Assembly (NCBI GenBank): GCA_029762535.1
Contig: JARVGK010000014.1
Span: forward strand, 1 to 64,000
Reading direction: 5' to 3'
Origin: Thermoplasmatota archaeon
GTDB lineage: Archaea; Thermoplasmatota; Penumbrarchaeia; Penumbrarchaeales; Penumbrarchaeaceae
DNA: 64,000 nt
In this document: positions 1 to 64,000 of the stretch, one piece after another
Layout of the letters: every line of letters begins with the position of its first letter
Position numbering within the stretch: the stretch's first letter is position 1
The notes under the pieces: generated by a model
What the model was told of the DNA's origin: nothing
The model's database searches: none
What the model saw: the letters and a program-made list of their open reading frames with translations, nothing else
Position numbers and translations under genes: made by a program

Positions 1-508
1 ACTCGGCGAACACAGTGCAGGTGTTGTTGACCCTCTCGGGAGAGCATGATAGAAGCGAGATCTCCCCCGCCTTCTGGTGGTCCACGTTGAGGGCCCTGGC
101 GGTAGCGTCTATGAAGCATCCGGTTCCGGAGGAGCACTTGTCGTTCGTACGGAAATCGGATATGATCCCCATCTCCCCGATCCTCATCGCCCGCACGCCG
201 TGACCCCCCATGTCAACGGCTATATCCACGGCACTATCGTGCTCGAAGGCGCCCCTGGCGAAGGAGGTGATCTCTGTCCTTGAGAGGTCGGAGAAACCCA
301 CCGCGCGGCGGCCCTGGCCCGTGGACACGACGCTTTTGAGGTCGGAGATATCGAAACCTTCCATGATATCCTCCTTCATGGAACGCGCCATGCCCTCGAG
401 GTCCACGGTGGTACCCCTGCTCAAATGGGCGACGATGCCCCCGTCCGGGGAATACAGGACCATCTTCGTGTTGATGGCACCAACGTCTATTCCCATATAG
501 AGTTCCAT
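1..508 (-). CDS. BadF/BadG/HgdC-type ATPase activator (partial)
   Basis: The gene starts at 508 and runs off the window edge, so only about the first 169 residues are visible. It reads as an ASKHA-fold ATPase of the 2-hydroxyacyl-CoA dehydratase activator / DCCP-reductase family. The phosphate-binding MGIDVGAINTKMV motif is at residues 5-17, and the cluster motif CSSGTGCF lies near 127-134 with a second cysteine in NNTCTVFAE near 163-169. In known members one cysteine from each subunit of a dimer holds a shared 4Fe-4S cluster, and ATP hydrolysis drives an electron to a low-potential partner. It begins two bases after the upstream HgdB-like gene, whose last codons supply the GAGGAG ribosome site, so the two are translationally linked. 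The partner and substrate cannot be read from the sequence. Confidence 0.88.
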   Translation of the reverse strand, partial: MELYMGIDVGAINTKMVLYSPDGGIVAHLSRGTTVDLEGMARSMKEDIMEGFDISDLKSVVSTGQGRRAVGFSDLSRTEITSFARGAFEHDSAVDIAVDMGGHGVRAMRIGEMGIISDFRTNDKCSSGTGCFIDATARALNVDHQKAGEISLLSCSPERVNNTCTVFAE

Positions 509-510
509 TA

Positions 511-1821
511 CTATCTCCTCGCGCGAAGCATCTCCACGAAGGCCTCGACCCTCGTTCTGACCTGCTCGACATCCCCCTCGTCGTATTCGCTCTCGAGCTT
601 GAGCATGGGGATCCCCGCGCTCTTTAGCTCGAGCTCTATCTTGGTCGCCTCTAAATTGTTCAGATGGCAGCCTCTGAGGGAATGGAACACCACCCCCTCC
701 GCTCCGAAGGCCTTGATGGACATCTTGATGCGGTTGATCCTCTCATCGTTGGGAGTGAAACAGGGGCAGGAGCAGGGGTAGAAGTACTTCTCGGCTATGG
801 CCTCCATCACCCCTCGCATCGTCCGGGATTCAAGGACGATGGGGTCGCTCATGAGCCTTATGCCGGTGCAGAGCTCGTCGGTGATTATGGTCCCTCCGCT
901 GTCCTCCACGATGGAGGGGATCTTGAAGTTGGGGTATATCATGGGGGATCCGGCAAGAAGGATGCGGGCGCCTCCCTCCTCCCCGACGAATCTGCCCTCC
1001 CTCTCCATCATATCCAGCTCCAGAACGAGTTCCCGGACCTTTTTGGTCCATCTTCGCACATCGTCCATCTGGGAGGCCTGGGCGACGAGCATCGCGTCCT
1101 GGCCCGTGATCGAGACCCTCCTGCCTTTGCGATGCTCGAGCAGATCTCGATATACTTCCTGGGCGCTGTTGTAGAGCTCTATCTGTTCAATGATGTCCTT
1201 CTTCCCGATCGAGCGGCCGGTCAAGGCCTCGAGCCTGCTTTTGAGGAACTCGATCTCGGCGAGCCACGTTTTGCTGGTCGTATCCCCGGTCTTGACCCGG
1301 GGCAGGTTCATGATGTGAACGTCCACCCAATCCTCGAGGATCTCAGCAAGCTTCATCTTGCCGTCGCAGGTGGCGGGGGTGACGACGAGATCGACGAGGT
1401 CCGTTATCGGGTTCGCCCCGACCATCTCCGAGCCGAGCGTGGACTTGACCATGGGACACAGCCCGGCGTCCCCGAGAAGCTCGTTCGCGGGATGCACACA
1501 TTCATAGTAGCCGGAGCATAACCTGATGGACCTCGCCCCTGCGGCGTATGTCAGTTCTGAAGGGACCATCACGCACATGGTGCCCACGACCTTGCCCCCG
1601 CCCTTCTTGAACTTCTCGAGCTCCGCCACTCGGGGCCCGCCGTATTCCATGACATCGTCGAAATACGACATGGCCTTGGCCCTGACCTTTTTCGATGACA
1701 TTTCCTTTCTTATCCTCTGGGACATCTTCTTCGATTCCTTCTTCGTCCTATCCACCTGGGCCTCCGAGAAGTATCCTTTCCTTTCCTTGATGTACCTGGC
1801 CGGTCTGTCCTCTTTCTTCAT
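511..1821 (-). CDS. 2-hydroxyacyl-CoA dehydratase family / double-cubane-cluster-like protein
   Basis: 436 residues of the HgdB/BcrBC/FldBC fold, encoded as a single subunit beside its ATPase activator. Ten cysteines are visible at 83, 102, 108, 122, 152, 318, 350, 352, 354 and 385; the CSCPC cluster at 350-354 and the C102/C108/C122 group stand out. A dehydratase would normally need two different subunits, but only one is present here, and the N-terminal half is cysteine-rich. That layout resembles YjiM-type double-cubane-cluster proteins, which bind an 8Fe-9S cluster and reduce small molecules. Family membership is well supported. Choosing DCCP over dehydratase is inference. The start overlaps the NapH-like gene by four bases. 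Confidence 0.82.
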   Translation of the reverse strand: MKKEDRPARYIKERKGYFSEAQVDRTKKESKKMSQRIRKEMSSKKVRAKAMSYFDDVMEYGGPRVAELEKFKKGGGKVVGTMCVMVPSELTYAAGARSIRLCSGYYECVHPANELLGDAGLCPMVKSTLGSEMVGANPITDLVDLVVTPATCDGKMKLAEILEDWVDVHIMNLPRVKTGDTTSKTWLAEIEFLKSRLEALTGRSIGKKDIIEQIELYNSAQEVYRDLLEHRKGRRVSITGQDAMLVAQASQMDDVRRWTKKVRELVLELDMMEREGRFVGEEGGARILLAGSPMIYPNFKIPSIVEDSGGTIITDELCTGIRLMSDPIVLESRTMRGVMEAIAEKYFYPCSCPCFTPNDERINRIKMSIKAFGAEGVVFHSLRGCHLNNLEATKIELELKSAGIPMLKLESEYDEGDVEQVRTRVEAFVEMLRARR

Positions 1822-2798
1822 CGATCATTGCCCCTTATCCTTTGGAATATCCTGCCCAGACCGACCTTTTTGGGCGGTCTGGACGTCACAAGGACGAATG
1901 GTCCCGCTGCAAGTGAAAGGCATCCCTCCTCGGGACACATCTCGACGCATCTGGCGCAGAGGGTGCAGTCCTCCCCGCCGACATCTATCCTGCCCATCTC
2001 CTCGTACACCCTGTCGTGGTCCATTGGGCATACCCTCAGGCAGATCCTGCATTTGGTGCATCTGTCCGGGTCCTTCTTGAGGTAGATCATGGATCCTCCG
2101 GCGAAGAGGGCCATGAGGCCTCCCATCGGGCATATCCTGCAAAACGGCATCCTCATGAAAACGTTCGTCCCTAAAAATATCAGTAGCGATGCCCAGGCCA
2201 GTAGGGGAAGCCGTGTGCTCCATGGCTCGAGGCCAAGTATCTGCTGGAATATTGTGAAGAACCCTTTCGCCGGACAGACCTGGCAGAAGGGAAGTGATAG
2301 AGCCCCGGTACACCCAGCAAGGCCGAGAGCGGAGATCCCGAGAGGGACGGTTATGAGAACGGTCAGGATGAGTATGGCGTACTTTACGCGCCTCAACAGG
2401 ACCCTGGAGGCGAACCCCATCCGCAGGAAGGGGATCCCCACAAGCTCCCTCAGATCGGAGAACAGTTCCTGGACGAATCCGAAGGGACAGAGCCATGAGC
2501 ACCAGGTCCTGCCCAGGACGAGTACGAGAAGTATGACGACCAGGAGCATGATCAATGCCGATGCGAACAGGTCTGACGCCCCGTGGGCGAGCGAGTCCTG
2601 CAGCTGATAGTAGAAGCATGATGTGGGGGCCGTGTTCATGTACCTGCAGGCTGCGTTTGGAAGGAACACCCTTCTCAGCACAGGCTCGGTCCCGAAAGGC
2701 GGCAGGCCCAGAAGCTGTCCTATGAAGAAGGCGAATGCCCCGAGCTGGAACACGACCCGGAGCGGTCTTATGTTCCTGCCCTTGTAATCCGCGCTCAT
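1818..2798 (-). CDS. NapH/NosR-like membrane polyferredoxin
   Basis: 326 residues. About four membrane helices fill the first 230 residues, with cluster motifs CSWLCPFG after the second helix and CRICPMGG after the fourth. Two classical 4Fe-4S motifs follow in the C-terminal tail (CTKCRICLRVCP and CTLCARCVEMCP). This layout belongs to NapH/NosR/RdxA-type proteins that pass electrons between the quinone pool, periplasm and cytoplasmic iron-sulfur proteins. It sits between extracytoplasmic propellers and the cytoplasmic HgdB/HgdC-like pair, with four-base overlaps on both sides, so it is the natural electron conduit of the operon. The electron direction cannot be deduced. Confidence 0.85.
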   Translation of the reverse strand: MSADYKGRNIRPLRVVFQLGAFAFFIGQLLGLPPFGTEPVLRRVFLPNAACRYMNTAPTSCFYYQLQDSLAHGASDLFASALIMLLVVILLVLVLGRTWCSWLCPFGFVQELFSDLRELVGIPFLRMGFASRVLLRRVKYAILILTVLITVPLGISALGLAGCTGALSLPFCQVCPAKGFFTIFQQILGLEPWSTRLPLLAWASLLIFLGTNVFMRMPFCRICPMGGLMALFAGGSMIYLKKDPDRCTKCRICLRVCPMDHDRVYEEMGRIDVGGEDCTLCARCVEMCPEEGCLSLAAGPFVLVTSRPPKKVGLGRIFQRIRGNDR

Positions 2799-4096
2799 CT
2801 GTTTAACCCCGGCCTGTTGCGGTTCGCCGTCCGGACCTTGACTATGGTCCTGACGATCAGAGCGGCGAGGACAATGAAGAAGGCGGCGCTGATGAGGAGC
2901 AATATCTGGAGCACGGGAAGGGCCGGGTCCTCCTCCCCTAGTATCGCCTCCATCCTCCTGGTCTTGCCGTCGATGATGTAGATATGAGGCGTGGAATACC
3001 CGGAGGTGTAATCTCCCTTTCCCACATAGCCCCCCTGGCCCGCTATGATCTCCAGGTCCCCGTCACCGTCGGGATCGCCTATGGTCAGCCCGAGTATGTC
3101 CCTTCCGAGCTGGGGCGATGTCCATTCGATCTCCCGGGTGAGGGCGTTGAAGATGTATATTCTCCCGGCCATGTTGGAGACCACGATCTCCAGGTCGCCG
3201 TCTCCGTCTATGTCTCCAACGTCCATGCCGTAGGCCTTCGGGCCTATGTTCTCGCTCTTGAAAGTGCGGGAATAACCCTCGCCGTCCCAGGAGTATATCA
3301 TCAGGTATCCGTCCCTGTACCTGTATCCGGTGGAGAGTATTAATTCGGGGACCGTGTCCCCGTCGAGGTCCATAACCTTCAATCCCTCAACGCAGCCACC
3401 CAGGTCCTCGCTCATGAATTCCAGCTCACGGGTACCGAGGTCGAAGATGCGGAAATAGCCCTCCCCTGCGACGTCACCCAGGGCAGCCCCGGAGCACACT
3501 ATCATCTCCTCCTCCCCGTCCCCGTCGAGGTCCTCTATGTGTATGTCCCTGAGCCGGGAATCGAAGGGGGGAAGGGAGTCGTAGGGTTTCGAGGAGTTAT
3601 CCTTGAAGAAATAGACCTGCCCCCAGCCCTGGTCCGTCTTGAAACCGGTCCCCACTATCAGTTCGTTCCTCCCGTCACCGTCCACATCATGGAGGTGTAG
3701 GCCGTGGGCGTCCCTGACGAGTGTGTCGGACCTCCATTCGATCTCCTTTGTGATCCCGTCAATGGCCCTCACGTCTCCGTCGCCGTCGCCTATCATGATT
3801 TCCACGGCCGGATCGTCGTCGAACTGTCCGGCGATCAGGCCCCAGGCTCTGGTACCGAACTTCTCCGATCTCCAATCTACCCTGTAATCGCCGCCCCGGT
3901 ATTCGACGGAGACGACATAGCCCTCGTACGAGCCGAACAGTATCTCGTCACGGCCGTCGTCGTCAACGTCCATGCAGATCACCGATTGGAACCGTCCTAT
4001 GCCCGAGGTGAGATCGGAAGGGCCGACCTCGGCCCCTGCCGGGGCCATGATAGTGATCAGCAGCATTAACAGGATGGATAGGAGCAGCCTCCTCAT
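2795..4096 (-). CDS. Secreted FG-GAP/VCBS beta-propeller, C-terminal anchor
   Basis: 433 residues. A signal peptide covers residues 1-22 (MRRLLLSILLMLLITIM...). Repeats of the DxDGDGxxE type follow (for example DVDDDGRDEILFGS, DVDGDGRNELIVGT, DIDGDGDLEIVVSN, DPDGDGDLEIIAGQ), the calcium-binding blades of integrin-like FG-GAP/VCBS propellers. A single helix near 393-415 and a short basic tail anchor the protein with the propeller outside. It is one of four structurally different propellers encoded in a row, which suggests parts of one surface complex rather than duplicates. Overlaps of four bases join it to both neighbours. Ligand unknown. Confidence 0.85.
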   Translation of the reverse strand: MRRLLLSILLMLLITIMAPAGAEVGPSDLTSGIGRFQSVICMDVDDDGRDEILFGSYEGYVVSVEYRGGDYRVDWRSEKFGTRAWGLIAGQFDDDPAVEIMIGDGDGDVRAIDGITKEIEWRSDTLVRDAHGLHLHDVDGDGRNELIVGTGFKTDQGWGQVYFFKDNSSKPYDSLPPFDSRLRDIHIEDLDGDGEEEMIVCSGAALGDVAGEGYFRIFDLGTRELEFMSEDLGGCVEGLKVMDLDGDTVPELILSTGYRYRDGYLMIYSWDGEGYSRTFKSENIGPKAYGMDVGDIDGDGDLEIVVSNMAGRIYIFNALTREIEWTSPQLGRDILGLTIGDPDGDGDLEIIAGQGGYVGKGDYTSGYSTPHIYIIDGKTRRMEAILGEEDPALPVLQILLLISAAFFIVLAALIVRTIVKVRTANRNRPGLNR

Positions 4097-5295
4097 CGCC
4101 TCATCCTCCTTATCTCCCTGACCGCAGGTATGTAGAGTATGATGAGGGACACTGTGAAGATAAGGGCTATCGCGGAGATGGTCACGGCCGCCATGGGGAA
4201 CTCCTTCTCCTTCTCGGGCTCCCGGCCGAATGAATAGACGACCAGGGTGTGGCTCTTCCCCAAAGCCGAGGCGAGCATCTCACCGTCGGGGGACCATCTC
4301 GCGGACATGACCATCGCCTTCTGATCGACGCCCTCGTTGAGTATCTTGAGGGATGTGCCAGTGTCGATGTCCCTGATCTTGAGGGTTAGGTCCACCCCTC
4401 CGGTGGCCACGACGGTGCCGTCGGGGTGTATGTGTACGGAGCGGACGCAGTTGTAATCAGGCCATGTGGCAAGGTTCTCCCCGGTAGTGGAGTTCCAGAG
4501 CTTGATCTTGTAGTCGCGGGAACCGGTGATCAGCCTTGAATCATCATGGCTCCATTCGACATCGAGCACCCCGGAGGTGTGCCCCGATGTATCGACAAGG
4601 AGCTCTCCGGCGGGGAAGGACCAGACCCTTACGGTTCGATCGTCGGATACGGTGGCTATGCGGTCGCCGGCGTTGGACCAGCGGGCCTCTATTATTCCGT
4701 CCCTGTGCCCCGTGAGCTCGAGGATCTCCTCTCCAGACCCCATATCCCACACACGGGATATGTTCTCGCCCGCATTCTGCGGGATCACCTTGTCGGTGCC
4801 TGAGCCGGATAATAGATAACGCGAATCGGGGGAGAATTCCAGGCACAGGACCGAACCTGTATGAGAGGTGAAGGTCATCTCCTCCTCCCATGTCGTGGTG
4901 TTGAACACGTGTATGTCCGTATCGTCCCCTCCTACGGCCAGGAACCGGCCGTCGGGCGAGAATGCGGCATCCCTCAGAGGGAGCAACCCATCGGGTGCGA
5001 AGCCGTCGCACCGGGTCCTCTCGGGAGAGAGATCGATCGTCCTTACGACGCTTCCGTCAGCGGCGTCGAGGACGACGCATGTGGAATCGAAGAAGACGAT
5101 GGCGATCATGGAGCCGTCATGGGACCAGTCCATCTTCCACAGCGTGGCCTCCGAACCCGAATAGGTGTGGTTCCATTCTATCTGGAGAGATCCCGCCCTC
5201 GATGAAGCGGTGGAGCCCTCCTGCGAGCTCATCGTCGAGGGGACGATCATCAAAAATATCGCGGATGCGATCGCGAAAACCCTCCATTGCCTCAT
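4093..5295 (-). CDS. Secreted WD40 beta-propeller, C-terminal anchor
   Basis: 400 residues from the ATG at 5295. This start is preferred over an in-frame ATG at 5337 because it has a GGAGG site eight bases upstream and restores the four-base ATGA overlap seen at every neighbouring junction. A hydrophobic signal (RQWRVFAIASAIFLMIV) is followed by WD40-type blades (SWSHDGSMIAIVF, EFSPDSRYLLSGS, RWSNAGDRIATVS, EWSHDDSRLITGS, SARWSPDGEMLASA). One membrane helix near 370-392 and a basic tail end the protein. WD40 propellers are protein-interaction platforms, and an extracellular anchored one is less usual. Function unknown. Confidence 0.85.
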   Translation of the reverse strand: MRQWRVFAIASAIFLMIVPSTMSSQEGSTASSRAGSLQIEWNHTYSGSEATLWKMDWSHDGSMIAIVFFDSTCVVLDAADGSVVRTIDLSPERTRCDGFAPDGLLPLRDAAFSPDGRFLAVGGDDTDIHVFNTTTWEEEMTFTSHTGSVLCLEFSPDSRYLLSGSGTDKVIPQNAGENISRVWDMGSGEEILELTGHRDGIIEARWSNAGDRIATVSDDRTVRVWSFPAGELLVDTSGHTSGVLDVEWSHDDSRLITGSRDYKIKLWNSTTGENLATWPDYNCVRSVHIHPDGTVVATGGVDLTLKIRDIDTGTSLKILNEGVDQKAMVMSARWSPDGEMLASALGKSHTLVVYSFGREPEKEKEFPMAAVTISAIALIFTVSLIILYIPAVREIRRMRR

Positions 5296-6866
5296 ATCTG
5301 CGCCTCCGGCCTTCTTCTGAGAAGGAAAAGGAAGCATAAAAGGAAGATGTCCAGAATGATGAAGAGCAGGATGCCGGCTATGTAGTAGGGCCTGAAGGGG
5401 GATACCACCTTCATGCGGTCGGAAGGCGCGTCGTCCCCTGGCTCCACGGCCAGCGATGCAACGGTCCGGCCCGCCCTTCCGGAGTCCTCCGCGGACAACA
5501 TGATATCGATCGTGGACCTTGAGGAGACCGGGAAGGGATCGAACTCGATCCTCGTTTTTCCTCCGCTGCCGGTCTTGATGTCGGTATCAAGAGCCTCTCC
5601 GCCGGAGGAGCGGACGAGGATGCTCGCGCCGGGAACCGTTGCTCCTGTGCTGTCAAGAACGGTCACATCGATATACGCCAGCTCGTCCGAGCGCACCTCA
5701 TCGACCTCGATCTCGACCAGGACCTGAAGTGCTCCGGAGCCGGGATCCCCCACGGAATAGACGTTCCAGTCGCAGGAGCCGAAGAAGACCGCCCCGTCGT
5801 ATAGTACCGGCGAGGAATAGACGTAGCCGCGGGTGGTGTAGTTGAATATCAGGGAGCCGTCGCTCCTTTTCAGGCAGTAAAGATTGTAATCGTCGGAGCC
5901 GATGAGGATGACATCCTCGAGGACGAGGGGGGATGAACCCCCCTGCTCGTCGCGGGTGAAGAAGGACCATACCACCTCGTCCGGATCTATGACGCCGTCA
6001 TCGTCGTCCAGGGGAAGGCACCACGTGTACATGAACGACCCGAAATAGACCATTCCGTCCCTGATGGCCGGAGTGGAATATGCGGCGTGTCCGGCATCGA
6101 AGCGGTAGACCTCGCTCAGGTCTTCGGCGTCCAGTCCGATGAGGCTTTTCCCCTCGCCCGTGGTCATGTAAACAACCCCTTCGTGCAGGGTGCCGCTCGA
6201 GTATAATTCGCTGTCGCCACCGAGCCTGACGGTCCTCAGCAGGTCTCCCGTCCTTATATCCAGCATGGCGAACAGGTCAAGGACGTCACCGACATAGAGG
6301 CGCCCGGCCCCCTCATCTATCAGAGGGGTCGCCCATATCTCGTTGCCGACCTTGGTCCTCCAGTTGAGGCTCCCGTTCTCGTGGAGGCAGAGGACGGACC
6401 CGTCCAGACAGCCGAATATGATGGAGCCCTCGAAGAGGTGGGCGGACGATAGTATCTGCGAGCCGCATTCATAGCTCCAGAGGGTCCTCGGCCTTCCGCC
6501 CTGGCCGGGGATCTGCAGGCAGTAGAACATCCCGTCCATGCTGCCGAAATATACTCTGTCCCCGACGATGAGGGGGGTGCTCTGTATGGAGCCTCCGGTC
6601 TTGAACTTCCAGTTCAATTCCCCTGTCAACGGGTCAAGGCAGTAAAGCCAACCGTCGTCCGAGCCGATGAGGAGGCCGCTGTCGAAGAAGGAGGGGGATG
6701 AGAGGACCTGATCGGAGGTCTCGAACCTCCAGCGCAATACCGCACCGGCGGGAGGCTCGTCGTCCATGGTCCCCGGATGGGAGGGCCCTCCTCTCCATCC
6801 GGTCCAGGCGGCGCTGGCCGAAGGTAAGAGGAGCAGCATCATGACGATAAGGAGGCTCATTCTCAT
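5292..6866 (-). CDS. Secreted PQQ-type beta-propeller with Ig-like domain and anchor
   Basis: 524 residues. Signal peptide at 1-19 (ending ASAAWTG). Then repeated blades of the form YFGSxDGxxYCLDxxTGELxW (for example LIGSDDGWLYCLDPLTGEL, YFGSMDGMFYCLQ, LIGSDDYNLYCLKRSDGSL), as in PQQ-like/BamB propellers. No PQQ-binding residues can be confirmed, so the quinone should not be assumed. Residues about 375-470 form an Ig-like or carboxypeptidase-regulatory-like domain, and a helix at about 492-517 anchors the protein. It has four-base overlaps at both ends in the operon. Probably a binding or scaffold module of a surface complex. Confidence 0.83.
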   Translation of the reverse strand: MRMSLLIVMMLLLLPSASAAWTGWRGGPSHPGTMDDEPPAGAVLRWRFETSDQVLSSPSFFDSGLLIGSDDGWLYCLDPLTGELNWKFKTGGSIQSTPLIVGDRVYFGSMDGMFYCLQIPGQGGRPRTLWSYECGSQILSSAHLFEGSIIFGCLDGSVLCLHENGSLNWRTKVGNEIWATPLIDEGAGRLYVGDVLDLFAMLDIRTGDLLRTVRLGGDSELYSSGTLHEGVVYMTTGEGKSLIGLDAEDLSEVYRFDAGHAAYSTPAIRDGMVYFGSFMYTWCLPLDDDDGVIDPDEVVWSFFTRDEQGGSSPLVLEDVILIGSDDYNLYCLKRSDGSLIFNYTTRGYVYSSPVLYDGAVFFGSCDWNVYSVGDPGSGALQVLVEIEVDEVRSDELAYIDVTVLDSTGATVPGASILVRSSGGEALDTDIKTGSGGKTRIEFDPFPVSSRSTIDIMLSAEDSGRAGRTVASLAVEPGDDAPSDRMKVVSPFRPYYIAGILLFIILDIFLLCFLFLLRRRPEAQI

Positions 6867-8134
6867 TTCCCACCCCGCTCGGGAACATCGTTCTTTCGTC
6901 GTTCGAACCTTGCTCGCCGCATATATCCCTTTTGGAGCCTGTACAGGATGGTGATAACGATGATCATGAAGGCGATGTTCAGGAGAGAGAGTATGAGAAG
7001 CACGAAGTAGAGGGGAGAGACGCCTCGAGGCGGATCGCCCTCTCCGTCGATCGGAGAGGGCCCGACGGCGCGGACATAGCCCAGGTCATCTCCCCATATC
7101 ACCATGCCGCAGCAGATGGCGGGTGATCCCTCCTTGACGGGTCCATACCTGAAGGTGAAGCTTACGCTCCCGTTGCTAAGATCGAGCATCTTGAGCCCCT
7201 CGCCGTCGCAGAAGCCCGCCAGGCCTCCTCCGATCGCCGGGGAGGACTTGATCGCCCCTGCCCCTCCCGAAAAGTTCCATAGTATCCTTCCGTTGTAGGG
7301 GTCCAGGGCATATATCGAACCATCGTCGCACCCGACGACGATCCCCGAAGGGTCGGAGGCGGGAGATGAGAACACGTCCCCGCCCAGGGTCGTGTTGAAT
7401 ATGAGGGACCCGGTCGCTGCGTTCAGGCAGTAGAGGTTCGAATCGTACGAGCCGAAATACACCCTCCCGTCCATGATTGAGGGGGAGGATGGTATGTACT
7501 CCGCCTCGAAGCTCCAGAGGAATGAACCGTCGCTCACGTTCAGGCAGTAGAGGCTGCCGTCGCAGGACCCGAAGTACATCCTCCCCTCCCAGAAAGAGGG
7601 CGTGGTGTGTATCCACCCACCGCAGCCCGCGTATTTCCATGCCTGGGAGCCGTTGACCAGATGGTAGCACAGCATCTCGGACCCGTACGTTCCGATGTAG
7701 AGCATCCCGTCGATCGACTTCGGTGAGGAAAGGATCCTGTCGCCAAGGGGCGGGTTCATCCATGATACGCTGCCATCATCGGCGTTCAGGGCACCGACCG
7801 TCCCGTCATCGGCGCAGAACACGACGAGGCCATCGATGATGAGCGGGGTGGAGGACAGCCTCGATCCCGCGTCGTATGACCATGCCTCCTCCCCGGTGGT
7901 CGAGTTCAGGCAGACAAGGGTGCCGTTCGCGGTCCCGAGGACCGCCATCCCGCCATCGGCCGAGACGGAGGATGTTATGGGGGACCCGGCGTCATGCTCC
8001 CAGATAAGGGTCGGGGCATCCTCCCATTCGAGATCCCCCGAACCGGAATTGAGTGGATCCCCACGGAAGGAGGACCATCCCAGGACCTGCCCGGATAATA
8101 GCAAAAAGGTCAGCAATATGACGATCCGCTTCAT
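6863..8134 (-). CDS. Secreted PQQ-type beta-propeller, C-terminal anchor
   Basis: 423 residues. Signal peptide at 1-19. Nearly the whole mature part is PQQ/BamB-type blades (YIGTYGSEMLCYHLVNGSQ, YFGSCDGSLYCLNVSDGSF, YFGSYDSNLYCLNAATGSL, VGCDDGSIYALDPYNGRI). A helix at about 375-397 is followed by an unusually long basic cytoplasmic tail (YMRRARFERRKN). It is a paralogue of the next gene in the operon but lacks the Ig-like domain. The stop overlaps the next start by four bases, and its own start overlaps the permease stop. Substrate or partner unknown. Confidence 0.83.
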   Translation of the reverse strand: MKRIVILLTFLLLSGQVLGWSSFRGDPLNSGSGDLEWEDAPTLIWEHDAGSPITSSVSADGGMAVLGTANGTLVCLNSTTGEEAWSYDAGSRLSSTPLIIDGLVVFCADDGTVGALNADDGSVSWMNPPLGDRILSSPKSIDGMLYIGTYGSEMLCYHLVNGSQAWKYAGCGGWIHTTPSFWEGRMYFGSCDGSLYCLNVSDGSFLWSFEAEYIPSSPSIMDGRVYFGSYDSNLYCLNAATGSLIFNTTLGGDVFSSPASDPSGIVVGCDDGSIYALDPYNGRILWNFSGGAGAIKSSPAIGGGLAGFCDGEGLKMLDLSNGSVSFTFRYGPVKEGSPAICCGMVIWGDDLGYVRAVGPSPIDGEGDPPRGVSPLYFVLLILSLLNIAFMIIVITILYRLQKGYMRRARFERRKNDVPERGGK

Positions 8135-11100
8135 GAGTCCCTCCTCCTTCGAATATCGCCGGATGTTGCAATGAGAGCTCCCGATATGGACACGATGAAA
8201 GCAGTGAACATGACCGCTCCCGCTATGAACAGAGGGACCGTGAGCGATCGAATGGGATCCATCCCGTCGACGGCGGGGGAGAGGGCCGCCGCCGATATCC
8301 CGACGATCAGGGCCGAGGAAACGGCGGCCGTGAAGGACAGCATGTTCTCAAGGACCAATGCGCTCCCGATCCTCCTCTTTTTGAGTCCCATGCTGTGGAG
8401 GAGATGGATATCGGTGGTCCTCTCCCGGGCCCTGGCGATGGTGAAGGAGGCGGCGGAGATCAATCCCGCGCCGATCCCCACGATGAGGAATTGGTTGAAT
8501 ATGGAGAGGAAACCCAGCTCGTATCTCATGTTCTCCCTGCCTAGATCCAGAGTGGACCGAAGGTCGGGACCGAGCGGCTCAAGCGCCTCCCTCAAGGCGT
8601 CAATGGACCCGCCTGAGGGCGGGTCCTTCACAAGCAGTATCGAGGGCCGGGCGGACCTGGGAAAGTGATGCAGGAGAAGGTCCCTGGACATGACGAACGA
8701 TCCGGTCAGCACCGAGGGTGACAGGACGCCCACGACCACCATGGTCATTTCCTCTCCCTTCTCATCGGTGAGGGAGAATAATGAACCGATGTCCTCGTAG
8801 TATATCCAGGTCAGGGTGTTCTCGTCCACCAGGATCGGGACGCTGCTGCCTTGGTATTCATCGAGACCGGACCATATATCCTCCTCGTCGCTGCCCTCCC
8901 ATCGTATCAGATCGAAGCGCAGGTCATGAGGGATCCCCAGCAGCCGCGGAGGGTAGGGGGCATTGATGTTGGAGCAGGTGCCCCCCTCATCGCCCACGGC
9001 ATAGATCTCCGATGCGTAATATCCCCTTGAACTCAGCTCCGAAATGGAATCGGAGATCGCTTCGCGGTTGGTGACGGAGAGCTCCGCGATGTGGTCATAC
9101 CCGCCGCCGTAGTCCATGGCTTCGGAATCGATACGCGCCTCCAGGCCCGCTCCCACCGAGGAGAGCGAGATGGACACCGCGACGGTCAGGGCAAGGATCG
9201 CCGTGACGAGGGGGGCGAGGCCCGGTCTCCTGCGAAGGTTTGCGGATGCCAGCAGGTATACCGGACCGGGATCCCGGATGACGATGAGCAAAGAGATCAT
9301 CAGGAGGGCTATCCCCGAGGCGGATGCGGCGGAGCCAAATACATAGAGCATGGAAACGGCGAGGTTCGACCCGGCGCTGCCAGTGAGGACCAGCATCGCG
9401 ATGCCCGAAAGGGCGAGTATCCCCCCGGCGGTTGGGATCACGAACCTTACCGGACGGTCATCTCCGATAGAAAGGTCCTCTCCCCTTGCGTTATGATCCG
9501 GAGGCCTTGCGGCCTCCCTCAAGGATATGCCAAGGACGATCGCGCCGGAGAGCAGAGTGCCTGACAGGGCGGAGAAAAGGGCCGTATCGATATCGAGGAC
9601 GGTGGGTATGTCGTATCCCTCCACCGACCCGGACCAGGCGCCGCCTAGCATGAGTCCAAGGAGCAGCGCCAGGAGGTAACCCATGGGGATCCCAAGGCCC
9701 GCTCCCAGGGCTAGGGCGGGGACGGAGTCAAGGACCGCCACGAGGCCAAGCCCCCTTCTTTTCAGCCCGATCGCCCTGGCGTTGGCCCACTCCCCGGCCC
9801 TTTTCAGGTACCTTCCACGCAATATGCCGAGAAGGGTGAGGCATGCCCCGATGATGATGGTCGATCCGAACGTGAGGAACATCAACGGGAATATGGACAG
9901 CGCCCGGTCCGAGCCAAGAGCCATCTCCCTGGCCTTGACGATCCTGCCTCCACCTCCGGTGAGGCCGCTGTGAAGGTCCTCAACTTTCAGGCTCCGATCC
10001 AGAAGGTCCGGCGCATCCTCCTCCGAGGCGTTCACAAGGACCCCCGTGACGGACCCGTAGGGTGTTTGAAAGATATCCCGCGCCTCTATGAAGTTCATGA
10101 TCACGCGGGGGGTAGTCCTGTATCTCTCCCAGTAATCTATGTCCTCATCCGTTATCCTGTTTAGGTCAACATCGAATGACGGGGACCAGTCGGAACAGGA
10201 ATCCCGGTCCGTGATCCCCGCTATCGGAGGCACCAAGACCCGCAGGGGGTAGAGGGTTCCGACATCCAGGATCCCAGTGACCGTCAGGTCTATCTCGGTG
10301 GGGACCAGGTTACCGTAAGGGTCAAGGGTCCTGGCCTTTATAGTGAACTTGTCGCCGGGGCCTATCCCGAGGCGAAAAGCGGTCTCGTTCGATATTATGG
10401 CGCCGCCGACGGGCGGGACATGGACCCCCATCATCGGCACATCCGATCCGATCATGGTGGAGTAAGGTATGGAACCCCCATCGGAATCGATCCCGTCAAC
10501 GAAGTAGGCCAGAACGGGATCGCCGAAGGGTGGGCGGGGGAACATGAAGTCCTCGTTCATGATGAGGGATGCGCCTCCGAGGTCCGTAACGGTGTAACCA
10601 AGGTCCCCGGGGCCGATCGCGTCGTTGAAGGCCACGACGATATCGGGTTCGGTTAGGTCCGATCGACAGAGGAATGTATTGACGATCCCCGGATCGCCCA
10701 TGACATTGGAGAGATGGTCCAGGTCCAATATTATGATGGGAGGGGCCTCTTCCCGTGAATCGGTCCTGAACCTGCCCAGACCGCGGTCCGGGACGACCCT
10801 GGCTATCGGCAGGTCCAGCGTCAGGGACGGCGAGGAGATCCCCGCAATGGTCCTGGGATGCGGCAGCGGCAGCTTCAGTTCGAGGGAGTCCCCGGATGAG
10901 AGGGCGAGCCTATCGGAGGCTTTGAGGTTGATGTAGGCGGATGCGCCAGTGGGGAATTCTCCGTCGGCGCCATCAAGCGGGAGCAGGTCCCGGACCGTGC
11001 CCTTTGCACCTATGACCCTGATCCGGGCCGAGGCGGAGGCGGATCGGGCGGACCCTTCGAGGATGAGGGCGGCGTGGATCCCCCCCTCCGTGAGGCGTTC

Positions 11101-11418
11101 GAGCGCCTCATCGCCGGGGTGGATCGGGTCCGGGTATTCGACGATCATCCCGACATCGGACATGTTCCTCGATACGTTGTCGGAGACCTTTGCCTTCAGG
11201 CCGTCGCCTATGGACAGGGATGCCAGGATGACCGCGATGACTAGGGCGGATGTGAGGGAGATATAAAGGACCCCCTCCCTCCTCCTGAGGGAGGATATCA
11301 GTCCGAGCCGAATATATGCGACCCTCTTATGCGTGATGGCAAGGGCCGATGTGAGAGCGGCCAGTGCCAGGGCCATGATCGCCGCGGATGCCATAAGGGG
11401 GATCCCCTCAGCGGCCAT
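8131..11418 (-). CDS. Large FtsX/MacB/LolCE-type ABC permease
   Basis: 1095 residues and the first gene of the operon. A helix pair at the N terminus precedes a large ectodomain (about 70-540). Four or more helices follow, then a second ectodomain (about 790-960) and three closing helices. This is two MacB_PCD/FtsX units in one chain, as in LolCE- or MacB-type permeases that act as mechanotransmitters on external partners rather than as classical transporters. The cytosolic coupling segment ARARERTTDIHLLHSMGLKK is typical of FtsX permeases. Such proteins need an ATPase, but none is encoded in the visible operon. The start at 11418 has no ribosome site but sits about 26 bases below a TATA box, fitting a leaderless mRNA. 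Confidence 0.85.
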   Translation of the reverse strand: MAAEGIPLMASAAIMALALAALTSALAITHKRVAYIRLGLISSLRRREGVLYISLTSALVIAVILASLSIGDGLKAKVSDNVSRNMSDVGMIVEYPDPIHPGDEALERLTEGGIHAALILEGSARSASASARIRVIGAKGTVRDLLPLDGADGEFPTGASAYINLKASDRLALSSGDSLELKLPLPHPRTIAGISSPSLTLDLPIARVVPDRGLGRFRTDSREEAPPIIILDLDHLSNVMGDPGIVNTFLCRSDLTEPDIVVAFNDAIGPGDLGYTVTDLGGASLIMNEDFMFPRPPFGDPVLAYFVDGIDSDGGSIPYSTMIGSDVPMMGVHVPPVGGAIISNETAFRLGIGPGDKFTIKARTLDPYGNLVPTEIDLTVTGILDVGTLYPLRVLVPPIAGITDRDSCSDWSPSFDVDLNRITDEDIDYWERYRTTPRVIMNFIEARDIFQTPYGSVTGVLVNASEEDAPDLLDRSLKVEDLHSGLTGGGGRIVKAREMALGSDRALSIFPLMFLTFGSTIIIGACLTLLGILRGRYLKRAGEWANARAIGLKRRGLGLVAVLDSVPALALGAGLGIPMGYLLALLLGLMLGGAWSGSVEGYDIPTVLDIDTALFSALSGTLLSGAIVLGISLREAARPPDHNARGEDLSIGDDRPVRFVIPTAGGILALSGIAMLVLTGSAGSNLAVSMLYVFGSAASASGIALLMISLLIVIRDPGPVYLLASANLRRRPGLAPLVTAILALTVAVSISLSSVGAGLEARIDSEAMDYGGGYDHIAELSVTNREAISDSISELSSRGYYASEIYAVGDEGGTCSNINAPYPPRLLGIPHDLRFDLIRWEGSDEEDIWSGLDEYQGSSVPILVDENTLTWIYYEDIGSLFSLTDEKGEEMTMVVVGVLSPSVLTGSFVMSRDLLLHHFPRSARPSILLVKDPPSGGSIDALREALEPLGPDLRSTLDLGRENMRYELGFLSIFNQFLIVGIGAGLISAASFTIARARERTTDIHLLHSMGLKKRRIGSALVLENMLSFTAAVSSALIVGISAAALSPAVDGMDPIRSLTVPLFIAGAVMFTAFIVSISGALIATSGDIRRRRDS

Positions 11419-11440
11419 GGACCGAGAAGATACTGTAATG

Positions 11441-11448
11441 TATTATAG
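11441..11448 (-). promoter_or_regulatory. TATA box of the permease/propeller operon
   Basis: Read on the minus strand the sequence is CTATAATA, centred about 26 bases upstream of the ATG at 11418. That is the expected distance from an archaeal TATA box to a transcript starting at or near the A of the ATG. No ribosome site precedes the ATG, so the first gene is probably translated from a leaderless mRNA. This looks like the only promoter of the eight-gene operon, because all downstream junctions overlap or nearly touch. Confidence 0.55.
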
Positions 11449-12061
11449 ATTGCTGGTACGGTCGAAAGCTCCTGCACGATTTGGTACGAAAATCACAGCA
11501 AGGTTTGGTATACTGATTTGCATACCTCTGCCCAACGATGACGTGAAATTGACGCTCCGTTGGGCTCGGAACATGCCAATGTAATTGGCAGGTTAGGTGA
11601 AATAACATCAGTTATTTTACGACTATTTCGAAGTCCCGTATCAAAAAGATCTTGACGCAAGGGACTTACGAAAAAACCCGACTATAATTTTCATACTATG
11701 ATGTGATATTCTAGCTTATGAGGGTTTTTTATGGTCTTTTCGACCCATTTTACCGATCTTGTCACATCTCTCAATTTTGACCATACCGTTACAACGACTT
11801 TCCATCAGGAAGGACCCATTGAAATATATAGAGACGAGGTAGGACAGGGAGGTCATCCGCGGGGCGTGTCATAATCTTGATAACATCCGGAACAAGGGAT
11901 GAAGCCTATCACTGGGCTGAAGGATCCCGGGAAAGGAAGATGGGCGTGATCATGGCTAAGTTAAGTGCTGATAACGAGTAATTCGATCCCGATCGAGGGC
12001 AACAAGATAAAAGTTTATAAGGAGGAATTTTAAGAAAAAAACGCTAAATAGTAATGTATAT
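11449..12061. other. Gene-free AT-rich spacer
   Basis: About 610 bases between the minus-strand operon promoter and the plus-strand element at 12062 hold no convincing coding sequence. Its left part (11507-11748) is packed with short inverted repeats. The right part holds a TATA-like run near 11823-11830 and one weaker nested stem at 11895-11928 (GGGAT/ATCCC around AGCC/GGCT). No tRNA, rRNA, SRP RNA or RNase P signature is recognisable. Confidence 0.5.
11507..11748. repeat. Array of consecutive inverted repeats, possible structured RNA
   Basis: Seven short stems follow one another. GGTAT/ATACC is at 11507-11511/11522-11526. CCCAACG/CGTTGGG is at 11531-11537/11558-11564. TGCCAAT/ATTGGCA is at 11574-11580/11584-11590 (3-base loop). 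AAATAAC/GTTATTT is at 11600-11606/11611-11617 (4-base loop). AAGTCCC/GGGACTT is at 11631-11637/11661-11667. AAAAAACCC/GGGTTTTTT is at 11671-11679/11722-11730. A bulged ATGGTC/GACCCAT is at 11731-11736/11742-11748. The GGGTTTTTT arm would make a plus-strand terminator-like end. It could be an RNA, operator sites or a decayed mobile element. Confidence 0.4.
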
Positions 12062-12160
12062 ATAGTGGTTATAAATATATTTTCGATTAGTTTCTTATAG
12101 TCCTATTTCATTTAAATAATCCTCTTTTAAAAACGCATGTTTTTAAAAAGGTATAAATAT
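12062..12160 (+). repeat. AT-rich promoter/dyad element, copy 1
   Basis: About 99 bases closely matching 22347-22443. Shared parts are the ATAGTGGTTATA opening, a CGATTARTTTCTTATAGTCC block, the dyad and the following GGTATA TATA box. In both places an ATG lies 31-32 bases after the TATA start. Shared order and spacing point to a conserved promoter and operator rather than random AT-rich sequence. Confidence 0.7.
12125..12148. promoter_or_regulatory. Operator-like dyad, copy 1
   Basis: A perfect 10-base inverted repeat, TTTTAAAAAC and GTTTTTAAAA, separated by GCAT, immediately before the TATA box at about 12152-12159. The same dyad with the same spacer is at 22409-22434. A dimeric regulator bound here would contact the TFB/TBP site. 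The tandem HTH-TPR proteins at 19.4-22.3 kb are the nearest candidates, which is inference. Confidence 0.6.
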
Positions 12161-12183
12161 GGTGGATTAAAATATCATTTCTC

Positions 12184-12261
12184 ATGAACGACAAGCGTGA
12201 GAAAAGAAGTAAAAACCACATCAGAGGGGATATTTTCCCGGCTCTGATATGGCAACTATAG
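12184..12261 (+). CDS. Possible leaderless 25-residue peptide
   Basis: A short frame encoding MNDKREKRSKNHIRGDIFPA and five further residues (LIWQL). It has no ribosome site, but its ATG lies 32 bases below the TATA start of the repeated promoter element, matching the position of the caspase-like gene start at the other copy. It could be a leaderless leader peptide for the secreted gene at 12311, or simply mark the transcript start of that mRNA. Basic N-terminal half, hydrophobic C terminus. No family recognised. Confidence 0.3.
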   Translation: MNDKREKRSKNHIRGDIFPALIWQL

Positions 12262-12310
12262 TATTGATCTAATTGTCTGACATAAATAAAGAAAACAGAG
12301 GTGTGAAAAC

Positions 12311-13630
12311 ATGAAAAACATAGGTAAAACCTTCGGGACAATGTTCGGTTTGATCGTCATTGTATTGATGATCCTCCCCACATTGGTGAGTGCTGCCATA
12401 GTGAATGAACAAAGGATCGGAGGCTATAATCCTGATCCTGGAGGTCCTATATATGCTGATACAGCAGCCATAGATTCGGTTGGAAATGATGTTGTTGCAG
12501 TATTTTCACAGCAAACCCAACAAGGTGGCTTCTATAATGTGTATATAACAAAATCGGTTAACGGAGGAGGAGCTTGGAGTAACCCCGTTAGAGTGTTCAA
12601 TCAAAACGTGGATCAGCTCAACCCTGATGTGGTTCTGGTAGACATTAACGAAAACTTGGTTGCGTTCATTGTTTGGAAGCAAGGAGGATATCTAAAATCG
12701 AAAGCATTGTATTTATCAAATCTATCATGTTGGGAAATCTATAGTCAAGGTCAACAACCAAAAACATTGACAGATGAAGGCGTCTACAATTATCCAAGGA
12801 TCGCGGGTAAGAATTATTATTCGGACGGACATTATGCATATGTCTTCATTGTATGGGAGGCATACGTTTCCAATCAAAGGTATGAGATACAGATGAAAAC
12901 ATGCCTTTGGGAGGAGAATGCAAATCCCAGCATCAGTTGGAGTGATGTGATCATTGTCGCTCGTGATTTCTCAAGTTACAGCTTGAGACATCCGACTATT
13001 GATTTCGATATCGATGTTGTTATCACATACGATTGTATCAATAGGGGCACCAATATCAATGATGTGAAATTCAAACGATATTTCTTTACTTTTTCATCAC
13101 TATATCCGGAATACAACGATCCTTTCGATCTTGGTGTTTCCATTTTTCCCACCCAATATGATTATTATTATCCCGAGATAACCATCAAATTTGCAGATTA
13201 CCGTGTCGTCGTTGTTGGACAAAAGATCGATGATGTGAATTATATCATCGGCCGTTCTTGCGACTTCAGTCTGGCTTGGGATACCGCCATAAATGTCGGG
13301 AACAGCTCGGTAGCTCCTTCTTTAAGAGGGGTCGCTGTCGATTCAACCGTTCCGGATGAGCGGGATGAACCAAAATTCGATGGAGGTATCAAAGCCATGT
13401 GGGCCAACAATTCAAAGATTACAAGTAGAAAGTTGAAGGTTGTATCCGGGTCCTTGACAGCCTTAGGAACGGAAGATACAGATACTTACGGTTACTACGA
13501 TGGTGAATTAACGCATGTGGCAATATCTTTAACATACGTATATGAAGAAACCATCAGAGAGGTCTTTGGACATCATGTATACATGAACTATCCCGGGAGT
13601 GTTATCTATTACACTGAGAATGGAGATTAG
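12311..13630 (+). CDS. Secreted beta-propeller-like (BNR/sialidase-like) protein
   Basis: 439 residues. Signal peptide at 1-28 ending LVSAA. The rest is a run of beta-rich repeats such as YITKSVNGGGAWSNPVRVF and CDFSLAWDTAINVG that recall the Asp-box/BNR blades of sialidase-fold proteins. Catalytic residues are not evident, so an enzyme call is not justified. No C-terminal helix is seen, so it is probably released or held by partners. The ATG has GAGGTG seven bases upstream, so the mRNA has a leader of about 130 bases running back to the dyad promoter. Base composition is clearly AT-richer than the flanking operons, suggesting acquisition. Confidence 0.65.
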   Translation: MKNIGKTFGTMFGLIVIVLMILPTLVSAAIVNEQRIGGYNPDPGGPIYADTAAIDSVGNDVVAVFSQQTQQGGFYNVYITKSVNGGGAWSNPVRVFNQNVDQLNPDVVLVDINENLVAFIVWKQGGYLKSKALYLSNLSCWEIYSQGQQPKTLTDEGVYNYPRIAGKNYYSDGHYAYVFIVWEAYVSNQRYEIQMKTCLWEENANPSISWSDVIIVARDFSSYSLRHPTIDFDIDVVITYDCINRGTNINDVKFKRYFFTFSSLYPEYNDPFDLGVSIFPTQYDYYYPEITIKFADYRVVVVGQKIDDVNYIIGRSCDFSLAWDTAINVGNSSVAPSLRGVAVDSTVPDERDEPKFDGGIKAMWANNSKITSRKLKVVSGSLTALGTEDTDTYGYYDGELTHVAISLTYVYEETIREVFGHHVYMNYPGSVIYYTENGD

Positions 13631-13673
13631 TAAAGATCGTATATGAACATTTGAGGTGTCTTGTAGAAGATAT

Positions 13674-13701
13674 GAAGGTCCCTCGAAACTCGGGGGACTT
13701 C
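13674..13701 (+). terminator. Hairpin between two secreted-protein genes
   Basis: GAAGGTCCC and GGGGGACTTC form a stem with one bulge around a short loop, 44 bases after the stop of the propeller-like gene. There is no T-run behind it, so it may be a 3-prime end or processing hairpin rather than a classical terminator. Confidence 0.35.
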
Positions 13702-13729
13702 ATAACATAGGAAGAAGGAATATGCCAGC

Positions 13730-13737
13730 CATATACC
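13730..13737 (+). promoter_or_regulatory. TATA box of the GLUG/PKD protein gene
   Basis: TATACCCT within CCATATACCC is centred about 28 bases upstream of the ATG at 13762, the distance expected for a leaderless transcript. No good ribosome site precedes that ATG. Confidence 0.4.
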
Positions 13738-13761
13738 CTTTCAACGAAGGAAAGATAAATA

Positions 13762-16700
13762 ATGGAACATATGATGAGTAACATGAGATCGATGATGGCG
13801 GTCAAAATCAGTGTGGTCGCCATCATCCTTTTTTTCTCTTTTTTTAGCATTTACCCTAGTGGGGCCCAAGATAATCCCTACACAAAGGGCAGTGGAACAC
13901 ATATCGATCCCTACGTCATAGAGGATGTGTGGGATCTCCAGAATATGACCGATGACTTGAGCACCCACTACGTTCTCGGCAACGATATCAACGCTTCCGA
14001 TACGATCAACTGGAACTCTGGCGCTGGTTTCTATTCGATAGGAAACGCAAACTCACCTTTTACCGGAAGCCTTGACGGGAGGAACCATACCATAACAGGA
14101 TTGTTCATTCACCGCCCCGGAACAGACCATGTTGGTCTATTCGGGTATACTGGATCTGGGGCTACAGTCGAACGGGTGATCCTTGTGGATCACTTTGTTA
14201 AAGGAAGCAGATATGTAGGCGCGATTGTTGGATGGAACGAAGGAGGTGTTGTCTCGGACTGTGTGGCTTCGGGAACAACAATGGTAGATATTCATTATCT
14301 AGGAGGTGTTGTTGGAATTAATCGAGGGGGCATAATATCAAACTGTTCCTATAAGGGGATAGTAGACGGAAAGGCGAATGGCTTACAATCTATTGTCGGG
14401 GGTATAGTAGGATTAAATGAAAATGGCATAATATCGAACTGCGATATGCAGGGTAATATAACCAGTAGAAATTATGCGGGTGGGATCGTCGGGGATAATG
14501 TCAATGGCATGATCTCCAACTGTTATGTGATGGGGAGTGTGAGGGGGAGTCAGGTTGTGGGTGGAATAATTGGAGCCGATGGGGGTACTGTTGAGCATTG
14601 CCAATCCTCAGCTGATGTTAGAGGATCAAGGAACGTCGGTGGTCTTATCGGATGGAAAAGCGGCATTGTGTCCAATTGTTATTCGACTGGAAATGTTAAT
14701 GCAAGCGACCATGGTGCGGGTGGTCTGATAGGAACTTTGGCTCAAGGTATTGTTTCTGACTGTTGGTCAACGGGACATGTATTATCTGGTCGCTATTATG
14801 TAGGAGGTTTGATCGGAAGCAATTATGGTAGAATATCAAATTGTCATTCCTCAGGTAATGTTGTAGGAACCAAGGAGGTCGGAGGATTGGTGGGTAGGAA
14901 CGAAGGTCGGATATCCAACTGTTATTCGACTGGAAATGTCACTGGTAGAATTTCCATTGTAGGTGTTGCAGTTAGTTCTTTAGGTGGTTTGATCGGTTAC
15001 AACGGTGGCAAGGTGTCCAACTCGCATTACAGCATTGAGAGGGTATCGATAAACGGCGGTGAACATCTCACGATTGGGGGGTTATTCGAAGATCAATACC
15101 TGAACTGGTTATCCAACGACCTTACTTTGGATATAACCGATTACGGATCCTCACTGGCGTTAAATGAGGGATATTATCATATCGATAACATTCAAGGAAT
15201 CAGGGATATGCTGGGATTCGTTGATGATGAAGAATACAATTTCCGCTTTTCTTCTGATATTGATCTATCAAGCGCACCGGGTTTATACCTTCCATATTTT
15301 GGAGCATCGGAATTGGATGGCAACAATCATACTATAACCAACTTAAACCTTGATCTTTCATTTGTTTCGAATGTTGGTATGATCGGTTATAATTATGCTG
15401 GAAAAATAAAAAATATCCAGATGGTCAATATCAATGTGTCAGGTTATGAGAATGTCGGTGGATTGTTGGGTTGTAATCACAACGGTGTTGTATCAAATTG
15501 CTTTGCGTCAGGAACCGTTAACGGTGTAAATGATTATACCGGCGGTCTCGTTGGATTAAGTAGCGGTACGATATCCGGTTCTTCTGCTTTTGGAATTGTT
15601 AAAGGAACCGGATCATCTAAAGGTGGTCTTGTAGGTTCGAATAATGGGAGGATATCAGACTCTAATTTCATTGGAAATGTGACCGGTAATGGCGCTTCGG
15701 GTGGATTGGTTGGTTCTAATAGCGCTATTATCTCCAACTGCTATTCCAAAGGGGATGTGAAAGGTGGAAACAATATGGGCGGATTGGTTGGGTCAAATGG
15801 CGGTAGTGTTTCCAATAGCCATTCTGAAAGTAACGTGATGGGAAGATCACCTGTTGGTGGATTAATGGGTTATAACTCAGGTAATGTTATCTTTTGCTAT
15901 GCATCTGGAGAAGTAACAGGTAAAGATTGTGTTGGTGGGCTTATTGGATCTAACATAGGAAGCGTTACAAAATGTTATGCTACCGGTAATGTAAGGGGAT
16001 CTTGGGTAGTGGGCGGGCTCATAGGTTCTAATGGATTATGTATTGTATCCAACTGCTACTCGACTGGGAAAGTTATCAGGATTTCTGGAAATACTACGAA
16101 CTTCGGCGGATTTGTTGGATTAAATGAGGGACAGATAATCAATTCGTATTCAACGGGTAGGGTTATCTACAATGGTAGTAACGATCCCACGGATAAGGGC
16201 TTTGCAGGAAATATATATGAATATGAAGAATACGAGATGAGAGGGAATTTCTGGGATAACGAGACCAGTCTGCAAACGACCACATCCGGTGAAGCTATCG
16301 GAATGAATACGACCATGATGAAGACGAGGAAGACGTTCACTGATGCTGGTTGGGATCTCAGATTTGTCTGGTGCATGATAGAGAAGGTAACATATCCCTT
16401 TCTCAGGTGGCAGGATACGAAGCGTCCCATTGCAGATGCCGGTCCTGATCTGATCGTTGATGAAGGCACTTTTGTAGAATTTGATGGTAGCGGAAGTTAT
16501 GACGATAGGGGTATAGCGGATTATTTATGGAGTTTTATCGATAACAAATCTGTTACGTTGTATGGAGTCAAACCTGCGTATCAGTTTAACAATCCCGGAA
16601 TTTTCATAATCACATTAAATGTCCAGGATGCAGTAGATACTTGGGGATCTGACACCATGACAGTTACTGTTTTGGACATATCCCCGCCATCAGCGAATGC

Positions 16701-17880
16701 TGGTCTTGACCTGATCGTAGATGAAGGAACCATTGTGACATTCAACGGGAATGGATCATATGACAACGTGGGGATCGTCAACTACACATGGACATTTATC
16801 GACAGGGATCCCATCGTCCGCTACGGGATCGATCCCGGCTATCGATTCGATACCCCGGGAGTTTTCATTGTTACATTGAACGTTAGCGATGCCGCTGGTC
16901 ATTGGGCCACCGATACGATGACTGTAACAGTTAGGGACATCACCGCTCCAATAGCAGTTGCCGGTCCAGATCTGACTGTCGATGAGGGAACTGTTGTATA
17001 TTTTGACGGGAGCGGGAGTTTCGACAACGTGGGGATCGTGAACTGGACCTGGACGTTCGTTGACGGGGAAATAATAATGCTCACCGGGATGGATCCCAGC
17101 TATCGGTTCGATACACCGGGAGTTTATACCGTTGTTCTAAACGTCACCGACGCCTCTGGACATTGGGGCGTCGATTCCATGATCGTCACTGTTTTGGATA
17201 TTACGGCACCTAAGGCCGTTGCCGGTTTGAACAGGACCGTGGATGAGGGTACCGTTGTTACCTTCGACGGGAGTGGCAGTTATGATAATGTCGGGATCGC
17301 GAACTACACATGGACGTTCATCGACGGGGATCCCATCGTTCTCTACGGGATCGATCCCAGCTATCGGTTCGATACTCCGGGGGTTTACATTGTTACATTG
17401 AACGTCAGCGATGCTGCTGGACTTTGGGCCATAGATTCATTGACGGTAACGATCAGGGACATCACACCACCTGTAGCTGATGCAGGGGAGGATCAGGCCA
17501 TAGAAGAGGAAGATACGGTCCAATTCGATGGAAGCGGAAGCAACGACAACGTCGGGATCGTCAATTATACCTGGAGCTTCTACGATGGTTCGAGCAGTGT
17601 CATGCTCTATGGGATCTCCCCCTCCCATACCTTCTCGATCTCAGGGATCTATGTCGTCACATTGACGGTGAAGGATGAGGCGGGGAACGAGGGATCCGAT
17701 ACGATGAAGGTAGAGGCCAAGGAGAAAGAAGGAAATGGTATCGTGGACGATCCTATCGATCCTTTGTTGATCATAGGCTCCATCATCTTGCTGGCGGGGA
17801 TCATTATTCTGGTTTTTTTCCTGTTTTTACGTGGGAGGAACAGATCACCGGATGAAGGATCTCGATGGTTGGAAGAATGA
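13762..17880 (+). CDS. Giant GLUG-repeat / PKD-domain surface protein
   Basis: 1372 residues. Signal peptide at about 13-36. Residues 95-870 consist of some two dozen repeats built on GGLIGSNxGxISNCYSTGNV, the GLUG motif found in surface adhesins and protease-associated proteins. They are interrupted near 430-520 by a second opening segment. Five PKD-type domains follow (889-1320), each opening with a version of DAGPDLIVDEGTFVEFDGSG. A helix at about 1333-1357 and a short basic tail anchor the C terminus. The protein should be a long fibre on the cell surface, likely for adhesion. Several ATGs occur at the N terminus; 13762 is chosen for its TATA spacing. AT-rich like the preceding gene. Confidence 0.85.
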   Translation: MEHMMSNMRSMMAVKISVVAIILFFSFFSIYPSGAQDNPYTKGSGTHIDPYVIEDVWDLQNMTDDLSTHYVLGNDINASDTINWNSGAGFYSIGNANSPFTGSLDGRNHTITGLFIHRPGTDHVGLFGYTGSGATVERVILVDHFVKGSRYVGAIVGWNEGGVVSDCVASGTTMVDIHYLGGVVGINRGGIISNCSYKGIVDGKANGLQSIVGGIVGLNENGIISNCDMQGNITSRNYAGGIVGDNVNGMISNCYVMGSVRGSQVVGGIIGADGGTVEHCQSSADVRGSRNVGGLIGWKSGIVSNCYSTGNVNASDHGAGGLIGTLAQGIVSDCWSTGHVLSGRYYVGGLIGSNYGRISNCHSSGNVVGTKEVGGLVGRNEGRISNCYSTGNVTGRISIVGVAVSSLGGLIGYNGGKVSNSHYSIERVSINGGEHLTIGGLFEDQYLNWLSNDLTLDITDYGSSLALNEGYYHIDNIQGIRDMLGFVDDEEYNFRFSSDIDLSSAPGLYLPYFGASELDGNNHTITNLNLDLSFVSNVGMIGYNYAGKIKNIQMVNINVSGYENVGGLLGCNHNGVVSNCFASGTVNGVNDYTGGLVGLSSGTISGSSAFGIVKGTGSSKGGLVGSNNGRISDSNFIGNVTGNGASGGLVGSNSAIISNCYSKGDVKGGNNMGGLVGSNGGSVSNSHSESNVMGRSPVGGLMGYNSGNVIFCYASGEVTGKDCVGGLIGSNIGSVTKCYATGNVRGSWVVGGLIGSNGLCIVSNCYSTGKVIRISGNTTNFGGFVGLNEGQIINSYSTGRVIYNGSNDPTDKGFAGNIYEYEEYEMRGNFWDNETSLQTTTSGEAIGMNTTMMKTRKTFTDAGWDLRFVWCMIEKVTYPFLRWQDTKRPIADAGPDLIVDEGTFVEFDGSGSYDDRGIADYLWSFIDNKSVTLYGVKPAYQFNNPGIFIITLNVQDAVDTWGSDTMTVTVLDISPPSANAGLDLIVDEGTIVTFNGNGSYDNVGIVNYTWTFIDRDPIVRYGIDPGYRFDTPGVFIVTLNVSDAAGHWATDTMTVTVRDITAPIAVAGPDLTVDEGTVVYFDGSGSFDNVGIVNWTWTFVDGEIIMLTGMDPSYRFDTPGVYTVVLNVTDASGHWGVDSMIVTVLDITAPKAVAGLNRTVDEGTVVTFDGSGSYDNVGIANYTWTFIDGDPIVLYGIDPSYRFDTPGVYIVTLNVSDAAGLWAIDSLTVTIRDITPPVADAGEDQAIEEEDTVQFDGSGSNDNVGIVNYTWSFYDGSSSVMLYGISPSHTFSISGIYVVTLTVKDEAGNEGSDTMKVEAKEKEGNGIVDDPIDPLLIIGSIILLAGIIILVFFLFLRGRNRSPDEGSRWLEE
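16426..17730 (+). repeat. Five tandem PKD-domain repeats, period 261 bp
   Basis: Equivalent codons opening each domain fall at 16426, 16687, 16948, 17209 and 17470, so the period is exactly 261 bases (87 codons) five times over with no insertion or deletion. Domains 2 to 4 are nearly identical in the VGIVNYTWTFIDGDPI and YRFDTPGVYIVTLNVSDA segments. This indicates recent expansion or ongoing homogenisation. Confidence 0.85.
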
Positions 17881-18033
17881 GATCGAAAACCCTCTTGTAT
17901 TATTCAGCACTGTGTTTTTTGTGGTTCACAAAGACCTCGAACATCTGGGGGGTGGGGAATATGAGCCGGGGGACCAATACCAACCGGATAGTGCTGCTTA
18001 GAAAGCCTGAAGGAGCTTGATAAGGGAAAACCG

Positions 18034-18041
18034 TAAATAAT
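18034..18041 (+). promoter_or_regulatory. TATA box of larE
   Basis: TAAATAAT is centred about 24 bases upstream of the GTG at 18061. With no ribosome site in front of that GTG, a leaderless mRNA starting at or near it is likely. Confidence 0.45.
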
Positions 18042-18060
18042 CACTCTATTCTCATCTCTC

Positions 18061-18876
18061 GTGAACGATGCCTACGAGCGATTGAAAGGGATCCTCTCGC
18101 AGATGGGATCCGCCGTCCTTGCATTCTCCGGAGGGGCGGACAGCACCCTGCTGCTCAGGGCGGCCCTGGACACTTCCGGCTTTGTCGTGGTCCCGGTGAC
18201 CGCCGTGTCCTTGACCTATACGAAGGAGGAGATCGAGGAGGCGCGGCGCCTCGCTTCATCGATGGGATCCGAACTTATCGAGATCGACACCTCGGAGATG
18301 GAGGATCCCTCTTTCTTGAAAAACGGACCGGACCGATGCTATCACTGCAAGAGGGAGCTGTTCTCGCATCTGTTCTCGATAGCCCGCGAGAGGGGGATCG
18401 GACACGTCATTGACGGCTCCAACCTCGATGATATGGACGATCACAGGCCCGGGTTTCGTGCGGCAAAGGAAATGGGCGTGGGGCATCCCCTGCAGGAAGC
18501 GAGGATCACCAAAGCGATGTTAAGGGACATCTCCCGAGATCTGGGCCTCTCCACATGGGACAAGCCGTCGGCGGCTTGCCTCGCGTCGAGGATCCCATAC
18601 GGAAGCGGGATCACCGCCGAGAAGCTCGAGGCGGTGGGGAGAGCGGAGAGCATACTCAAAAGGATGGGTTATAAGCAGGTCCGGGTCCGGCATCACGGCA
18701 ATATCGCCCGCATAGAGGTGGGAAGAGAGGAGATGATGCAGCTAATGGAAATGAGGGAGGAAGTGGTATCCTTCATCAAGGAGCTGGGATTCTCCTATGT
18801 CACGCTCGATATCGAAGGGTTCAGGAGCGGGAGCATGAACGAGGTCCTCGATATCAGGCCCAGCCCCTCTCCTTGA
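18061..18876 (+). CDS. larE: LarE-type ATP-dependent sulfur transferase
   Basis: 271 residues from a GTG start. An ATP pyrophosphatase with PP-loop SGGADS at 23-28, followed by the LarE-typical RCYHCKRELF (C93, C96) and CLASRIPYG (C173). LarE adenylates and then thiolates a pyridinium dicarboxylate during synthesis of the nickel-pincer cofactor of lactate racemase-type enzymes. The lactobacillus enzyme sacrifices one cysteine; homologues with three active-site cysteines are thought to hold an iron-sulfur cluster and work catalytically, and the three cysteines here would fit that type. No larA, larB or larC is present in the window, so the acceptor is open. Its 3-prime end overlaps the convergent DUF2703 gene by 23 bases. 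Confidence 0.88.
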   Translation: MNDAYERLKGILSQMGSAVLAFSGGADSTLLLRAALDTSGFVVVPVTAVSLTYTKEEIEEARRLASSMGSELIEIDTSEMEDPSFLKNGPDRCYHCKRELFSHLFSIARERGIGHVIDGSNLDDMDDHRPGFRAAKEMGVGHPLQEARITKAMLRDISRDLGLSTWDKPSAACLASRIPYGSGITAEKLEAVGRAESILKRMGYKQVRVRHHGNIARIEVGREEMMQLMEMREEVVSFIKELGFSYVTLDIEGFRSGSMNEVLDIRPSPSP

Positions 18877-19264
18877 GGGCGATCCCCAGAGCGAGCATGA
18901 TCATGCTCTCCGGGATCTCCTCGTAGGTTTCTCCGCATGCATCTATCGTCCTGCAATTGGATGATCCGCACACGCCGGAGCAGGGGCTGGATCCGGTAGT
19001 GGCTCCTATCCAGTCCTCTATCCTCTTCCCGTCTATCAGTATCTCGTTCGAGAGGAGAGGGTCCTTCTCGAAGCGCTCTTTGGGGATCTCCTCCTGATGG
19101 AGATCGACCTTGATCCTCTTTGGCTCGAGGAGGGCGTTGACCTTGGCGACGGCGCTTTCAATGTTCTCTCCTGTCGAGGAGCAGCGCCCGCAGGTGGACC
19201 CGTTCTCGACGAGCCTCCTCCACTCGACGATTATCGTGCGATGCATGCGCGGGTCATCGAACAT
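18854..19264 (-). CDS. DUF2703 family protein
   Basis: 136 residues; an ATG at 19246 giving MHRTIIVEWRRLV is an equally good start. It has a CGRC motif near 23-26 and a thioredoxin-like pattern, with a C-terminal cysteine cluster (CSGVCGSSNCRTIDAC). It matches the uncharacterised DUF2703 family, whose role is unknown; a redox or metal-binding function is only suggested by the cysteines. It faces larE tail to tail with overlapping ends and shares a divergent promoter region with the HTH-TPR gene. Confidence 0.7.
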   Translation of the reverse strand: MFDDPRMHRTIIVEWRRLVENGSTCGRCSSTGENIESAVAKVNALLEPKRIKVDLHQEEIPKERFEKDPLLSNEILIDGKRIEDWIGATTGSSPCSGVCGSSNCRTIDACGETYEEIPESMIMLALGIALKERGWA

Positions 19265-19375
19265 CTATTATTTATCGTTCATGGAGGTGATCGGCAGGAT
19301 CCATCCAGTGATCTTGAATGTCAAAGAACGATAATAATATATCTTGATGTGAGGATTTATGGTCTGGGGCATCGA

Positions 19376-20716
19376 ATGAATGTAAGGACCGACGATATCA
19401 TACTATTCTCTATAGGTTATCTTAGAGGCAGGCAGAAAGAGGTTCCATCGTTGGACAAGAGGAAACTCTCCACAGCCCTGGACATCAAGACGGATACCCT
19501 TAACAAGAGACTCTCGGAGATGAGGAGGGCGAAGATCCTCGAAAAGCAGAGGATCGATGGCGTCTGCGGTCATGTCCTGACCGGGATCGGCCGTGAGCGT
19601 TACAGGGAGATCCACAAGAGGATCATGGACCTCGAGCTGAGACCTGACCTTCATTCCGTCTCTGAACTCTGCCGTCTGGGCGATGTGATAGAATATCTGA
19701 GTGATCCGTACAACGTCGTCCGCGTTGCATACTGCGTATCGAGATCGAAACCCCTGGATGCGGTGCACCTGATCCAGGACGACAGGGCGATGCGTCCAGG
19801 TTCGAAGGAGAACGCGATGATCAACGAGCTGGTGCTAACCGATGGGAAGGCGGACCGTTCGATCAACGACCTCATCGAGGAGCTGACACTCGTTGGAAAG
19901 AGAGGGCCCGCTCTTGAAGACCCTCGATCGTTCGATTCGGTGCCCTATGCGATAATCTCTGCCGAGATGAAGATGCGCAGGGGATCCGATCTCGAGGCGA
20001 TGGCGATCTATGGGTCGCTACTCAGGGACAGGGCCGGTCTTGATCCCGCGTATTGGATATTCTGCATAATCGGGATCATCAAATGCACGAAGGTCCTTGA
20101 GGGGCAGGAAAAGGCGCTGGAGCTCGTTGAGCGGTCCCTTTATGCGGTCAAGGACCCCGCCTTCAGGGCCATGCTGAACAAGAACAAGGGAGATATACTG
20201 CAGGACATGAAGAGATATTCCGAGTCGGAGGAGACCTACAGATCGGTCCTTATGGCATTGAAAAGGCTGCAAATGCCAAATCTGAAAGTTATGGTATTGA
20301 ACAATCTCGGAGTACTTTATTTCAGACAAGGCCTGGAAGATAAGGCCAAAGATCGCTGGAAGAAGGCCCGGACGATATCGGTACGGGAGGATCTGCCCTG
20401 GGTCGAAGCGATATGCAACGTCAATCTATCTGATGTCTATGCCCGTGCGGGTCAATTCAAGAACGCAAAGGAGCTGTTGAGTAAGTCGAAGCAGTACTTT
20501 CTCAGCATCAACGATCTCGAGGGACTATCTGGATATGATTTCAACATGGCCCTGGTTTGTGTCGAGGAGGGCAATCGGGACCTTGCCCTTCATTATTTCA
20601 GCCGATGTGAGGATTTTCCCCTACAGTATTTGAAGAAGAGGGCCGAGAGGAGGGCCGTGCTGATCGAAAGGTTCGAGAGAAGGGGATGGGAAAAACCCTT
20701 TGATGCAAATATTTAA
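19376..20716 (+). CDS. HTH-TPR regulator, tandem copy 1
   Basis: 446 residues from ATG 19376. This start is chosen because MNVRTDDIILFSIGYLRGRQ aligns with the start of the next gene, and the 93 upstream codons have no match there. Residues 5-80 look like a winged helix-turn-helix, a conserved middle region follows (GRERYREIHKRIMDLELRPD, SVSELCRLGDVIEYL), and from about 200 the protein is TPR-like helical repeats (ILQDMKRYSESEETYRSVL, VMVLNNLGVLYFRQG). It looks like a transcription regulator sensing a peptide or protein through TPRs. No ATPase domain is present. Over half the residues look identical to the next gene, but the putative recognition helix differs. Confidence 0.65.
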   Translation: MNVRTDDIILFSIGYLRGRQKEVPSLDKRKLSTALDIKTDTLNKRLSEMRRAKILEKQRIDGVCGHVLTGIGRERYREIHKRIMDLELRPDLHSVSELCRLGDVIEYLSDPYNVVRVAYCVSRSKPLDAVHLIQDDRAMRPGSKENAMINELVLTDGKADRSINDLIEELTLVGKRGPALEDPRSFDSVPYAIISAEMKMRRGSDLEAMAIYGSLLRDRAGLDPAYWIFCIIGIIKCTKVLEGQEKALELVERSLYAVKDPAFRAMLNKNKGDILQDMKRYSESEETYRSVLMALKRLQMPNLKVMVLNNLGVLYFRQGLEDKAKDRWKKARTISVREDLPWVEAICNVNLSDVYARAGQFKNAKELLSKSKQYFLSINDLEGLSGYDFNMALVCVEEGNRDLALHYFSRCEDFPLQYLKKRAERRAVLIERFERRGWEKPFDANI

Positions 20717-21002
20717 ATAGTGGGTATATAAAATTAATTCAAAGGATATAAATAGTCCGAAAGAATATATAAATGAAAATGGTTCTTTGCGCATCTTTCG
20801 AAAGATATATCATCGAATAGAAAATCTCGCTTGATGTACGAACAAGGGGTAATGGAGCTGGAATGGATGCACTTCATCCCAACCATACGTGATCCACAGT
20901 TGAGATAAGGGTCCATTCATCATGTGGATAGATGAATTTGAATACTTGGGATAATAACGATAGAAATATATCATCGATGTTGTATTCATAGCAATAGGGT
21001 TA
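20717..21002. other. AT-rich spacer with degenerate copy of the 3-prime flank
   Basis: Just after the stop of copy 1, AAATAGTGGGTATATA, ATTAATT, ATAAATAGTCC and TATATAAATGA appear in the same order as the sequence after the stop of copy 2, but without the dyad. The two flanks are therefore paralogous, and the tandem duplication unit ran past the gene. The remainder holds the promoter of copy 2, with a likely TATA box in GAAATATATC near 20965. No gene is seen. Confidence 0.5.
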
Positions 21003-22346
21003 ATGGTGAATGTAGGAACGAACGACCTCATGATCTTCTCGATAGGATACCTGCGAGGCAGGCAGAAGGAGGTCATGCCGATCAATAAGAAGCAGTTCGC
21101 AGAGGTCCTTGATGTAAGCGGCGAGACCATCAACAGGAACCTCGCCACCATGAGAAAGGTTGGAATGATAGTCAAGGTGAAGAAGGACGGCGTCCTGGGC
21201 CATGCGCTTGCGGAGAAGGGCCGGGAACGCTACAGGGAGATCCACTCCCGGATGATGGATATGGACCTCAAGCCCGATCTGCATTCCGTCTCTAACCTCT
21301 GCCGACTGGAGGATGTCATAGAGTATCTGAGGGATCCCTACCACATCGTTCTTTTGGCATATTCGGTATCCAGGGGGAAGAAGCTTGATGTCGTGGACCT
21401 GATCAGGCTGGATCGGGCCAGGAGGCCGGGGTCCAAGGAGAACGAGATAATAAACGAGCTTCTGCGGACCAAGGGAAGCGTCGGACAGTCCATGAACGAG
21501 CTCATAGAGGACCTCACCCTCGTCGGAAAGAAGGACCCGGGGATCGGCGACGATCTGGATTACGACTCCGTGCCCAACGCCTTGATCACCGCCGAGATGA
21601 GGATACGCCGTGGCAGGGACCTGGATGCCAGGAGAATATACCAGACCCTCCTCAGGAACAGGGCGAAGCTGGACCCCGCTTATTGGATCTTCTGCATCAT
21701 CGGGCTTATAAGATGCACCAAGGTGCTCGAGGGCCAGGAGAGCGCCCTAGAGCTCGCGGACCGTTTCCTGGAAACGGTCGAGGATCCCGCCTATAAGGCG
21801 ATGTTGAAGAAGATCAAAGCGGACATACTTCAGGACATGAAGAGGTTTAAGGAGTCTGAGGAGACGTATAATTCGATAATCAAGACGCTAAAGAGGATAA
21901 ATATGCCTCATTTGAATATGATGGTCCTGAACAACGTAGGGGTACTCCACTTCAGGCAGGGTAGGGAAGATAAGGCCGTCGATTGTTGGAAAAAGGCCAG
22001 GACAATTGCTGTCAAGAATGACCTCAAATGGGCGGAAGCGATATCCAATGTTAATTTATCAGATACTTATGCAAAGGAAGGAAATCTAAAGACTGCAAAA
22101 GAGATATTAAGAAAGTCTAAGAAAATATTTGAGAAGATCGACGATCAGGAAGGGATGTCAGAGTACAATTTCAACATGGCTCTTGTAACTGTAGAATATG
22201 GGAACCGAGAGCTTGCGCTGGATTATTTCAAACGCTGCGAGGATTTCCCGCTTCAGTACAGGGAGAAGAGGGTTGAGAGAAGAGAAGTCATCAACGAGAG
22301 GTTCGAAAAGAAGGGGTGGGAAAAACCCTTTAATGGAAAACTATAA
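21003..22346 (+). CDS. HTH-TPR regulator, tandem copy 2
   Basis: 447 residues, a full-length paralogue of the preceding gene with the same plan: winged helix-turn-helix (5-80), conserved middle, and TPR-like repeats to the end, finishing with the shared ERFEKKGWEKPFNGKL tail. The segment around residues 27-60 (INKKQFAEVLDVSGETINRN) is the least conserved between the copies, as expected if they read different DNA sites. The gene is followed directly by the dyad promoter element that drives the caspase-like gene, so it is a reasonable candidate regulator of that element. This is inferred from position only. Confidence 0.65.
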   Translation: MVNVGTNDLMIFSIGYLRGRQKEVMPINKKQFAEVLDVSGETINRNLATMRKVGMIVKVKKDGVLGHALAEKGRERYREIHSRMMDMDLKPDLHSVSNLCRLEDVIEYLRDPYHIVLLAYSVSRGKKLDVVDLIRLDRARRPGSKENEIINELLRTKGSVGQSMNELIEDLTLVGKKDPGIGDDLDYDSVPNALITAEMRIRRGRDLDARRIYQTLLRNRAKLDPAYWIFCIIGLIRCTKVLEGQESALELADRFLETVEDPAYKAMLKKIKADILQDMKRFKESEETYNSIIKTLKRINMPHLNMMVLNNVGVLHFRQGREDKAVDCWKKARTIAVKNDLKWAEAISNVNLSDTYAKEGNLKTAKEILRKSKKIFEKIDDQEGMSEYNFNMALVTVEYGNRELALDYFKRCEDFPLQYREKRVERREVINERFEKKGWEKPFNGKL

Positions 22347-22443
22347 ATAGTGGTTATATATATTTTTCCGATTAATTTCTTATAGTCCTATTTTATATAT
22401 AAATGATATTTTTAAAAACGCATGTTTTTAAAAAGGTATATAT
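22347..22443 (+). repeat. AT-rich promoter/dyad element, copy 2
   Basis: About 97 bases matching 12062-12160, beginning at the stop of the HTH-TPR gene and ending with the TATA box (TATATAT from 22437) that sits 31 bases upstream of the caspase-like gene start. Both copies precede genes for secreted proteins. Confidence 0.7.
22409..22434. promoter_or_regulatory. Operator-like dyad, copy 2
   Basis: A perfect 11-base inverted repeat, TTTTTAAAAAC and GTTTTTAAAAA, around GCAT, three bases before the TATA box. It is identical in core and spacer to the dyad at 12125-12148. The position favours repression, or activator contact with the basal factors. Confidence 0.65.
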
Positions 22444-22467
22444 CAAAAACCCCGGATAAATTATTCC

Positions 22468-23154
22468 ATGACCCGAAACCACCTTCTCCTGATGATCAGT
22501 ACGCTGACAATCCTCGCCTTTGCGATCCCCCTTCTCGAAGGAGCGGATGCTGAGGCGACCGAGGACATGAAGAGCCTTGTGATAGTGTCCGGATTCGGAG
22601 GATACTCCGTTCATGAGCTGGACAAGGCCGCCTCCTTCCGGTCCCATCTTCTCGATTCATGCTCGCAGGACGACATGGTCTATCTGACCAAGGCCGGAAT
22701 ATTCGGCTCCGACGGCACCGCAACGGTAGCTAACCTCGAGGACGCCTTCGAGTGGCTGATCACCGTCAGCGGACCGGAAACCAGGGTCGCCGTATACATA
22801 ATGGACCATGCGCAGATGATCAACAATCAACCCCATTTCAGGTTCGAGGACGGATCGATATCCGCTTCCACGATAGATGGGTGGCTGGACCAGATATCAT
22901 CCTCCGATATTACCATCATATTGAACGGAGAGAGGTCCGGCCTTGGGGGGCCCTCCCTCGCTGGGTCCTCCAGGGACGTGATCTGCTCCATGATGTCGAG
23001 CCAGACGTACTGTCCCGACAACTTCGACATCGCAAGAAGCCTGGGAGATCCCGCTGCGGACTCCGATGACGACGGGACCGTGTCCTACATCGAGGCCTTC
23101 AATTACGAAAAGGCCCGGATCCAGAGCACGGGACAGGTCCCGATCCTCTGCTGA
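22468..23154 (+). CDS. Secreted caspase/C13-fold protein, probably catalytically dead
   Basis: 228 residues. Signal peptide at 1-26. The fold pattern matches secreted C13/caspase-like proteins: a first strand SLVIVSGFGG, the region AVYIMDHAQM with His114, and DITIILNGERSG where active relatives carry an ACxSG-type motif. Here Glu155 replaces the expected cysteine. The C-terminal DSDDDGTVSYIEAFNY segment is also typical of the family. The protein may therefore bind peptides rather than cut them. It starts 31 bases below the dyad promoter without a ribosome site and is followed after two bases by a histidine kinase, which suggests an extracellular sensing partner. The fold call is from motif pattern only. 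Confidence 0.55.
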   Translation: MTRNHLLLMISTLTILAFAIPLLEGADAEATEDMKSLVIVSGFGGYSVHELDKAASFRSHLLDSCSQDDMVYLTKAGIFGSDGTATVANLEDAFEWLITVSGPETRVAVYIMDHAQMINNQPHFRFEDGSISASTIDGWLDQISSSDITIILNGERSGLGGPSLAGSSRDVICSMMSSQTYCPDNFDIARSLGDPAADSDDDGTVSYIEAFNYEKARIQSTGQVPILC

Positions 23155-23156
23155 AG

Positions 23157-24401
23157 ATGCACAACATCGACGTGAACGAGGATCCCAAGGGACGGGAGCT
23201 CTTCAAGGCTTCCGCTCCCGTTAAGGCCAGCGAACGCTTTATCGAACATCACCAGAACGGATCCGCATCGGTCCTGACGCAGCGAAGCATATGCACCCAG
23301 GACCTCGGTCTGATACTCCTCGATCCCGAAGACAGGGTGCCGACCGACGAGGTCATCAAATATCACGAGACCCGCTATCGAGCCATCGTCGAGAACAGCA
23401 TGGACAACATATACATATGCGATGCCGACAGCGGAAGGGTGATCGAGTCCAACGGTTCCATGCAGCGCCTCCTTGGATATTCCAGGGGGGAGATGGAGCG
23501 CATGACGGTGTTCGATTTCCTGGACCATCCCAAGGACGATGTCAAGGCCTTCATCCAGCGCATTTTCGAGAAAGGGACCCTGAAGATCAAGGACAGGCGC
23601 TACAGGAGAAAGGACGGCTCCCTTGTGGACATCGAGGCGACCTGCTGCGCGATCGATGAGGGGGGAAGGCGTCTCCTCTGCGTCGTCTCAAGGGACATGC
23701 GTGAGATCAAGGAGTACGAGAAAAAGCTCGTCGAGGAGAGGAACAGGGCCGAGCTCTACCTCGACATACTCGGCCACGACATAGGTAACCTACATCACGG
23801 CATAATGGGGTTCGTGGGCCTGTGCAAGCAGTTCGAGGGCGATCCCGAAAAGCTTGGATGCTACATCAACAGCATAGACTCCCTGACGATGAGGTCGGTC
23901 CACCTTGTGCAGAACCTGAATTATCTTTCGAGCATCGCATCCCAGCCCGAGGAGCTGGTGGAGATCGACCCCGGCGCCGTGATAAGCTCCTGCATCGAAA
24001 CGGTCAGAGGATCGATCCCGTGGAAGGCCCCCGTCTTCGAGGTGGATATGCCCTCGGACATCACCGTCATGGCGGATCCCAACATAGAGCATGCCTTCTA
24101 CAACATCCTCCACAACGCTGTGAAGTACCAGGATCCACAGATGCCCCTGATAAAGATCACGTCCAGAGAGACCGGGGACGGCTATCTGCTCATAAGGGTC
24201 AGGGATTTCGGTCGGGGGATCCCGCCCTCGATGCAGAGGGAGGTCCTGAACAGGACCGACCTGAAAAAGAAGCATGGGGGGCTGGGGCTCTCGGTGGTCA
24301 GAGCATTAGTGGACCGGTCCGCAGGGAACGTCTGGATCGAGGATCCCAATGACGGCAAGGGGGGTGTCATCGTCGTCATAGAGCTTCCCGTTTACATATG
24401 A
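23157..24401 (+). CDS. PAS-domain histidine kinase
   Basis: 414 residues, cytoplasmic, with no membrane helix. Residues 70-190 form a PAS domain (YRAIVENSMDNIYICDADSG) with a PAC-like tail. The phosphoacceptor is His207 in DILGHDIGNLHHG, and the ATPase has an N box NILHNAVKY (316-324), G1 RDFGRGIP and G2 HGGLGLSVV. The HDIxN-type H box is common in archaeal kinases. No response regulator lies nearby. It begins two bases after the secreted caspase-like gene, so the two are co-transcribed. Residues 1-65 match nothing recognised. Confidence 0.85.
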   Translation: MHNIDVNEDPKGRELFKASAPVKASERFIEHHQNGSASVLTQRSICTQDLGLILLDPEDRVPTDEVIKYHETRYRAIVENSMDNIYICDADSGRVIESNGSMQRLLGYSRGEMERMTVFDFLDHPKDDVKAFIQRIFEKGTLKIKDRRYRRKDGSLVDIEATCCAIDEGGRRLLCVVSRDMREIKEYEKKLVEERNRAELYLDILGHDIGNLHHGIMGFVGLCKQFEGDPEKLGCYINSIDSLTMRSVHLVQNLNYLSSIASQPEELVEIDPGAVISSCIETVRGSIPWKAPVFEVDMPSDITVMADPNIEHAFYNILHNAVKYQDPQMPLIKITSRETGDGYLLIRVRDFGRGIPPSMQREVLNRTDLKKKHGGLGLSVVRALVDRSAGNVWIEDPNDGKGGVIVVIELPVYI

Positions 24402-24446
24402 GATCCCACCTGCAAAGCTCTTAAGGGTGTTCTACGCTTCCCCGGC

Positions 24447-25229
24447 ATGGGCAGATTGACGATGATAGGCCTCGGGATCTCCGACGAGAGGGGGATCTCC
24501 ATCGAGGGCCTGGAGCGGCTCAAGGGCGCTGACGCGGCCTTCGCGGAGTTCTTCACGTCCATACTCACAGAAGGGTCCATGGAGCGCCTGGAGGCCCTGT
24601 GCGGAAGAAGGATAGAGATGCTGGACAGGAAGTGCGTCGAGGACGAGGACCGGATACTCTCATCGCTCAGGGAACATGAGGATGTCTGCTTTCTCACGGC
24701 CGGGGATCCCCTTGCCGCCACAACGCATCAGGAGATCCGGCTCCGATCCCTCAAGGCCGGCCACAGGGTGGATGTCATCCACTCAGCATCCATATACACG
24801 GCCGCGGCCGGGGCCGCGGGGCTGCAGCATTACAAGTTCGGGAGGACGACCACGATCCCCTTCCCAGAAGGGGATTACCTGCCCACGTCCCCTCTCGAGA
24901 TCATCTTGGAGAACAGGGAAAGGGGATTGCATACGTTATGCCTTCTCGACATTCAGGCGGATCGGGGCAGGTACATGACCGTTCATGATGCATGCTCGGT
25001 CCTTATCCAAATGGCCGGGAAGCTGGGAACCGAAAAGATCGATCCCACGACGATGGTCGTGGGGATCGCCAGGGCGGGGCGAAATGACGCGAAGGTCGCC
25101 TTCGCCTCCCTCTCCGCTCTTCTATCAGAGGACATGGGCGATCCACCGCACTGCCTCATTGTTCCGGGAAGGCTCCATTTCATGGAGGAAGAGATGCTAG
25201 ATCTCTTCAGGATCGGGCGATCCGGATAG
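24447..25229 (+). CDS. dphB: Diphthine synthase
   Basis: 260 residues, the normal length of archaeal Dph5/DphB. A tetrapyrrole-methylase-fold methyltransferase that adds methyl groups from S-adenosylmethionine to the modified histidine of elongation factor 2. The N terminus LTMIGLGISDERGISIEGLE and the AGDPLAATTHQEI and HSASIYTAAAGAAGLQHYKFG motifs are diagnostic. The start lies about 26 bases below a weak TATA-like CTTAAGG, so it may be leaderless. It is convergent with the acyltransferase-like gene, eight bases apart. Confidence 0.95.
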   Translation: MGRLTMIGLGISDERGISIEGLERLKGADAAFAEFFTSILTEGSMERLEALCGRRIEMLDRKCVEDEDRILSSLREHEDVCFLTAGDPLAATTHQEIRLRSLKAGHRVDVIHSASIYTAAAGAAGLQHYKFGRTTTIPFPEGDYLPTSPLEIILENRERGLHTLCLLDIQADRGRYMTVHDACSVLIQMAGKLGTEKIDPTTMVVGIARAGRNDAKVAFASLSALLSEDMGDPPHCLIVPGRLHFMEEEMLDLFRIGRSG

Positions 25230-25237
25230 GATCCCCC

Positions 25238-26899
25238 TCAGGGGACGATGAAATTCTTGGTCGTGGCCATGACGAGAAGAAGGACCGTTCCGAGTAGGAT
25301 GCCGATCCTTGATAGGTTGTAGGCTTTTTCCGTCATGCGGCCTGTGCGCTCGTTCCGTCTCTGGCTCCATGCCAGGCCGAAGGCTATCAGCGATAGCGGC
25401 ATGAATATCAGACCTGCGAGGGAAAGCTTGTAGGCTAGCTTTGAATCCCTTTCTATGTTGATCTTCGAATTCGCGGGACCTTCCCTGAGGTCCACCCATT
25501 CGACCTCTCCCTCCTCGAGAACCTTCAATCTCTCGATGATGTACCACTTCTCCCGCTTGGCACCCGGTCGGTAACCACCCATAAGGGCCTTCTGGAGAAC
25601 GGAAAAAAGCCATTCCACGCTGCCGATGAACCCGATCCTCGACCAGAGCCTAAGGATGAGGTCCCAGTATATCACTATAAGGGCCGTGACCACGAGGGTC
25701 GTCGTGAAACCGTCCTTTGACCCGAAGACCGTCACCCCTGGTATCAAGGAGAGCACGAACCGCAGCGGTGAGTCGAAGTATTGGAACGTGTATACGGTGA
25801 GCGAGGCGATCGCGAACCGTCTGACCGGGGTCAGGGTCCTCGCGAATACCTTAGAGGCGCCTCTATATTCTATCAACCTCAACATTAGGAATATCAGAGC
25901 GATCTGGCCTCCCACCGTGAATATCATCAACGGAAGCCAGGCGTTCATCTCCATGATGAGATAGGTGTTGTCCTTCAAATTGGTCCATGAATCCAGCCCC
26001 ATATACCAGAACCCGACAAGGCCGAGGAGGCCGGTCACGGTCAGGGCGAGACCTGCGAAGATGCCCTTCTTGGCCATCGTTACGGGAGGCCGGTCCATCG
26101 AGAGCATGGTGCCGATGGCGCATCCTATGAAAGCGAAGAAGAGGAACGGAAAGAGGGGCTCGGTCTGTCCTGCAAGGGGCCCAAGAAAGAACAGGACGAC
26201 CATCTGAAGAGGCCCCGTCACCCCTTCTAGCGGATACTGGACCATACGATCGCTCCCGGGATAGGTGGCGAGCGGGTATCCCGGCACCACCAGGTCGGCC
26301 AACTCCCAGGCGAGCGGGGTCAGAGCGAGCACCAGAAGGGCCAAAAGCACGAAGACCTTGACGTTCCGGCGGTCCATCCTGAAACCTCCTTTTCGGTATA
26401 GCGACCACTGGACAAGTGAGCATATGATGATGCTCCATGCGATCGTATGAAGTGTCATGAAGTGGAATCCTCTGAAGAATATCCTGGGCGCATACCTCTG
26501 AACGACATCGAGGAAGGAAGCATCGCCGCTTGGATCGAAGTAGGCGACCCTACCTATGAACCCGTGATGCCCGAGGGTGGACTCGATCGCGAAGGCGAAC
26601 ACCAATAGTAATATGCCGCCCACTATCTGTCTGATGATGACCTTGTTCAGGTCCCGTCCCTTCTTCAGCTGCCCTCTCGATGAGAGTATGTGTGAGATGA
26701 TCGATATCATCAGGAACAGTCCGGTGAATCCGCTCAGGTAGGCAAGGCCCAATAGGAACATGACGTCGATCATCATGAGGTCTCCGGACCGTTCAGATGA
26801 GATGAAGGACCGGTCGAAGACAGCCGAGAACGTATGGGCGCACACCATGAGCATGATGCACAACCCACGCACAAGGTCGATGGTTAGGATCCGCTTCAT
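25238..26899 (-). CDS. Acyltransferase-like multispanning membrane protein (DUF1624-type), copy A
   Basis: 553 residues with about ten membrane helices and an N-terminal TIDLVRGLCIMLMVCAHTF signature, as in the heparan-alpha-glucosaminide N-acetyltransferase/DUF1624 and acyltransferase-3 groups. FRGFHFMTLHTIAW carries histidines in a position typical of these families. Such proteins transfer acyl groups across the membrane onto sugars. The C-terminal 110 residues are partly cytoplasmic and basic. It is the second gene of an operon with a radical SAM enzyme (11-base gap) and has a clear paralogue at 28576. The substrate is unknown; lipid or glycan modification is inferred. Confidence 0.6.
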   Translation of the reverse strand: MKRILTIDLVRGLCIMLMVCAHTFSAVFDRSFISSERSGDLMMIDVMFLLGLAYLSGFTGLFLMISIISHILSSRGQLKKGRDLNKVIIRQIVGGILLLVFAFAIESTLGHHGFIGRVAYFDPSGDASFLDVVQRYAPRIFFRGFHFMTLHTIAWSIIICSLVQWSLYRKGGFRMDRRNVKVFVLLALLVLALTPLAWELADLVVPGYPLATYPGSDRMVQYPLEGVTGPLQMVVLFFLGPLAGQTEPLFPFLFFAFIGCAIGTMLSMDRPPVTMAKKGIFAGLALTVTGLLGLVGFWYMGLDSWTNLKDNTYLIMEMNAWLPLMIFTVGGQIALIFLMLRLIEYRGASKVFARTLTPVRRFAIASLTVYTFQYFDSPLRFVLSLIPGVTVFGSKDGFTTTLVVTALIVIYWDLILRLWSRIGFIGSVEWLFSVLQKALMGGYRPGAKREKWYIIERLKVLEEGEVEWVDLREGPANSKINIERDSKLAYKLSLAGLIFMPLSLIAFGLAWSQRRNERTGRMTEKAYNLSRIGILLGTVLLLVMATTKNFIVP

Positions 26900-26910
26900 G
26901 TAGGCTCACT

Positions 26911-28305
26911 TCATCCGGAAGCATGGCCACTGGCCATCACATCGAATCCTTTGGCCTTGATCCTCTGCCTGTACGATAGACTGATACCCAAAAGAAGGCG
27001 CGAGCTTTGCCAAATATTAGTATATTTCCTCATCTTCCATCCCCTTTTCAGTATGTTCTTCCACGAGTAGAACTCGGTGAGGACATGGCCGTGGCCGGCC
27101 TCGAGATCCTTTTTAGTCATCAATTTCGGTTCGAAAACGACATGGGAGTAATCGTACTTGGTCCAGTCCCGGTCCACGATCCTCCCGGTCCTGTTCCATT
27201 TATCGAACAGGTCGCTTCCGGGAAGCGGGGTAAGTACGGTCGCCTGTAGTGTATCGACGTTATTCTCCAGTAGGAACCTTAATGTCCGGTCGAAGACCTC
27301 TTTGGTGTCATTGTCATGTCCGAAGACAACGCTCGCCATGATCATGATCCCATTTTCATGCAGTTTTTTTATTAGACCTGGATATTCCTCTGGTTCGAGG
27401 AAACCCTTCTGGTCCTCTTTCAATGCTTCCTTTGAAAGGGATTCCAGACCCATGAAGAGTGCCTTGAAACCGCAATCAACGGCTGCCTTCAACAGTTCAT
27501 CATCATAGGCGATCGTGATGGATGTCTGGCCGAAAAAGGTCTTTTTCAGCGGGGTCAGGGCTTTGAACAGAGCGATCGCATATTCTCGATCGTAGGTCAG
27601 GTTATCATCAACGAACATAATGTATCTGCCAAGACCCTTAACCTCCCTTACCACCTCACTCACGGGGCGTGTCCTGTGCTGATGTTTATACATAGAACAG
27701 ATAGTACAGAAGCTGCATCTGTTGGCACATCCCCTGGTGGCCTGGACCGCATCAGCCAGCACATAGGAGCCTCTGTGAATGAGGCCCCTTGGGGGTAGAG
27801 GGAGGTTCCTGAGGTCCGCTCTGCCCAGGTCATATACCTTCTTCAGCTGCCCCCTCCTCCAGTCCTCCATCATCGTCGGAACGTTGGATTCGGCCTCTCC
27901 CACGCATATGGAGTCGCAATGCTGCAAGGCCTCCTCGATCATGGATGATGGATGATAACCTCCAAGGATCACCGTCTTTCCACTCTTCCTGAACCGGTCA
28001 GCTATCTCATATCCCCTGGGAGCTACCGCTGACATCAGGGTCAAGCCGATGATATCCGCATCGATGTCGAAATCGATCGGTTCTATGTCCTCGTCGACGA
28101 TCCTCGACTCGACCCAATCAGGCATGGAGGCTACGACATACAGGCTCGGAAGCATGGAGAATCTGAAGTATTTGTTCTTGAACCTGGGCTTTCTATTTCG
28201 TTTAGCTCTTAGGAAATCCGCTGTCGGATTTATCAAAACGAACTTTACCCTTCTTATCTTCTCCTGGTCGTTCATAGGAGGTTTCGACCGTGCTCCGTAT
28301 TCCAT
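26911..28305 (-). CDS. B12-binding-domain radical SAM enzyme
   Basis: 464 residues from ATG 28305, chosen because AGAGGG lies six bases upstream; an in-frame ATG at 28398 would add 31 residues without family character. Residues 18-150 form a cobalamin-binding-like Rossmann domain (VKFVLINPT, DIIGLTLMSAVAPRGYEIAD, VILGGYHPS). The radical SAM motif CxxxCxxC is at C193, C197 and C200 (CANRCSFC), and the barrel continues to about 400. Members methylate or rearrange unactivated carbons on lipids, cofactors or antibiotics. Its operon with a membrane acyltransferase-like protein suggests modification of a lipid or surface glycan, but the substrate is unknown. Confidence 0.8.
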   Translation of the reverse strand: MEYGARSKPPMNDQEKIRRVKFVLINPTADFLRAKRNRKPRFKNKYFRFSMLPSLYVVASMPDWVESRIVDEDIEPIDFDIDADIIGLTLMSAVAPRGYEIADRFRKSGKTVILGGYHPSSMIEEALQHCDSICVGEAESNVPTMMEDWRRGQLKKVYDLGRADLRNLPLPPRGLIHRGSYVLADAVQATRGCANRCSFCTICSMYKHQHRTRPVSEVVREVKGLGRYIMFVDDNLTYDREYAIALFKALTPLKKTFFGQTSITIAYDDELLKAAVDCGFKALFMGLESLSKEALKEDQKGFLEPEEYPGLIKKLHENGIMIMASVVFGHDNDTKEVFDRTLRFLLENNVDTLQATVLTPLPGSDLFDKWNRTGRIVDRDWTKYDYSHVVFEPKLMTKKDLEAGHGHVLTEFYSWKNILKRGWKMRKYTNIWQSSRLLLGISLSYRQRIKAKGFDVMASGHASG

Positions 28306-28575
28306 GATCATCCCTCTTGATCCAATAGAAATACAGGTTGATGCCGTCGGCGATCCTTTTAGAAGGCCAAAGGATCTTTTTTTGGTCCTCTTAGCCAAAA
28401 CTTGATTCTATTATGACACTCTTCGTTGATGGTACTTATGAAGATCTTTCTATAAAAACGTATCATTATACCACCTGTCACGAATAAGGTTTCTCTATGA
28501 ACCTAAAAAACATGAGGAATTTCAATAATTCCAAAGTGATAAATAGTCTTTTTTAGTATATACAACGGGGGAAAG

Positions 28576-30228
28576 ATGAAACGATTCGTCTCGCTCGATC
28601 TCATGAGGGGATTGGCCATATTCATGATGGTCATCTTCCATATACCCATGAGATGGTATGACAGGAGTTGGATGGACTCGGGAGGCACCGTGGAGATACA
28701 TCCCATACCCTTAGCATTGGCCCTGTCCATACTTTTTTTCGGAGCATGGGCGGGTTTCTTCCTGATGGTGAGCGCAGCGGCGAACACAATATCCATGCAG
28801 CGAAACCTCGAGAAGGGGAAGGGTCCGCTTAAGGTGATGCTCTTTCAAGTGATCGGAGGCCTTCTTCTCCTTGTCATGGCGTTTCTGGTCGAGTCCACCA
28901 TAGGATATCATGGATATCTAGGGGAGCTCGTAAAAGGGAACGATCGTTGGGACATGGTCCTTTGGAGGGGTTTCCACATGGAGACGATACATACGATAGC
29001 CCTATGTATCATCTTGAATGGCATTGTCCATGGAATACTATCAATGAGAGGAGGCCATAAAAAGATGGGGCGAAATATCGCCATCTACGCCATATTGGCC
29101 ATTATTGTTGTAGGACTTACTCCGGCCGTTTATGAGCTTTCGAGAGAGGCCTACACCGGATATCCCTTCAGGGAGTATGGTTCAGAACTCCTGGATCGAG
29201 ATATCTACGTTCAGTATCCGGTCATAGGGGAGACCCCGGCTCCGGAGATAGGCGTCAAATTCATTCTCATGGCTTTGGCGGGACAACCTGAGCCGCTGTT
29301 CCCCTACCTTGCGTTGTCATTCCTCGGAAGCATCGTCGGGATCGTTCTAACATCTGGCGATAAAAGACGGAGATTACCCAGGTACGGGATTTTATCGGGT
29401 TTGTCCATGTTCATCGTTGGCGCGGCGGGATCGGGCTACGATCTGATGACGAACGACAACGCATTTCCGATGCTGGCGGACCATTTCTACGAGATGCCCG
29501 GGCTATATCCGGACCTCTGGTTCTGGTGGTTCATGCTCATATCCGGGAGCTTCATAATGGCGATCATCCTGGTCCTTCGGCTTGTGGAATACAGGGGCAG
29601 GTCCAGGGAGTTCGCGGAAAGGACCCTGTTCCTCAGAAGGTACGGGTTCGTGGCGTTCACGGTATATACATATCAGTTCATCGACGTGCTGCCCAGACTG
29701 GGGCTTGAGGTTATCCCGGTGATCCATGCGCAATACCCATATCCTTCACGTATGACATTCCTTCCGGTCCTTATTTTGGTACCGTTGACCGTAATACTAT
29801 GGGAGTTCGTTCTGAGGACATGGGAAAAGGCGGATTACGTTCTTGGCATGGAATGGATACTATCGAAGGTTTCGGAATACCTCATCCCATCACGCCGGGA
29901 TCGGACCAACGATCGTTCAAAGTGGTGGATGACACCCAGGTTGAATGCCAGGGAATACCTCTATGAACCTCAGTGGATGGATATGATCGATAGAGAGGAG
30001 GTGGACCCTGCCCTGTTAAGGGACTCGAAGCTCGCCTTGATATTATCTATGGCAGGTTTTACATTTCCCCTCCTATCTCCGATCGCCCTTCATCTCTCGA
30101 AAGCCTCATCGACATATGAGGGTTGGAACAAGTTCAATAGGGTAGCTGTCGCCATGAGTATATCATCCATACTTATTTGGATGGCCGTTTTGATCATTCT
30201 TCTATACGCACCCCCGGTCGTTATTTGA
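28576..30228 (+). CDS. Acyltransferase-like multispanning membrane protein (DUF1624-type), copy B
   Basis: 550 residues, paralogous to the gene at 25238 along its whole length. It has SLDLMRGLAIFMMVIFHIPM at the N terminus, a conserved ESTIGYHGYLGE loop, FHMETIHTIAL, AGQPEPLFPYLALSF, and VEYRGRSREFAERTL near the end of the membrane part. About ten helices are predicted by eye. The ATG has GGGGGAAAG directly upstream as ribosome site and TATA-like sequence further up. It is transcribed divergently from the radical SAM operon across a 270-base promoter region, so the three genes probably form one functional group. Confidence 0.6.
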   Translation: MKRFVSLDLMRGLAIFMMVIFHIPMRWYDRSWMDSGGTVEIHPIPLALALSILFFGAWAGFFLMVSAAANTISMQRNLEKGKGPLKVMLFQVIGGLLLLVMAFLVESTIGYHGYLGELVKGNDRWDMVLWRGFHMETIHTIALCIILNGIVHGILSMRGGHKKMGRNIAIYAILAIIVVGLTPAVYELSREAYTGYPFREYGSELLDRDIYVQYPVIGETPAPEIGVKFILMALAGQPEPLFPYLALSFLGSIVGIVLTSGDKRRRLPRYGILSGLSMFIVGAAGSGYDLMTNDNAFPMLADHFYEMPGLYPDLWFWWFMLISGSFIMAIILVLRLVEYRGRSREFAERTLFLRRYGFVAFTVYTYQFIDVLPRLGLEVIPVIHAQYPYPSRMTFLPVLILVPLTVILWEFVLRTWEKADYVLGMEWILSKVSEYLIPSRRDRTNDRSKWWMTPRLNAREYLYEPQWMDMIDREEVDPALLRDSKLALILSMAGFTFPLLSPIALHLSKASSTYEGWNKFNRVAVAMSISSILIWMAVLIILLYAPPVVI

Positions 30229-30255
30229 ACAATAAAAATGGTATCTTCGGATCCT

Positions 30256-30666
30256 CTATCCGTCCACCAGCCTCACATGCTGGATGACGTCGATCCCCCA
30301 GAGGTCCTCATCATCGGATACGATCCTCGGATAACCGTTGTTGACGGCTGCTGAGATATGGATCGCATCCCTCGGGGCTATCTTGGGGTGTCCTCTCATA
30401 ATATCGATAGCATAAGAGACATCCTTCCTCTTGACATCATGGATCCTGAGATTGGGAAACTCCATTATATTTGCGGCCAATTCCAAGGCCTCCTCTCTAG
30501 ATGCCCTCCTCGATACCACCCATATCACTTCGTCCATGGTGAGGGCACAGGTACCGGCCTGAATGTCGCCGGAGATCGCGTTCTCTATGTATTTTATCGC
30601 TGCCTCGGCCTTTTCGCCAGTGTAAAGGGCGGGCAATATGAAGACGTTGCTGTCAAGATAGTACAT
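30256..30666 (-). CDS. vapC: VapC-family PIN-domain toxin
   Basis: 136 residues. The four acidic positions of a PIN ribonuclease site are present: Asp5 (YYLDSNVF), Glu46 (MDEVIW), Asp100 (APRDAIHI) and Asp118/119 (VSDDEDL). VapC toxins cut tRNA or rRNA when freed from their antitoxin. It lies three bases behind the AbrB-type antitoxin gene. The site looks intact. Confidence 0.88.
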   Translation of the reverse strand: MYYLDSNVFILPALYTGEKAEAAIKYIENAISGDIQAGTCALTMDEVIWVVSRRASREEALELAANIMEFPNLRIHDVKRKDVSYAIDIMRGHPKIAPRDAIHISAAVNNGYPRIVSDDEDLWGIDVIQHVRLVDG

Positions 30667-30669
30667 GGC

Positions 30670-30915
30670 TCATCCCCCAAACTGTGAGGCGTATTCCCGG
30701 TCCCAATCTATCCTACCATCGAGTCTCTTCTTCTCCTTTACGACCGAGAGGTATTCCTCGACGATCTCCTCGGGGGTTCTCTGCTCTATTACGATCCTGT
30801 TCTCCTCGACGAGGAAGAACAGCTCGTCGTTGGGCTGTATCTTAAGCATGTCACGAATCGGTTTGGGGATAACAACCTGTCCGCGTTCTCCTACCTTTGA
30901 ATGCAGCGTTATCAT
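30670..30915 (-). CDS. vapB: AbrB/SpoVT-type antitoxin
   Basis: 81 residues. The swapped-hairpin DNA-binding motif KVGERGQVVIPKPIRDMLKI occupies residues 7-26, and the C-terminal tail (EEYLSVVKEKKRLDGRIDWD) would wrap the toxin. It is the first gene of the pair, as usual, and is preceded by a perfect inverted repeat likely to be its own operator. Confidence 0.88.
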   Translation of the reverse strand: MITLHSKVGERGQVVIPKPIRDMLKIQPNDELFFLVEENRIVIEQRTPEEIVEEYLSVVKEKKRLDGRIDWDREYASQFGG

Positions 30916-30927
30916 TCATATCACTAT

Positions 30928-30944
30928 GTATGATATGATCATAC
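30928..30944. promoter_or_regulatory. vapBC operator
   Basis: GTATGAT and ATCATAC form a perfect seven-base inverted repeat around ATG, 13 bases upstream of the antitoxin start and inside the promoter region. Autorepression by VapB or the VapBC complex is the known rule for such modules. Confidence 0.65.
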
Positions 30945-30992
30945 TATGTAATATGTTTTTCGTCAGTTAGAACCTTGGAAGAAAGGTCCCCC

Positions 30993-31862
30993 TCAGATCT
31001 TGCCCTGGGATCGCAGGGAGTCGAACAGCTGGGTGACCCTTGGTCTCAGAACCGGATCCGAGAGCGCCATCAAAAGGTTGGCCTTCAGCCAGTCCTCTAT
31101 CGATCCGATATCCACCCTCGTCCCCTTGATGATGAGGCCGTACAGTCCCTTCGTCCCTATGTAATTGGCAAGGGAATCGGTGAGCTGCAGCTCACCTCCC
31201 GATCCCCGGGGCGAACTCCTGAGCCATGGGAATATGTCGCTGTCGATGATGTACCTCCCCATTATAGCAAGATGGGAGGGGGCTTCCTCCCTCCTCGGCT
31301 TCTCGACGACCCCCTTCAATTTGAACAATCCGCCCCCGAGATCCTCCCCCGGGTCAACGATCCCGTACCTCTCCACGTGGTCGGGAGAGACCTCCTCCAG
31401 GGCTATCACGGGCGCGTTCACCCTCAGGTGCGCCTCCCACAGCTGCTTGATCGCGGGGACATCCGAGGATATGATGTCATCCCCCAAAAGCACGGCGAAG
31501 GGCTGGGAATCCACGTAGTTCGCCGCGCACAGCACGGCATCCCCCAATCCCCGCTGCTCCCTCTGCCTGAGATAGAAGATCTCGGCAAGGTCCTCAATCT
31601 TGCGGATCTCCTTCAAAGCATCCGTCTTTCCCTTGGCCTCGAGCATACGCTCGAGCTCCAGGTTCCGGTCGAAATGGTCCTCCATGGTCTTCTTGCTCCT
31701 GGAGGTGATTATCAGGATCTGCTCGAACCCGGATACGGAGGCCTCCTCGACGACGTACTGGATCGCCGGCTTGTTCAGGACCGGGAGCATCTCCTTCGGC
31801 TGGGATTTGGTGATCGGAAGAAGCCTGGTCCCCAATCCCGCCGCTGGTATTATCGCTTTCAT
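30993..31862 (-). CDS. galU: UTP-glucose-1-phosphate uridylyltransferase
   Basis: 289 residues from ATG 31862, which gives the canonical MKAIIPAAGLGTRLLPITKS start; an upstream in-frame ATG at 31907 would overlap the likely TATA box. It makes UDP-glucose from UTP and glucose-1-phosphate. The catalytic KEMLPVLNKPAIQYVVEEA segment, QREQRGLGDAVL, LLGDDI and GRYIIDSDIF motifs agree with GalU. UDP-glucose would feed glycan synthesis. Divergent from the zinc-ribbon gene at 31962. Confidence 0.9.
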   Translation of the reverse strand: MKAIIPAAGLGTRLLPITKSQPKEMLPVLNKPAIQYVVEEASVSGFEQILIITSRSKKTMEDHFDRNLELERMLEAKGKTDALKEIRKIEDLAEIFYLRQREQRGLGDAVLCAANYVDSQPFAVLLGDDIISSDVPAIKQLWEAHLRVNAPVIALEEVSPDHVERYGIVDPGEDLGGGLFKLKGVVEKPRREEAPSHLAIMGRYIIDSDIFPWLRSSPRGSGGELQLTDSLANYIGTKGLYGLIIKGTRVDIGSIEDWLKANLLMALSDPVLRPRVTQLFDSLRSQGKI

Positions 31863-31961
31863 ATGATGCCTCGAAACCCCAAGGCGAAGAAGATATTTAA
31901 GGTTCATCGGGCCGAGAAGTTTTTTAAACTAGAATGCCCCTCTCCGGATTCGGGTGTCAGC

Positions 31962-32360
31962 ATGCCGGAGGAAAAGAAAAAGGTGGACCACTTCCCGGAC
32001 TTCAACTACAGGTTCTTTCAAATAACCCACAGCGAGAGCTCGATGGAAGGCATACAAGGCCCGGTGTACACACCGTCGAAAGAGGTTCTGGACCTGGGAG
32101 ACACCCCCGTCATAGAGATCGTCGAATCCGCCCCCGTCTTCCACGACGGCGAGGCGAAGGTGTACGATCTCGAGACCAAGGAGTTCGACATGGGTATATC
32201 CTCCGATGAAATGGAGGTGTGGGACCCCGAAAAGAAGGAGGAGAAGGTCCTCGGATACATTCCATGCCCGAAATGCGGCGACAACATACCCGTAACATCC
32301 GACAAGAGGCCCTATTCCTTCAAATGCCCTGGCTGCGGGAAGAAGGGCAAGCTTCAGTGA
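31962..32360 (+). CDS. Small zinc-ribbon protein
   Basis: 132 residues from ATG 31962. The first 95 residues are acidic and of no known family. The C terminus carries a zinc ribbon of the form IPCPKCGDNIPVTSDKRPYS followed by FKCPGCGKKG. The same ribbon (CxCGxxIxIxSSKRPxxFxCxxCGxxG) occurs near the end of the protein at 62808, so it is a recurring module in this genome. It precedes the AmrS gene by 18 bases and is probably co-transcribed. Function unknown. Confidence 0.7.
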   Translation: MPEEKKKVDHFPDFNYRFFQITHSESSMEGIQGPVYTPSKEVLDLGDTPVIEIVESAPVFHDGEAKVYDLETKEFDMGISSDEMEVWDPEKKEEKVLGYIPCPKCGDNIPVTSDKRPYSFKCPGCGKKGKLQ

Positions 32361-32378
32361 CGCCTTGGAGGCCCTGAA

Positions 32379-33389
32379 TTGAGAGAGCTTCATGACGCCC
32401 TACTCTGGGAAAGGATATCCGGCAGCGCGGCAAGATGCCTGCTGTGCCCGCACGGATGCAGGATAGACGAGGGCAGCTCGGGCATCTGCGGCGTCAGAAG
32501 GAACGTCGATGGAAGCCTCAACGCGACCGGATACGGGATATATCCAGCGGTCCACATCGATCCGATAGAGAAGAAGCCGCTGAACCACTTCCTGCCGGGG
32601 TCGAGCGTCCTATCCCTTGGATCGGTGGGATGCAACCTAACCTGCAAGATGTGCCAGAACTGGACCCTGGCCCGGGCATCGCCGGGCGGATCCGAACCCA
32701 TCTCTCCTCACGACGTACTTGACATGGCCCTCTCCTACGACTCCGCTTCCGTGGCCTTCACCTACAACGAGCCGACGGTCAATTACGAGTTCCTGATGGA
32801 TTGCGCGCCGCTCCTTAGAAGGAACGGGATCAAGGTCGTCCTCGTCACCAACGGCCATCTGAACACGGGTCCCTGGGCCGAGCTGATGCGGCATACGGAT
32901 GCGGCCAACATCGATGTGAAGGCATTCACACAAAGATTCTACTCCGAGATCGCCGGAGGACATCTCGGCCCCGTCCTGGAGAACGCATCCGCTTCATATC
33001 GAAGCGGTGTACACGTTGAATTGACCTATCTGGTCATCCCCGATCATAACGATGATGAAAAGGAGCTCGCCCGCTTCTCGGAATGGGTCGCAAATGAGCT
33101 CTCGGCGGAGGTCCCCGTCCATTTCAACAGGTTCCACCCGGACCATCAGATGATAGAGGTCCCGCCCACCCCGGTCAAGACCCTGGAGATGGCCAGGGAG
33201 ATCGCCCGGAACGCGGGACTGAAGAACATATACGTTGGCAACGCTCGAGGCAAGGGTTATAACGACACCTTCTGCCCGTCATGCTCAGCGCTGCTGGTAA
33301 GAAGGCAGGGCTATTCCGTCGATGTCAAGGGGATCGACAATGGATCGTGCTCCGGATGCAAAAGGGAGATATACGGGGTCTGGTTCTAA
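32379..33389 (+). CDS. amrS: AmmeMemoRadiSam system radical SAM enzyme (AmrS-like)
   Basis: 336 residues from a TTG start with GGAGG seven bases upstream. The N-terminal motif CLLCPHGCRIDEGSSGICGV precedes a radical SAM cluster motif CNLTCKMCQNW near 86-96. The pattern TYNEPTVNYEF, the LVTNGHLN strand and a C-terminal cysteine pair set (CPSCSALLV, CSGCKREI) agree with AmrS-type, pyruvate-formate-lyase-activase-like enzymes. Its partners AmrA and AmrB are not in the window and its reaction is not established. The ThiI-like gene follows after eight bases. Confidence 0.85.
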   Translation: MRELHDALLWERISGSAARCLLCPHGCRIDEGSSGICGVRRNVDGSLNATGYGIYPAVHIDPIEKKPLNHFLPGSSVLSLGSVGCNLTCKMCQNWTLARASPGGSEPISPHDVLDMALSYDSASVAFTYNEPTVNYEFLMDCAPLLRRNGIKVVLVTNGHLNTGPWAELMRHTDAANIDVKAFTQRFYSEIAGGHLGPVLENASASYRSGVHVELTYLVIPDHNDDEKELARFSEWVANELSAEVPVHFNRFHPDHQMIEVPPTPVKTLEMAREIARNAGLKNIYVGNARGKGYNDTFCPSCSALLVRRQGYSVDVKGIDNGSCSGCKREIYGVWF

Positions 33390-33397
33390 CGGAGCGG

Positions 33398-34336
33398 ATG
33401 TCCCTGATATTGATAAGGTATGCCGAGATCGGATTGAAGTCAGAACCGGTTCGCAGGCGATTCCTGGCCAGGCTCGTCCGTGATATTTCGGAAAGACTGG
33501 AAGCGGCCGGGATCGACCATCTCATCGAATCCGAGAGAGGGAGGATATTCCTCGAATGCTCGGACACCGGGGCGGCATCGGCGGTGCTGAGGACGATCAA
33601 CGGCTTGGCCTCCTTCAGCCCGGTCATCTCATGCTCTTCCAAGTATAATGATATCATGGAATGCCTCAATGAGTTCGGGAAGCAGAGGCTCCGGGCCGGG
33701 ATGTCCTACGGGCTGAAGGTGAGGCGGGTCGGGACCCATCCTTATACCAGCAGGGATATCGCGATAAACGGGGGAGGTGCCGTGATCTCGCATCTGGCAG
33801 AGGGGGAGAACAGGGTCGATCTAAAGGACCCCGACCTCTGGGTATTCGTCGAGATCAGGGAGAACATGGCCTACGTCTTCAGCGAGGTCCTTAGAGGGTT
33901 GGGTGGCATGCCTTCCGGGACGCAGGGGCGTGTCCTCCTCTATCTGCCTCCCGATCCCTCAAAACCGATGCGAAAGAGGGCCATCCTCTCGAGAACGCTT
34001 CTCGAGAGAAGGGGCTGCACCGTGGTCCCGGTCGCCCGCGGGGAGGATATCGAAGAATGGAAGGGCGAACCGGGGCCGGGACAGGACGTCAGGGCACTGT
34101 ACCCGATAGGGATCGGGGACGCCCTTGCCGCCGCCCTTAAGGAACACAGGGCTCTCGGCGTGGCATATCCATACGATTTGCCGGACGTGAAAGGGGCGCA
34201 CGGGTCCCACCCCCGCTCTATTCCAGCCGTCGAATTGTATCCCACATCCGGCCTGGAGGATGATGATGTCGATGCCTGCATCGACAGGTTCTCCGGAGGA
34301 GAGGGAAGCGAAAAGGTTAATAAACTACTTATATAG
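33398..34336 (+). CDS. ThiI-like THUMP protein lacking the PP-loop
   Basis: 312 residues from ATG 33398 with GGAG just upstream. It begins with the NFLD/THUMP region of tRNA 4-thiouridine synthetase (MSLILIRYAEIGLKSEPVRR, VRRVGTHPYTSRDIAINGGG). It keeps the lead-in GMPSGTQGRVLLYL at 170-183, but where ThiI has SGGIDSP it reads PPDPSKP, so the ATP-binding loop appears lost. The remaining domain is shorter than in ThiI. It may still bind tRNA, for example as a partner of an external sulfur transferase, but it should not adenylate uridine. Co-transcribed with amrS. Confidence 0.7.
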   Translation: MSLILIRYAEIGLKSEPVRRRFLARLVRDISERLEAAGIDHLIESERGRIFLECSDTGAASAVLRTINGLASFSPVISCSSKYNDIMECLNEFGKQRLRAGMSYGLKVRRVGTHPYTSRDIAINGGGAVISHLAEGENRVDLKDPDLWVFVEIRENMAYVFSEVLRGLGGMPSGTQGRVLLYLPPDPSKPMRKRAILSRTLLERRGCTVVPVARGEDIEEWKGEPGPGQDVRALYPIGIGDALAAALKEHRALGVAYPYDLPDVKGAHGSHPRSIPAVELYPTSGLEDDDVDACIDRFSGGEGSEKVNKLLI

Positions 34337-34348
34337 TCATGGGCTTTG

Positions 34349-34367
34349 AGGCTTCTCCAACAAGCCT
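34349..34367 (+). promoter_or_regulatory. Hairpin in the TBP leader
   Basis: AGGCTT and AAGCCT form a six-base stem with a seven-base loop between the TATA-like TTATATAG (about 34329-34336) and the ribosome site. It could tune translation or mark an operator. Weak evidence. Confidence 0.3.
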
Positions 34368-34410
34368 AAGATCGGTATGATATTTGGGTCCGAAAATAGG
34401 AGGAAATACT

Positions 34411-34953
34411 ATGGAGATAAAGGTAGAGAACGTAGTCGCATCGGCATCCGCCGGAGTCCCGCTTGACCTGCAGAAGATATCCATGACGCTAGAGGACGCC
34501 GAGTACGTCCCGGAGAAGTTCCCCGGACTGATTTACAGGCTGAAGGAGCCAAAGACCGCGCTCCTTCTATTCTCGAGCGGAAAGCTGGTCTGCACGGGGG
34601 CCAAGAGCGTGGAGATGGCCCACAACGTGGTCAAGATAGTCCTTGCGAAGATCAAGGACATAGGGATAAACGTCATGGACGATCCCGAGATAAAGATCCA
34701 GAACATAGTCGCCACAACGGACCTGAAGAAAGAGCTCAATCTCAACTCCATAGCGATATCGCTGGGCCTCGAGAAGGTGGAATACGAGCCGGAACAGTTC
34801 CCCGGGCTCGTCTACCGCGTGGAGTATCCCAGGGTCGTGGCTTTGTTATTCGGCTCAGGAAAGATCGTCTGCACCGGGGCCAGGGAGATCAAGGACATAG
34901 ATATCGCCCTGCAGGAGATCGTCAACGAGCTCTCCGATGCGGACCTCATCTGA
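34411..34953 (+). CDS. tbp: TATA-binding protein
   Basis: 180 residues, the standard size of archaeal TBP. The start is ATG 34411, with AGGAGG seven bases upstream. Two direct repeats form the saddle: IKVENVVASASAGVPLDLQ opens the first and IKIQNIVATTDLKKELNLN the second, each with a FPGLIYRLKEP / FPGLVYRVEYP and a LLFSSGKLVCTGAKS / LLFGSGKIVCTGARE block. It nucleates transcription together with TFB on the TATA boxes seen throughout this window. This mRNA carries a leader, unlike many neighbours. Confidence 0.97.
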   Translation: MEIKVENVVASASAGVPLDLQKISMTLEDAEYVPEKFPGLIYRLKEPKTALLLFSSGKLVCTGAKSVEMAHNVVKIVLAKIKDIGINVMDDPEIKIQNIVATTDLKKELNLNSIAISLGLEKVEYEPEQFPGLVYRVEYPRVVALLFGSGKIVCTGAREIKDIDIALQEIVNELSDADLI

Positions 34954-34980
34954 GGTAGGACCGATCGAAAGGTGAGGCGT

Positions 34981-35799
34981 ATGGGGATCTTCGACAGATT
35001 GCTCGGAAGAGGGACCGACACGGGCCGCAGGTCCGCGAGGGAAGAGTATTATCCTCCGGAGGACGAACCCCTCGAGGTCATCGTGGACCATGAGTTCTTC
35101 TACCCGGCGGATCCCGATGATCCCAGGACCGTTACGGGAATGGGATACAGGGTGAGGATCGAGAACGGCAGCGATTATCCAATGGGAGCCCCCAGGATAG
35201 AGTTCGAAAAGAGGACGAAGCTGGGTCGATTCGGGGAGCCGGACGATCCTAAAGGGATGGTGGATCCCGGAAAGAGCATGGAGATAACCACCCCGTTCAG
35301 GCCTTCGTACGCCGGCGGAAAGGAGGCGTTCGCCTTCAGGATATCCTTCTTCGATTTTCGGCACAGGTCCGAAGAGCAGATCGATATGAAGTCCGAGCCC
35401 CTCAAGGTCCTGGTTCCCAGGTTCAAACCGCTGAAAAAGGACGAGGACGGCTACAGGCTCCTCACCTCCAACCTCTACAGATGGGTCCTCGAGACGGATG
35501 TCATGGAGCTGCCTCCGAAAAAGCTGTTCGGATCGCTCACGGAGCAGATAGAGACGCTGGGGTTCGAGAAGGCGAACGAGCTGCTCAACGAGAACCTGTT
35601 CAGGGGGATACGCCAGTTCTGCGCCTCGGACGAGAAGGGCCGCAAATGGGCCGCACAGGTCCAGATCATAGGCAAGGGAAAACAGTCCAAGCTCCTGCTC
35701 TACACCTTCGGGGAAAGGCCGCAGCAGGCCTACAACCTTGCGACGAGGATATTGCTGAAGCTTCCCGAGAGGGAGCAGGTAATCAAGGCACAGCTGTGA
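34981..35799 (+). CDS. Uncharacterised protein
   Basis: 272 residues from ATG 34981 (MGIFDRLLGRG). AGGTGAGG lies just upstream; a GTG at 34972 is possible. Residues 30-145 look like an all-beta, arrestin- or Ig-like domain with a FRISFFDFRHRSEEQID strand. Residues 170-272 are alpha/beta and include GFEKANELLNENLFRGIRQF and LLYTFGERPQQAYNLATRI. No signal peptide and no cysteine cluster. The family was not recognised. It sits between TBP and another unknown. Confidence 0.6.
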   Translation: MGIFDRLLGRGTDTGRRSAREEYYPPEDEPLEVIVDHEFFYPADPDDPRTVTGMGYRVRIENGSDYPMGAPRIEFEKRTKLGRFGEPDDPKGMVDPGKSMEITTPFRPSYAGGKEAFAFRISFFDFRHRSEEQIDMKSEPLKVLVPRFKPLKKDEDGYRLLTSNLYRWVLETDVMELPPKKLFGSLTEQIETLGFEKANELLNENLFRGIRQFCASDEKGRKWAAQVQIIGKGKQSKLLLYTFGERPQQAYNLATRILLKLPEREQVIKAQL

Positions 35800-35902
35800 A
35801 TCGTGCATGTTAGAAGAGGGTTTGGATGGACAAGATAATATACAAAAAAAGGGTTTCAAGCAATACTCGGAAGACTAAGTTTAGCATAGTGGAGGTCGGA
35901 TA

Positions 35903-36853
35903 ATGTCACCATCATTCTTCAAGAAGTCCGGAGCAGCGGCAATTTACCTGAAGTCCGCCAGCAAGAACGCCATCAACGTCTACATCAAACAGCTCGCATC
36001 ATCCGGTTATACCAATTGGGGGACGCCAATCGAGTTCAGGGCCGCCCTCCCCGTGGAGACGTTGAGGGAGTCCGCCAGGCAGTATGCGGCCCAGAACGGC
36101 TGCTCTCTCATCGTCGAGGTCCAGGACCCGAACCCGATGAGCAACCCCTACAATCCTTACAAGTACTACCTCTTTCAGTATACCGGTGGTGCCTACAACC
36201 CTCCGGAGCCTCCGAACCCGACGGCCGTGCAGCAGGTGCAGCAGCAGGCACCGCAGAGGCAGTTCGCGGAGTTCATATGCCCGTACTGCAAATCCAAGTT
36301 CCAGACGTACGTCAACCCCGGAAGGAACCTCCTGACCTGCCCCAGATGCAAGGGCCAGAGCCAGGTGGACATCCCCGCTCCCGAGTCGGTATCCAACCTG
36401 GACCAGGGCTCATCGTACAGGGCCGATATATCCCATATAAAGCTGGTCGGTAAGTATCAGACCCCGGAGGAGATGATAATCGACTGCCTGGAGGTCCTTG
36501 GGAAGATCCTGATGGTGGAGGGGAACCCGCTGGAATTCTCCGATACGGGCGAGTTCCTGTACCCTTTCATAAAGATGAAGACGCATGCTTACGAGCACGT
36601 CGGCTTCAGGAAGATGGACATGATACTGATGAAGGAGGCCGTTCACGATTATCGTATGATAGGATCGGAGCAGCACTCCCAATCCCAGGCCAACGTCAAT
36701 CCCCACAAGGACGAGCTGTTCTCCCTCAAGTTGCTCGGAGGGGTCAACTTCCTGGTCCTTGAGGAGTTCAAGGCCCTTGAGGACTCCCAGAAGACGGCCA
36801 TAAGGAACGCCCTGTATCTCTTCCTCAAGAACTACGTCGGATCGACGAACTGA
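35903..36853 (+). CDS. Uncharacterised protein with zinc ribbon
   Basis: 316 residues. GGAGG stands nine bases upstream of the start. An N-terminal alpha/beta part (1-100) is followed by a Pro/Gln-rich linker (PPEPPNPTAVQQVQQQAPQR), a zinc ribbon at about 125-150 (FICPYCKSKFQTY, LLTCPRCKGQ), and a helical C-terminal domain (190-316). No family recognised. A soluble nucleic-acid or protein adaptor is one possibility. Preceded by a 100-base spacer with a TATA-like GATAATATAC near 35840. Confidence 0.6.
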   Translation: MSPSFFKKSGAAAIYLKSASKNAINVYIKQLASSGYTNWGTPIEFRAALPVETLRESARQYAAQNGCSLIVEVQDPNPMSNPYNPYKYYLFQYTGGAYNPPEPPNPTAVQQVQQQAPQRQFAEFICPYCKSKFQTYVNPGRNLLTCPRCKGQSQVDIPAPESVSNLDQGSSYRADISHIKLVGKYQTPEEMIIDCLEVLGKILMVEGNPLEFSDTGEFLYPFIKMKTHAYEHVGFRKMDMILMKEAVHDYRMIGSEQHSQSQANVNPHKDELFSLKLLGGVNFLVLEEFKALEDSQKTAIRNALYLFLKNYVGSTN

Positions 36854-36859
36854 ACGTGG

Positions 36860-36868
36860 TTTTAATAA
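36860..36868 (+). promoter_or_regulatory. TATA box of folD
   Basis: TTTTAATAA is centred 27 bases upstream of the folD ATG at 36891, with no ribosome site in between. A leaderless mRNA is likely. Confidence 0.5.
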
Positions 36869-36890
36869 GGCCCGTGAACTTTACCCCCGC

Positions 36891-37775
36891 ATGCGTATTT
36901 TGAGCGGGAAGGAGGTCGCCGAGAGGATAGAGGCGGAGATCTCCAGAATGGGCCCCCCACCTCCTGTTCTGGCGATATACTCCATAGGCGACGATCCCGC
37001 ATCCGCCATTTACGTGCGCTCCAAGGTCCGCAAGGGCGGATCGCTGGGTGCCGAGGTCCTTCTCAGGTCCTTCCCTGCGGATGCCGGAGCAGGATCCGTT
37101 CTATCATCGATATCGAAAGACTCCGAGGACCCCGCCATAGACGGGATCGTGATAGAGAGGCCCCTGCCCCCCCACATGGATGTTGATGAGATGTACGATA
37201 TTATCGATCCGCTAAAGGACCTGGAGGCCCAGCATCCAGAGAACATCGGCCTTCTGGCAAGGGGGAGGCCCAGGTTCGTTCCGCCCACCCCTTTGGGGGC
37301 GATACTCCTTATGCTCCATTACGGCATAGATCCCCGGGGCGGGAACGTAGCGGTCCTGGGGCGCAGCCTTACGGTCGGCACCCCGTTAGCCATCATGTTG
37401 TCCAGAAAGGCGAATTGGGGGGACGCTACGGTCTCTTTGATACATTCGCGCTCGAGAGATATGGGCTGCATGCTCAAAGACGCTGATATCGTCATATCGG
37501 CGGTTGGAAGGCCGCGTTCGATCAAAGGCGAGATGCTGAAACCCGGCGCCCATGTCGTAGATGTCGGGATCAGCATCGACGCTTCCGGGGAACTGTCGGG
37601 GGATGCCGACCTCGCCAGCATGGAGGGGGTCGCCGCCTCCGCCACTCCCACTCCAGGCGGGACGGGGACAGTGACGGTCTCTTGCATGTTCCTGAACCTC
37701 TTCAGGGCCCGAGGTCTTAGGAAGGGAACATTATCCGAGCATGAGGATGACATCATAAGGATGATATATGGATAG
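36891..37775 (+). CDS. folD: FolD-like methylene-tetrahydrofolate dehydrogenase/cyclohydrolase, divergent
   Basis: 294 residues, normal FolD length. The NADP-binding half is well kept (VLGRSLTVGTPLAIML, ADIVISAVGRP, LKPGAHVVDVGI, TPTPGGTGTVTV). In the catalytic half the YxxxK pair is kept (IYVRSKVRKG). The usual VQLPLP reads IERPLP and the usual KDVDGF reads KDLEAQ. By family knowledge the Gln and the Asp of these motifs serve the cyclohydrolase site, so activity may be changed. It oxidises methylene-tetrahydrofolate to formyl-tetrahydrofolate in typical members. Confidence 0.85.
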   Translation: MRILSGKEVAERIEAEISRMGPPPPVLAIYSIGDDPASAIYVRSKVRKGGSLGAEVLLRSFPADAGAGSVLSSISKDSEDPAIDGIVIERPLPPHMDVDEMYDIIDPLKDLEAQHPENIGLLARGRPRFVPPTPLGAILLMLHYGIDPRGGNVAVLGRSLTVGTPLAIMLSRKANWGDATVSLIHSRSRDMGCMLKDADIVISAVGRPRSIKGEMLKPGAHVVDVGISIDASGELSGDADLASMEGVAASATPTPGGTGTVTVSCMFLNLFRARGLRKGTLSEHEDDIIRMIYG

Positions 37776-37798
37776 ATCGAATTGAGAAGGGGTTGAAA

Positions 37799-38257
37799 AT
37801 GGTCAAGGTCTATGTTTGCCCCAGATGCGGCGGCAGGGTCTCCGGGCAGATGGGCCCCCCTCCGCCCTGCAGGGAATGCGGGGCCGCTCCCCGGGTCGTC
37901 GAGGTGGACGTCGGGGGAAAGGAAGGGGTCCCCAGGTATCTGAACTGGGCGGGGGCAGCCCTTCTCATCATCTCGGTTATCATATTCGTCCTCTCCGCTC
38001 TCTCCATTCTCGTCCTGCCTATATTGGCCCTGCTGGCCCCGGTGGTCTTGAGCATACTGCTCCTCATTATCTCTCTCTTATTGCAGCGGAGGATCGTCTC
38101 CGAGGCCATAAGCCTGTCACAGAGCGAGCTCCCGGGAAAGAAGAGGGTGGTCAGGTCCTCCTCCCCCGGCAGGGATCGAGGGTATTCAGCCGTCAAGAGT
38201 GGCTCTTTGAACGCCGCTCCAAAGGCGAGGGCTGTGAAGATCCCCATCGACCGCTGA
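37799..38257 (+). CDS. Zinc-ribbon membrane protein
   Basis: 152 residues from ATG 37799, with AAGGGG upstream. An N-terminal ribbon (VCPRCGGRVSG and PCRECGAAPR) is followed by two membrane helices at about 48-95 and a basic C-terminal tail of 50 residues. No family recognised. The tail and ribbon should both be cytoplasmic. Confidence 0.6.
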   Translation: MVKVYVCPRCGGRVSGQMGPPPPCRECGAAPRVVEVDVGGKEGVPRYLNWAGAALLIISVIIFVLSALSILVLPILALLAPVVLSILLLIISLLLQRRIVSEAISLSQSELPGKKRVVRSSSPGRDRGYSAVKSGSLNAAPKARAVKIPIDR

Positions 38258-38284
38258 TACGATCTCCTAAGATAGTTTTTAATA

Positions 38285-38296
38285 ATCAGTACTGAT
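38285..38296. promoter_or_regulatory. Palindrome in the hppA promoter region
   Basis: ATCAGTACTGAT is a perfect 12-base palindrome that begins four bases after a TTTTTAATA TATA-like run (about 38275-38283) and lies 58 bases upstream of the hppA start. Its position over the transcription start region suits a repressor site. Confidence 0.4.
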
Positions 38297-38353
38297 AACC
38301 CACGGGATCCATTATAGGCATTCCATTTGGCCAAGAACGATGGAGGAAACACG

Positions 38354-40933
38354 ATGAGGACACACTATGGGTTCATTGGGCTGGCGGCCGCGATCGCATT
38401 GTTGATGCTGTTGCCGTCGATCAGCGCTTTCGATACGGGAGGCTCGTCGAACGACAGGTCCATGATCACGGTCGAGGGAGCATCCGACGAGTTCTTCCTC
38501 GACAAGGGCGATATGCCTTTCGTTTGGGATATGATATTCAAAGAGCCACGGGTCATGGAGGTCACCCTCAACGTGATCAATCCGAACACCGGTATGGACC
38601 ATGACATCGACGTCTGGATCTCGAGCCCCGGATCCGACGGCTTCTCGTTCAAGATAGTGAGGTTCATCGATCCTTCCGGGCAGGAGATCGAAAGGAACGA
38701 TATCGAGAACGTTGGAGGACATCTGCGGATGAAGGACGTACCCGCCGGGGGCAGGTTCTCCGTGGTCATGGAGGCCGAATACACCGGCAAGGACGCTGAC
38801 AGCGAGTTCCCGCTGACCGTGCACGCCTCTCTGGTCGGGAACGATTTCACCACATCGAGAACGCTCATTTTCAGGACGTACGAGGGCAGCCATGTCTGGC
38901 TCTGGATAGCCCTTGCATCGGCCGTCATCGGACTGGGGGCCGCCTTCATCATCGCCAACGGGATCACGAAGAAGGAGGTCGCAGATGAGAAGCTCAAGGA
39001 GATATCCGGCTTCATAAAGGAAGGCGCGATGGCCTTCCTCAACGCCGAGTACAAGGTTATAGCGATCTACATAGTGTCAGTGATAGTCCTTCTGATAGTC
39101 CTCTTCGCCGTTCTGGGCATGAGCTGGCTTCTCATACCGGCCTTCATAATCGGCGCCTTCTTCTCGGCCATGGCTGGAAACATCGGTATGCGCATAGCGA
39201 CCATGGCCAACGCCAAGACGGCATGGGAATGCAAGAAGAGCATGAACGCCGGGTTGAGGGTCGCCTTCAGCTCCGGGGCCGTCATGGGACTGTGCGTGGT
39301 CGGCCTTGGTCTATTAGGGGTGACGCTCCTGTATTCGATATGGGGCAACGTGGACATGCTCTTCGGCTTCGGTTTCGGGGCTTCCTCCATCGCGCTGTTC
39401 GCAAGGGTCGGCGGCGGTATATATACCAAGGCCGCCGATGTGGGCGCCGACCTCGTGGGCAAGGTAGAGGCAGGTATTCCCGAGGACGATCCCAGGAATC
39501 CAGCGACCATCGCCGACAACGTGGGGGACAACGTCGGGGACGTCGCCGGCATGGGCGCGGACCTCTTCGAGTCCTACGTCGATTCCATAATAGCCGCCAT
39601 GGCCCTCGGTATCGCCGGCATCACTCTGCTCGGGGATACGCCGGCCTTCGGAGGCGCCTCGGGACTGGCCGTGATCCTCCCCATACTGCTCGCGGGCATA
39701 GGCATAATCAGCGCCATCATCGGCACCTTCTTCGTCAACGCCAAGGAGGGTCAGAACCCGCATTCCGCCCTTAACAAGGGCATATACGGAGCGTCCGTCA
39801 TCATGGGCGTCCTCTCGCTCGTCGTCATGTTCGTCCTCTTCAAGGGAGATATGATGGTCATTGGTCCTCTCTTCGGCTCTATGCTAGTGGGATTGGGTGC
39901 CGGCATTTTAATCGGAAAGGCGACCGAGTACTACACCTCAGCGGACAACAAGCCAACAAGGACGGTGTCCGAGGCCTCCACGAAGGGCGCGGCGACGAAC
40001 ATCATCGCCGGATTGGGGCTTGGCATGCTCTCTACGGTCATACCGGTCCTCGCCGTCTGCGTGACGATCGTGGTGGCCTTCCTGCTCTCAGGATTGTATG
40101 GCATCGCCCTCGCGGCCGTGGGAATGCTCTCGACGCTCGGGATCACTCTCGCGACGGACACATACGGTCCCGTCGCGGACAACGCCGCCGGGCTCGCCGA
40201 GATGGCGGACCTGGGCAAGACGGTCAGGAAGAGGGCCGAGGACTTAGACGCTGTGGGGAACACGACCGCTGCGATAGGAAAGGGTTTCGCGATAGGGTCC
40301 GCGGGCCTCACCGCGCTTGCGTTGTTCTCAACATACACCCTTCAGGCCAACATGGACCTGAGCAAGTTCACTCTCATCAACCCTTACGTGGTGGTCGGCG
40401 TGTTCATCGGAGGCCTTCTCCCATTCGTCTTCAGCGCACTTTCGATGATGGCTGTCGGGTCGGCGGCCCAGGATATGGTCGAGGAGGTAAGGAGGCAGTT
40501 CAAGGAGATCAAGGGCATCATGACCGGTAAGGCTAAGCCCGACTACCAGAAATGCGTGGAGATCTCCACCAAGGGCGCCATAAGGAAGATGATCCTGCCC
40601 TCTCTCATAGCCGTCCTGACCCCCCTTATCGTCGGTATGGTCTCCATAGAGGCCCTCGGAGGCCTCCTTGCGGGATCGATCGTCACCGGGTTCGTCCTGG
40701 CCGTCATGATGGCCAACTCCGGCGGGGCCTGGGACAACGCCAAGAAACACATAGAGGCGGGCAACTTCGGCGGCAAGGGATCGGATCCGCACAAGGCGGC
40801 GGTCGTGGGCGATACCGTGGGGGATCCGTTCAAGGACACATCCGGCCCCTCGCTCAACATACTCATCAAGCTCATGTCGATCGTGGCGCTCGTCTTCATA
40901 CCTCTGTTCCTGTTCATACAGGCACTCTGGTGA
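38354..40933 (+). CDS. hppA: Membrane pyrophosphatase with extra N-terminal ectodomain
   Basis: 859 residues from ATG 38354 (GGAGG eight bases upstream), against about 660-770 in typical members. The core from 182 on is a complete ion-pumping pyrophosphatase: GGGIYTKAADVGADLVGKVE, DDPRNPATIADNVGDNVGD, TDTYGPVADNAAG, GNTTAAIGKG and GSDPHKAAVVGDTVGDPFKD. Alanine in GNTTAA (lysine in potassium-independent enzymes) points to the potassium-dependent class; whether it pumps protons or sodium is not clear. Residues 1-25 are a signal peptide or first helix, and 26-180 form an added beta-rich extracytoplasmic domain not found in ordinary HppA. Confidence 0.93.
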   Translation: MRTHYGFIGLAAAIALLMLLPSISAFDTGGSSNDRSMITVEGASDEFFLDKGDMPFVWDMIFKEPRVMEVTLNVINPNTGMDHDIDVWISSPGSDGFSFKIVRFIDPSGQEIERNDIENVGGHLRMKDVPAGGRFSVVMEAEYTGKDADSEFPLTVHASLVGNDFTTSRTLIFRTYEGSHVWLWIALASAVIGLGAAFIIANGITKKEVADEKLKEISGFIKEGAMAFLNAEYKVIAIYIVSVIVLLIVLFAVLGMSWLLIPAFIIGAFFSAMAGNIGMRIATMANAKTAWECKKSMNAGLRVAFSSGAVMGLCVVGLGLLGVTLLYSIWGNVDMLFGFGFGASSIALFARVGGGIYTKAADVGADLVGKVEAGIPEDDPRNPATIADNVGDNVGDVAGMGADLFESYVDSIIAAMALGIAGITLLGDTPAFGGASGLAVILPILLAGIGIISAIIGTFFVNAKEGQNPHSALNKGIYGASVIMGVLSLVVMFVLFKGDMMVIGPLFGSMLVGLGAGILIGKATEYYTSADNKPTRTVSEASTKGAATNIIAGLGLGMLSTVIPVLAVCVTIVVAFLLSGLYGIALAAVGMLSTLGITLATDTYGPVADNAAGLAEMADLGKTVRKRAEDLDAVGNTTAAIGKGFAIGSAGLTALALFSTYTLQANMDLSKFTLINPYVVVGVFIGGLLPFVFSALSMMAVGSAAQDMVEEVRRQFKEIKGIMTGKAKPDYQKCVEISTKGAIRKMILPSLIAVLTPLIVGMVSIEALGGLLAGSIVTGFVLAVMMANSGGAWDNAKKHIEAGNFGGKGSDPHKAAVVGDTVGDPFKDTSGPSLNILIKLMSIVALVFIPLFLFIQALW

Positions 40934-40994
40934 TGGACCAGCATAACACAACAGCAGCGACACATCCAGTCGGTATGCTGAAAAGATCGGTGGA

Positions 40995-41039
40995 GGTCCT
41001 TGAAGATACAGGCCTGCCTGTCGCTGGCATGTAAGGACC
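40995..41039 (+). terminator. Nested stem-loop in the hppA 3-prime region
   Basis: GGTCCTT (40995-41001) pairs with AAGGACC (41033-41039), and inside it ACAGGC pairs with GCCTGT (41008-41013/41016-41021). It lies just before the A-tract and the main terminator hairpin. Confidence 0.4.
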
Positions 41040-41052
41040 AAAAAAAAAATAT

Positions 41053-41072
41053 GGGGAGGACCCAGCCTCCCC
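41053..41072. terminator. Bidirectional terminator between hppA and rpl12
   Basis: GGGGAGG and CCTCCCC form a seven-base stem with a six-base loop. On the plus strand it is followed by TTTTATTT, and on the minus strand by a T-run (the A-tract at 41040-41049). It can thus end both convergent transcripts. Confidence 0.65.
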
Positions 41073-41093
41073 TTTTATTTCTGTTCCGCTATT

Positions 41094-41405
41094 TCAGCCG
41101 AACAGGGCACCGAGGCCGGCCATCGCTTCTTCCTCGGATGGTGCCTCTTCCTCGGGCTCTTCCTTCTTCTCTTCCTTCTTGGGGGCATCCGCAGCGCCCG
41201 AAGCGGCCGGGGCCGAAGCGGGAGCGGACGTTATCGCGGTCTTCATGGCCTCTTCGATGTTCACACCGTCCAACGATGTGACGACGGCCTTGACCCTTGT
41301 CGGCTCGACGCTTATCCCGGCGGCCTCGAGGACCTTTGTCAGAGAGGCCTCATCTATTCCCTTTCCAGCAGAGTGAAGGAGCAGGGCACCGTATATGTAT
41401 TCCAT
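41094..41405 (-). CDS. rpl12: Ribosomal protein L12 (P1 stalk protein)
   Basis: 103 residues: a helical dimerisation domain ([17 protein letters not shown]...), an Ala/Lys/Glu hinge, and the tail [13 protein letters not shown] that contacts translation factors. The same tail ends P0, as is normal in archaea. AAAGGAGGA precedes the start. Last gene of the L11-L1-P0-L12 operon, 40 bases after P0. Confidence 0.97.
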
Positions 41406-41445
41406 GTCTTTTTTCCTCCTTTGTTCTTTGATCTTCTAATAATTC

Positions 41446-42468
41446 TTACCCGAACAGGGCTCCGAGCCCGGCCATTGCCTCTTCCTCGGATGGCGCCTCT
41501 TCCTCGGGCTCCTCCTTGGCCGACTCGTCCTCCTTTGCGGAGTCTTCCGCGGCCGGGGCGGGGGCGGCCTGGGCCGCACCCTCCAGGAGAGCCCGCAGCT
41601 CATCGTCGAGCGCCTCGGCGCTCATCGCCCGAGCCAGGGCAAGAATGCTTCCGTAGGCCCTGGAGAGTATGAGGTCCAGGGAATCCTTGTTCAGTATGCC
41701 CGCGCCAACGGCCAGGCCGAGCGCCTGTCCCCTTGCGCGAGCAAGTATCGGTACGATCGTCTGGGGCGTCGGGTATGCTGTGAAAACGGCCAGATTGAAG
41801 GCCAGCTGGGCCGCGCTCACCAGGTCCTGCCTGTATGCGTCCATGTCGATGTCGAGGTCCTTCGCCTCGAATATCTCGCCATCCTCATATGCTCCGAGAA
41901 GCACGATCCCGGCGGTGAAGGGGAATATCTCCAGCTTCGTGAGTATGAGCGCAAGGTCCCTTTTGATCGTGTCCCCCTTCTTCACCGGGGTAACGGTCTT
42001 CTTTATCACCACCTTGCCCTTGTCGATGGCGGCGGGGATCCCCACCTTGCCCATCTCGCCCACTATCGGTCCGGCCGGGAAGGGCGTCTCCCCGTCCTTG
42101 ATGATGATGTCCTCGGGGGCGGTCTCGCCGCCCTTGGCCGGCATTGGCTGCATGTTCTTTTTCAGCAGACCGAACAGCTTGAAGGGGTTCAGGTTCGTGC
42201 CCAATACAGCGACCTGGCCGTCGATATGCTCGGAGAGCTTCTCGATGCCGGCCTTGTTGGCGCTCTCCTCCTTTAGCGCCCTGTCGATGAGCGTCCTCTT
42301 GGCGACCTTGATCCTGAGATCGCCACGGACCTGGGCCCTGATCTGCTGCATCTGAAAGCCGGGTATCCTGTCCACCTTTACCACGGCCACTGTCCTGTAT
42401 CCGCTGATGATGCTCCTGAGGTCGGATACTGCGTCGATCTTCCAATCAGCGATAGATTCCATCCCCAT
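41446..42468 (-). CDS. rplP0: Ribosomal protein P0 (L10)
   Basis: 340 residues from ATG 42468, which overlaps the L1 stop (TGATG); a GTG at 42471 is also possible. The N-terminal rRNA-binding domain (VVKVDRIPGFQMQQIRAQVR, KRTLIDRALKE), the insertion domain, and C-terminal helices for L12 dimers lead to the acidic hinge and the [13 protein letters not shown] tail. It anchors L12 dimers at the ribosomal stalk base. Confidence 0.96.
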   Translation of the reverse strand: MGMESIADWKIDAVSDLRSIISGYRTVAVVKVDRIPGFQMQQIRAQVRGDLRIKVAKRTLIDRALKEESANKAGIEKLSEHIDGQVAVLGTNLNPFKLFGLLKKNMQPMPAKGGETAPEDIIIKDGETPFPAGPIVGEMGKVGIPAAIDKGKVVIKKTVTPVKKGDTIKRDLALILTKLEIFPFTAGIVLLGAYEDGEIFEAKDLDIDMDAYRQDLVSAAQLAFNLAVFTAYPTPQTIVPILARARGQALGLAVGAGILNKDSLDLILSRAYGSILALARAMSAEALDDELRALLEGAAQAAPAPAAEDSAKEDESAKEEPEEEAPSEEEAMAGLGALFG

Positions 42469-43112
42469 CACCTCATCTTTATCCTCACGGCAGGGCCCAT
42501 CGTCGTCTTGACGTAGGCCGAGTGTACGTTCATATTGCCCCTCTCGAGCCTGGATAACACTCGCTTGAGTATGGCCTCCACGTTGTCGGCGATGTCCTCC
42601 GGGGGCATCGTCCTTGTGCCCACGGCGACGTGGAAGGTCCTCCTGTCCTTGCTCCTTATCTTGACGGTCCTTCTAAGGTTCGCAGCCACGGGACCGGGGT
42701 CCGAACCCGGAGGGATGGGCCTGGGCATCTTTCCCCTGGGGCCGAGTATGACACCGAGGCTCTTACCGATCGGTGCCATGAGCGGGGCCTCGGCGATGAA
42801 GAACTCTATGTCGTTGACCATATCCTTGGTGTCCCGCTTCTCCTCCGTGAGCTTGGATATCTCCTCAGATGGTATGATCATATCGACCGCGTCCTTGGCC
42901 TTGGTCGCCATCTCAGGGGTGGCGAATATGCCGATCCTGACATCCTTCCCCCTGCCTTTCGGAAGTATGATCTCCTCTGCGATCCTGTTCTTGGGATTCG
43001 AGAGGTCCACGTCCTTGAGGTTAATGGATAGCTCTACAGATTCGCTGAACTTGCGCTCGGGGGCCTTTGACAGGGCCTCCCTTACGGCCTCGATAATCTC
43101 TTTTTCCGCCAT
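42468..43112 (-). CDS. rpl1: Ribosomal protein L1
   Basis: 214 residues, normal for archaeal L1. It contains the conserved LGPRGKMPRPIPPGSDP loop and the TMGPAVRIKMR C terminus. It builds the L1 stalk that moves deacylated tRNA, and in many organisms also represses its own operon by binding the mRNA. The 90-base spacer before it holds a strong hairpin that could serve as that site. Confidence 0.97.
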   Translation of the reverse strand: MAEKEIIEAVREALSKAPERKFSESVELSINLKDVDLSNPKNRIAEEIILPKGRGKDVRIGIFATPEMATKAKDAVDMIIPSEEISKLTEEKRDTKDMVNDIEFFIAEAPLMAPIGKSLGVILGPRGKMPRPIPPGSDPGPVAANLRRTVKIRSKDRRTFHVAVGTRTMPPEDIADNVEAILKRVLSRLERGNMNVHSAYVKTTMGPAVRIKMR

Positions 43113-43136
43113 ATCTTACACCCCGTGTAGTTCGGC

Positions 43137-43165
43137 GGGGGTCCGCACGGGAGTGCGGAAGCCCC
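43137..43165 (-). promoter_or_regulatory. Hairpin upstream of rpl1, possible L1 autoregulatory site
   Basis: In the L11-L1 spacer, read on the mRNA strand, TCCGCAC and GTGCGGA form a seven-base stem with a four-base loop. After an asymmetric internal loop, GGGG pairs with CCCC. L1-binding mRNA sites are known to be a helix with an asymmetric internal loop resembling the 23S L1 stalk. The shape fits but conserved L1 contacts were not verified. Confidence 0.45.
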
Positions 43166-43202
43166 TCCTACATCGGATGATCCGTCAATGAGGGCCCTGC
43201 CC

Positions 43203-43679
43203 TCACTGGAGGAGGGCGTTATAATGGCCCTCATTTATAAGCTTTTGTACCTCCTTGGGGGATTTGCCGTCCACCTTGATGTGCAGGGAGACAGCGGTAC
43301 CCAGCACCTCTTTCAGCGCATCCTTGAGCTCCACCCCTAAAAGCGTGTCCCGCTTCATCTTCGCCACCCTGATCGCCTGTTCCATGCTCAGGTCGGTGCT
43401 CGCGCCGGATGCGTTGTCGCCCGGCCCCTTCTCGAGCTTTAGCTCCTTCATTATCAATGAGGATGTCGGAGGGGTGCCAACGGTTATCTTGAAATCCTTG
43501 GTCTTCGTATCCACTATGACCGTGACCGGCACCTTCATTCCCTGGAAAGCCTCTGTCTTCTGGTTGATCTCGGCTATGACCTTTCCGATGTTAAGCCCGA
43601 GTGGTCCCAATGCGGGTCCGAGCGGCGGCCCTGCCGATGCCTTTCCGCCGTCGACCAGGACCTCTACCTTCTCTGCCAT
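43203..43679 (-). CDS. rpl11: Ribosomal protein L11
   Basis: 158 residues from ATG 43679, for which AGGAG has good spacing; the ATG at 43685 is too close to it. Conserved features are VDGGKASAGPPLGPALGPLG at the N terminus, the GTPPTSSLIMKEL linker and DLSMEQAIRVAKMK in the RNA-binding domain. It binds the GTPase-associated 23S rRNA region. First gene of the stalk operon, divergent from a large secreted-protein gene. Confidence 0.97.
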   Translation of the reverse strand: MAEKVEVLVDGGKASAGPPLGPALGPLGLNIGKVIAEINQKTEAFQGMKVPVTVIVDTKTKDFKITVGTPPTSSLIMKELKLEKGPGDNASGASTDLSMEQAIRVAKMKRDTLLGVELKDALKEVLGTAVSLHIKVDGKSPKEVQKLINEGHYNALLQ

Positions 43680-43792
43680 TTTCATTTCTCCTGACCAGTT
43701 CCAAACCGGAGTAAAAGAGGCGTAGGTTGAACTTGTATAAAAAATATGCCCGCATCGGACGCTCCATCGGGCATCGGGGGCGGTTCAAAAAC

Positions 43793-43800
43793 ATATTTAA
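43793..43800 (+). promoter_or_regulatory. TATA box of the CARDB protein gene
   Basis: ATATTTAA is centred about 27 bases upstream of the ATG at 43824. That spacing is the reason for preferring 43824 over the ATG at 43812. Confidence 0.45.
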
Positions 43801-43823
43801 GCCCGGTGTCCATGGGAAAGGAT

Positions 43824-46800
43824 ATGGAAAGACCCGCCGTGATCATGGCGTTCGTTGCGATCTTCCTGTTGTTCATCGCATCGGCGGGATATTCAGGACG
43901 CTCGGGATCGGCTCCGGACCTGGAGATAACGGCCTTCGACGTAACGGGGTCCGTGGACGGTTATGCCCTCGCCCTCACCGTCAGGAACAATGGCGTATTC
44001 CCCTCGGAGCAGGTGTGGGCATCCGTTTTCGACGAGTCCGACCCGGTATCGGGGTCAGGCTCGCAGATAGCAAGGATCAGCATCCCCTCTCTTGATACAG
44101 GAAAGGAATTCTCGAGGACGGTCGACTGGTTCCCCTCCTCCGGGGGATCCCATCGCCTGTGGGCCATCGTTGATGTGGAGAACAGGGGGATGGAGGTCGA
44201 CAGGATGGACAACGTCGCTTCGATCGACCTTTACCTTCCGGGGATAACCCATATATCATCCCCGGTGGACGGTGTGATCGACCCCACCTCAATAGGATGG
44301 GCGTTCTCGGGCGTGAGCGCAGAGTTCCCCATCGAGATACACTATGGGGGCGATCCCGATCCGAACAGGGTCAAGGCATACATACAGATCGGGGAGGAGA
44401 ACGTGGAATACGCTCCCACGGGCCCAGACGGAACATCGAAGGCGCTGATCGATCCAGGTACGCTGGACCCGGGCATGCACGAATTGAAGGCCGATGTCAC
44501 CATATCCGGCCTGAGAATGACGGACAACGGCACCACCTTATCCATCAGAGAGGTTCCGGAATGGATCTCGTCGATGGGATCCTACAGGGCATATTTCGAC
44601 CGAGATAAGAAGGAATACGTTTTCACCGGAGTTCACGACGTTCCGACGAGGTCCGCATCCGTCCCGATCGAGGGCCTGGGGCGATCCGTTCCCTTAACAT
44701 TGTGTGCCGGAGCATCGGAAGTGTATCTGGAGGTCCGTGTTCTGACCGACGGGACCACGACGGTATCCTCCAGGGGTGGCATATCCATCGAGATCGGCGG
44801 TGTGGTCAGTACGATAACGATGGAGGGAAGGCACTTCGCAACTGATCCGGAGGATGACATGATCCTTTCCATGCAGGGAGGCTCCGATATCGCCGCCCAT
44901 TTGGGCTGGGCTGGAAACGCGGACGGGTCCATCGAGGCATTTCCCGGAGCGCCTTTCCCCCTCATCGATATGCCGGACGCGAATGGAAAGGCTGGATGTA
45001 CGATGGACCTGAAGATGGGTTCTGGCGGATTTTCGCTCAGCGCATCGTTATCCCTTTCCCTTGAGGGCACTGGCTCACAGGCCCTCTCCGATGCGTCCTG
45101 GGGCCTGGATTCGCCCTTTTCTTTGATCGGAACGAGCGTGGAATGGGAAACTACCCATATTCTCGATGAAAGAGGCGAATGGTCCTTTCAGGGCGGGGCC
45201 GAAGGGAACTCATCCATCTACGCATGGGACATCGGCCTCTCATACGGCGATCTCCCGCAGGGGCTCGCTCCGATCTCATCCAGAGGCCTTTCGTTCCTCG
45301 ATATGGTGGGTGAGAATGCCAGTGCGGTCGTGGTCCCGCAGGAGAAAGGATCGATCACCCATGTGACGTATATCGAGGGGGAGAAGGAAATAAGGCTGCA
45401 CGGCTCGAACCTCTACAAATCCAGCCCCCGCTCGCTCAGGCTTCCCAATGGGAACGTCTTCATTTCCTGGACCGAGGCCTCCTCATACTCCTCGGACCCG
45501 GTGGAGAGGTATTCATCCCTAAGGGTCATGTACGCCATCCTTGACGTCATCAGCGGAGATGTGGAGGGGCCTTTCACGTTCCTGGATTCGACGTGCTTCT
45601 CGGCCCGACCCGTCCTGATCGGAAACCCCGGCAGGCCCGCCCTGTTCTACCTTGCAGATGGGGATTCCGATCCCGGGACCAGGGATGATATGACGCTCGC
45701 GGTCGCGACGTTCAACGGCTCCGGGATCGACGGCATGGATAATTTGACGGAGGGCGGCATCCTTCGGAGCCTGTCCCCGCTCCGAACGATCGACGGGGAT
45801 GCGATGATCGCTTGGACCAACGGCACCTACATCGGCATGGCCATGGTGCGGGAGGATGGGTCCTCCTCGCTCATGAACCCCGTGACGCCTGGAGGAAAGG
45901 TGATATCGATAGCGGCGGGTCCGCTCGCGGACGGATCTATAGCCCTGGCCTATTCTACACTTGGAAAGGGCGATGAACCATGTTCGGTGGAGGTCCTGCG
46001 GACGGGGGTCGACGGGACACCGATCTCCGGGCCCATTGTCGTCATGTCCGGGGAGGGGATCATGGATTCTTTGTCCCTGAGGGGGGATCCCTTCGAAACC
46101 CTCTCCCTGTCCTTTCGAGGTTCCCGTCAGGGCGTTGACTCGGTATACATCAGCACGGCCAATGCCGAGAACGGTGCCGTGGAATGGCTGCCACCCCTGA
46201 AGGCCGCCGCGGAACCCGGGGTCAAGTTATCGGTGGACGCCCTGCCCCTCGGGGGCGGCGAGTACCTCATCGGATGGATGGTACCCCTCCAAACCCAAGG
46301 ACGGTCCAACGCATCGATGGAGGGGGATCCGCTCATAATGAGATACGACCTGTCCCATGCGGCGGACGTGGAGGGCGCCTCCCATTCCGCCAAGGGCGGC
46401 TACGTACCTGGCGACATGATGGTCGTCAGCGCGGAAGTGAGGAACAGGGGATTCAGGCCCGATACGGAGGTCAGCGTGGAGTTCATCAAGGCTTTGAGGG
46501 ACCCGCTCACCGGCGAGGTCTCCGGCCAGAGCGCTGGATCAAGAAAGGCGTTCTTCGATTCTTTGGGGGGTCTCACCTCGGTGGACATCCCTATGCTCGT
46601 ATCCGAGAACCAGCTGGGGGTACATGTCGTGGTCGTATCCCCGAGATGGTCCGGTCCCGACCACGAGTCCCATGTGTTCCTTTCCATCCCGGCCGTTGCG
46701 GACCCTGTCCTTAAGGATGTGGCCTTTGAGACGATGGATAACGGAACTCTGCGCATCGAGGTAAGGATCGATAACAGGGGCTCGCTATCGACCGGCAGCA

Positions 46801-47915
46801 GACTTCTGAGCGTCATGGGAACGGAGAGGACGCGGCCCGCGGTCCTACCTGGAAAGTTGTTCGAGCCATCACATCTGAGGCAGTATTCCACATACTCCGC
46901 CATAACGTCAACAACGATACACGTCGATCCCCTCGAGAGCAGGGTCCACGTGTTCAACGTCAGGCCCGAAGCCGGGGTGAGATATGTCACGGTGGCCCTC
47001 GAAGGCCGTCCATGGGAGAACGATATCCTGTCCAATGCAGTTCACAGGCAGGCGGTGATGCCCTGGATCACGGCAGGGTCCAATATCTCTGGGGTCCGCT
47101 ATCTCCCATCCGATGACGGGATACGTATAGGGATCGCCAATGAAGGGGGATGTTCCCTGCGCGATATCTTGGAGCTCCCCTCCTTCGATGGTCCCGCAGA
47201 GATCGGTTCCATGGTCCCTGCCGATTCTTTCCATATCCGGGCAGGGGATGCTGTCCTGGCATCCGTGAACGTCACGGACCTCGATCCTGGATCGGTCATA
47301 CTGACGGTCATCGATGAGGACCTCGGAGGTCTTGCCGGGGATGTGGGCCGGCTGGAGCTGAGGGGCGAATGGGACGATAGCGCCGTGATGTCCATAGGCC
47401 GGACCCCTTCATCCTTTCGTCTGTCTGCGGTCATGCTCCCACCGACACAGCTGTCGTTCCAGGGCGATGTTCAAGTGGATACCGTGATCAGGACCCACAG
47501 GTTCGTTCTGGGCATCAACAACACATCACAGCACTCGGTGAGATGCCTGGTGCTCAACCTGCACGACGGGATCGCGGGCGAGGGCGAACTCGTGGCCAGC
47601 TTGATCATATCCAACCTGGTCCCCGGCGAGGTTCGCAACACCTCCATCCCGCTGGACCTGGAAGAGGGTGTGTTCTTTCTTCATCTAGAGGTCCTGGAGC
47701 TTAACAGGACCGGCAACGGGATTTACGATGTGGTCCTGGCAAGATCTGGGGAGTTCGTCGTCAAGGACATGGTCCCACCTGACGAAAACGGGGAAAAGGC
47801 CAGCAGGGAGGAGGTGGAGAGGTCCCTGATAATCTCAGGGGCCTTGGCGACAGCCATCATAGTCCTGGCTTTTATCAACAGGGCCTACGAGGAGACAAAG
47901 AAGGGGAAGGAATGA
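43824..47915 (+). CDS. Giant secreted CARDB-like protein with C-terminal anchor
   Basis: 1363 residues from ATG 43824 (leaderless spacing); an ATG at 43812 is possible. The signal segment is VIMAFVAIFLLFIASAG. CARDB-type domains appear at the N terminus (PDLEITAFDVTGSVDGYALA) and again around 860-1000 (VVSAEVRNRGFRPDTEVSVE and RIEVRIDNRGSLSTGS). The centre (350-830) resembles a propeller-like region with repeated YAILDV/VATFNGSG strands. A helix near 1333-1352 and a basic tail form the anchor. It is likely a surface adhesin or scaffold; no enzymatic motif seen. It meets the convergent gene end to end with no gap. Confidence 0.75.
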   Translation: MERPAVIMAFVAIFLLFIASAGYSGRSGSAPDLEITAFDVTGSVDGYALALTVRNNGVFPSEQVWASVFDESDPVSGSGSQIARISIPSLDTGKEFSRTVDWFPSSGGSHRLWAIVDVENRGMEVDRMDNVASIDLYLPGITHISSPVDGVIDPTSIGWAFSGVSAEFPIEIHYGGDPDPNRVKAYIQIGEENVEYAPTGPDGTSKALIDPGTLDPGMHELKADVTISGLRMTDNGTTLSIREVPEWISSMGSYRAYFDRDKKEYVFTGVHDVPTRSASVPIEGLGRSVPLTLCAGASEVYLEVRVLTDGTTTVSSRGGISIEIGGVVSTITMEGRHFATDPEDDMILSMQGGSDIAAHLGWAGNADGSIEAFPGAPFPLIDMPDANGKAGCTMDLKMGSGGFSLSASLSLSLEGTGSQALSDASWGLDSPFSLIGTSVEWETTHILDERGEWSFQGGAEGNSSIYAWDIGLSYGDLPQGLAPISSRGLSFLDMVGENASAVVVPQEKGSITHVTYIEGEKEIRLHGSNLYKSSPRSLRLPNGNVFISWTEASSYSSDPVERYSSLRVMYAILDVISGDVEGPFTFLDSTCFSARPVLIGNPGRPALFYLADGDSDPGTRDDMTLAVATFNGSGIDGMDNLTEGGILRSLSPLRTIDGDAMIAWTNGTYIGMAMVREDGSSSLMNPVTPGGKVISIAAGPLADGSIALAYSTLGKGDEPCSVEVLRTGVDGTPISGPIVVMSGEGIMDSLSLRGDPFETLSLSFRGSRQGVDSVYISTANAENGAVEWLPPLKAAAEPGVKLSVDALPLGGGEYLIGWMVPLQTQGRSNASMEGDPLIMRYDLSHAADVEGASHSAKGGYVPGDMMVVSAEVRNRGFRPDTEVSVEFIKALRDPLTGEVSGQSAGSRKAFFDSLGGLTSVDIPMLVSENQLGVHVVVVSPRWSGPDHESHVFLSIPAVADPVLKDVAFETMDNGTLRIEVRIDNRGSLSTGSRLLSVMGTERTRPAVLPGKLFEPSHLRQYSTYSAITSTTIHVDPLESRVHVFNVRPEAGVRYVTVALEGRPWENDILSNAVHRQAVMPWITAGSNISGVRYLPSDDGIRIGIANEGGCSLRDILELPSFDGPAEIGSMVPADSFHIRAGDAVLASVNVTDLDPGSVILTVIDEDLGGLAGDVGRLELRGEWDDSAVMSIGRTPSSFRLSAVMLPPTQLSFQGDVQVDTVIRTHRFVLGINNTSQHSVRCLVLNLHDGIAGEGELVASLIISNLVPGEVRNTSIPLDLEEGVFFLHLEVLELNRTGNGIYDVVLARSGEFVVKDMVPPDENGEKASREEVERSLIISGALATAIIVLAFINRAYEETKKGKE

Positions 47916-48506
47916 TCAGCGCGCATCGTCCTTCTTCTTCCTTTTGGAGGACGCCCCCATCTGTGACACCATGCCTGACACCGTCACGGCGATCAAGATA
48001 ACGACCCCTGCGAGGAAGGCGATCCCGTCGGCCATATGGCCGTGCATGAGCGTATAGGCACCCCATGCCGTCAGGTAGCCCCCGATAACCGAGGTGGCGA
48101 CCTTGATCATGGCCTTGTTGAAGATAATGAAAAGAGCAACTGCCGCCATGGCGAAGACGAGCGCGGTGACGAAGAGAGCGAGCCCCCCATCGAACAATTC
48201 CGAGCCGACCGCCATCCCCGCGGTCCAGGATATCACCGCGAAGGCGATCCCGAGCATGGTCACTGCGATCCTCACCGCCAGTATGGCACCGATGATGCAC
48301 CCTATGATGGCCAGCGCTATCGGGACCAACAGGGCGAATATGCCTCCCACCATCCCGCCGATCCAGATCCCGGCGATGAGGAAGCATGTCCCAAGGATGA
48401 GGGCACCGAAAACGGAGACCACTCCCTTGAACAGAACATATCCTCTGTATGCCAGCACAAGGCCCAGGACTATCAGGACGAGGGATACGACCGTTTCCGT
48501 CCACAT
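47916..48506 (-). CDS. DUF4203/TMEM198-like membrane protein
   Basis: 196 residues with about seven hydrophobic helices rich in Gly and Ala (LVLIVLGLVLAYRGYVLFKG, GGMVGGIFALLVPIALAIIG) and a basic tail SSKRKKKDDAR. The glycine-rich helices resemble the TMEM198/DUF4203 family, whose role is unknown. Its stop touches the stop of the CARDB gene. Confidence 0.6.
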   Translation of the reverse strand: MWTETVVSLVLIVLGLVLAYRGYVLFKGVVSVFGALILGTCFLIAGIWIGGMVGGIFALLVPIALAIIGCIIGAILAVRIAVTMLGIAFAVISWTAGMAVGSELFDGGLALFVTALVFAMAAVALFIIFNKAMIKVATSVIGGYLTAWGAYTLMHGHMADGIAFLAGVVILIAVTVSGMVSQMGASSKRKKKDDAR

Positions 48507-48533
48507 GGGTGCAGTAAGGCGCTACGGTTTATT

Positions 48534-51500
48534 TTATATTAACTCCAGGCCCCAAAGCCCCATGGCAGCGACGCCGAGCGCTGGTGTGTACTCGCCCCCG
48601 TTGACGTACCCGGAGACGCTCCATGAGCCGATGCGCTCCAGCCCGCCGTCGGTTATGGAGAACCCGATCAGGGTTCCATCTCCCTGGAGGAAGAGGCCGC
48701 CCTCCATCGGAGCGCTGTAATAGTAACCTTCAAGGGACAGCTTCCTGTAGCTTTCGGGGATCCCCTCCGAGAGCCGGATGATGGTCAGGGTCGTGGTCGG
48801 AACATAGGGTTCGTAGGCCTTCTCCTCCTCCGATGAGGCGCCGGATCCCTCCGAGGGTTCTGCCCGGTCCTCGTCATCGTCCTCCGGTGGCATCTCGCCG
48901 TCAACGGCTACGTCGTCCTCGTAGTAGTAGCCTCCTCTGTACCACCACCAGCCCCAGCCTTCCGTCATCACGATGACGTCGTCATCGGCGTATATCGGGT
49001 AGAGATAACCCGAAAGGGCCGATGAGTCGAGCAGCTTCGGACCGTCGTCCGTGAGCAGGATGGTGTTCAGGGAGAACCCGTTCTCTTTCTTTGCCTCGTC
49101 GTACCAGTATGAGGATGTATAGACGATGCTGAGGTTCGAGGAGGCCCCGACGAAGGATCCCCTGACCATGTGATCGGTCACATCTCCGCCTCTTATGAGC
49201 TTGAGGGCGGTGGCCTGGTGGTCCATGTACCCGTAGCGGTAGGGGACGTAGTTCCAGATGCTCGTTGTCAGCAGCATGGCATCCGCGGACCCCATGGCCT
49301 TCTCTATGTAGTGCCAGGAGGGGAACGTCTCCTCAGAGACGCTGGGTCCGGAGGGCGTCCATCTGACGATCCAGGCCTTGAGCCCCTCGTTCTCGTATGT
49401 CCAGTAATTGTAGGCATAGGCTATCACCGTGCCGTCGTTAAGGACGAGCCAGCTAACTGGATCGTAGTAGATGTCGATCGTGGTTGAATCGTCTGAGGGC
49501 GACGGTTCGGATCCGTTGGTGTCCGGCGGTGTCTCTCTGTCGTCGTACTTCTCCTCGGGCAGGTATCCGGGCATATGGATCGCATCGTTTATCCTTATCG
49601 AGGCGACGCCTGCCTTTTCTATGTCGTTTGGATCGCTCACGTCGAAGGCGTGGACCTCCCAGAATATGTCGTCGCCGGATGTCCTTATTCCTTTTATCAG
49701 GGCGAGGTCCCCTGCCATGCGGACCTCCTGGAACATGATCCCGTCCACGTATGTCTCCGACACCACAGCGTAGATGTCCTCCGGATCGACGACCCTGATA
49801 AGGGCCCTGTCGGCGCCCCATGTGGGGGAGACAGCGGCGACGATCTTTCCCTCCCGGACAATCGCATCGGTGTAGTATGATGCGAGGTCTATCACTGCGT
49901 CGATGGTGGGGGATTCCGTATCGGAGGTCCCGATCGATATCAGCTGGAGTTCGGACGTCGCCAGTATCGAATCTCCGCTCATCCTGGTCCTGGTGACCGG
50001 GGTGTCGGTCGGGACCGACGTGAGCCTCTTGAGGTTCCCGTTCTCGAGGTCCACCTGTACCATCTCTATCCTGTTATTGACGCTGTAGCCGTAACCGCCG
50101 GTGTAGGAGGTGTACGGGATGAGGACGAGGTCCTCTATCACGGAGAGGGCCTTGGGATCCCAGTTCGCAGGGGAGTAGGACCAGCCCTCGCCCATGATCA
50201 CCCTGTCCTCCATCACCGCGTTGTAGGGATCGGTGACGTCGAAGAGGGAGAGGGCGACCTGCCAGTAGCCGGAGGAGTCATCGACCCCTATGGCTATTAT
50301 CTTGTATCCTACGACCTCCATGTGCTCGACCCAGCCGGGCATCTCGAGAACGTCGCAGAGCTTGGGCGATGTCGGGTCGGAGAGGTCTATGGTGTAGAGA
50401 GGGTCCACTGCCCTTGGGAGGTGGATCGCATAGCCCCTGTCCCCCGAGAACCTCGTGGACATGAGGGTGCCCGCCTCGTCGATGTCGAGCGATCCGACGA
50501 CCTTCAGGTCGTCCGGGTCCTTCACCGATATGACGTAGAGGACGGATCCCCACAGTTCCTTTCCCCAGACCTGGGTGACCACCCTGAGATGCTCTCCGTA
50601 GTGGTCCATCTGGTACCTGTCGTTGAGCCATCCGGTGAGTACGATGGATCCCCTGATGGAGATCTTCCCGTCGGGGTCCGATATGTCAACGTGGGTGATG
50701 CGCGTCCTGGCCTCGTCCATCCCCCACTCGTACCTCGAGAAGAAGATGGCCGTCTGGCTGACGTGAATGTTCGAGGAGGTGCCGGAGAAGGTCGATCGGT
50801 CCACCTCTCCTATCTTTTCCGGGTCCGAGAAGGATATGGAGACCACCTCGGTCTCGTCCGTGTTCTGTCCGGATCCGGGATCGTCCCCGCTGGAGGAGAC
50901 AACCGCCGAGGAGACCACCGTATCGTCCTCCCTCTCGGCGACGGCGATCGTATCGTATCCATAATAGTATGATGGATACATGTTCGATACGAGGTATATG
51001 ACCTCGCCGACCCTTCTTGAGTCCAGGGGATAGCCGGACAGGGGCACCGTCTTGACGATGCCGGGTGCGGAGGGATCGAGTATGCTGATTATGTGCAGTG
51101 CCCCGCCCGAGTTCATCTGGTCGTATGTCATCATGGGGGTGCCCACGATGACGAAGGCGAGGAAATCGACGATGTACATGCTCACGGGGGATCCCCGCAT
51201 CTGCAATCTGCCCTCTATCTCGGGGTCTGCAGGATCGGAGATGTCCACGATGATGAGCCCCATGTACGGGTTCAGTATGTATAGCCTGTCGTCGAGTATC
51301 TTGATTATATCGGATTCCTCGAGCTCTCTCTCCTCGTTCCCGGACCTGTCCTCGCTCATGTCGTCTCCCTGGTCCTTCTCCGCTCCGGTCTGTTCGCCCG
51401 CCCCCAGGGCGGGAGTGCCGTCGCCGGAATCGGAGTAGGTGACGTTGTCCCCGTCGATGATCGGGTCTGTGTCTATTTGGACCTTGTCCATGGGTCGGGA

Positions 51501-51773
51501 GGGATCCCAGGTGATCTTGACGTCCTTGGAGTTGTCGGTCTTTTGGGGTGAGTTGGCTTTGAGGTACTGGACCCATCTATCCTTGGACTCCTGTGTGAGG
51601 GATCCGTCCCCGGTCATTGCCGAGATGTCGTCCTCGGGCTCGCCGGGCGAGTCCAACGCCGCGTATATGATGAGCGCAGCAACGGGGGCGATAATCAGCA
51701 TCACCCCGACAATGATCTTGAGGGCCGCGGATACGGTCCTCTTTCCGTTATCTTCATTGTTCGTGTATGCCAT
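48534..51773 (-). CDS. Membrane-anchored COG4880-type beta-propeller protein
   Basis: 1079 residues from ATG 51773, with AGGTGG seven bases upstream; a further ATG at 51869 adds 32 residues without family character. An N-terminal helix (AALKIIVGVMLIIAPVAALIIY) anchors it. The ectodomain matches the archaeal Beta_propel family, distantly WD40-like, with IIKILDDRLYILNPYMGLIIV and DVSDPNDIE-type repeats (DISDPADPE, DLSDPTSPK, DVTDPYNAV, DVSDPNDIE). Asp/Glu-rich inserts occur at about 120-170 and 985-1010. Ligand unknown. It is one of six propeller-type proteins in the window. Confidence 0.8.
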   Translation of the reverse strand: MAYTNNEDNGKRTVSAALKIIVGVMLIIAPVAALIIYAALDSPGEPEDDISAMTGDGSLTQESKDRWVQYLKANSPQKTDNSKDVKITWDPSRPMDKVQIDTDPIIDGDNVTYSDSGDGTPALGAGEQTGAEKDQGDDMSEDRSGNEERELEESDIIKILDDRLYILNPYMGLIIVDISDPADPEIEGRLQMRGSPVSMYIVDFLAFVIVGTPMMTYDQMNSGGALHIISILDPSAPGIVKTVPLSGYPLDSRRVGEVIYLVSNMYPSYYYGYDTIAVAEREDDTVVSSAVVSSSGDDPGSGQNTDETEVVSISFSDPEKIGEVDRSTFSGTSSNIHVSQTAIFFSRYEWGMDEARTRITHVDISDPDGKISIRGSIVLTGWLNDRYQMDHYGEHLRVVTQVWGKELWGSVLYVISVKDPDDLKVVGSLDIDEAGTLMSTRFSGDRGYAIHLPRAVDPLYTIDLSDPTSPKLCDVLEMPGWVEHMEVVGYKIIAIGVDDSSGYWQVALSLFDVTDPYNAVMEDRVIMGEGWSYSPANWDPKALSVIEDLVLIPYTSYTGGYGYSVNNRIEMVQVDLENGNLKRLTSVPTDTPVTRTRMSGDSILATSELQLISIGTSDTESPTIDAVIDLASYYTDAIVREGKIVAAVSPTWGADRALIRVVDPEDIYAVVSETYVDGIMFQEVRMAGDLALIKGIRTSGDDIFWEVHAFDVSDPNDIEKAGVASIRINDAIHMPGYLPEEKYDDRETPPDTNGSEPSPSDDSTTIDIYYDPVSWLVLNDGTVIAYAYNYWTYENEGLKAWIVRWTPSGPSVSEETFPSWHYIEKAMGSADAMLLTTSIWNYVPYRYGYMDHQATALKLIRGGDVTDHMVRGSFVGASSNLSIVYTSSYWYDEAKKENGFSLNTILLTDDGPKLLDSSALSGYLYPIYADDDVIVMTEGWGWWWYRGGYYYEDDVAVDGEMPPEDDDEDRAEPSEGSGASSEEEKAYEPYVPTTTLTIIRLSEGIPESYRKLSLEGYYYSAPMEGGLFLQGDGTLIGFSITDGGLERIGSWSVSGYVNGGEYTPALGVAAMGLWGLELI

Positions 51774-51912
51774 TTTCTGCCCACCTTTGGTATATTGTAT
51801 GGTTTCCCCTTCCGAGACTATATACTTTACGGTAGGACCGTAGAAAACCCCAGTGTGGGGATCCGCCATTTAGCATCCATGCCGGGAAACACCCCTTGAG
51901 AAAGAGATAAGG

Positions 51913-51919
51913 TATATAT
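51913..51919 (+). promoter_or_regulatory. TATA box of the GT39-like gene
   Basis: TATATAT is centred 26 bases upstream of the ATG at 51942, with no ribosome site. A leaderless transcript is expected. Confidence 0.5.
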
Positions 51920-51941
51920 CCATCAAGTCGATAGACGCTCC

Positions 51942-53534
51942 ATGGAGCGGTCGGGACATAAAGATGGATCCCCATTACAAGAGGGTATCCTCTCCCGCCT
52001 TCGGGACAGGGAGTTCCTGGTCCGCATAATACTCCCCGCGCTTCTGATCCTCGCCATAGCGGCGATCCCCCGCCTCTTCCTGCCGGGGAACACCTTCCTT
52101 CCGAACGGCATAGACGAGGGCATTGACATGATGTCAGGCAGGATGGTCTCGGCCGGATACGAGATATACTCCGAGGTGAACACCGTCCAGGCCCCCGTCA
52201 TGATAACCCTCTACGGCCTCCTTCATCTGCCCCCTGTTCTCTACAGGGTCCTATCTGCCCTCGCCTCCCTTGCCGTGATCGCTTTCGTCATGTTCGCGTC
52301 CTACCGCGTCGGCGGCCGCAACGGCATGATAGCCGGAGGTGCCTTCGCCTCGCTGGACGCCCTTTTCATGCAGCAGTCCAGGCTGGCCTCGCTCGACATA
52401 TTCACGCTGTTCTTCCTCTGTGCCGGTCTGACCCTTTTCCTCATCTACAGGGACAAGGGTAAGCGCACGCTGCTCGCCGCATCCGGCGTCCTCTTCGCCC
52501 TCTCGATCATGACCAAGCTATTCGGCGTGATAGCCGCAGCGGCCATCATCGGCGTCATGTGCGCCGAACTCATCTCGACCCGGGGTCCTCTTCGATCCGC
52601 GCGCCTTGAGAGATTGCTTCCGGGCGGGAGCAGGTCCAGTAACATGTTCGCCGACATAGCGGTCTTCTCCGCCGCGATCGCAGGCACCACGCTTCTCATC
52701 ATGACCCTATTCGGGTTCACAAACGTGGTCCAGGGGATATTCCTCAACCAGCTGCACCGCCCCAGCGACCCATTCCTGACAAAACTGGCATATCTGGGCG
52801 TCTTCGCCCTCTGCAACATCGTCGCCGTCCCCTTCTTCCTCTTCGGGATCCCATCGCTCTACCGAAGGAAGGAGGGCATCCTGGTCCTCGTCGGCGCGTC
52901 GTATCTCCTATTCCTCATGGTCCAGGGAAAGACCTGGATACACCATTTCGTGTTCGTATCACCATTCCTTTCGATCAGCGCGGGCATAGGCCTCTCCGTC
53001 GTCATGAAGGGACTGCGCTCCATCAGGATCAGTTCCCCCACCGTATCGATCAGGTCCGCCCTCGCCCTCATGCTCATACTCTCGGCCTTCCTCGGCGGGT
53101 CCATGGCCGTGGTGGTCAGGTATGAAGGCCACCCCATGGACATGAACGACTCCGAGATCGTCTCAAGGCTGTCCGGGGAGAACGATTTTGTCATAAGCGG
53201 GGATCCGATGACGGCGCTCCTGGCCGAACGACCGACCCCTCCCAATATAGTGAACCTCGCCTACGTCCAGTACCCGCTGATAACGGACGATCTCCTCAAC
53301 GAGACCGCGATAGATTACGGCGTCACCGTCGTGGTCATCACCTACAGGCTTCTGCAGATGGAGGGTTTCATGGATTTCGTGGAAGGGAACTACACCCTTC
53401 GTGCGACCTTGACGCTCGATAGCCTCACCCTATCAGACGAATACGAGATCAGATACATATACGCCCTTCCCGAGGACGCCCCTCTGAGATATCATCCCCG
53501 GTGGGGATCGGCCCTCTCCGAGGCCTTCGCCTGA
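51942..53534 (+). CDS. GT39/PMT-like membrane glycosyltransferase
   Basis: 530 residues with about eleven helices. The acidic motif GIDEGIDMM in the first extracytoplasmic loop (about 55-63) matches the catalytic loop of ArnT/PMT-type enzymes, and MQQSRLASLDIFTLFF agrees with the GT39 family. It would transfer a sugar from a polyprenyl or dolichyl phosphate to a protein or lipid on the outer face. The C-terminal 140 residues form an extracytoplasmic domain. A role in glycosylating the many surface proteins here is inference. Its end overlaps nikR by 43 bases. Confidence 0.8.
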   Translation: MERSGHKDGSPLQEGILSRLRDREFLVRIILPALLILAIAAIPRLFLPGNTFLPNGIDEGIDMMSGRMVSAGYEIYSEVNTVQAPVMITLYGLLHLPPVLYRVLSALASLAVIAFVMFASYRVGGRNGMIAGGAFASLDALFMQQSRLASLDIFTLFFLCAGLTLFLIYRDKGKRTLLAASGVLFALSIMTKLFGVIAAAAIIGVMCAELISTRGPLRSARLERLLPGGSRSSNMFADIAVFSAAIAGTTLLIMTLFGFTNVVQGIFLNQLHRPSDPFLTKLAYLGVFALCNIVAVPFFLFGIPSLYRRKEGILVLVGASYLLFLMVQGKTWIHHFVFVSPFLSISAGIGLSVVMKGLRSIRISSPTVSIRSALALMLILSAFLGGSMAVVVRYEGHPMDMNDSEIVSRLSGENDFVISGDPMTALLAERPTPPNIVNLAYVQYPLITDDLLNETAIDYGVTVVVITYRLLQMEGFMDFVEGNYTLRATLTLDSLTLSDEYEIRYIYALPEDAPLRYHPRWGSALSEAFA

Positions 53535-53938
53535 TATCGGGCCATCACGAGCCTACCCTGCTTCACACCCTTAAGAGATAGTATCCTGTCCGAGAGCCCA
53601 TTGACGTCCCTGACCGCCCCCCTGAGAATGATGACCTCAAGGCAGGTGTGGTGATCGACGTGGACATGGGTCGTGTAGACGATCATATCCGAGTGGTCGT
53701 GCTGCAGGTTCATGAGCTTCTGGGTCAGCTCCCCGATATGATGGTCGTAGACCATCGTCAGGGACCCTGTGACCTGGAGCCCCGGATCGCCCTGGATCTC
53801 ATGCTCGAGTATCGCTCTCCTGGCGAGGTCCATCAGCGCCTCCGAGCGGGACCCGTAACCCTTCTCCTTGAGGACCCTGTCGAAGTCCCCTAGAAGCTCG
53901 CTGTCGAAGGATACTCCGAACCTGCTAATCCGCTCCAT
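53492..53938 (-). CDS. nikR: Nickel-responsive regulator NikR
   Basis: 148 residues. An N-terminal ribbon-helix-helix (RISRFGVSFDSELLGDFDRV) is followed by an ACT-like nickel domain. The four nickel ligands are all present with the classical spacing: His80, His91, His93 and Cys99 (E. coli His76, His87, His89, Cys95). It represses nickel uptake genes when nickel is bound. No nickel transporter lies next to it; its divergent neighbour is an FrhB-like gene. Confidence 0.93.
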   Translation of the reverse strand: MERISRFGVSFDSELLGDFDRVLKEKGYGSRSEALMDLARRAILEHEIQGDPGLQVTGSLTMVYDHHIGELTQKLMNLQHDHSDMIVYTTHVHVDHHTCLEVIILRGAVRDVNGLSDRILSLKGVKQGRLVMARYQAKASERADPHRG

Positions 53939-53946
53939 GATCGTCC

Positions 53947-53985
53947 CGAGCGGCTAGGGCTCGCCGGATATATATATATGAGTCA
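53947..53985. promoter_or_regulatory. Divergent promoter region of nikR and the FrhB-like gene
   Basis: An alternating AT run (53969-53980) supplies a TATA box in both directions. Next to it CGAGC and GCTCG (53947-53951/53959-53963) form an inverted repeat with a seven-base spacer close to the nikR start. Either could be a NikR site, but the repeat does not resemble the known GTATGA-type consensus. Confidence 0.4.
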
Positions 53986-54014
53986 TGCCTAAAGGTGGCC
54001 CGGAGAAATAACCG

Positions 54015-55124
54015 ATGGCAGGCAGGGCGGGGTTCGCTGAGCTCAAGGAGAAGGTTATCGACGAGCGCCTGTGCACCAGATGCGGCGGATGCGCCGCCTC
54101 ATGCCCCGTGGGATGCCTCGATATGGGACCCGACGGTGTGGAACTCGTCGGAGAATGTATCGAGTGCGGTATTTGTTCCAGGATATGCCCCGGCTCCGAT
54201 GTGGACATATCCGCCCACGAGAGAAGGCTGTTCGGGAGAAAGCATCGACCATTGGAAGCCATACAGGGCATCCGCCTGGACAGGGAATGCCTGGTCGCCT
54301 CTGATAAGGTGATCTTCAAGCGGGGTTATTTCGGGGGCAGGGTGTCGGCCCTTCTCATCCATCTACTCGACTCGGGCGAGATGGACGCAGCGCTGCTCAC
54401 CGATTTCAGCCGGAAGGACGGCGTCCTCTCTACGGGATCCGCCGCGATAGCGAGGAGCAGGGAGGATGTCCTCTCGTGCGCGGGATCCAAGAACCTGTTC
54501 AGCCCTGTGCTGATGCTCCTTCGCAGCGTAAGCGAGGACCCATCCATAAACTCCGCCGCCCTGGTCTGCCTCCCATGCCAGGCCCATGCCTTCAGGAACA
54601 TGGAGACGGACCTTTCGACCCGTCATCTAACGGCCAAGGTCCGGCTCGTTGTGGGCCTCAACTGCGGCGCCCCCAACGTCGATGAGAGAGGATGGCATCA
54701 GGTCATCGGATCCCTCATGGGAATGCCGACCGATGACATATCGAGCATTGACATCCGGCGGATCAAAGGGGGAAAGCTGAGGATGGAGGCGGTCTCCTTT
54801 TCGGGGGACAAAAAGAGAAGGGAGATGACCTTCGCCAGATACTCTCTAAAAACCCTCTCGCAGGGTGTATGGCCCAGATGTCTGGTGTGCGCCGATTACT
54901 CGTGCTATCTCTCCGATATCACCTTCGGCGCCCCGATCGTGAGGACTGAGGCGGGGCGTAAGGCCCTTCGTTCAGCAAAGAGAGCGGGTGTTCTGAAACG
55001 CTCATCCTTGAAGCGCAGGGCCGCCCAGAGGGCCATAGACCTGTACGCTGGCCACAGGAAGGTCATGGGTTCCAGGGTCCGGATGCTCTTCAGGAGAAAG
55101 GGGCAGCGCGTTCGATATCGATGA
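54015..55124 (+). CDS. FrhB-like F420/flavin iron-sulfur oxidoreductase
   Basis: 369 residues. Two 4Fe-4S motifs open the protein (C20, C23, C26, C30 in CTRCGGCAASC and C48, C51, C54, C58 in CIECGICSRIC), followed by the FrhB/FdhB N and C domains (GYFGGRVSALLIHLL, LVCLPCQAHAFRNM, LVVGLNCGAPN, CLVCADYSCYLSDITFGAP). The family binds FAD and passes electrons between coenzyme F420 or another partner and iron-sulfur centres. Its partner subunit is not nearby. GGAG stands about ten bases before the start. Confidence 0.87.
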   Translation: MAGRAGFAELKEKVIDERLCTRCGGCAASCPVGCLDMGPDGVELVGECIECGICSRICPGSDVDISAHERRLFGRKHRPLEAIQGIRLDRECLVASDKVIFKRGYFGGRVSALLIHLLDSGEMDAALLTDFSRKDGVLSTGSAAIARSREDVLSCAGSKNLFSPVLMLLRSVSEDPSINSAALVCLPCQAHAFRNMETDLSTRHLTAKVRLVVGLNCGAPNVDERGWHQVIGSLMGMPTDDISSIDIRRIKGGKLRMEAVSFSGDKKRREMTFARYSLKTLSQGVWPRCLVCADYSCYLSDITFGAPIVRTEAGRKALRSAKRAGVLKRSSLKRRAAQRAIDLYAGHRKVMGSRVRMLFRRKGQRVRYR

Positions 55125-55125
55125 A

Positions 55126-55134
55126 AAATATAAT
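55126..55134 (+). promoter_or_regulatory. TATA box of the MBL-fold gene
   Basis: AAATATAAT is centred about 29 bases upstream of the ATG at 55159, supporting that start over the TTG at 55135. Confidence 0.45.
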
Positions 55135-55158
55135 TTGGCAAGGCGCCTTACACCCTGC

Positions 55159-55965
55159 ATGCCCTTCCTGGGAATACCCCCGTCCCGGCTCGACCTGCGT
55201 TATGCAAAGGGGAATGTGGAGGTGGGATGCGTCCGCTCCTCCGCGGGAGTGTCCACCTCCATCATCGTTCGGGAGGGCGGAAGCTCCGCCCTGCTCGACT
55301 GCGGGGACGGCCTTCTGATCGACCTCGTTGACATTGCCAGGGCCGCTGCCCCTGAGGGTCTCGGCGACGACGTGAGAACGGCGATGACCGGGTTCATGGA
55401 GGGAATCGACGTCATCCTCCTCAGCCATCATCATTTCGACCACATAGGTGGCCTGCTTTCACTGCTGTGCTTCCTAGATATGTTGCGGCGCAGGTCCACT
55501 CTGACCATTTTGTATCCGAAAGGGTCCGACCAGGTCCCGAGGCAGATCGAATCCTTCCGGTCCTCGCTCGGAAGGTCCCCGTCCTTCCGGATCCAGGAGC
55601 ATGCCGTATCCAAGGATGGTTCGATGTCGGTGAACGGATGGGATATCGAATGGACAGCGGCCCACCACTGCGAGGTGGACACTGAGGGCCGCGTGGGACG
55701 GGAGATCCCGGCCATGTCCTACCGAATTGAGCGCTCCGGGGCAAGTGTCTTCTATTCGGGGGATACGGGATACGAAGATAGGCTGCGCCTTTTCGCCGCC
55801 GGGAGCGATCTGGGCATAGCGGAGGGGACCTATCCCTCCGGGATGCCGGGGAACGAGGCCCATATGAGCGTGGACGAGGCGAAGAGGATGCTGTCATCCT
55901 GCGCCGATCTCTGGATCGTGCACAGGACCGGAGCGTCACATGCCTCGTTCTCCCGATCCGCATGA
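55159..55965 (+). CDS. Metallo-beta-lactamase-fold hydrolase
   Basis: 268 residues from ATG 55159. It has the zinc motif SHHHFDHIGG, an upstream SIIVREGGSSALLDCGDG strand pair, YSGDTGYEDRL with the bridging Asp, and a late His (HRTGASHASF). The order resembles RNase Z/arylsulfatase-like or YhfI-type MBL proteins. The substrate cannot be set from the sequence. Ends 60 bases before the carboxypeptidase gene, which has its own TATA box. Confidence 0.8.
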   Translation: MPFLGIPPSRLDLRYAKGNVEVGCVRSSAGVSTSIIVREGGSSALLDCGDGLLIDLVDIARAAAPEGLGDDVRTAMTGFMEGIDVILLSHHHFDHIGGLLSLLCFLDMLRRRSTLTILYPKGSDQVPRQIESFRSSLGRSPSFRIQEHAVSKDGSMSVNGWDIEWTAAHHCEVDTEGRVGREIPAMSYRIERSGASVFYSGDTGYEDRLRLFAAGSDLGIAEGTYPSGMPGNEAHMSVDEAKRMLSSCADLWIVHRTGASHASFSRSA

Positions 55966-55994
55966 AGCGTCCAGCCAGCATACTCTCCGAAAGT

Positions 55995-56003
55995 GATATA
56001 AAA
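55995..56003 (+). promoter_or_regulatory. TATA box of the carboxypeptidase operon
   Basis: GATATAAAA is centred 27 bases upstream of the ATG at 56026. It drives the carboxypeptidase, NSS transporter and wHTH genes, which overlap one another. Confidence 0.5.
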
Positions 56004-56025
56004 TCAAGGCCCGATATGGTGCCCT

Positions 56026-57726
56026 ATGGGAGCTATCGATACCGGCAGCGGGGCCATCAGGTTCGGTATCGGAATGTTCCTCGTTCTGGTGATATCATTT
56101 CCCTTCCTGTCCGCCTCGGATACGGCCAAAGCTCCAGGGCCTTCGGAGTTCGCCTCCCCTTCATCCTTCGAATCCAATTACACCTCGTACATGGACTTCC
56201 CGGCCATGGAATCCTACCTCGTATCGCTGACGGAGAGATATCCCGATATCAGCAGATTGATCTCGCTGGGTGAGACCCATGAGGGCAGGGACATATGGTG
56301 CGTCAAGGTCTCGGACAACGTCATGCAGGACGACGACGGAGGGGCCGAGTACGAGCCGGACATCCTCCTTGTGGGGGCCCATCACGGCAACGAGTGGATA
56401 TCGTACGAGGTCCCGCTCTACGTCCTCGCCTACCTCCTCGAGAACTACTACGGCGACGACTGCAACGCATCCAAGGCGAAGAACATCGTCGACCATCACG
56501 AGCTGTTCATCGTCCCGATGCTCAACCCGGACGGCACCCAGTACTCTCATGATACGGGCGACATGTGGCGAAAGAACAGGGAGCCCAATTACATATCGGA
56601 GTTCATGCCCTTCGACGCCCCCACGCCCAAGCTCGTCGCGCAATCCTACGGAGTGGACCTGAACAGGAACTACGGGTGGATGTGGCATCTGGCAGGGGGA
56701 TCGAACGCCCTCAACCACCGCGGAGGTTCCTACAGAGGGCCTCCGGACAACCGGGACGACGACGGCGATGCGAGGATCCCCGTGAACTGGAGGCCTGGCC
56801 ACTACCCGCTCGGCCCGGAGGACGGTGTTGACGAGGATCCCTGGGACGGGATCGACAACGACGGGGACGGCCTCATCGACGAGGACCCTGCCGGAGGTTT
56901 TTCGTCGCTCGAGACCATCGCCATGAAGAACCTCGGGGACACCAGGGAATTCCCCGTTCTCATAACTTATCATTCATACTCCGAGCTGGTGCTTTGGCCC
57001 TGGGGTTGGACCGATGAGCCCGCCCCCGACGCCCCATTGATGTCCCAATTGGGCGGCAGGCTCGCCGATCTCAACGGCTATATGCCGATGCAGGGTTACG
57101 ACCTGTACATGACGACCGGCGAGATGACGGATTGGTTCTACGCGATGTACGGAACTCTGGGATACACATTCGAGGTGGGCCGGACGTTTCGGCCAGCCGA
57201 GGACCTGATTATAGAGGAATGCAGGAAGAACCTCGAGGCCACGTTATTCCTTTGCCGTGCCGGATCGAACCCATACATGAGCTACGTTCGATTCGACGAC
57301 AACTCATCGTCGCTGAGCGTGAGCGGATCCCGTTTCAAGTTCGATCTTTCGTATATGGACGAGGGATATCCATATGGATGGGACGGAAACGGATGCGAGC
57401 TCAGGTACATGCTTCCCGACGGCAGGTGGGACAGCTCTCCCTTGATAGAGAACGATGACGGTACCTGGAGCGCCTCGGTGGACATTCGCAGGATCGGGGG
57501 GGACGCCCCCTTCTACTACAGGATGCTGGACGTCGAGGGCGGCGAGGTGACCTATCCGGTATACGCCCCCGAGATGCATCTCAGCCTCGGTTCGACCGGG
57601 TCCGACGCGTGGGGGCTGCAGTTCGGCCTGGGTACGCTGATGGTGATGATCTTCACCCTTGGGACGATATGGGGCGGTTTCGGGGGCGGTATATTCAAGT
57701 CGATGAGGGCAGAGAGGAAGGGGTGA
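56026..57726 (+). CDS. Secreted M14 zinc carboxypeptidase
   Basis: 566 residues. Signal peptide at about 10-33. The zinc site HxxE is H120/E123 (VGAHHGNEWIS), the third ligand is in LITYHSYSE, and the catalytic Glu in GYTFEVG. An Asp-rich calcium-type insert (RDDDGDARIP, GVDEDPWDGIDNDGDGLI) lies in the middle. A C-terminal beta domain and a helix (about 535-557) anchor it outside the cell. It would release C-terminal amino acids from peptides. Its stop overlaps the start of a sodium symporter gene, so uptake of the products is the likely purpose. Confidence 0.92.
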   Translation: MGAIDTGSGAIRFGIGMFLVLVISFPFLSASDTAKAPGPSEFASPSSFESNYTSYMDFPAMESYLVSLTERYPDISRLISLGETHEGRDIWCVKVSDNVMQDDDGGAEYEPDILLVGAHHGNEWISYEVPLYVLAYLLENYYGDDCNASKAKNIVDHHELFIVPMLNPDGTQYSHDTGDMWRKNREPNYISEFMPFDAPTPKLVAQSYGVDLNRNYGWMWHLAGGSNALNHRGGSYRGPPDNRDDDGDARIPVNWRPGHYPLGPEDGVDEDPWDGIDNDGDGLIDEDPAGGFSSLETIAMKNLGDTREFPVLITYHSYSELVLWPWGWTDEPAPDAPLMSQLGGRLADLNGYMPMQGYDLYMTTGEMTDWFYAMYGTLGYTFEVGRTFRPAEDLIIEECRKNLEATLFLCRAGSNPYMSYVRFDDNSSSLSVSGSRFKFDLSYMDEGYPYGWDGNGCELRYMLPDGRWDSSPLIENDDGTWSASVDIRRIGGDAPFYYRMLDVEGGEVTYPVYAPEMHLSLGSTGSDAWGLQFGLGTLMVMIFTLGTIWGGFGGGIFKSMRAERKG

Positions 57727-59300
57727 TCCTAACGGGCAAGGGGGACGCGTTCACGAGCAAATGGGGGCTGCTGCTCGCCGCCCTGGGAGCCGCCATAGGC
57801 ACAGGCAATATCTGGCGCTTTCCCAAGGAGGTCGCCAACAACGGAGGCGGCTCCTTCATGATCCCCTACGTCATATTCCTCTTCTCGTGGTCGATCCCAA
57901 TACTCCTCGTGGAGTTCACCATAGGCAAGAAATCCAGAAAGGGCACCATGGGAAGCTTCGGCGCGTTCCTGGGTGAGAAGAAGGCGTGGATGGGGGCCTG
58001 GATGGCATGGGTGTCCACGGCGATCGGCTTCTATTACGCGGTGGTCATGGGGTGGACCATAAGGTACGCCGTCGGGGCCGCCTCGGGCACGATATCCTTC
58101 GTAAACCCTCAGGGAACATGGGAATCCTTCCTCCAATCGCCAATGCTCGTGATCGCCCTGCAGGTCACCGCGATCCTGATAACAGCGGTGATCGTATACA
58201 GGGGGATCGAGAAGGGTGTGGAGCGAATAAACAATATACTCATACCGGTACTTTTCGTAATGCTGCTCTTCAACATGATATTCGCCCTCACGCTACCCGG
58301 GTCCTTGCGGGGCATATCCTATCTCTTCACTCCAGGCAAGGAGCTGTTCCAGGCCAGGACATGGGTGTCGGCCCTCGCACAGTCCGCCTGGTCATGCTCC
58401 GCAGGAATGGGCATGGCCATAACCTACGGTTCCTACACGAGGAGGAAGCACGACACCAATCTCAACACGTTCCTGACCGGGTTCGGCGACACCTCGGTAA
58501 GCCTCATAGCGGGGATCATGATATTCTCAACGGTCTTCGCACTCTCGGGGTCCATGGCGAGCGCCACCGCGGCGGTGGAGGAGGGCGGCTCCGGCCTGAC
58601 GTTCATACATCTTCCGAGCCTGTTCGGGAAAATGTGGGGCGGGGGCGTCATCGCCGTGTTCTTCTTCCTGGCCATGTCCTTCGCCGCTCTCACCTCGATG
58701 ATATCAACATATGAGGCGGCCATACGCAACTTCGTCGATGCGGGGTGGAAGAGGACGAAGGCTATAATCGTCCTATCCATCGGCATGATACTGTTCGGCC
58801 TTCCCTCCGCCCTGATAATCCTCCCCGTCGGGGGCAGGAGCCTCCCCGTGTTCCTCGATCATCAGGACCATATCTGGGGGATGGGCCTTCTCCTATCCGG
58901 CTTCTTCATCTATTACCTCGTTTATAAGTATGGTGTCACGCGCTTCAGGGAGAACCTGATAAACAGCAAATACTCGAACCTCAGGATCGGTAAGTGGTTC
59001 GATATCCTGTTCAAGTACGTGATCCCCGTGGAGCTGGCGCTCCTGGTCATTTGGTACATCATCCAGTCCGCCATGGCGGACCCTTGGGACCAGTGGTGGA
59101 TGAGCGGTCCGGTTGGGCTGGTGCTCATCGCGATCGAATGGGGGTTGGCGATCATGTTCCTTCGATGGATAGGTTCACGCGTTGGCCATAAGGTCTCCGC
59201 GACCAGGATCGATATGAGCCGTCCCCTGGAGTTCGACGCTGATACCCTCGATGACGATGACGAGGTGATCGTTCAAAGACCGGAGGCTGGTCCTACATGA
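57723..59300 (+). CDS. Sodium:neurotransmitter symporter family (NSS) transporter
   Basis: 525 residues from GTG 57723, which overlaps the carboxypeptidase stop by four bases (GTGA) and has AGGAAGGG in front. Twelve helices are expected. The first one carries the unwound substrate site GAAIGTGNIWRFPKEVANNG, typical of LeuT/TnaT-like symporters. It imports amino acids with sodium. It sits between a peptidase and a small winged-helix gene. Substrate not readable from the sequence; related proteins favour hydrophobic amino acids. Confidence 0.93.
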   Translation: MILTGKGDAFTSKWGLLLAALGAAIGTGNIWRFPKEVANNGGGSFMIPYVIFLFSWSIPILLVEFTIGKKSRKGTMGSFGAFLGEKKAWMGAWMAWVSTAIGFYYAVVMGWTIRYAVGAASGTISFVNPQGTWESFLQSPMLVIALQVTAILITAVIVYRGIEKGVERINNILIPVLFVMLLFNMIFALTLPGSLRGISYLFTPGKELFQARTWVSALAQSAWSCSAGMGMAITYGSYTRRKHDTNLNTFLTGFGDTSVSLIAGIMIFSTVFALSGSMASATAAVEEGGSGLTFIHLPSLFGKMWGGGVIAVFFFLAMSFAALTSMISTYEAAIRNFVDAGWKRTKAIIVLSIGMILFGLPSALIILPVGGRSLPVFLDHQDHIWGMGLLLSGFFIYYLVYKYGVTRFRENLINSKYSNLRIGKWFDILFKYVIPVELALLVIWYIIQSAMADPWDQWWMSGPVGLVLIAIEWGLAIMFLRWIGSRVGHKVSATRIDMSRPLEFDADTLDDDDEVIVQRPEAGPT

Positions 59301-59509
59301 GCCATATGGAAGAGAGGATAGTGCGGGTGCTGAGGGAGAGGGGCGAGCTGACCACCTCCGAGATAGAGGAAATGCTCAGAGGCGACTCGATCGAGTGCCC
59401 TGACGGCGCCGTCAAGAGCCTGATGCGCCTCAAGGGCAAGGGAGAGGTGGAAGGAAGGATAGACAGGGAGAGGCGCGGATGGGTCTGGAAGGTCCGCGAA
59501 CAGGCATGA
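59297..59509 (+). CDS. Small winged-helix protein
   Basis: 70 residues, overlapping the transporter stop by four bases (ATGA). The pattern IVRVLRERGELTTSEIEEML with VKSLMRLKGKGEVEGRID and a final basic/aromatic wing (RRGWVWKV) fits a minimal wHTH domain. It could be a local regulator of the peptidase-transporter operon or a subunit of some other complex. Confidence 0.7.
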   Translation: MSHMEERIVRVLRERGELTTSEIEEMLRGDSIECPDGAVKSLMRLKGKGEVEGRIDRERRGWVWKVREQA

Positions 59510-59575
59510 TCCATCATCATCTGCCGAGAAAATACATATAAGCATTGTGAAGCATAACGTTAAGTAAGCTCAGCA

Positions 59576-62500
59576 TTGGAAAGCTCCAAAGGAGGGATAC
59601 AGACGCGATACGAACGGAAAAGGCAGCGAGCAGCGATCGTATCATCATCTTTGATGATGGTTCTTTTACTATCCGGCATTCTGGTATTGTCGAACGATCC
59701 GAACATCTCGGTCCTGGGACTCGAGGTTGACGGAGGGACGCTATCGGGCGACCATGTATGGGACGCCGCATCATCCCCCATCGAGGTGAAGGGGAACATT
59801 ACGGTCCCGGAAGGGTCCACGCTCACGATAGATGATGGGGTGACGGTCATCATAAAGAACGGCTCATGGATCGAGGTGAAGGGAAAGCTCACGGCAATGG
59901 GAAGGATGGGCTCCGAGATAGTCATACAGGGCGAGGAGACCGACAGCTTCAACAGGATCAACGTGACGTCCGGCGGATACGCCCTTTTCGAGCATGTCAA
60001 CGTCTCCCTCACCGGTGGAGGCATCGCCGCCGAGGGCGAGGATACCCTTGTACATATCTTCAATTCGACCATCTCATCGAGCAGCAGGGGAGTGTCATCA
60101 TCCTCTTCCGCCGTGCTTTGGCTGGTGAACTCGACCGTTACAGGGTCGCCAAGGCTCGTCGCGAGCGGAGGCGCCTTGCACGAGTCCTACTGGTTCAATT
60201 TCAGGGTAATGCTGGACAACAACGGGGGCCCCTTCGAGGGGGCCCGTCTGAAGCTAAATGTAGAGCACTTCAGCGGAAGCAGGGAGGCATACAACTCCGT
60301 TGACGGCGGACAGGATCCCACGGGAGCGGACGGGACAATTCCGCCCGTGATGATGGAGATGTATTTCCACGACGGTTCGATCTCGACCTACGAGTGCCAT
60401 CTCCGCCTCAAGATGAGCGCCTGGGACGCGAACAGGACCTGGACCAAGAACGTGGACAATATCATAGTCGATGGGAACCTCGATTACACCTGGATGCTCG
60501 ACAACACCCCTCCTCCTGTCCCTGCGAACCTGACTCTCGTGTCCGTGGGGGGCACGCACATCCACGTTAGATGGGACTGGGACCACGACCCCAACACACA
60601 TCAGCTCGACCGTTTCGAGGTCAGATGGACCGTGAAACTGGAGCCAGACCTATATGGGGACGAGTTCCTGCTCAGGGGCGACCGTTCCTGCAACATAACT
60701 AACCTACTATCCGAAACGGCCTTCACCATAAGGGTCATCGCTAGGGACATATGGGGGAATCCCTCATCCTCTCCGCCGCTTCTGAACGTGGAGACCCTCG
60801 ATATCACCCCGCCCGAGGCCCCGGATGGTGTCTCGGTCGAGCTGACAGGGCCGACGACCGCGTTCCTCACATGGAACTCGAGCCTCAGCTCGGACGTGGT
60901 GGGTTACAATATATACGTCAACGACACGGGCGATGGCAAGACCCTCCACAGTTTCATTCCCGGACGATCGGCGAGGGAGGCGACGCTGCCGGACCTGCAT
61001 TCCGAGACCGAGTTCACCTTCTGGATCTCCTGCATCGACGACGCGCAACCCCCTAACGAATCCCCTTTGGTCCCGGTCGGATCGGTTAGGACACTGGATA
61101 TAACTCCACCGCCGAAGCCCTCTCTGGAGCTCTATTTCGCAGCGCCGGAGCAGTACTTATCCGGATCGCCATACTACAACAGGACCTATTTCGGGGTCAG
61201 GGGCACGCTCGAGGGCGAGAACAGGACCTATATCGAGATCTTCATCAACGGTGTACCGGAGACCTACGACCTGCCCGAGGAGAGGCCGACCACTTACAAG
61301 GGCGTTTTCACTCATTTCCTCATTCTGAAGGAGGGAGAGTACGAGATAACGGCAAGGTCCATCGATGCCTCCATGAACATCGGCGAGATGTCGGATCCGG
61401 TGTACATAGTCATTGATGTGACGCCTCCGACCGTGGACCTCCCTCACGAGGGCATGCTGGAGGTGGACGAGGGAGAGACCTTCGAGCTCAACGCCACCGT
61501 AATGGATGAGAACGAGGTCCATGAGGTGTCCTGGAGGGTCGTGGGACCGGGAACGGACATCGAACTGATGGGGGATACCGTGGAGATCAGCCTCGACGCC
61601 GGCAGATATCAGGCGATCTGCACCGCGATGGACGCAGCGGGCAACGGCCACACAAAGACCCTTGAGATCAAGGTCTGGTACGAGGACAGCATACCTCCAT
61701 CCGTCGTCAGCACCGTACCTGCCAACGATTCTGTCGGCGTTGATGTGGACACGAGGATAACCGTACACCTCTCGGAGGAGCTAAAATGGCCCTCTCTCAG
61801 GGCATGGCTGGCCCCATCCTCACAGGTTGGAGGGACAGGGGTGCCGCTGGTAGCAGAGCATGATCTCGCCAATCTCACACTCGTATACATACCGACCGAG
61901 ACCTTAGGCGACATCACCGAATACACGTTCAAGCTGACGGGGATGCTCGATCTCAGGGACAACGCTGGAGCGGACCTGCATCTGACCTTCACCACCATCG
62001 ATCCCACGACCATTGATTCCGACGGGGACGGGATACCCGATTACTACGAGGTCCTCAAATGGTTCCTGGACCCCTCCGATCCGACCGACGGGGAAAAGGA
62101 CCAGGACAACGACGGTCTGACCAACCTTGAGGAATACCAGCTCGGTACGGACCCTGAGGTCCCGGACACGGACGGTGACGGGATGCCAGACGGCTGGGAG
62201 GTGAAGTATGGTTTCGACCCCCTGGACAAGTCCGACGCCCTTGAGGATGCCGACGGGGACGGGTATACGAACCTCGAGGAGTACGAGGACGACACAGATC
62301 CCTTGGACAAGGACAGCCACAGGGATGTTGGAAAAAGCTCGGGAACCGGCATTCTGATCCTTGTCGTCATACTTCTGATCATCATCATCGTGGTGATAGT
62401 CGTCCTGGTGTTAGTTATGAGGAAGAAGGCGGGGCAGGAGGCCGATGGGGCGCCCGTTGAGGGAATGGAGGAGGAGGTTTCAGAAGGGGAATCTTCGGAA

Positions 62501-62710
62501 GATGGTAGCTCATGTCCCTCCTGCGGCGCGTCCATAGGTGATGACCTGGACTACTGCCCGGAGTGTGGCATGGAGATCCCCTCGGAAAAAGTGGAAGAGG
62601 GCTTTGTCGATGATATGCTCGAGGATGAGAACGAGCCCATGGGACCCGAGCACGCATCCGATGATGACGCGATGTACGAAGAGGATGGGCCCGCAAAAAC
62701 AGAGCTCTGA
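59576..62710 (+). CDS. Giant secreted beta-helix / FN3 / calcium-repeat protein with zinc ribbon tail
   Basis: 1044 residues, apparently from a TTG start (59576); the AAAGGAGGG inside codons 5-7 has no start codon behind it, so this is uncertain. Signal helix at 19-39. A beta-helix-like segment (60-200) is followed by three FN3 domains (about 300-520), Ig-like domains, a Big-5-like domain near 710-800 and thrombospondin type 3 calcium repeats (DSDGDGIPDYYEV, DTDGDGMPDGWEVKYGFDP, DADGDGYTNLEEYEDDTDP). A helix (about 925-947) anchors it, and the cytoplasmic tail bears a zinc ribbon CPSCGASIGDDLDYCPECG. It is likely a surface adhesin with a cytoplasmic link. Confidence 0.82.
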   Translation: MESSKGGIQTRYERKRQRAAIVSSSLMMVLLLSGILVLSNDPNISVLGLEVDGGTLSGDHVWDAASSPIEVKGNITVPEGSTLTIDDGVTVIIKNGSWIEVKGKLTAMGRMGSEIVIQGEETDSFNRINVTSGGYALFEHVNVSLTGGGIAAEGEDTLVHIFNSTISSSSRGVSSSSSAVLWLVNSTVTGSPRLVASGGALHESYWFNFRVMLDNNGGPFEGARLKLNVEHFSGSREAYNSVDGGQDPTGADGTIPPVMMEMYFHDGSISTYECHLRLKMSAWDANRTWTKNVDNIIVDGNLDYTWMLDNTPPPVPANLTLVSVGGTHIHVRWDWDHDPNTHQLDRFEVRWTVKLEPDLYGDEFLLRGDRSCNITNLLSETAFTIRVIARDIWGNPSSSPPLLNVETLDITPPEAPDGVSVELTGPTTAFLTWNSSLSSDVVGYNIYVNDTGDGKTLHSFIPGRSAREATLPDLHSETEFTFWISCIDDAQPPNESPLVPVGSVRTLDITPPPKPSLELYFAAPEQYLSGSPYYNRTYFGVRGTLEGENRTYIEIFINGVPETYDLPEERPTTYKGVFTHFLILKEGEYEITARSIDASMNIGEMSDPVYIVIDVTPPTVDLPHEGMLEVDEGETFELNATVMDENEVHEVSWRVVGPGTDIELMGDTVEISLDAGRYQAICTAMDAAGNGHTKTLEIKVWYEDSIPPSVVSTVPANDSVGVDVDTRITVHLSEELKWPSLRAWLAPSSQVGGTGVPLVAEHDLANLTLVYIPTETLGDITEYTFKLTGMLDLRDNAGADLHLTFTTIDPTTIDSDGDGIPDYYEVLKWFLDPSDPTDGEKDQDNDGLTNLEEYQLGTDPEVPDTDGDGMPDGWEVKYGFDPLDKSDALEDADGDGYTNLEEYEDDTDPLDKDSHRDVGKSSGTGILILVVILLIIIIVVIVVLVLVMRKKAGQEADGAPVEGMEEEVSEGESSEDGSSCPSCGASIGDDLDYCPECGMEIPSEKVEEGFVDDMLEDENEPMGPEHASDDDAMYEEDGPAKTEL

Positions 62711-62807
62711 CAGCCATATGCTGATTACCGCTACGTGCCTGTCGTTGGGAAACCTTTTTATTTCCAATGCGGCATTAACAACGGTGCACCGGTAAGAGGT
62801 GGAAGAG

Positions 62808-63782
62808 ATGAAGGTTCCCTGCAAGAAGTGCAAGAAAGAGATGTCCTATCCTTTCAAGGTATGCAAGAACTGCGGATGGAAGCCCGAGGGCAAGCTCGCC
62901 CAGAAGGCCAAGGAGTTCGCGCGCAAGTACGAGATAGAGCACGGCCTGGACAAGAAGAAGCCTGCCAGCTCCTCCAAGAAGCCTGCTGTTGCCAAGAAGC
63001 CCGCGGCAAAACCATCGAGCAAGGTAGGGACCAAGACCAGGCCCAAGTCCGCAAAGAAACCCCCGGTGAAGAAGAAGTTGGTGGTGGAGGAGGAGGAGAT
63101 CGTTTCAAAACCCAAGAAGAAGCCCTCCAAGGAGACCGTGAAGAAGAAGAAACCAACAAGGGGTTTCGACATAAGGAGCGATGGTGACGAGGGAGCGGTG
63201 AAGACAGGCTATCATCCGATAAACCTCGAAGACGACGACGAGGAGATCTTCGTGGTCGGCGGCGGCTCCAGCAAGCCGAAACCCTCCTACGCCCTCGAAG
63301 AGGAAGAGGATTACGAGGACGAGGAAGAGGAAGAAGAGGACGATTACGAAGAGGATGATTTCGAAGAGGAAGAAGAGGAAGAGGATTACGAGGACGAGGA
63401 AGAGGAAGAAGAGGAAGAGGAAGAAGAGGAAGAGGAAGAAGAGGAAGAAGAGGAAGAGGAAGAAGAGGACGATTACGAAGAAGAGGAGGAGGAGCATGCT
63501 CCGGAGGTATTGAAGATCCGGTGCAAATGCGGAAATACGATCAAGATACGCTCCTCGAAGAGGCCGTTGAAGTTCCAGTGCGACGAGTGCGGAAGAAGGG
63601 GGATCCTCCAGGAAGAGGAGGAAGATGAGGAAGAGGAAGAAGAGGAGGAAGATGAGGAAGATGAGGAAGAGGAGTATGTGCCCCCGAAGAAGAAGCACGT
63701 CCATCACGCAAAACCTCCCGTCAAGAAGAAGCCGTCCAGGGATCGCTACGAGGAGCCCCCGAGGAAAAAAAAAAGGTACTAG
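62808..63782 (+). CDS. Zinc-ribbon protein with long acidic tracts, probably frameshifted at the end
   Basis: 324 residues from ATG 62808 (AGGTGG six bases upstream). An N-terminal zinc ribbon CKKCKKEMSYPFKVCKNCGW is followed by a Lys/Pro/Ala-rich stretch, a Glu/Asp tract of nearly one hundred residues (about 165-240), a second ribbon CKCGNTIKIRSSKRPLKFQC, another acidic run and a basic end. Its ribbon matches the one at 31962. The frame stops at TAG 63780-63782 just after a run of ten A, but a zinc-ribbon frame continues in the -1 frame. It may bind nucleic acid or proteins by charge. Function unknown. Confidence 0.7.
   Translation: MKVPCKKCKKEMSYPFKVCKNCGWKPEGKLAQKAKEFARKYEIEHGLDKKKPASSSKKPAVAKKPAAKPSSKVGTKTRPKSAKKPPVKKKLVVEEEEIVSKPKKKPSKETVKKKKPTRGFDIRSDGDEGAVKTGYHPINLEDDDEEIFVVGGGSSKPKPSYALEEEEDYEDEEEEEEDDYEEDDFEEEEEEEDYEDEEEEEEEEEEEEEEEEEEEEEEEEDDYEEEEEEHAPEVLKIRCKCGNTIKIRSSKRPLKFQCDECGRRGILQEEEEDEEEEEEEEDEEDEEEEYVPPKKKHVHHAKPPVKKKPSRDRYEEPPRKKKRY
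63300..63490 (+). repeat. GAGGAA-type purine microsatellite coding an acidic tract
   Basis: Repeats of GAGGAAGAGGAA with scattered GATTAC interruptions code for alternating Glu codons GAG and GAA. Such tracts can expand or contract by slippage. A shorter similar tract is at about 63610-63675. Confidence 0.75.
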
Positions 63783-64000
63783 ATGACAGGCCAAAGAGGC
63801 TCGTCAGGTGCTGGAACTGCCAGGAGCGGATCCCCGAGGGGTCCAAGAGATGCCCCGAGTGCGGTTCCGGACAGAATCTGGCCGGGGAAGGTGATGATTT
63901 CTCGTTCACAAGGCCGGAATCCGTAGGTTTCGATGAGGAGCAGCCGACCGGTAACATGTTCTTCGACACAGGCCAGGAAAGCTCCGGAAAAAAGGGTAAC
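63773..64000 (+). pseudogene. Zinc-ribbon reading frame continuing in the -1 frame (partial)
   Basis: After the ten-A run at 63765-63774 the -1 frame is open to the window end and encodes VRCWNCQERIPEGSKRCPEC then an acidic linker. It has no ATG, GTG or TTG before the cysteines, so it has no start of its own. It is probably the true C terminus of the preceding gene, read after a -1 frameshift or separated by an indel in the sequence. An ATG at 63783 in the original frame gives only a 47-residue frame without protein character. Confidence 0.55.

Follow-up and report, generated by a model that had tools for sequence, protein, structure and literature searches.

A conserved archaeal operon linking a double-cubane cluster protein, a NapH-like polyferredoxin and surface propellers, and its possible role as an envelope redox machine

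Results and Discussion

The window, a 64,000-nucleotide stretch of DNA from a Thermoplasmatota archaeon (contig C8, 1-64000), begins with eight ORFs on the minus strand that occupy positions 1-11418. Together with a ninth gene on another contig, they may form one envelope redox machine in which ATP-driven, low-potential electrons would pass through a membrane polyferredoxin for the handling of metals or metal cofactors at the envelope, a proposal to which we give an even chance. The double-cubane core of the operon recurs in two further phyla, where five bacterial loci stand directly behind a cobalamin riboswitch. No description of this gene set was found in the literature searched.

Operon structure and conservation

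The genes are as follows.

2..508, minus strand: HgdC1, BadF/HgdC-type activase, N-terminal 169 aa only (PF01869 2.3e-16; TIGR00241 1.3e-28)
511..1821, minus strand: HgdB-like double-cubane cluster protein (DCCP), 436 aa (NF040772 344.5 bits; PDB 7yyl/6eno)
1818..2798, minus strand: NapH-like membrane polyferredoxin, 326 aa (PF12801, Fer4)
2795..4096, minus strand: FG-GAP propeller with a signal-peptide-like start and C-terminal anchor, 433 aa (PF13517 1.3e-19)
4093..5295, minus strand: WD40 propeller, secreted, C-terminally anchored, 400 aa from ATG 5295 (PF00400 7.1e-44)
5292..6866, minus strand: PQQ/BamB-like propeller a, C-terminally anchored, 524 aa (PF13360 2.9e-24)
6863..8134, minus strand: PQQ/BamB-like propeller b, C-terminally anchored, 423 aa (PF13360 1.9e-38)
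8131..11418, minus strand: ATPase-less, duplicated permease-like protein of the FtsX/MacB type, 1095 aa (PF12704 2e-8, PF02687 1.4e-7)
Contig C51, 9544-10616, minus strand, outside the window: remaining 96 aa of HgdC1 and complete HgdC2 (L048)

An earlier note on this DNA, made from the letters alone, had described an eight-gene operon with six ATGA overlaps and a final two-base gap. Direct reading of the sequence bears out every junction: the overlaps lie at 1818-1821, 2795-2798, 4093-4096, 5292-5295, 6863-6866 and 8131-8134, and HgdB and HgdC meet at TAG-TA-ATG. The overlap start of the WD40 gene is the internal ATG at 5295, where the signal peptide begins, and not the first ATG at 5337. Pfam and NCBIfam concur with the family given to each of the eight genes (BcrAD_BadFG, HGD-D/double_cubane, Fer4_5 plus Fer4, FG-GAP, WD40, two PQQ/BamB-like, and MacB_PCD plus FtsX). 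The count of eight holds for the window only. HgdC1 is cut by the contig end at which the window starts; its C-terminal 96 aa and a complete second activase, HgdC2, joined by an ATGA overlap, lie at one end of another contig of this genome, C51, and about 15 HgdC1 residues are missing between the two contigs. The full operon therefore has nine genes.

The same nine-gene order is found in all eight sampled genomes of the family, three of them interrupted by contig ends, so the co-occurrence in relatives that the earlier reading called for is present and a chimeric contig can be rejected. Since the order is kept while NapH and HgdB are only about 60% identical across these genomes, it is conserved beyond chance. 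The NapH and HgdB distance matrices are correlated (r=0.85 over 39 loci), which indicates that the two proteins travel as a pair.

The double-cubane protein and its activases

The window DCCP matches PDB entries 7yyl and 6eno at 8e-69 and 1.7e-68. Its NF040772 score of 344.5 bits lies below the cut-off of 350, which is exceeded by its orthologue L003 (357.4) and by a bacterial member, L011 (353.5). Exactly six cysteines (83, 122, 152, 318, 352 and 385) are invariant in 42 relatives, and each aligns with a cysteine of 6ENO/7YYL; they are the predicted ligands of an [8Fe-9S] cluster. On the PDB match and the cysteines the protein is assigned to the DCCPs, in agreement with the double-cubane type first suggested for it. 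DCCPs have been described as archetypal for the benzoyl-CoA reductase/dehydratase family, and their physiological role is not known (PMC11971306).

HgdC1 and HgdC2 probably form an activase pair, of which HgdC2 bears the intact ATP motif. Both match acetate-kinase-like ATPases (PF01869/TIGR00241), conserve the NDKC..GTG and TC.VFA.SE motifs throughout the family and retain the two bridging-cluster cysteines; in HgdC1 of the window these are the cysteines of NDKCSSGTG and TCTVFAE. HgdC1 has GGHG where GGQD is expected, as do all HgdC1 proteins of the family except that of L006 (GGQG).

Two activases and a double-cubane subunit are also found in class I benzoyl-CoA reductase (BcrABCD/BzdNOPQ). 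The operon differs in having a membrane partner, no CoA-ester genes around it and no second catalytic subunit of the HgdA/BzdO type; the only other HGD-D gene of the genome is on contig C9. A class I benzoyl-CoA reductase or 2-hydroxyacyl-CoA dehydratase was rejected because the operon has no second HGD-D subunit.

The membrane polyferredoxin

The polyferredoxin scores 74.8 bits against TIGR02163, the NapH of periplasmic nitrate reductase, well under the cut-off of 213, and is therefore classed as NapH-like and not as NapH proper. Its cysteines make up two cytoplasmic pairs of the CX3CP/CX2CP type and two ferredoxin clusters; four more (51, 61, 172 and 175) are assigned to the outer side from hydropathy. 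Among 44 sequences surveyed, 29 have all four outer cysteines, 13 have none and two are intermediate, and the four thus appear to be retained or lost nearly as one set. They also occur in unrelated NapH-like paralogues, so they were rejected as a mark of this module. Most Thermoproteota modules are without them, and transfer to the outer face through these residues would accordingly not be universal. Strict complementarity with a DsbD-like gene was likewise rejected, for L011, L074, L077, L137 and L139 have both. AlphaFold models of NapH from 10 sequences had a mean pLDDT of 43, too poor for testing geometry.

Surface proteins

Read by eye from the translations, all four propellers have a signal-peptide-like N-terminus and end in a hydrophobic segment followed by basic residues, consistent with the C-terminal anchors predicted for them. 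In the FtsX-type protein, both large ectodomains carry a single invariant cysteine, C408 and C815, retained in all six proteins compared. The earlier description of a permease without an ATPase applies beyond the window: the operons of relatives, every complete one included, yielded no gene with the Walker A plus LSGGQ signature of an ABC ATPase, and a complete MacB/LolCDE-type exporter was rejected on this ground. The sole ABC ATPase seen, in L006/L032, is part of another MacB-type pair, separate from the operon and farther downstream. As no ATPase is encoded, the earlier suggestion that the permease moves a substrate or transmits force finds no support; the propellers may bind a substrate, as was also suggested.

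The surface genes could share no more than a transcript with the redox genes, the latter maintaining iron-sulfur or thiol function in the envelope and the propellers and FtsX-like protein building an unrelated surface or secretion structure. Rates of evolution favor such a split: within the family, identity is 40-45% for PQQ propeller a, 35-41% for propeller b and 32-34% for the FtsX-type protein (25% to L035), against 53-63% for WD40, FG-GAP, NapH and HgdB. Some Thermoplasmatota (L037 and L039) moreover have NapH-HgdB without the propeller/FtsX set. However, strict ATGA coupling runs across the boundary between redox and surface genes, and WD40 and FG-GAP remain neighbours of NapH-HgdB outside this family, in other families and even in a further class-level branch (L033, L035 and L036). 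WD40 (53-55% identical within the family) is still 35-39% identical to its counterparts in L033/L035, and FG-GAP (60-63%) is 45% identical. We consider this alternative unlikely.

The core in other phyla and a probable bacterial link to corrinoids

A core of NapH, DCCP and one or more activases was also found in Thermoproteota and Desulfobacterota, making three phyla in total. In the Bathyarchaeia-type genomes of Thermoproteota it is accompanied by a large surface protein and a DsbD-like one. The Desulfobacterota core occurs with a periplasmic protein, ExbB/ExbD/TonB and a receptor of the TonB type. Most Desulfobacterota loci adjoin a TonB receptor gene, though their genomes carry just 1-27 receptors. 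A secreted DUF4198 protein is encoded near the core in L077, L087 and L088; this family includes a nickel-binding member (PMC12537917).

Five Desulfobacterota loci (L076, L079, L082, L083 and L085) have a cobalamin riboswitch directly upstream, in genomes that hold 2-17 of them. Uptake and salvage parts accompany these loci: a TonB receptor of the heme/B12-like group in L079 and L085, an ExbB-like protein in L082, and a secreted BtuF-CbiZ fusion near L083 and L085. The placement of the core within TonB uptake clusters, riboswitch-controlled in five cases, independently supports the earlier idea of outer parts that handle a substrate or metal. A corrinoid is the probable substrate in this single bacterial clade. 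Reducing cob(II)alamin to cob(I)alamin takes about -600 mV. The double-cubane clusters of BzdNO have been assigned to that range (PMC11971306), a match that speaks for the mechanism proposed below.

The pairing of cobalamin riboswitch and TonB receptor that marks TonB-linked corrinoid uptake is present in the bacterial module and was not found at the archaeal loci. No cobalamin riboswitch was found at archaeal loci, at L086-L089 even with a lax threshold, or in the other bacterial clades tested, and no CbiZ was found in the window's own genome. The B12-linked clade lies far from the archaeal clade in the HgdB tree, and against NF040772 its DCCPs score just about 200 bits.

B12-independent isozymes are also among the targets of cobalamin riboswitches, and the riboswitch-marked trio might by the same logic replace a B12-dependent reaction under B12 shortage, with no handling of corrinoids. 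We regard this as very unlikely, as the same clusters hold the TonB receptor, ExbB/ExbD/TonB and secreted BtuF-CbiZ, which are parts for uptake and salvage.

Proposed mechanism

In the outward scheme that we prefer, two HgdC-type activases would spend ATP to drive electrons into the DCCP at very low potential, and the NapH-like protein would receive them from the DCCP at its ferredoxin domain. Conduction through cytoplasmic-side and outer-side iron-sulfur sites would then bring them to the outer face of the membrane, where a surface apparatus could use them to handle a metal or metal cofactor reductively, whether in binding it, stripping its ligands, releasing it or taking it up. In the archaeal operon this apparatus would be the four propellers with their anchors and, as a scaffold, the FtsX-type protein that lacks an ATPase, and the metal substrate is there our inference, as is the outward direction of flow. 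Elsewhere it would be the DsbD-like and large surface proteins (Bathyarchaeia-type) or the TonB receptor with ExbB/ExbD/TonB (Desulfobacterota). A low-potential chain of NapH, HgdC and HgdB had been suggested before; the DCCP identity and the adjoining polyferredoxin as a route agree with it, and with nine genes and two activases the chain would begin at the activase pair instead of a single HgdC.

Electrons may instead flow inward. NapH, regarded as a putative quinol-linked donor (PMC8238504), would take them from quinol or from outside, its ferredoxin domain would reduce the activases, and the DCCP would be the terminal cytoplasmic catalyst acting on a small substrate or an imported cofactor; binding or sensing of the substrate would fall to the surface proteins. 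Catalysis is a known property of the characterised DCCP, which acts on acetylene, azide and hydrazine as summarised in PMC11971306 citing Jeoung and Dobbek, and a B12 riboswitch is compatible with reduction of a cofactor after import. Against this, neither most bacterial clusters nor the archaeal operon encode an inner-membrane importer (L075 has an ABC permease nearby), and many core modules include the DsbD-like protein, normally an outward sender of reducing power. Inward flow is possible but somewhat unlikely.

More broadly, and with more doubt than for the operon itself, we tentatively suggest that archaea and bacteria of at least three phyla share an undescribed ATP-spending machine that generates electrons near or below -600 mV at a double-cubane cluster, exports them through a membrane polyferredoxin and could thereby reduce cobalt corrinoids or free tightly bound metals at the outer surface, with propellers and an FtsX-like scaffold replacing the TonB system in archaea. 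ATP may be spent on a very strong reductant for metal-cofactor handling at the cell envelope. If electrons do leave the cell at such potentials, this would add a new route by which anaerobes invest ATP in envelope reduction, and the odd set of archaeal surface genes would be explained. In bacteria, the setting of polyferredoxin, TonB uptake and cobalamin riboswitch makes the physiological role of DCCP testable.

Comparison with known systems

The module shares with DCCP/DCCP-R (PDB 6ENO, 7YYL) the protein family, the six conserved cysteines and an HgdC-type ATPase gene alongside, and differs in that a membrane polyferredoxin and either surface or TonB proteins go with it and, in archaea, in having two activases. 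The extracytosolic electron-transfer systems of Meheust et al. 2021 (PMC8238504) likewise rely on a NapH-like membrane iron-sulfur protein, by which electrons cross the membrane and reach a variety of partners in the envelope. They are, however, defined by FMN-binding/ApbE proteins, for which Pfam and NCBIfam gave no match among the eight window proteins, whereas the partner here is an ATP-driven double-cubane protein; the main text of that paper contains no BadF or HGD-D term. The PepSY-like, P19 and TonB-linked systems of reductive iron uptake (PMC8238504) also place an envelope reductase by a TonB receptor and DUF4198, and reduction helps to free the metal. Theirs is PepSY or FMN/thioredoxin chemistry on iron, in contrast to NapH and a double cubane and, in one clade, a corrinoid. 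The nos cluster (NosR, NosZ, NosDFY) has no double cubane, and the operon has other propellers, no copper enzyme and no ATPase; as a loose analogue only, nos also groups a polyferredoxin, a propeller and transporter-like parts.

Operon structure and its ninth gene

The eight genes that the earlier note had joined in one operon are all present on the minus strand (1-11418), and its family guesses agree with the profile-search families of the encoded proteins. Direct reading of the sequence bears out the tight junctions it described, with ATGA at six of them and TAG-TA-ATG at HgdB-HgdC. The overlap at the WD40 junction is conditional on the WD40 protein starting at the internal ATG at 5295, where a clear signal sequence begins. 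In line with the C-terminal anchors described in that note, all four propellers, as read directly from their sequences, end in a hydrophobic segment followed by basic residues; all four also begin with a signal-peptide-like stretch. Adjoining the operon, G+C drops from about 0.58-0.61 to 0.39-0.48 at 12000-18000, a stretch spanning two secreted-protein genes, 12311-13630 and 13762-17880, the latter encoding a 1372-aa GLUG/PKD-like adhesin.

The window is G000:C8:1-64000 and so starts where its contig starts. A BadF-type ATPase search of the same genome recovered two pieces at the extreme end of contig C51: the last 96 residues of an activase, as a C-terminal fragment, and a complete second activase, the two overlapping by ATGA. 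Alignment with relatives shows the fragment carrying on from the window's HgdC1, with about 15 residues missing in between. The assembly break falls inside HgdC1, with ~45 bases missing between C8 and C51. Complete loci of relatives have the order FtsX, PQQ-b, PQQ-a, WD40, FG-GAP, NapH, HgdB, HgdC1, HgdC2. The GGQD motif of HgdC2 is replaced by GGHG in the family's HgdC1 (GGQG in locus L006), which suggests that the two form a pair with unequal roles, much as in the activase pair of class I benzoyl-CoA reductases. Elsewhere in this genome, contig C28 (L043/L044) has an open frame of 1413 residues that contains two BadF-type ATPase domains.

The redox core

Along its length HgdB matches the solved double-cubane cluster proteins (DCCPs) 7YYL and 6ENO, with E-values of 1e-68 and 1e-69 between them; BzdN and HadC come far behind. 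It scores slightly under the NCBIfam double-cubane cut-off, and its orthologues at L003 and L011 score above it. Six cysteines and no more (83, 122, 152, 318, 352 and 385) are invariant across 42 relatives, and all six pair with cysteines of 6ENO/7YYL; a double cubane requires six thiolate ligands (PMC11971306).

The NapH-like polyferredoxin is under the NapH model cut-off. By hydropathy, cysteines 100/104 and 220/223 share a side of the membrane, assumed to be the cytoplasmic one, with the C-terminal double ferredoxin domain; 51/61 and 172/175 fall on the opposite side. The latter set is complete in 29 of 44 proteins, absent in 13 and partial in two. Within this survey, L039 aligns ambiguously between two alignments, and the NapH-like protein L010 has no HgdB partner. 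Such nearly all-or-none keeping suggests that the four make up a single site, perhaps an additional iron-sulfur cluster. The set also occurs outside the module and is not unique to the NapH-DCCP context.

Conservation within the phylum

Across the phylum, 15 of 390 genomes have a NapH match at 1e-30, and the eight genomes sampled from the window's family are all among them. The search for conserved neighbourhoods proposed in the earlier note found one gene order common to these eight: it is whole on a single contig in four, split over two contigs in the window's genome, and cut by contig ends in three, where every remaining gene is in order. Outside the family, FG-GAP and WD40 adjoin NapH-HgdB at L033 and L035, the latter also with PQQ and FtsX; at L036, where the contig begins, FG-GAP stands alone beside NapH-HgdB. 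Loci of other families add a 206-residue membrane protein. FG-GAP and WD40 are 53-63% identical, about equal to NapH and HgdB and above PQQ (35-45%) and FtsX (32-34%), and so look to be the genes tied most tightly to the redox core. The FtsX-like protein (8131-11418) has one invariant cysteine per large ectodomain, C408 and C815, kept down to 25% identity, which could form a disulfide pair or bind metal.

The module in other phyla

A close NapH occurs in 15 of 395 Desulfobacterota genomes. NapH-HgdB-HgdC adjoins a TonB-dependent receptor, a C-terminally anchored periplasmic protein and ExbB/ExbD/TonB in most of 18 neighbourhoods there, several contigs being too short to judge; loci L009, L011 and L012 share this arrangement. 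With only 1-27 TonB receptors per genome, the adjacency is not due to chance. At one Desulfobacterota locus (L075), the periplasmic protein-NapH-HgdB-HgdC set is immediately preceded by a gene pair for an ABC permease and an ATPase (169-1988), a possible cognate importer. NapH and HgdB distances correlate (r=0.85), as expected if both travel together.

DCCP matches occur in 28 of 349 genomes from the phylum to which the Bathyarchaeota genome belongs. Of 18 neighbourhoods there, 14-15 hold the DCCP together with two activases and with NapH, a DsbD-like gene or both; a large CARDB-domain surface protein is usually adjacent. Three Thermoproteota loci (L140, L142, L150) show a second, NapH-free DCCP context beside an AIRS-domain (SelD-like) protein and a LysR-like gene, with an activase and small membrane genes also at L140 and L142; this context may have to do with selenium or sulfur. 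In two Thermoproteota genomes the DCCP module has an ammonium-transporter-like gene nearby (L141, 9041-10297; L153, 14161-15001), which is notable given that azide and hydrazine are reduced by DCCP.

The families are known, and we take the recurrent module to be undescribed. No description of this gene set was found in the literature searched, although such absence is weak evidence. The nearest described frame is that of NapH-like extracytosolic electron-transfer systems, which are flavinylated; the main text of that paper lacks the terms BadF and HGD-D (PMC8238504).

A corrinoid link in one bacterial clade and the likely direction of electron flow

Directly upstream of the operon in five bacterial loci (L076, L079, L082, L083, L085) is a cobalamin riboswitch scoring 82-115 bits against an Rfam gathering score of 31.5. 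These genomes, of 2.7-4.4 Mb, have 4-17 such riboswitches each; by rough estimate, the probability that chance alone would put five of them in the correct orientation and no more than ~250 bases upstream among ~20 loci is negligible (order 1e-13). A secreted BtuF-CbiZ fusion (PF01497 + PF01955) follows the trio in L085 and lies ~1.7 kb downstream in L083. The TonB receptors at these loci look more like heme and B12 receptors than like any one curated type, and not one of them reaches a curated cut-off. At other loci (L077, L087 and L088) a DUF4198 protein is near the cluster; nickel binding is known for one protein of this family (PMC12537917). Among the archaeal loci and other bacterial clades tested, none has the riboswitch, and CbiZ is missing from the window's genome. 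A corrinoid role is thus strongly supported for a single clade of bacteria; for the archaeon it is no more than a lead.

The analysis establishes the operon, its conserved content, the DCCP identity, the recurrence with envelope partners and riboswitch control in one clade. In the proposed mechanism, the activase pair would pass ATP-driven electrons to the double cubane, which would reduce NapH, and NapH would deliver them to the outer face. The main rival is that electrons run in reverse, from outside inward. We favour outward flow because extracytoplasmic partners are kept in every lineage, a DsbD-like protein is kept in many modules, and most clusters encode no dedicated inner-membrane importer. 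A potential of roughly -600 mV is required to reduce cob(II)alamin to cob(I)alamin. Reported values for the low-potential steps of BzdNO lie in a matching range (PMC11971306).
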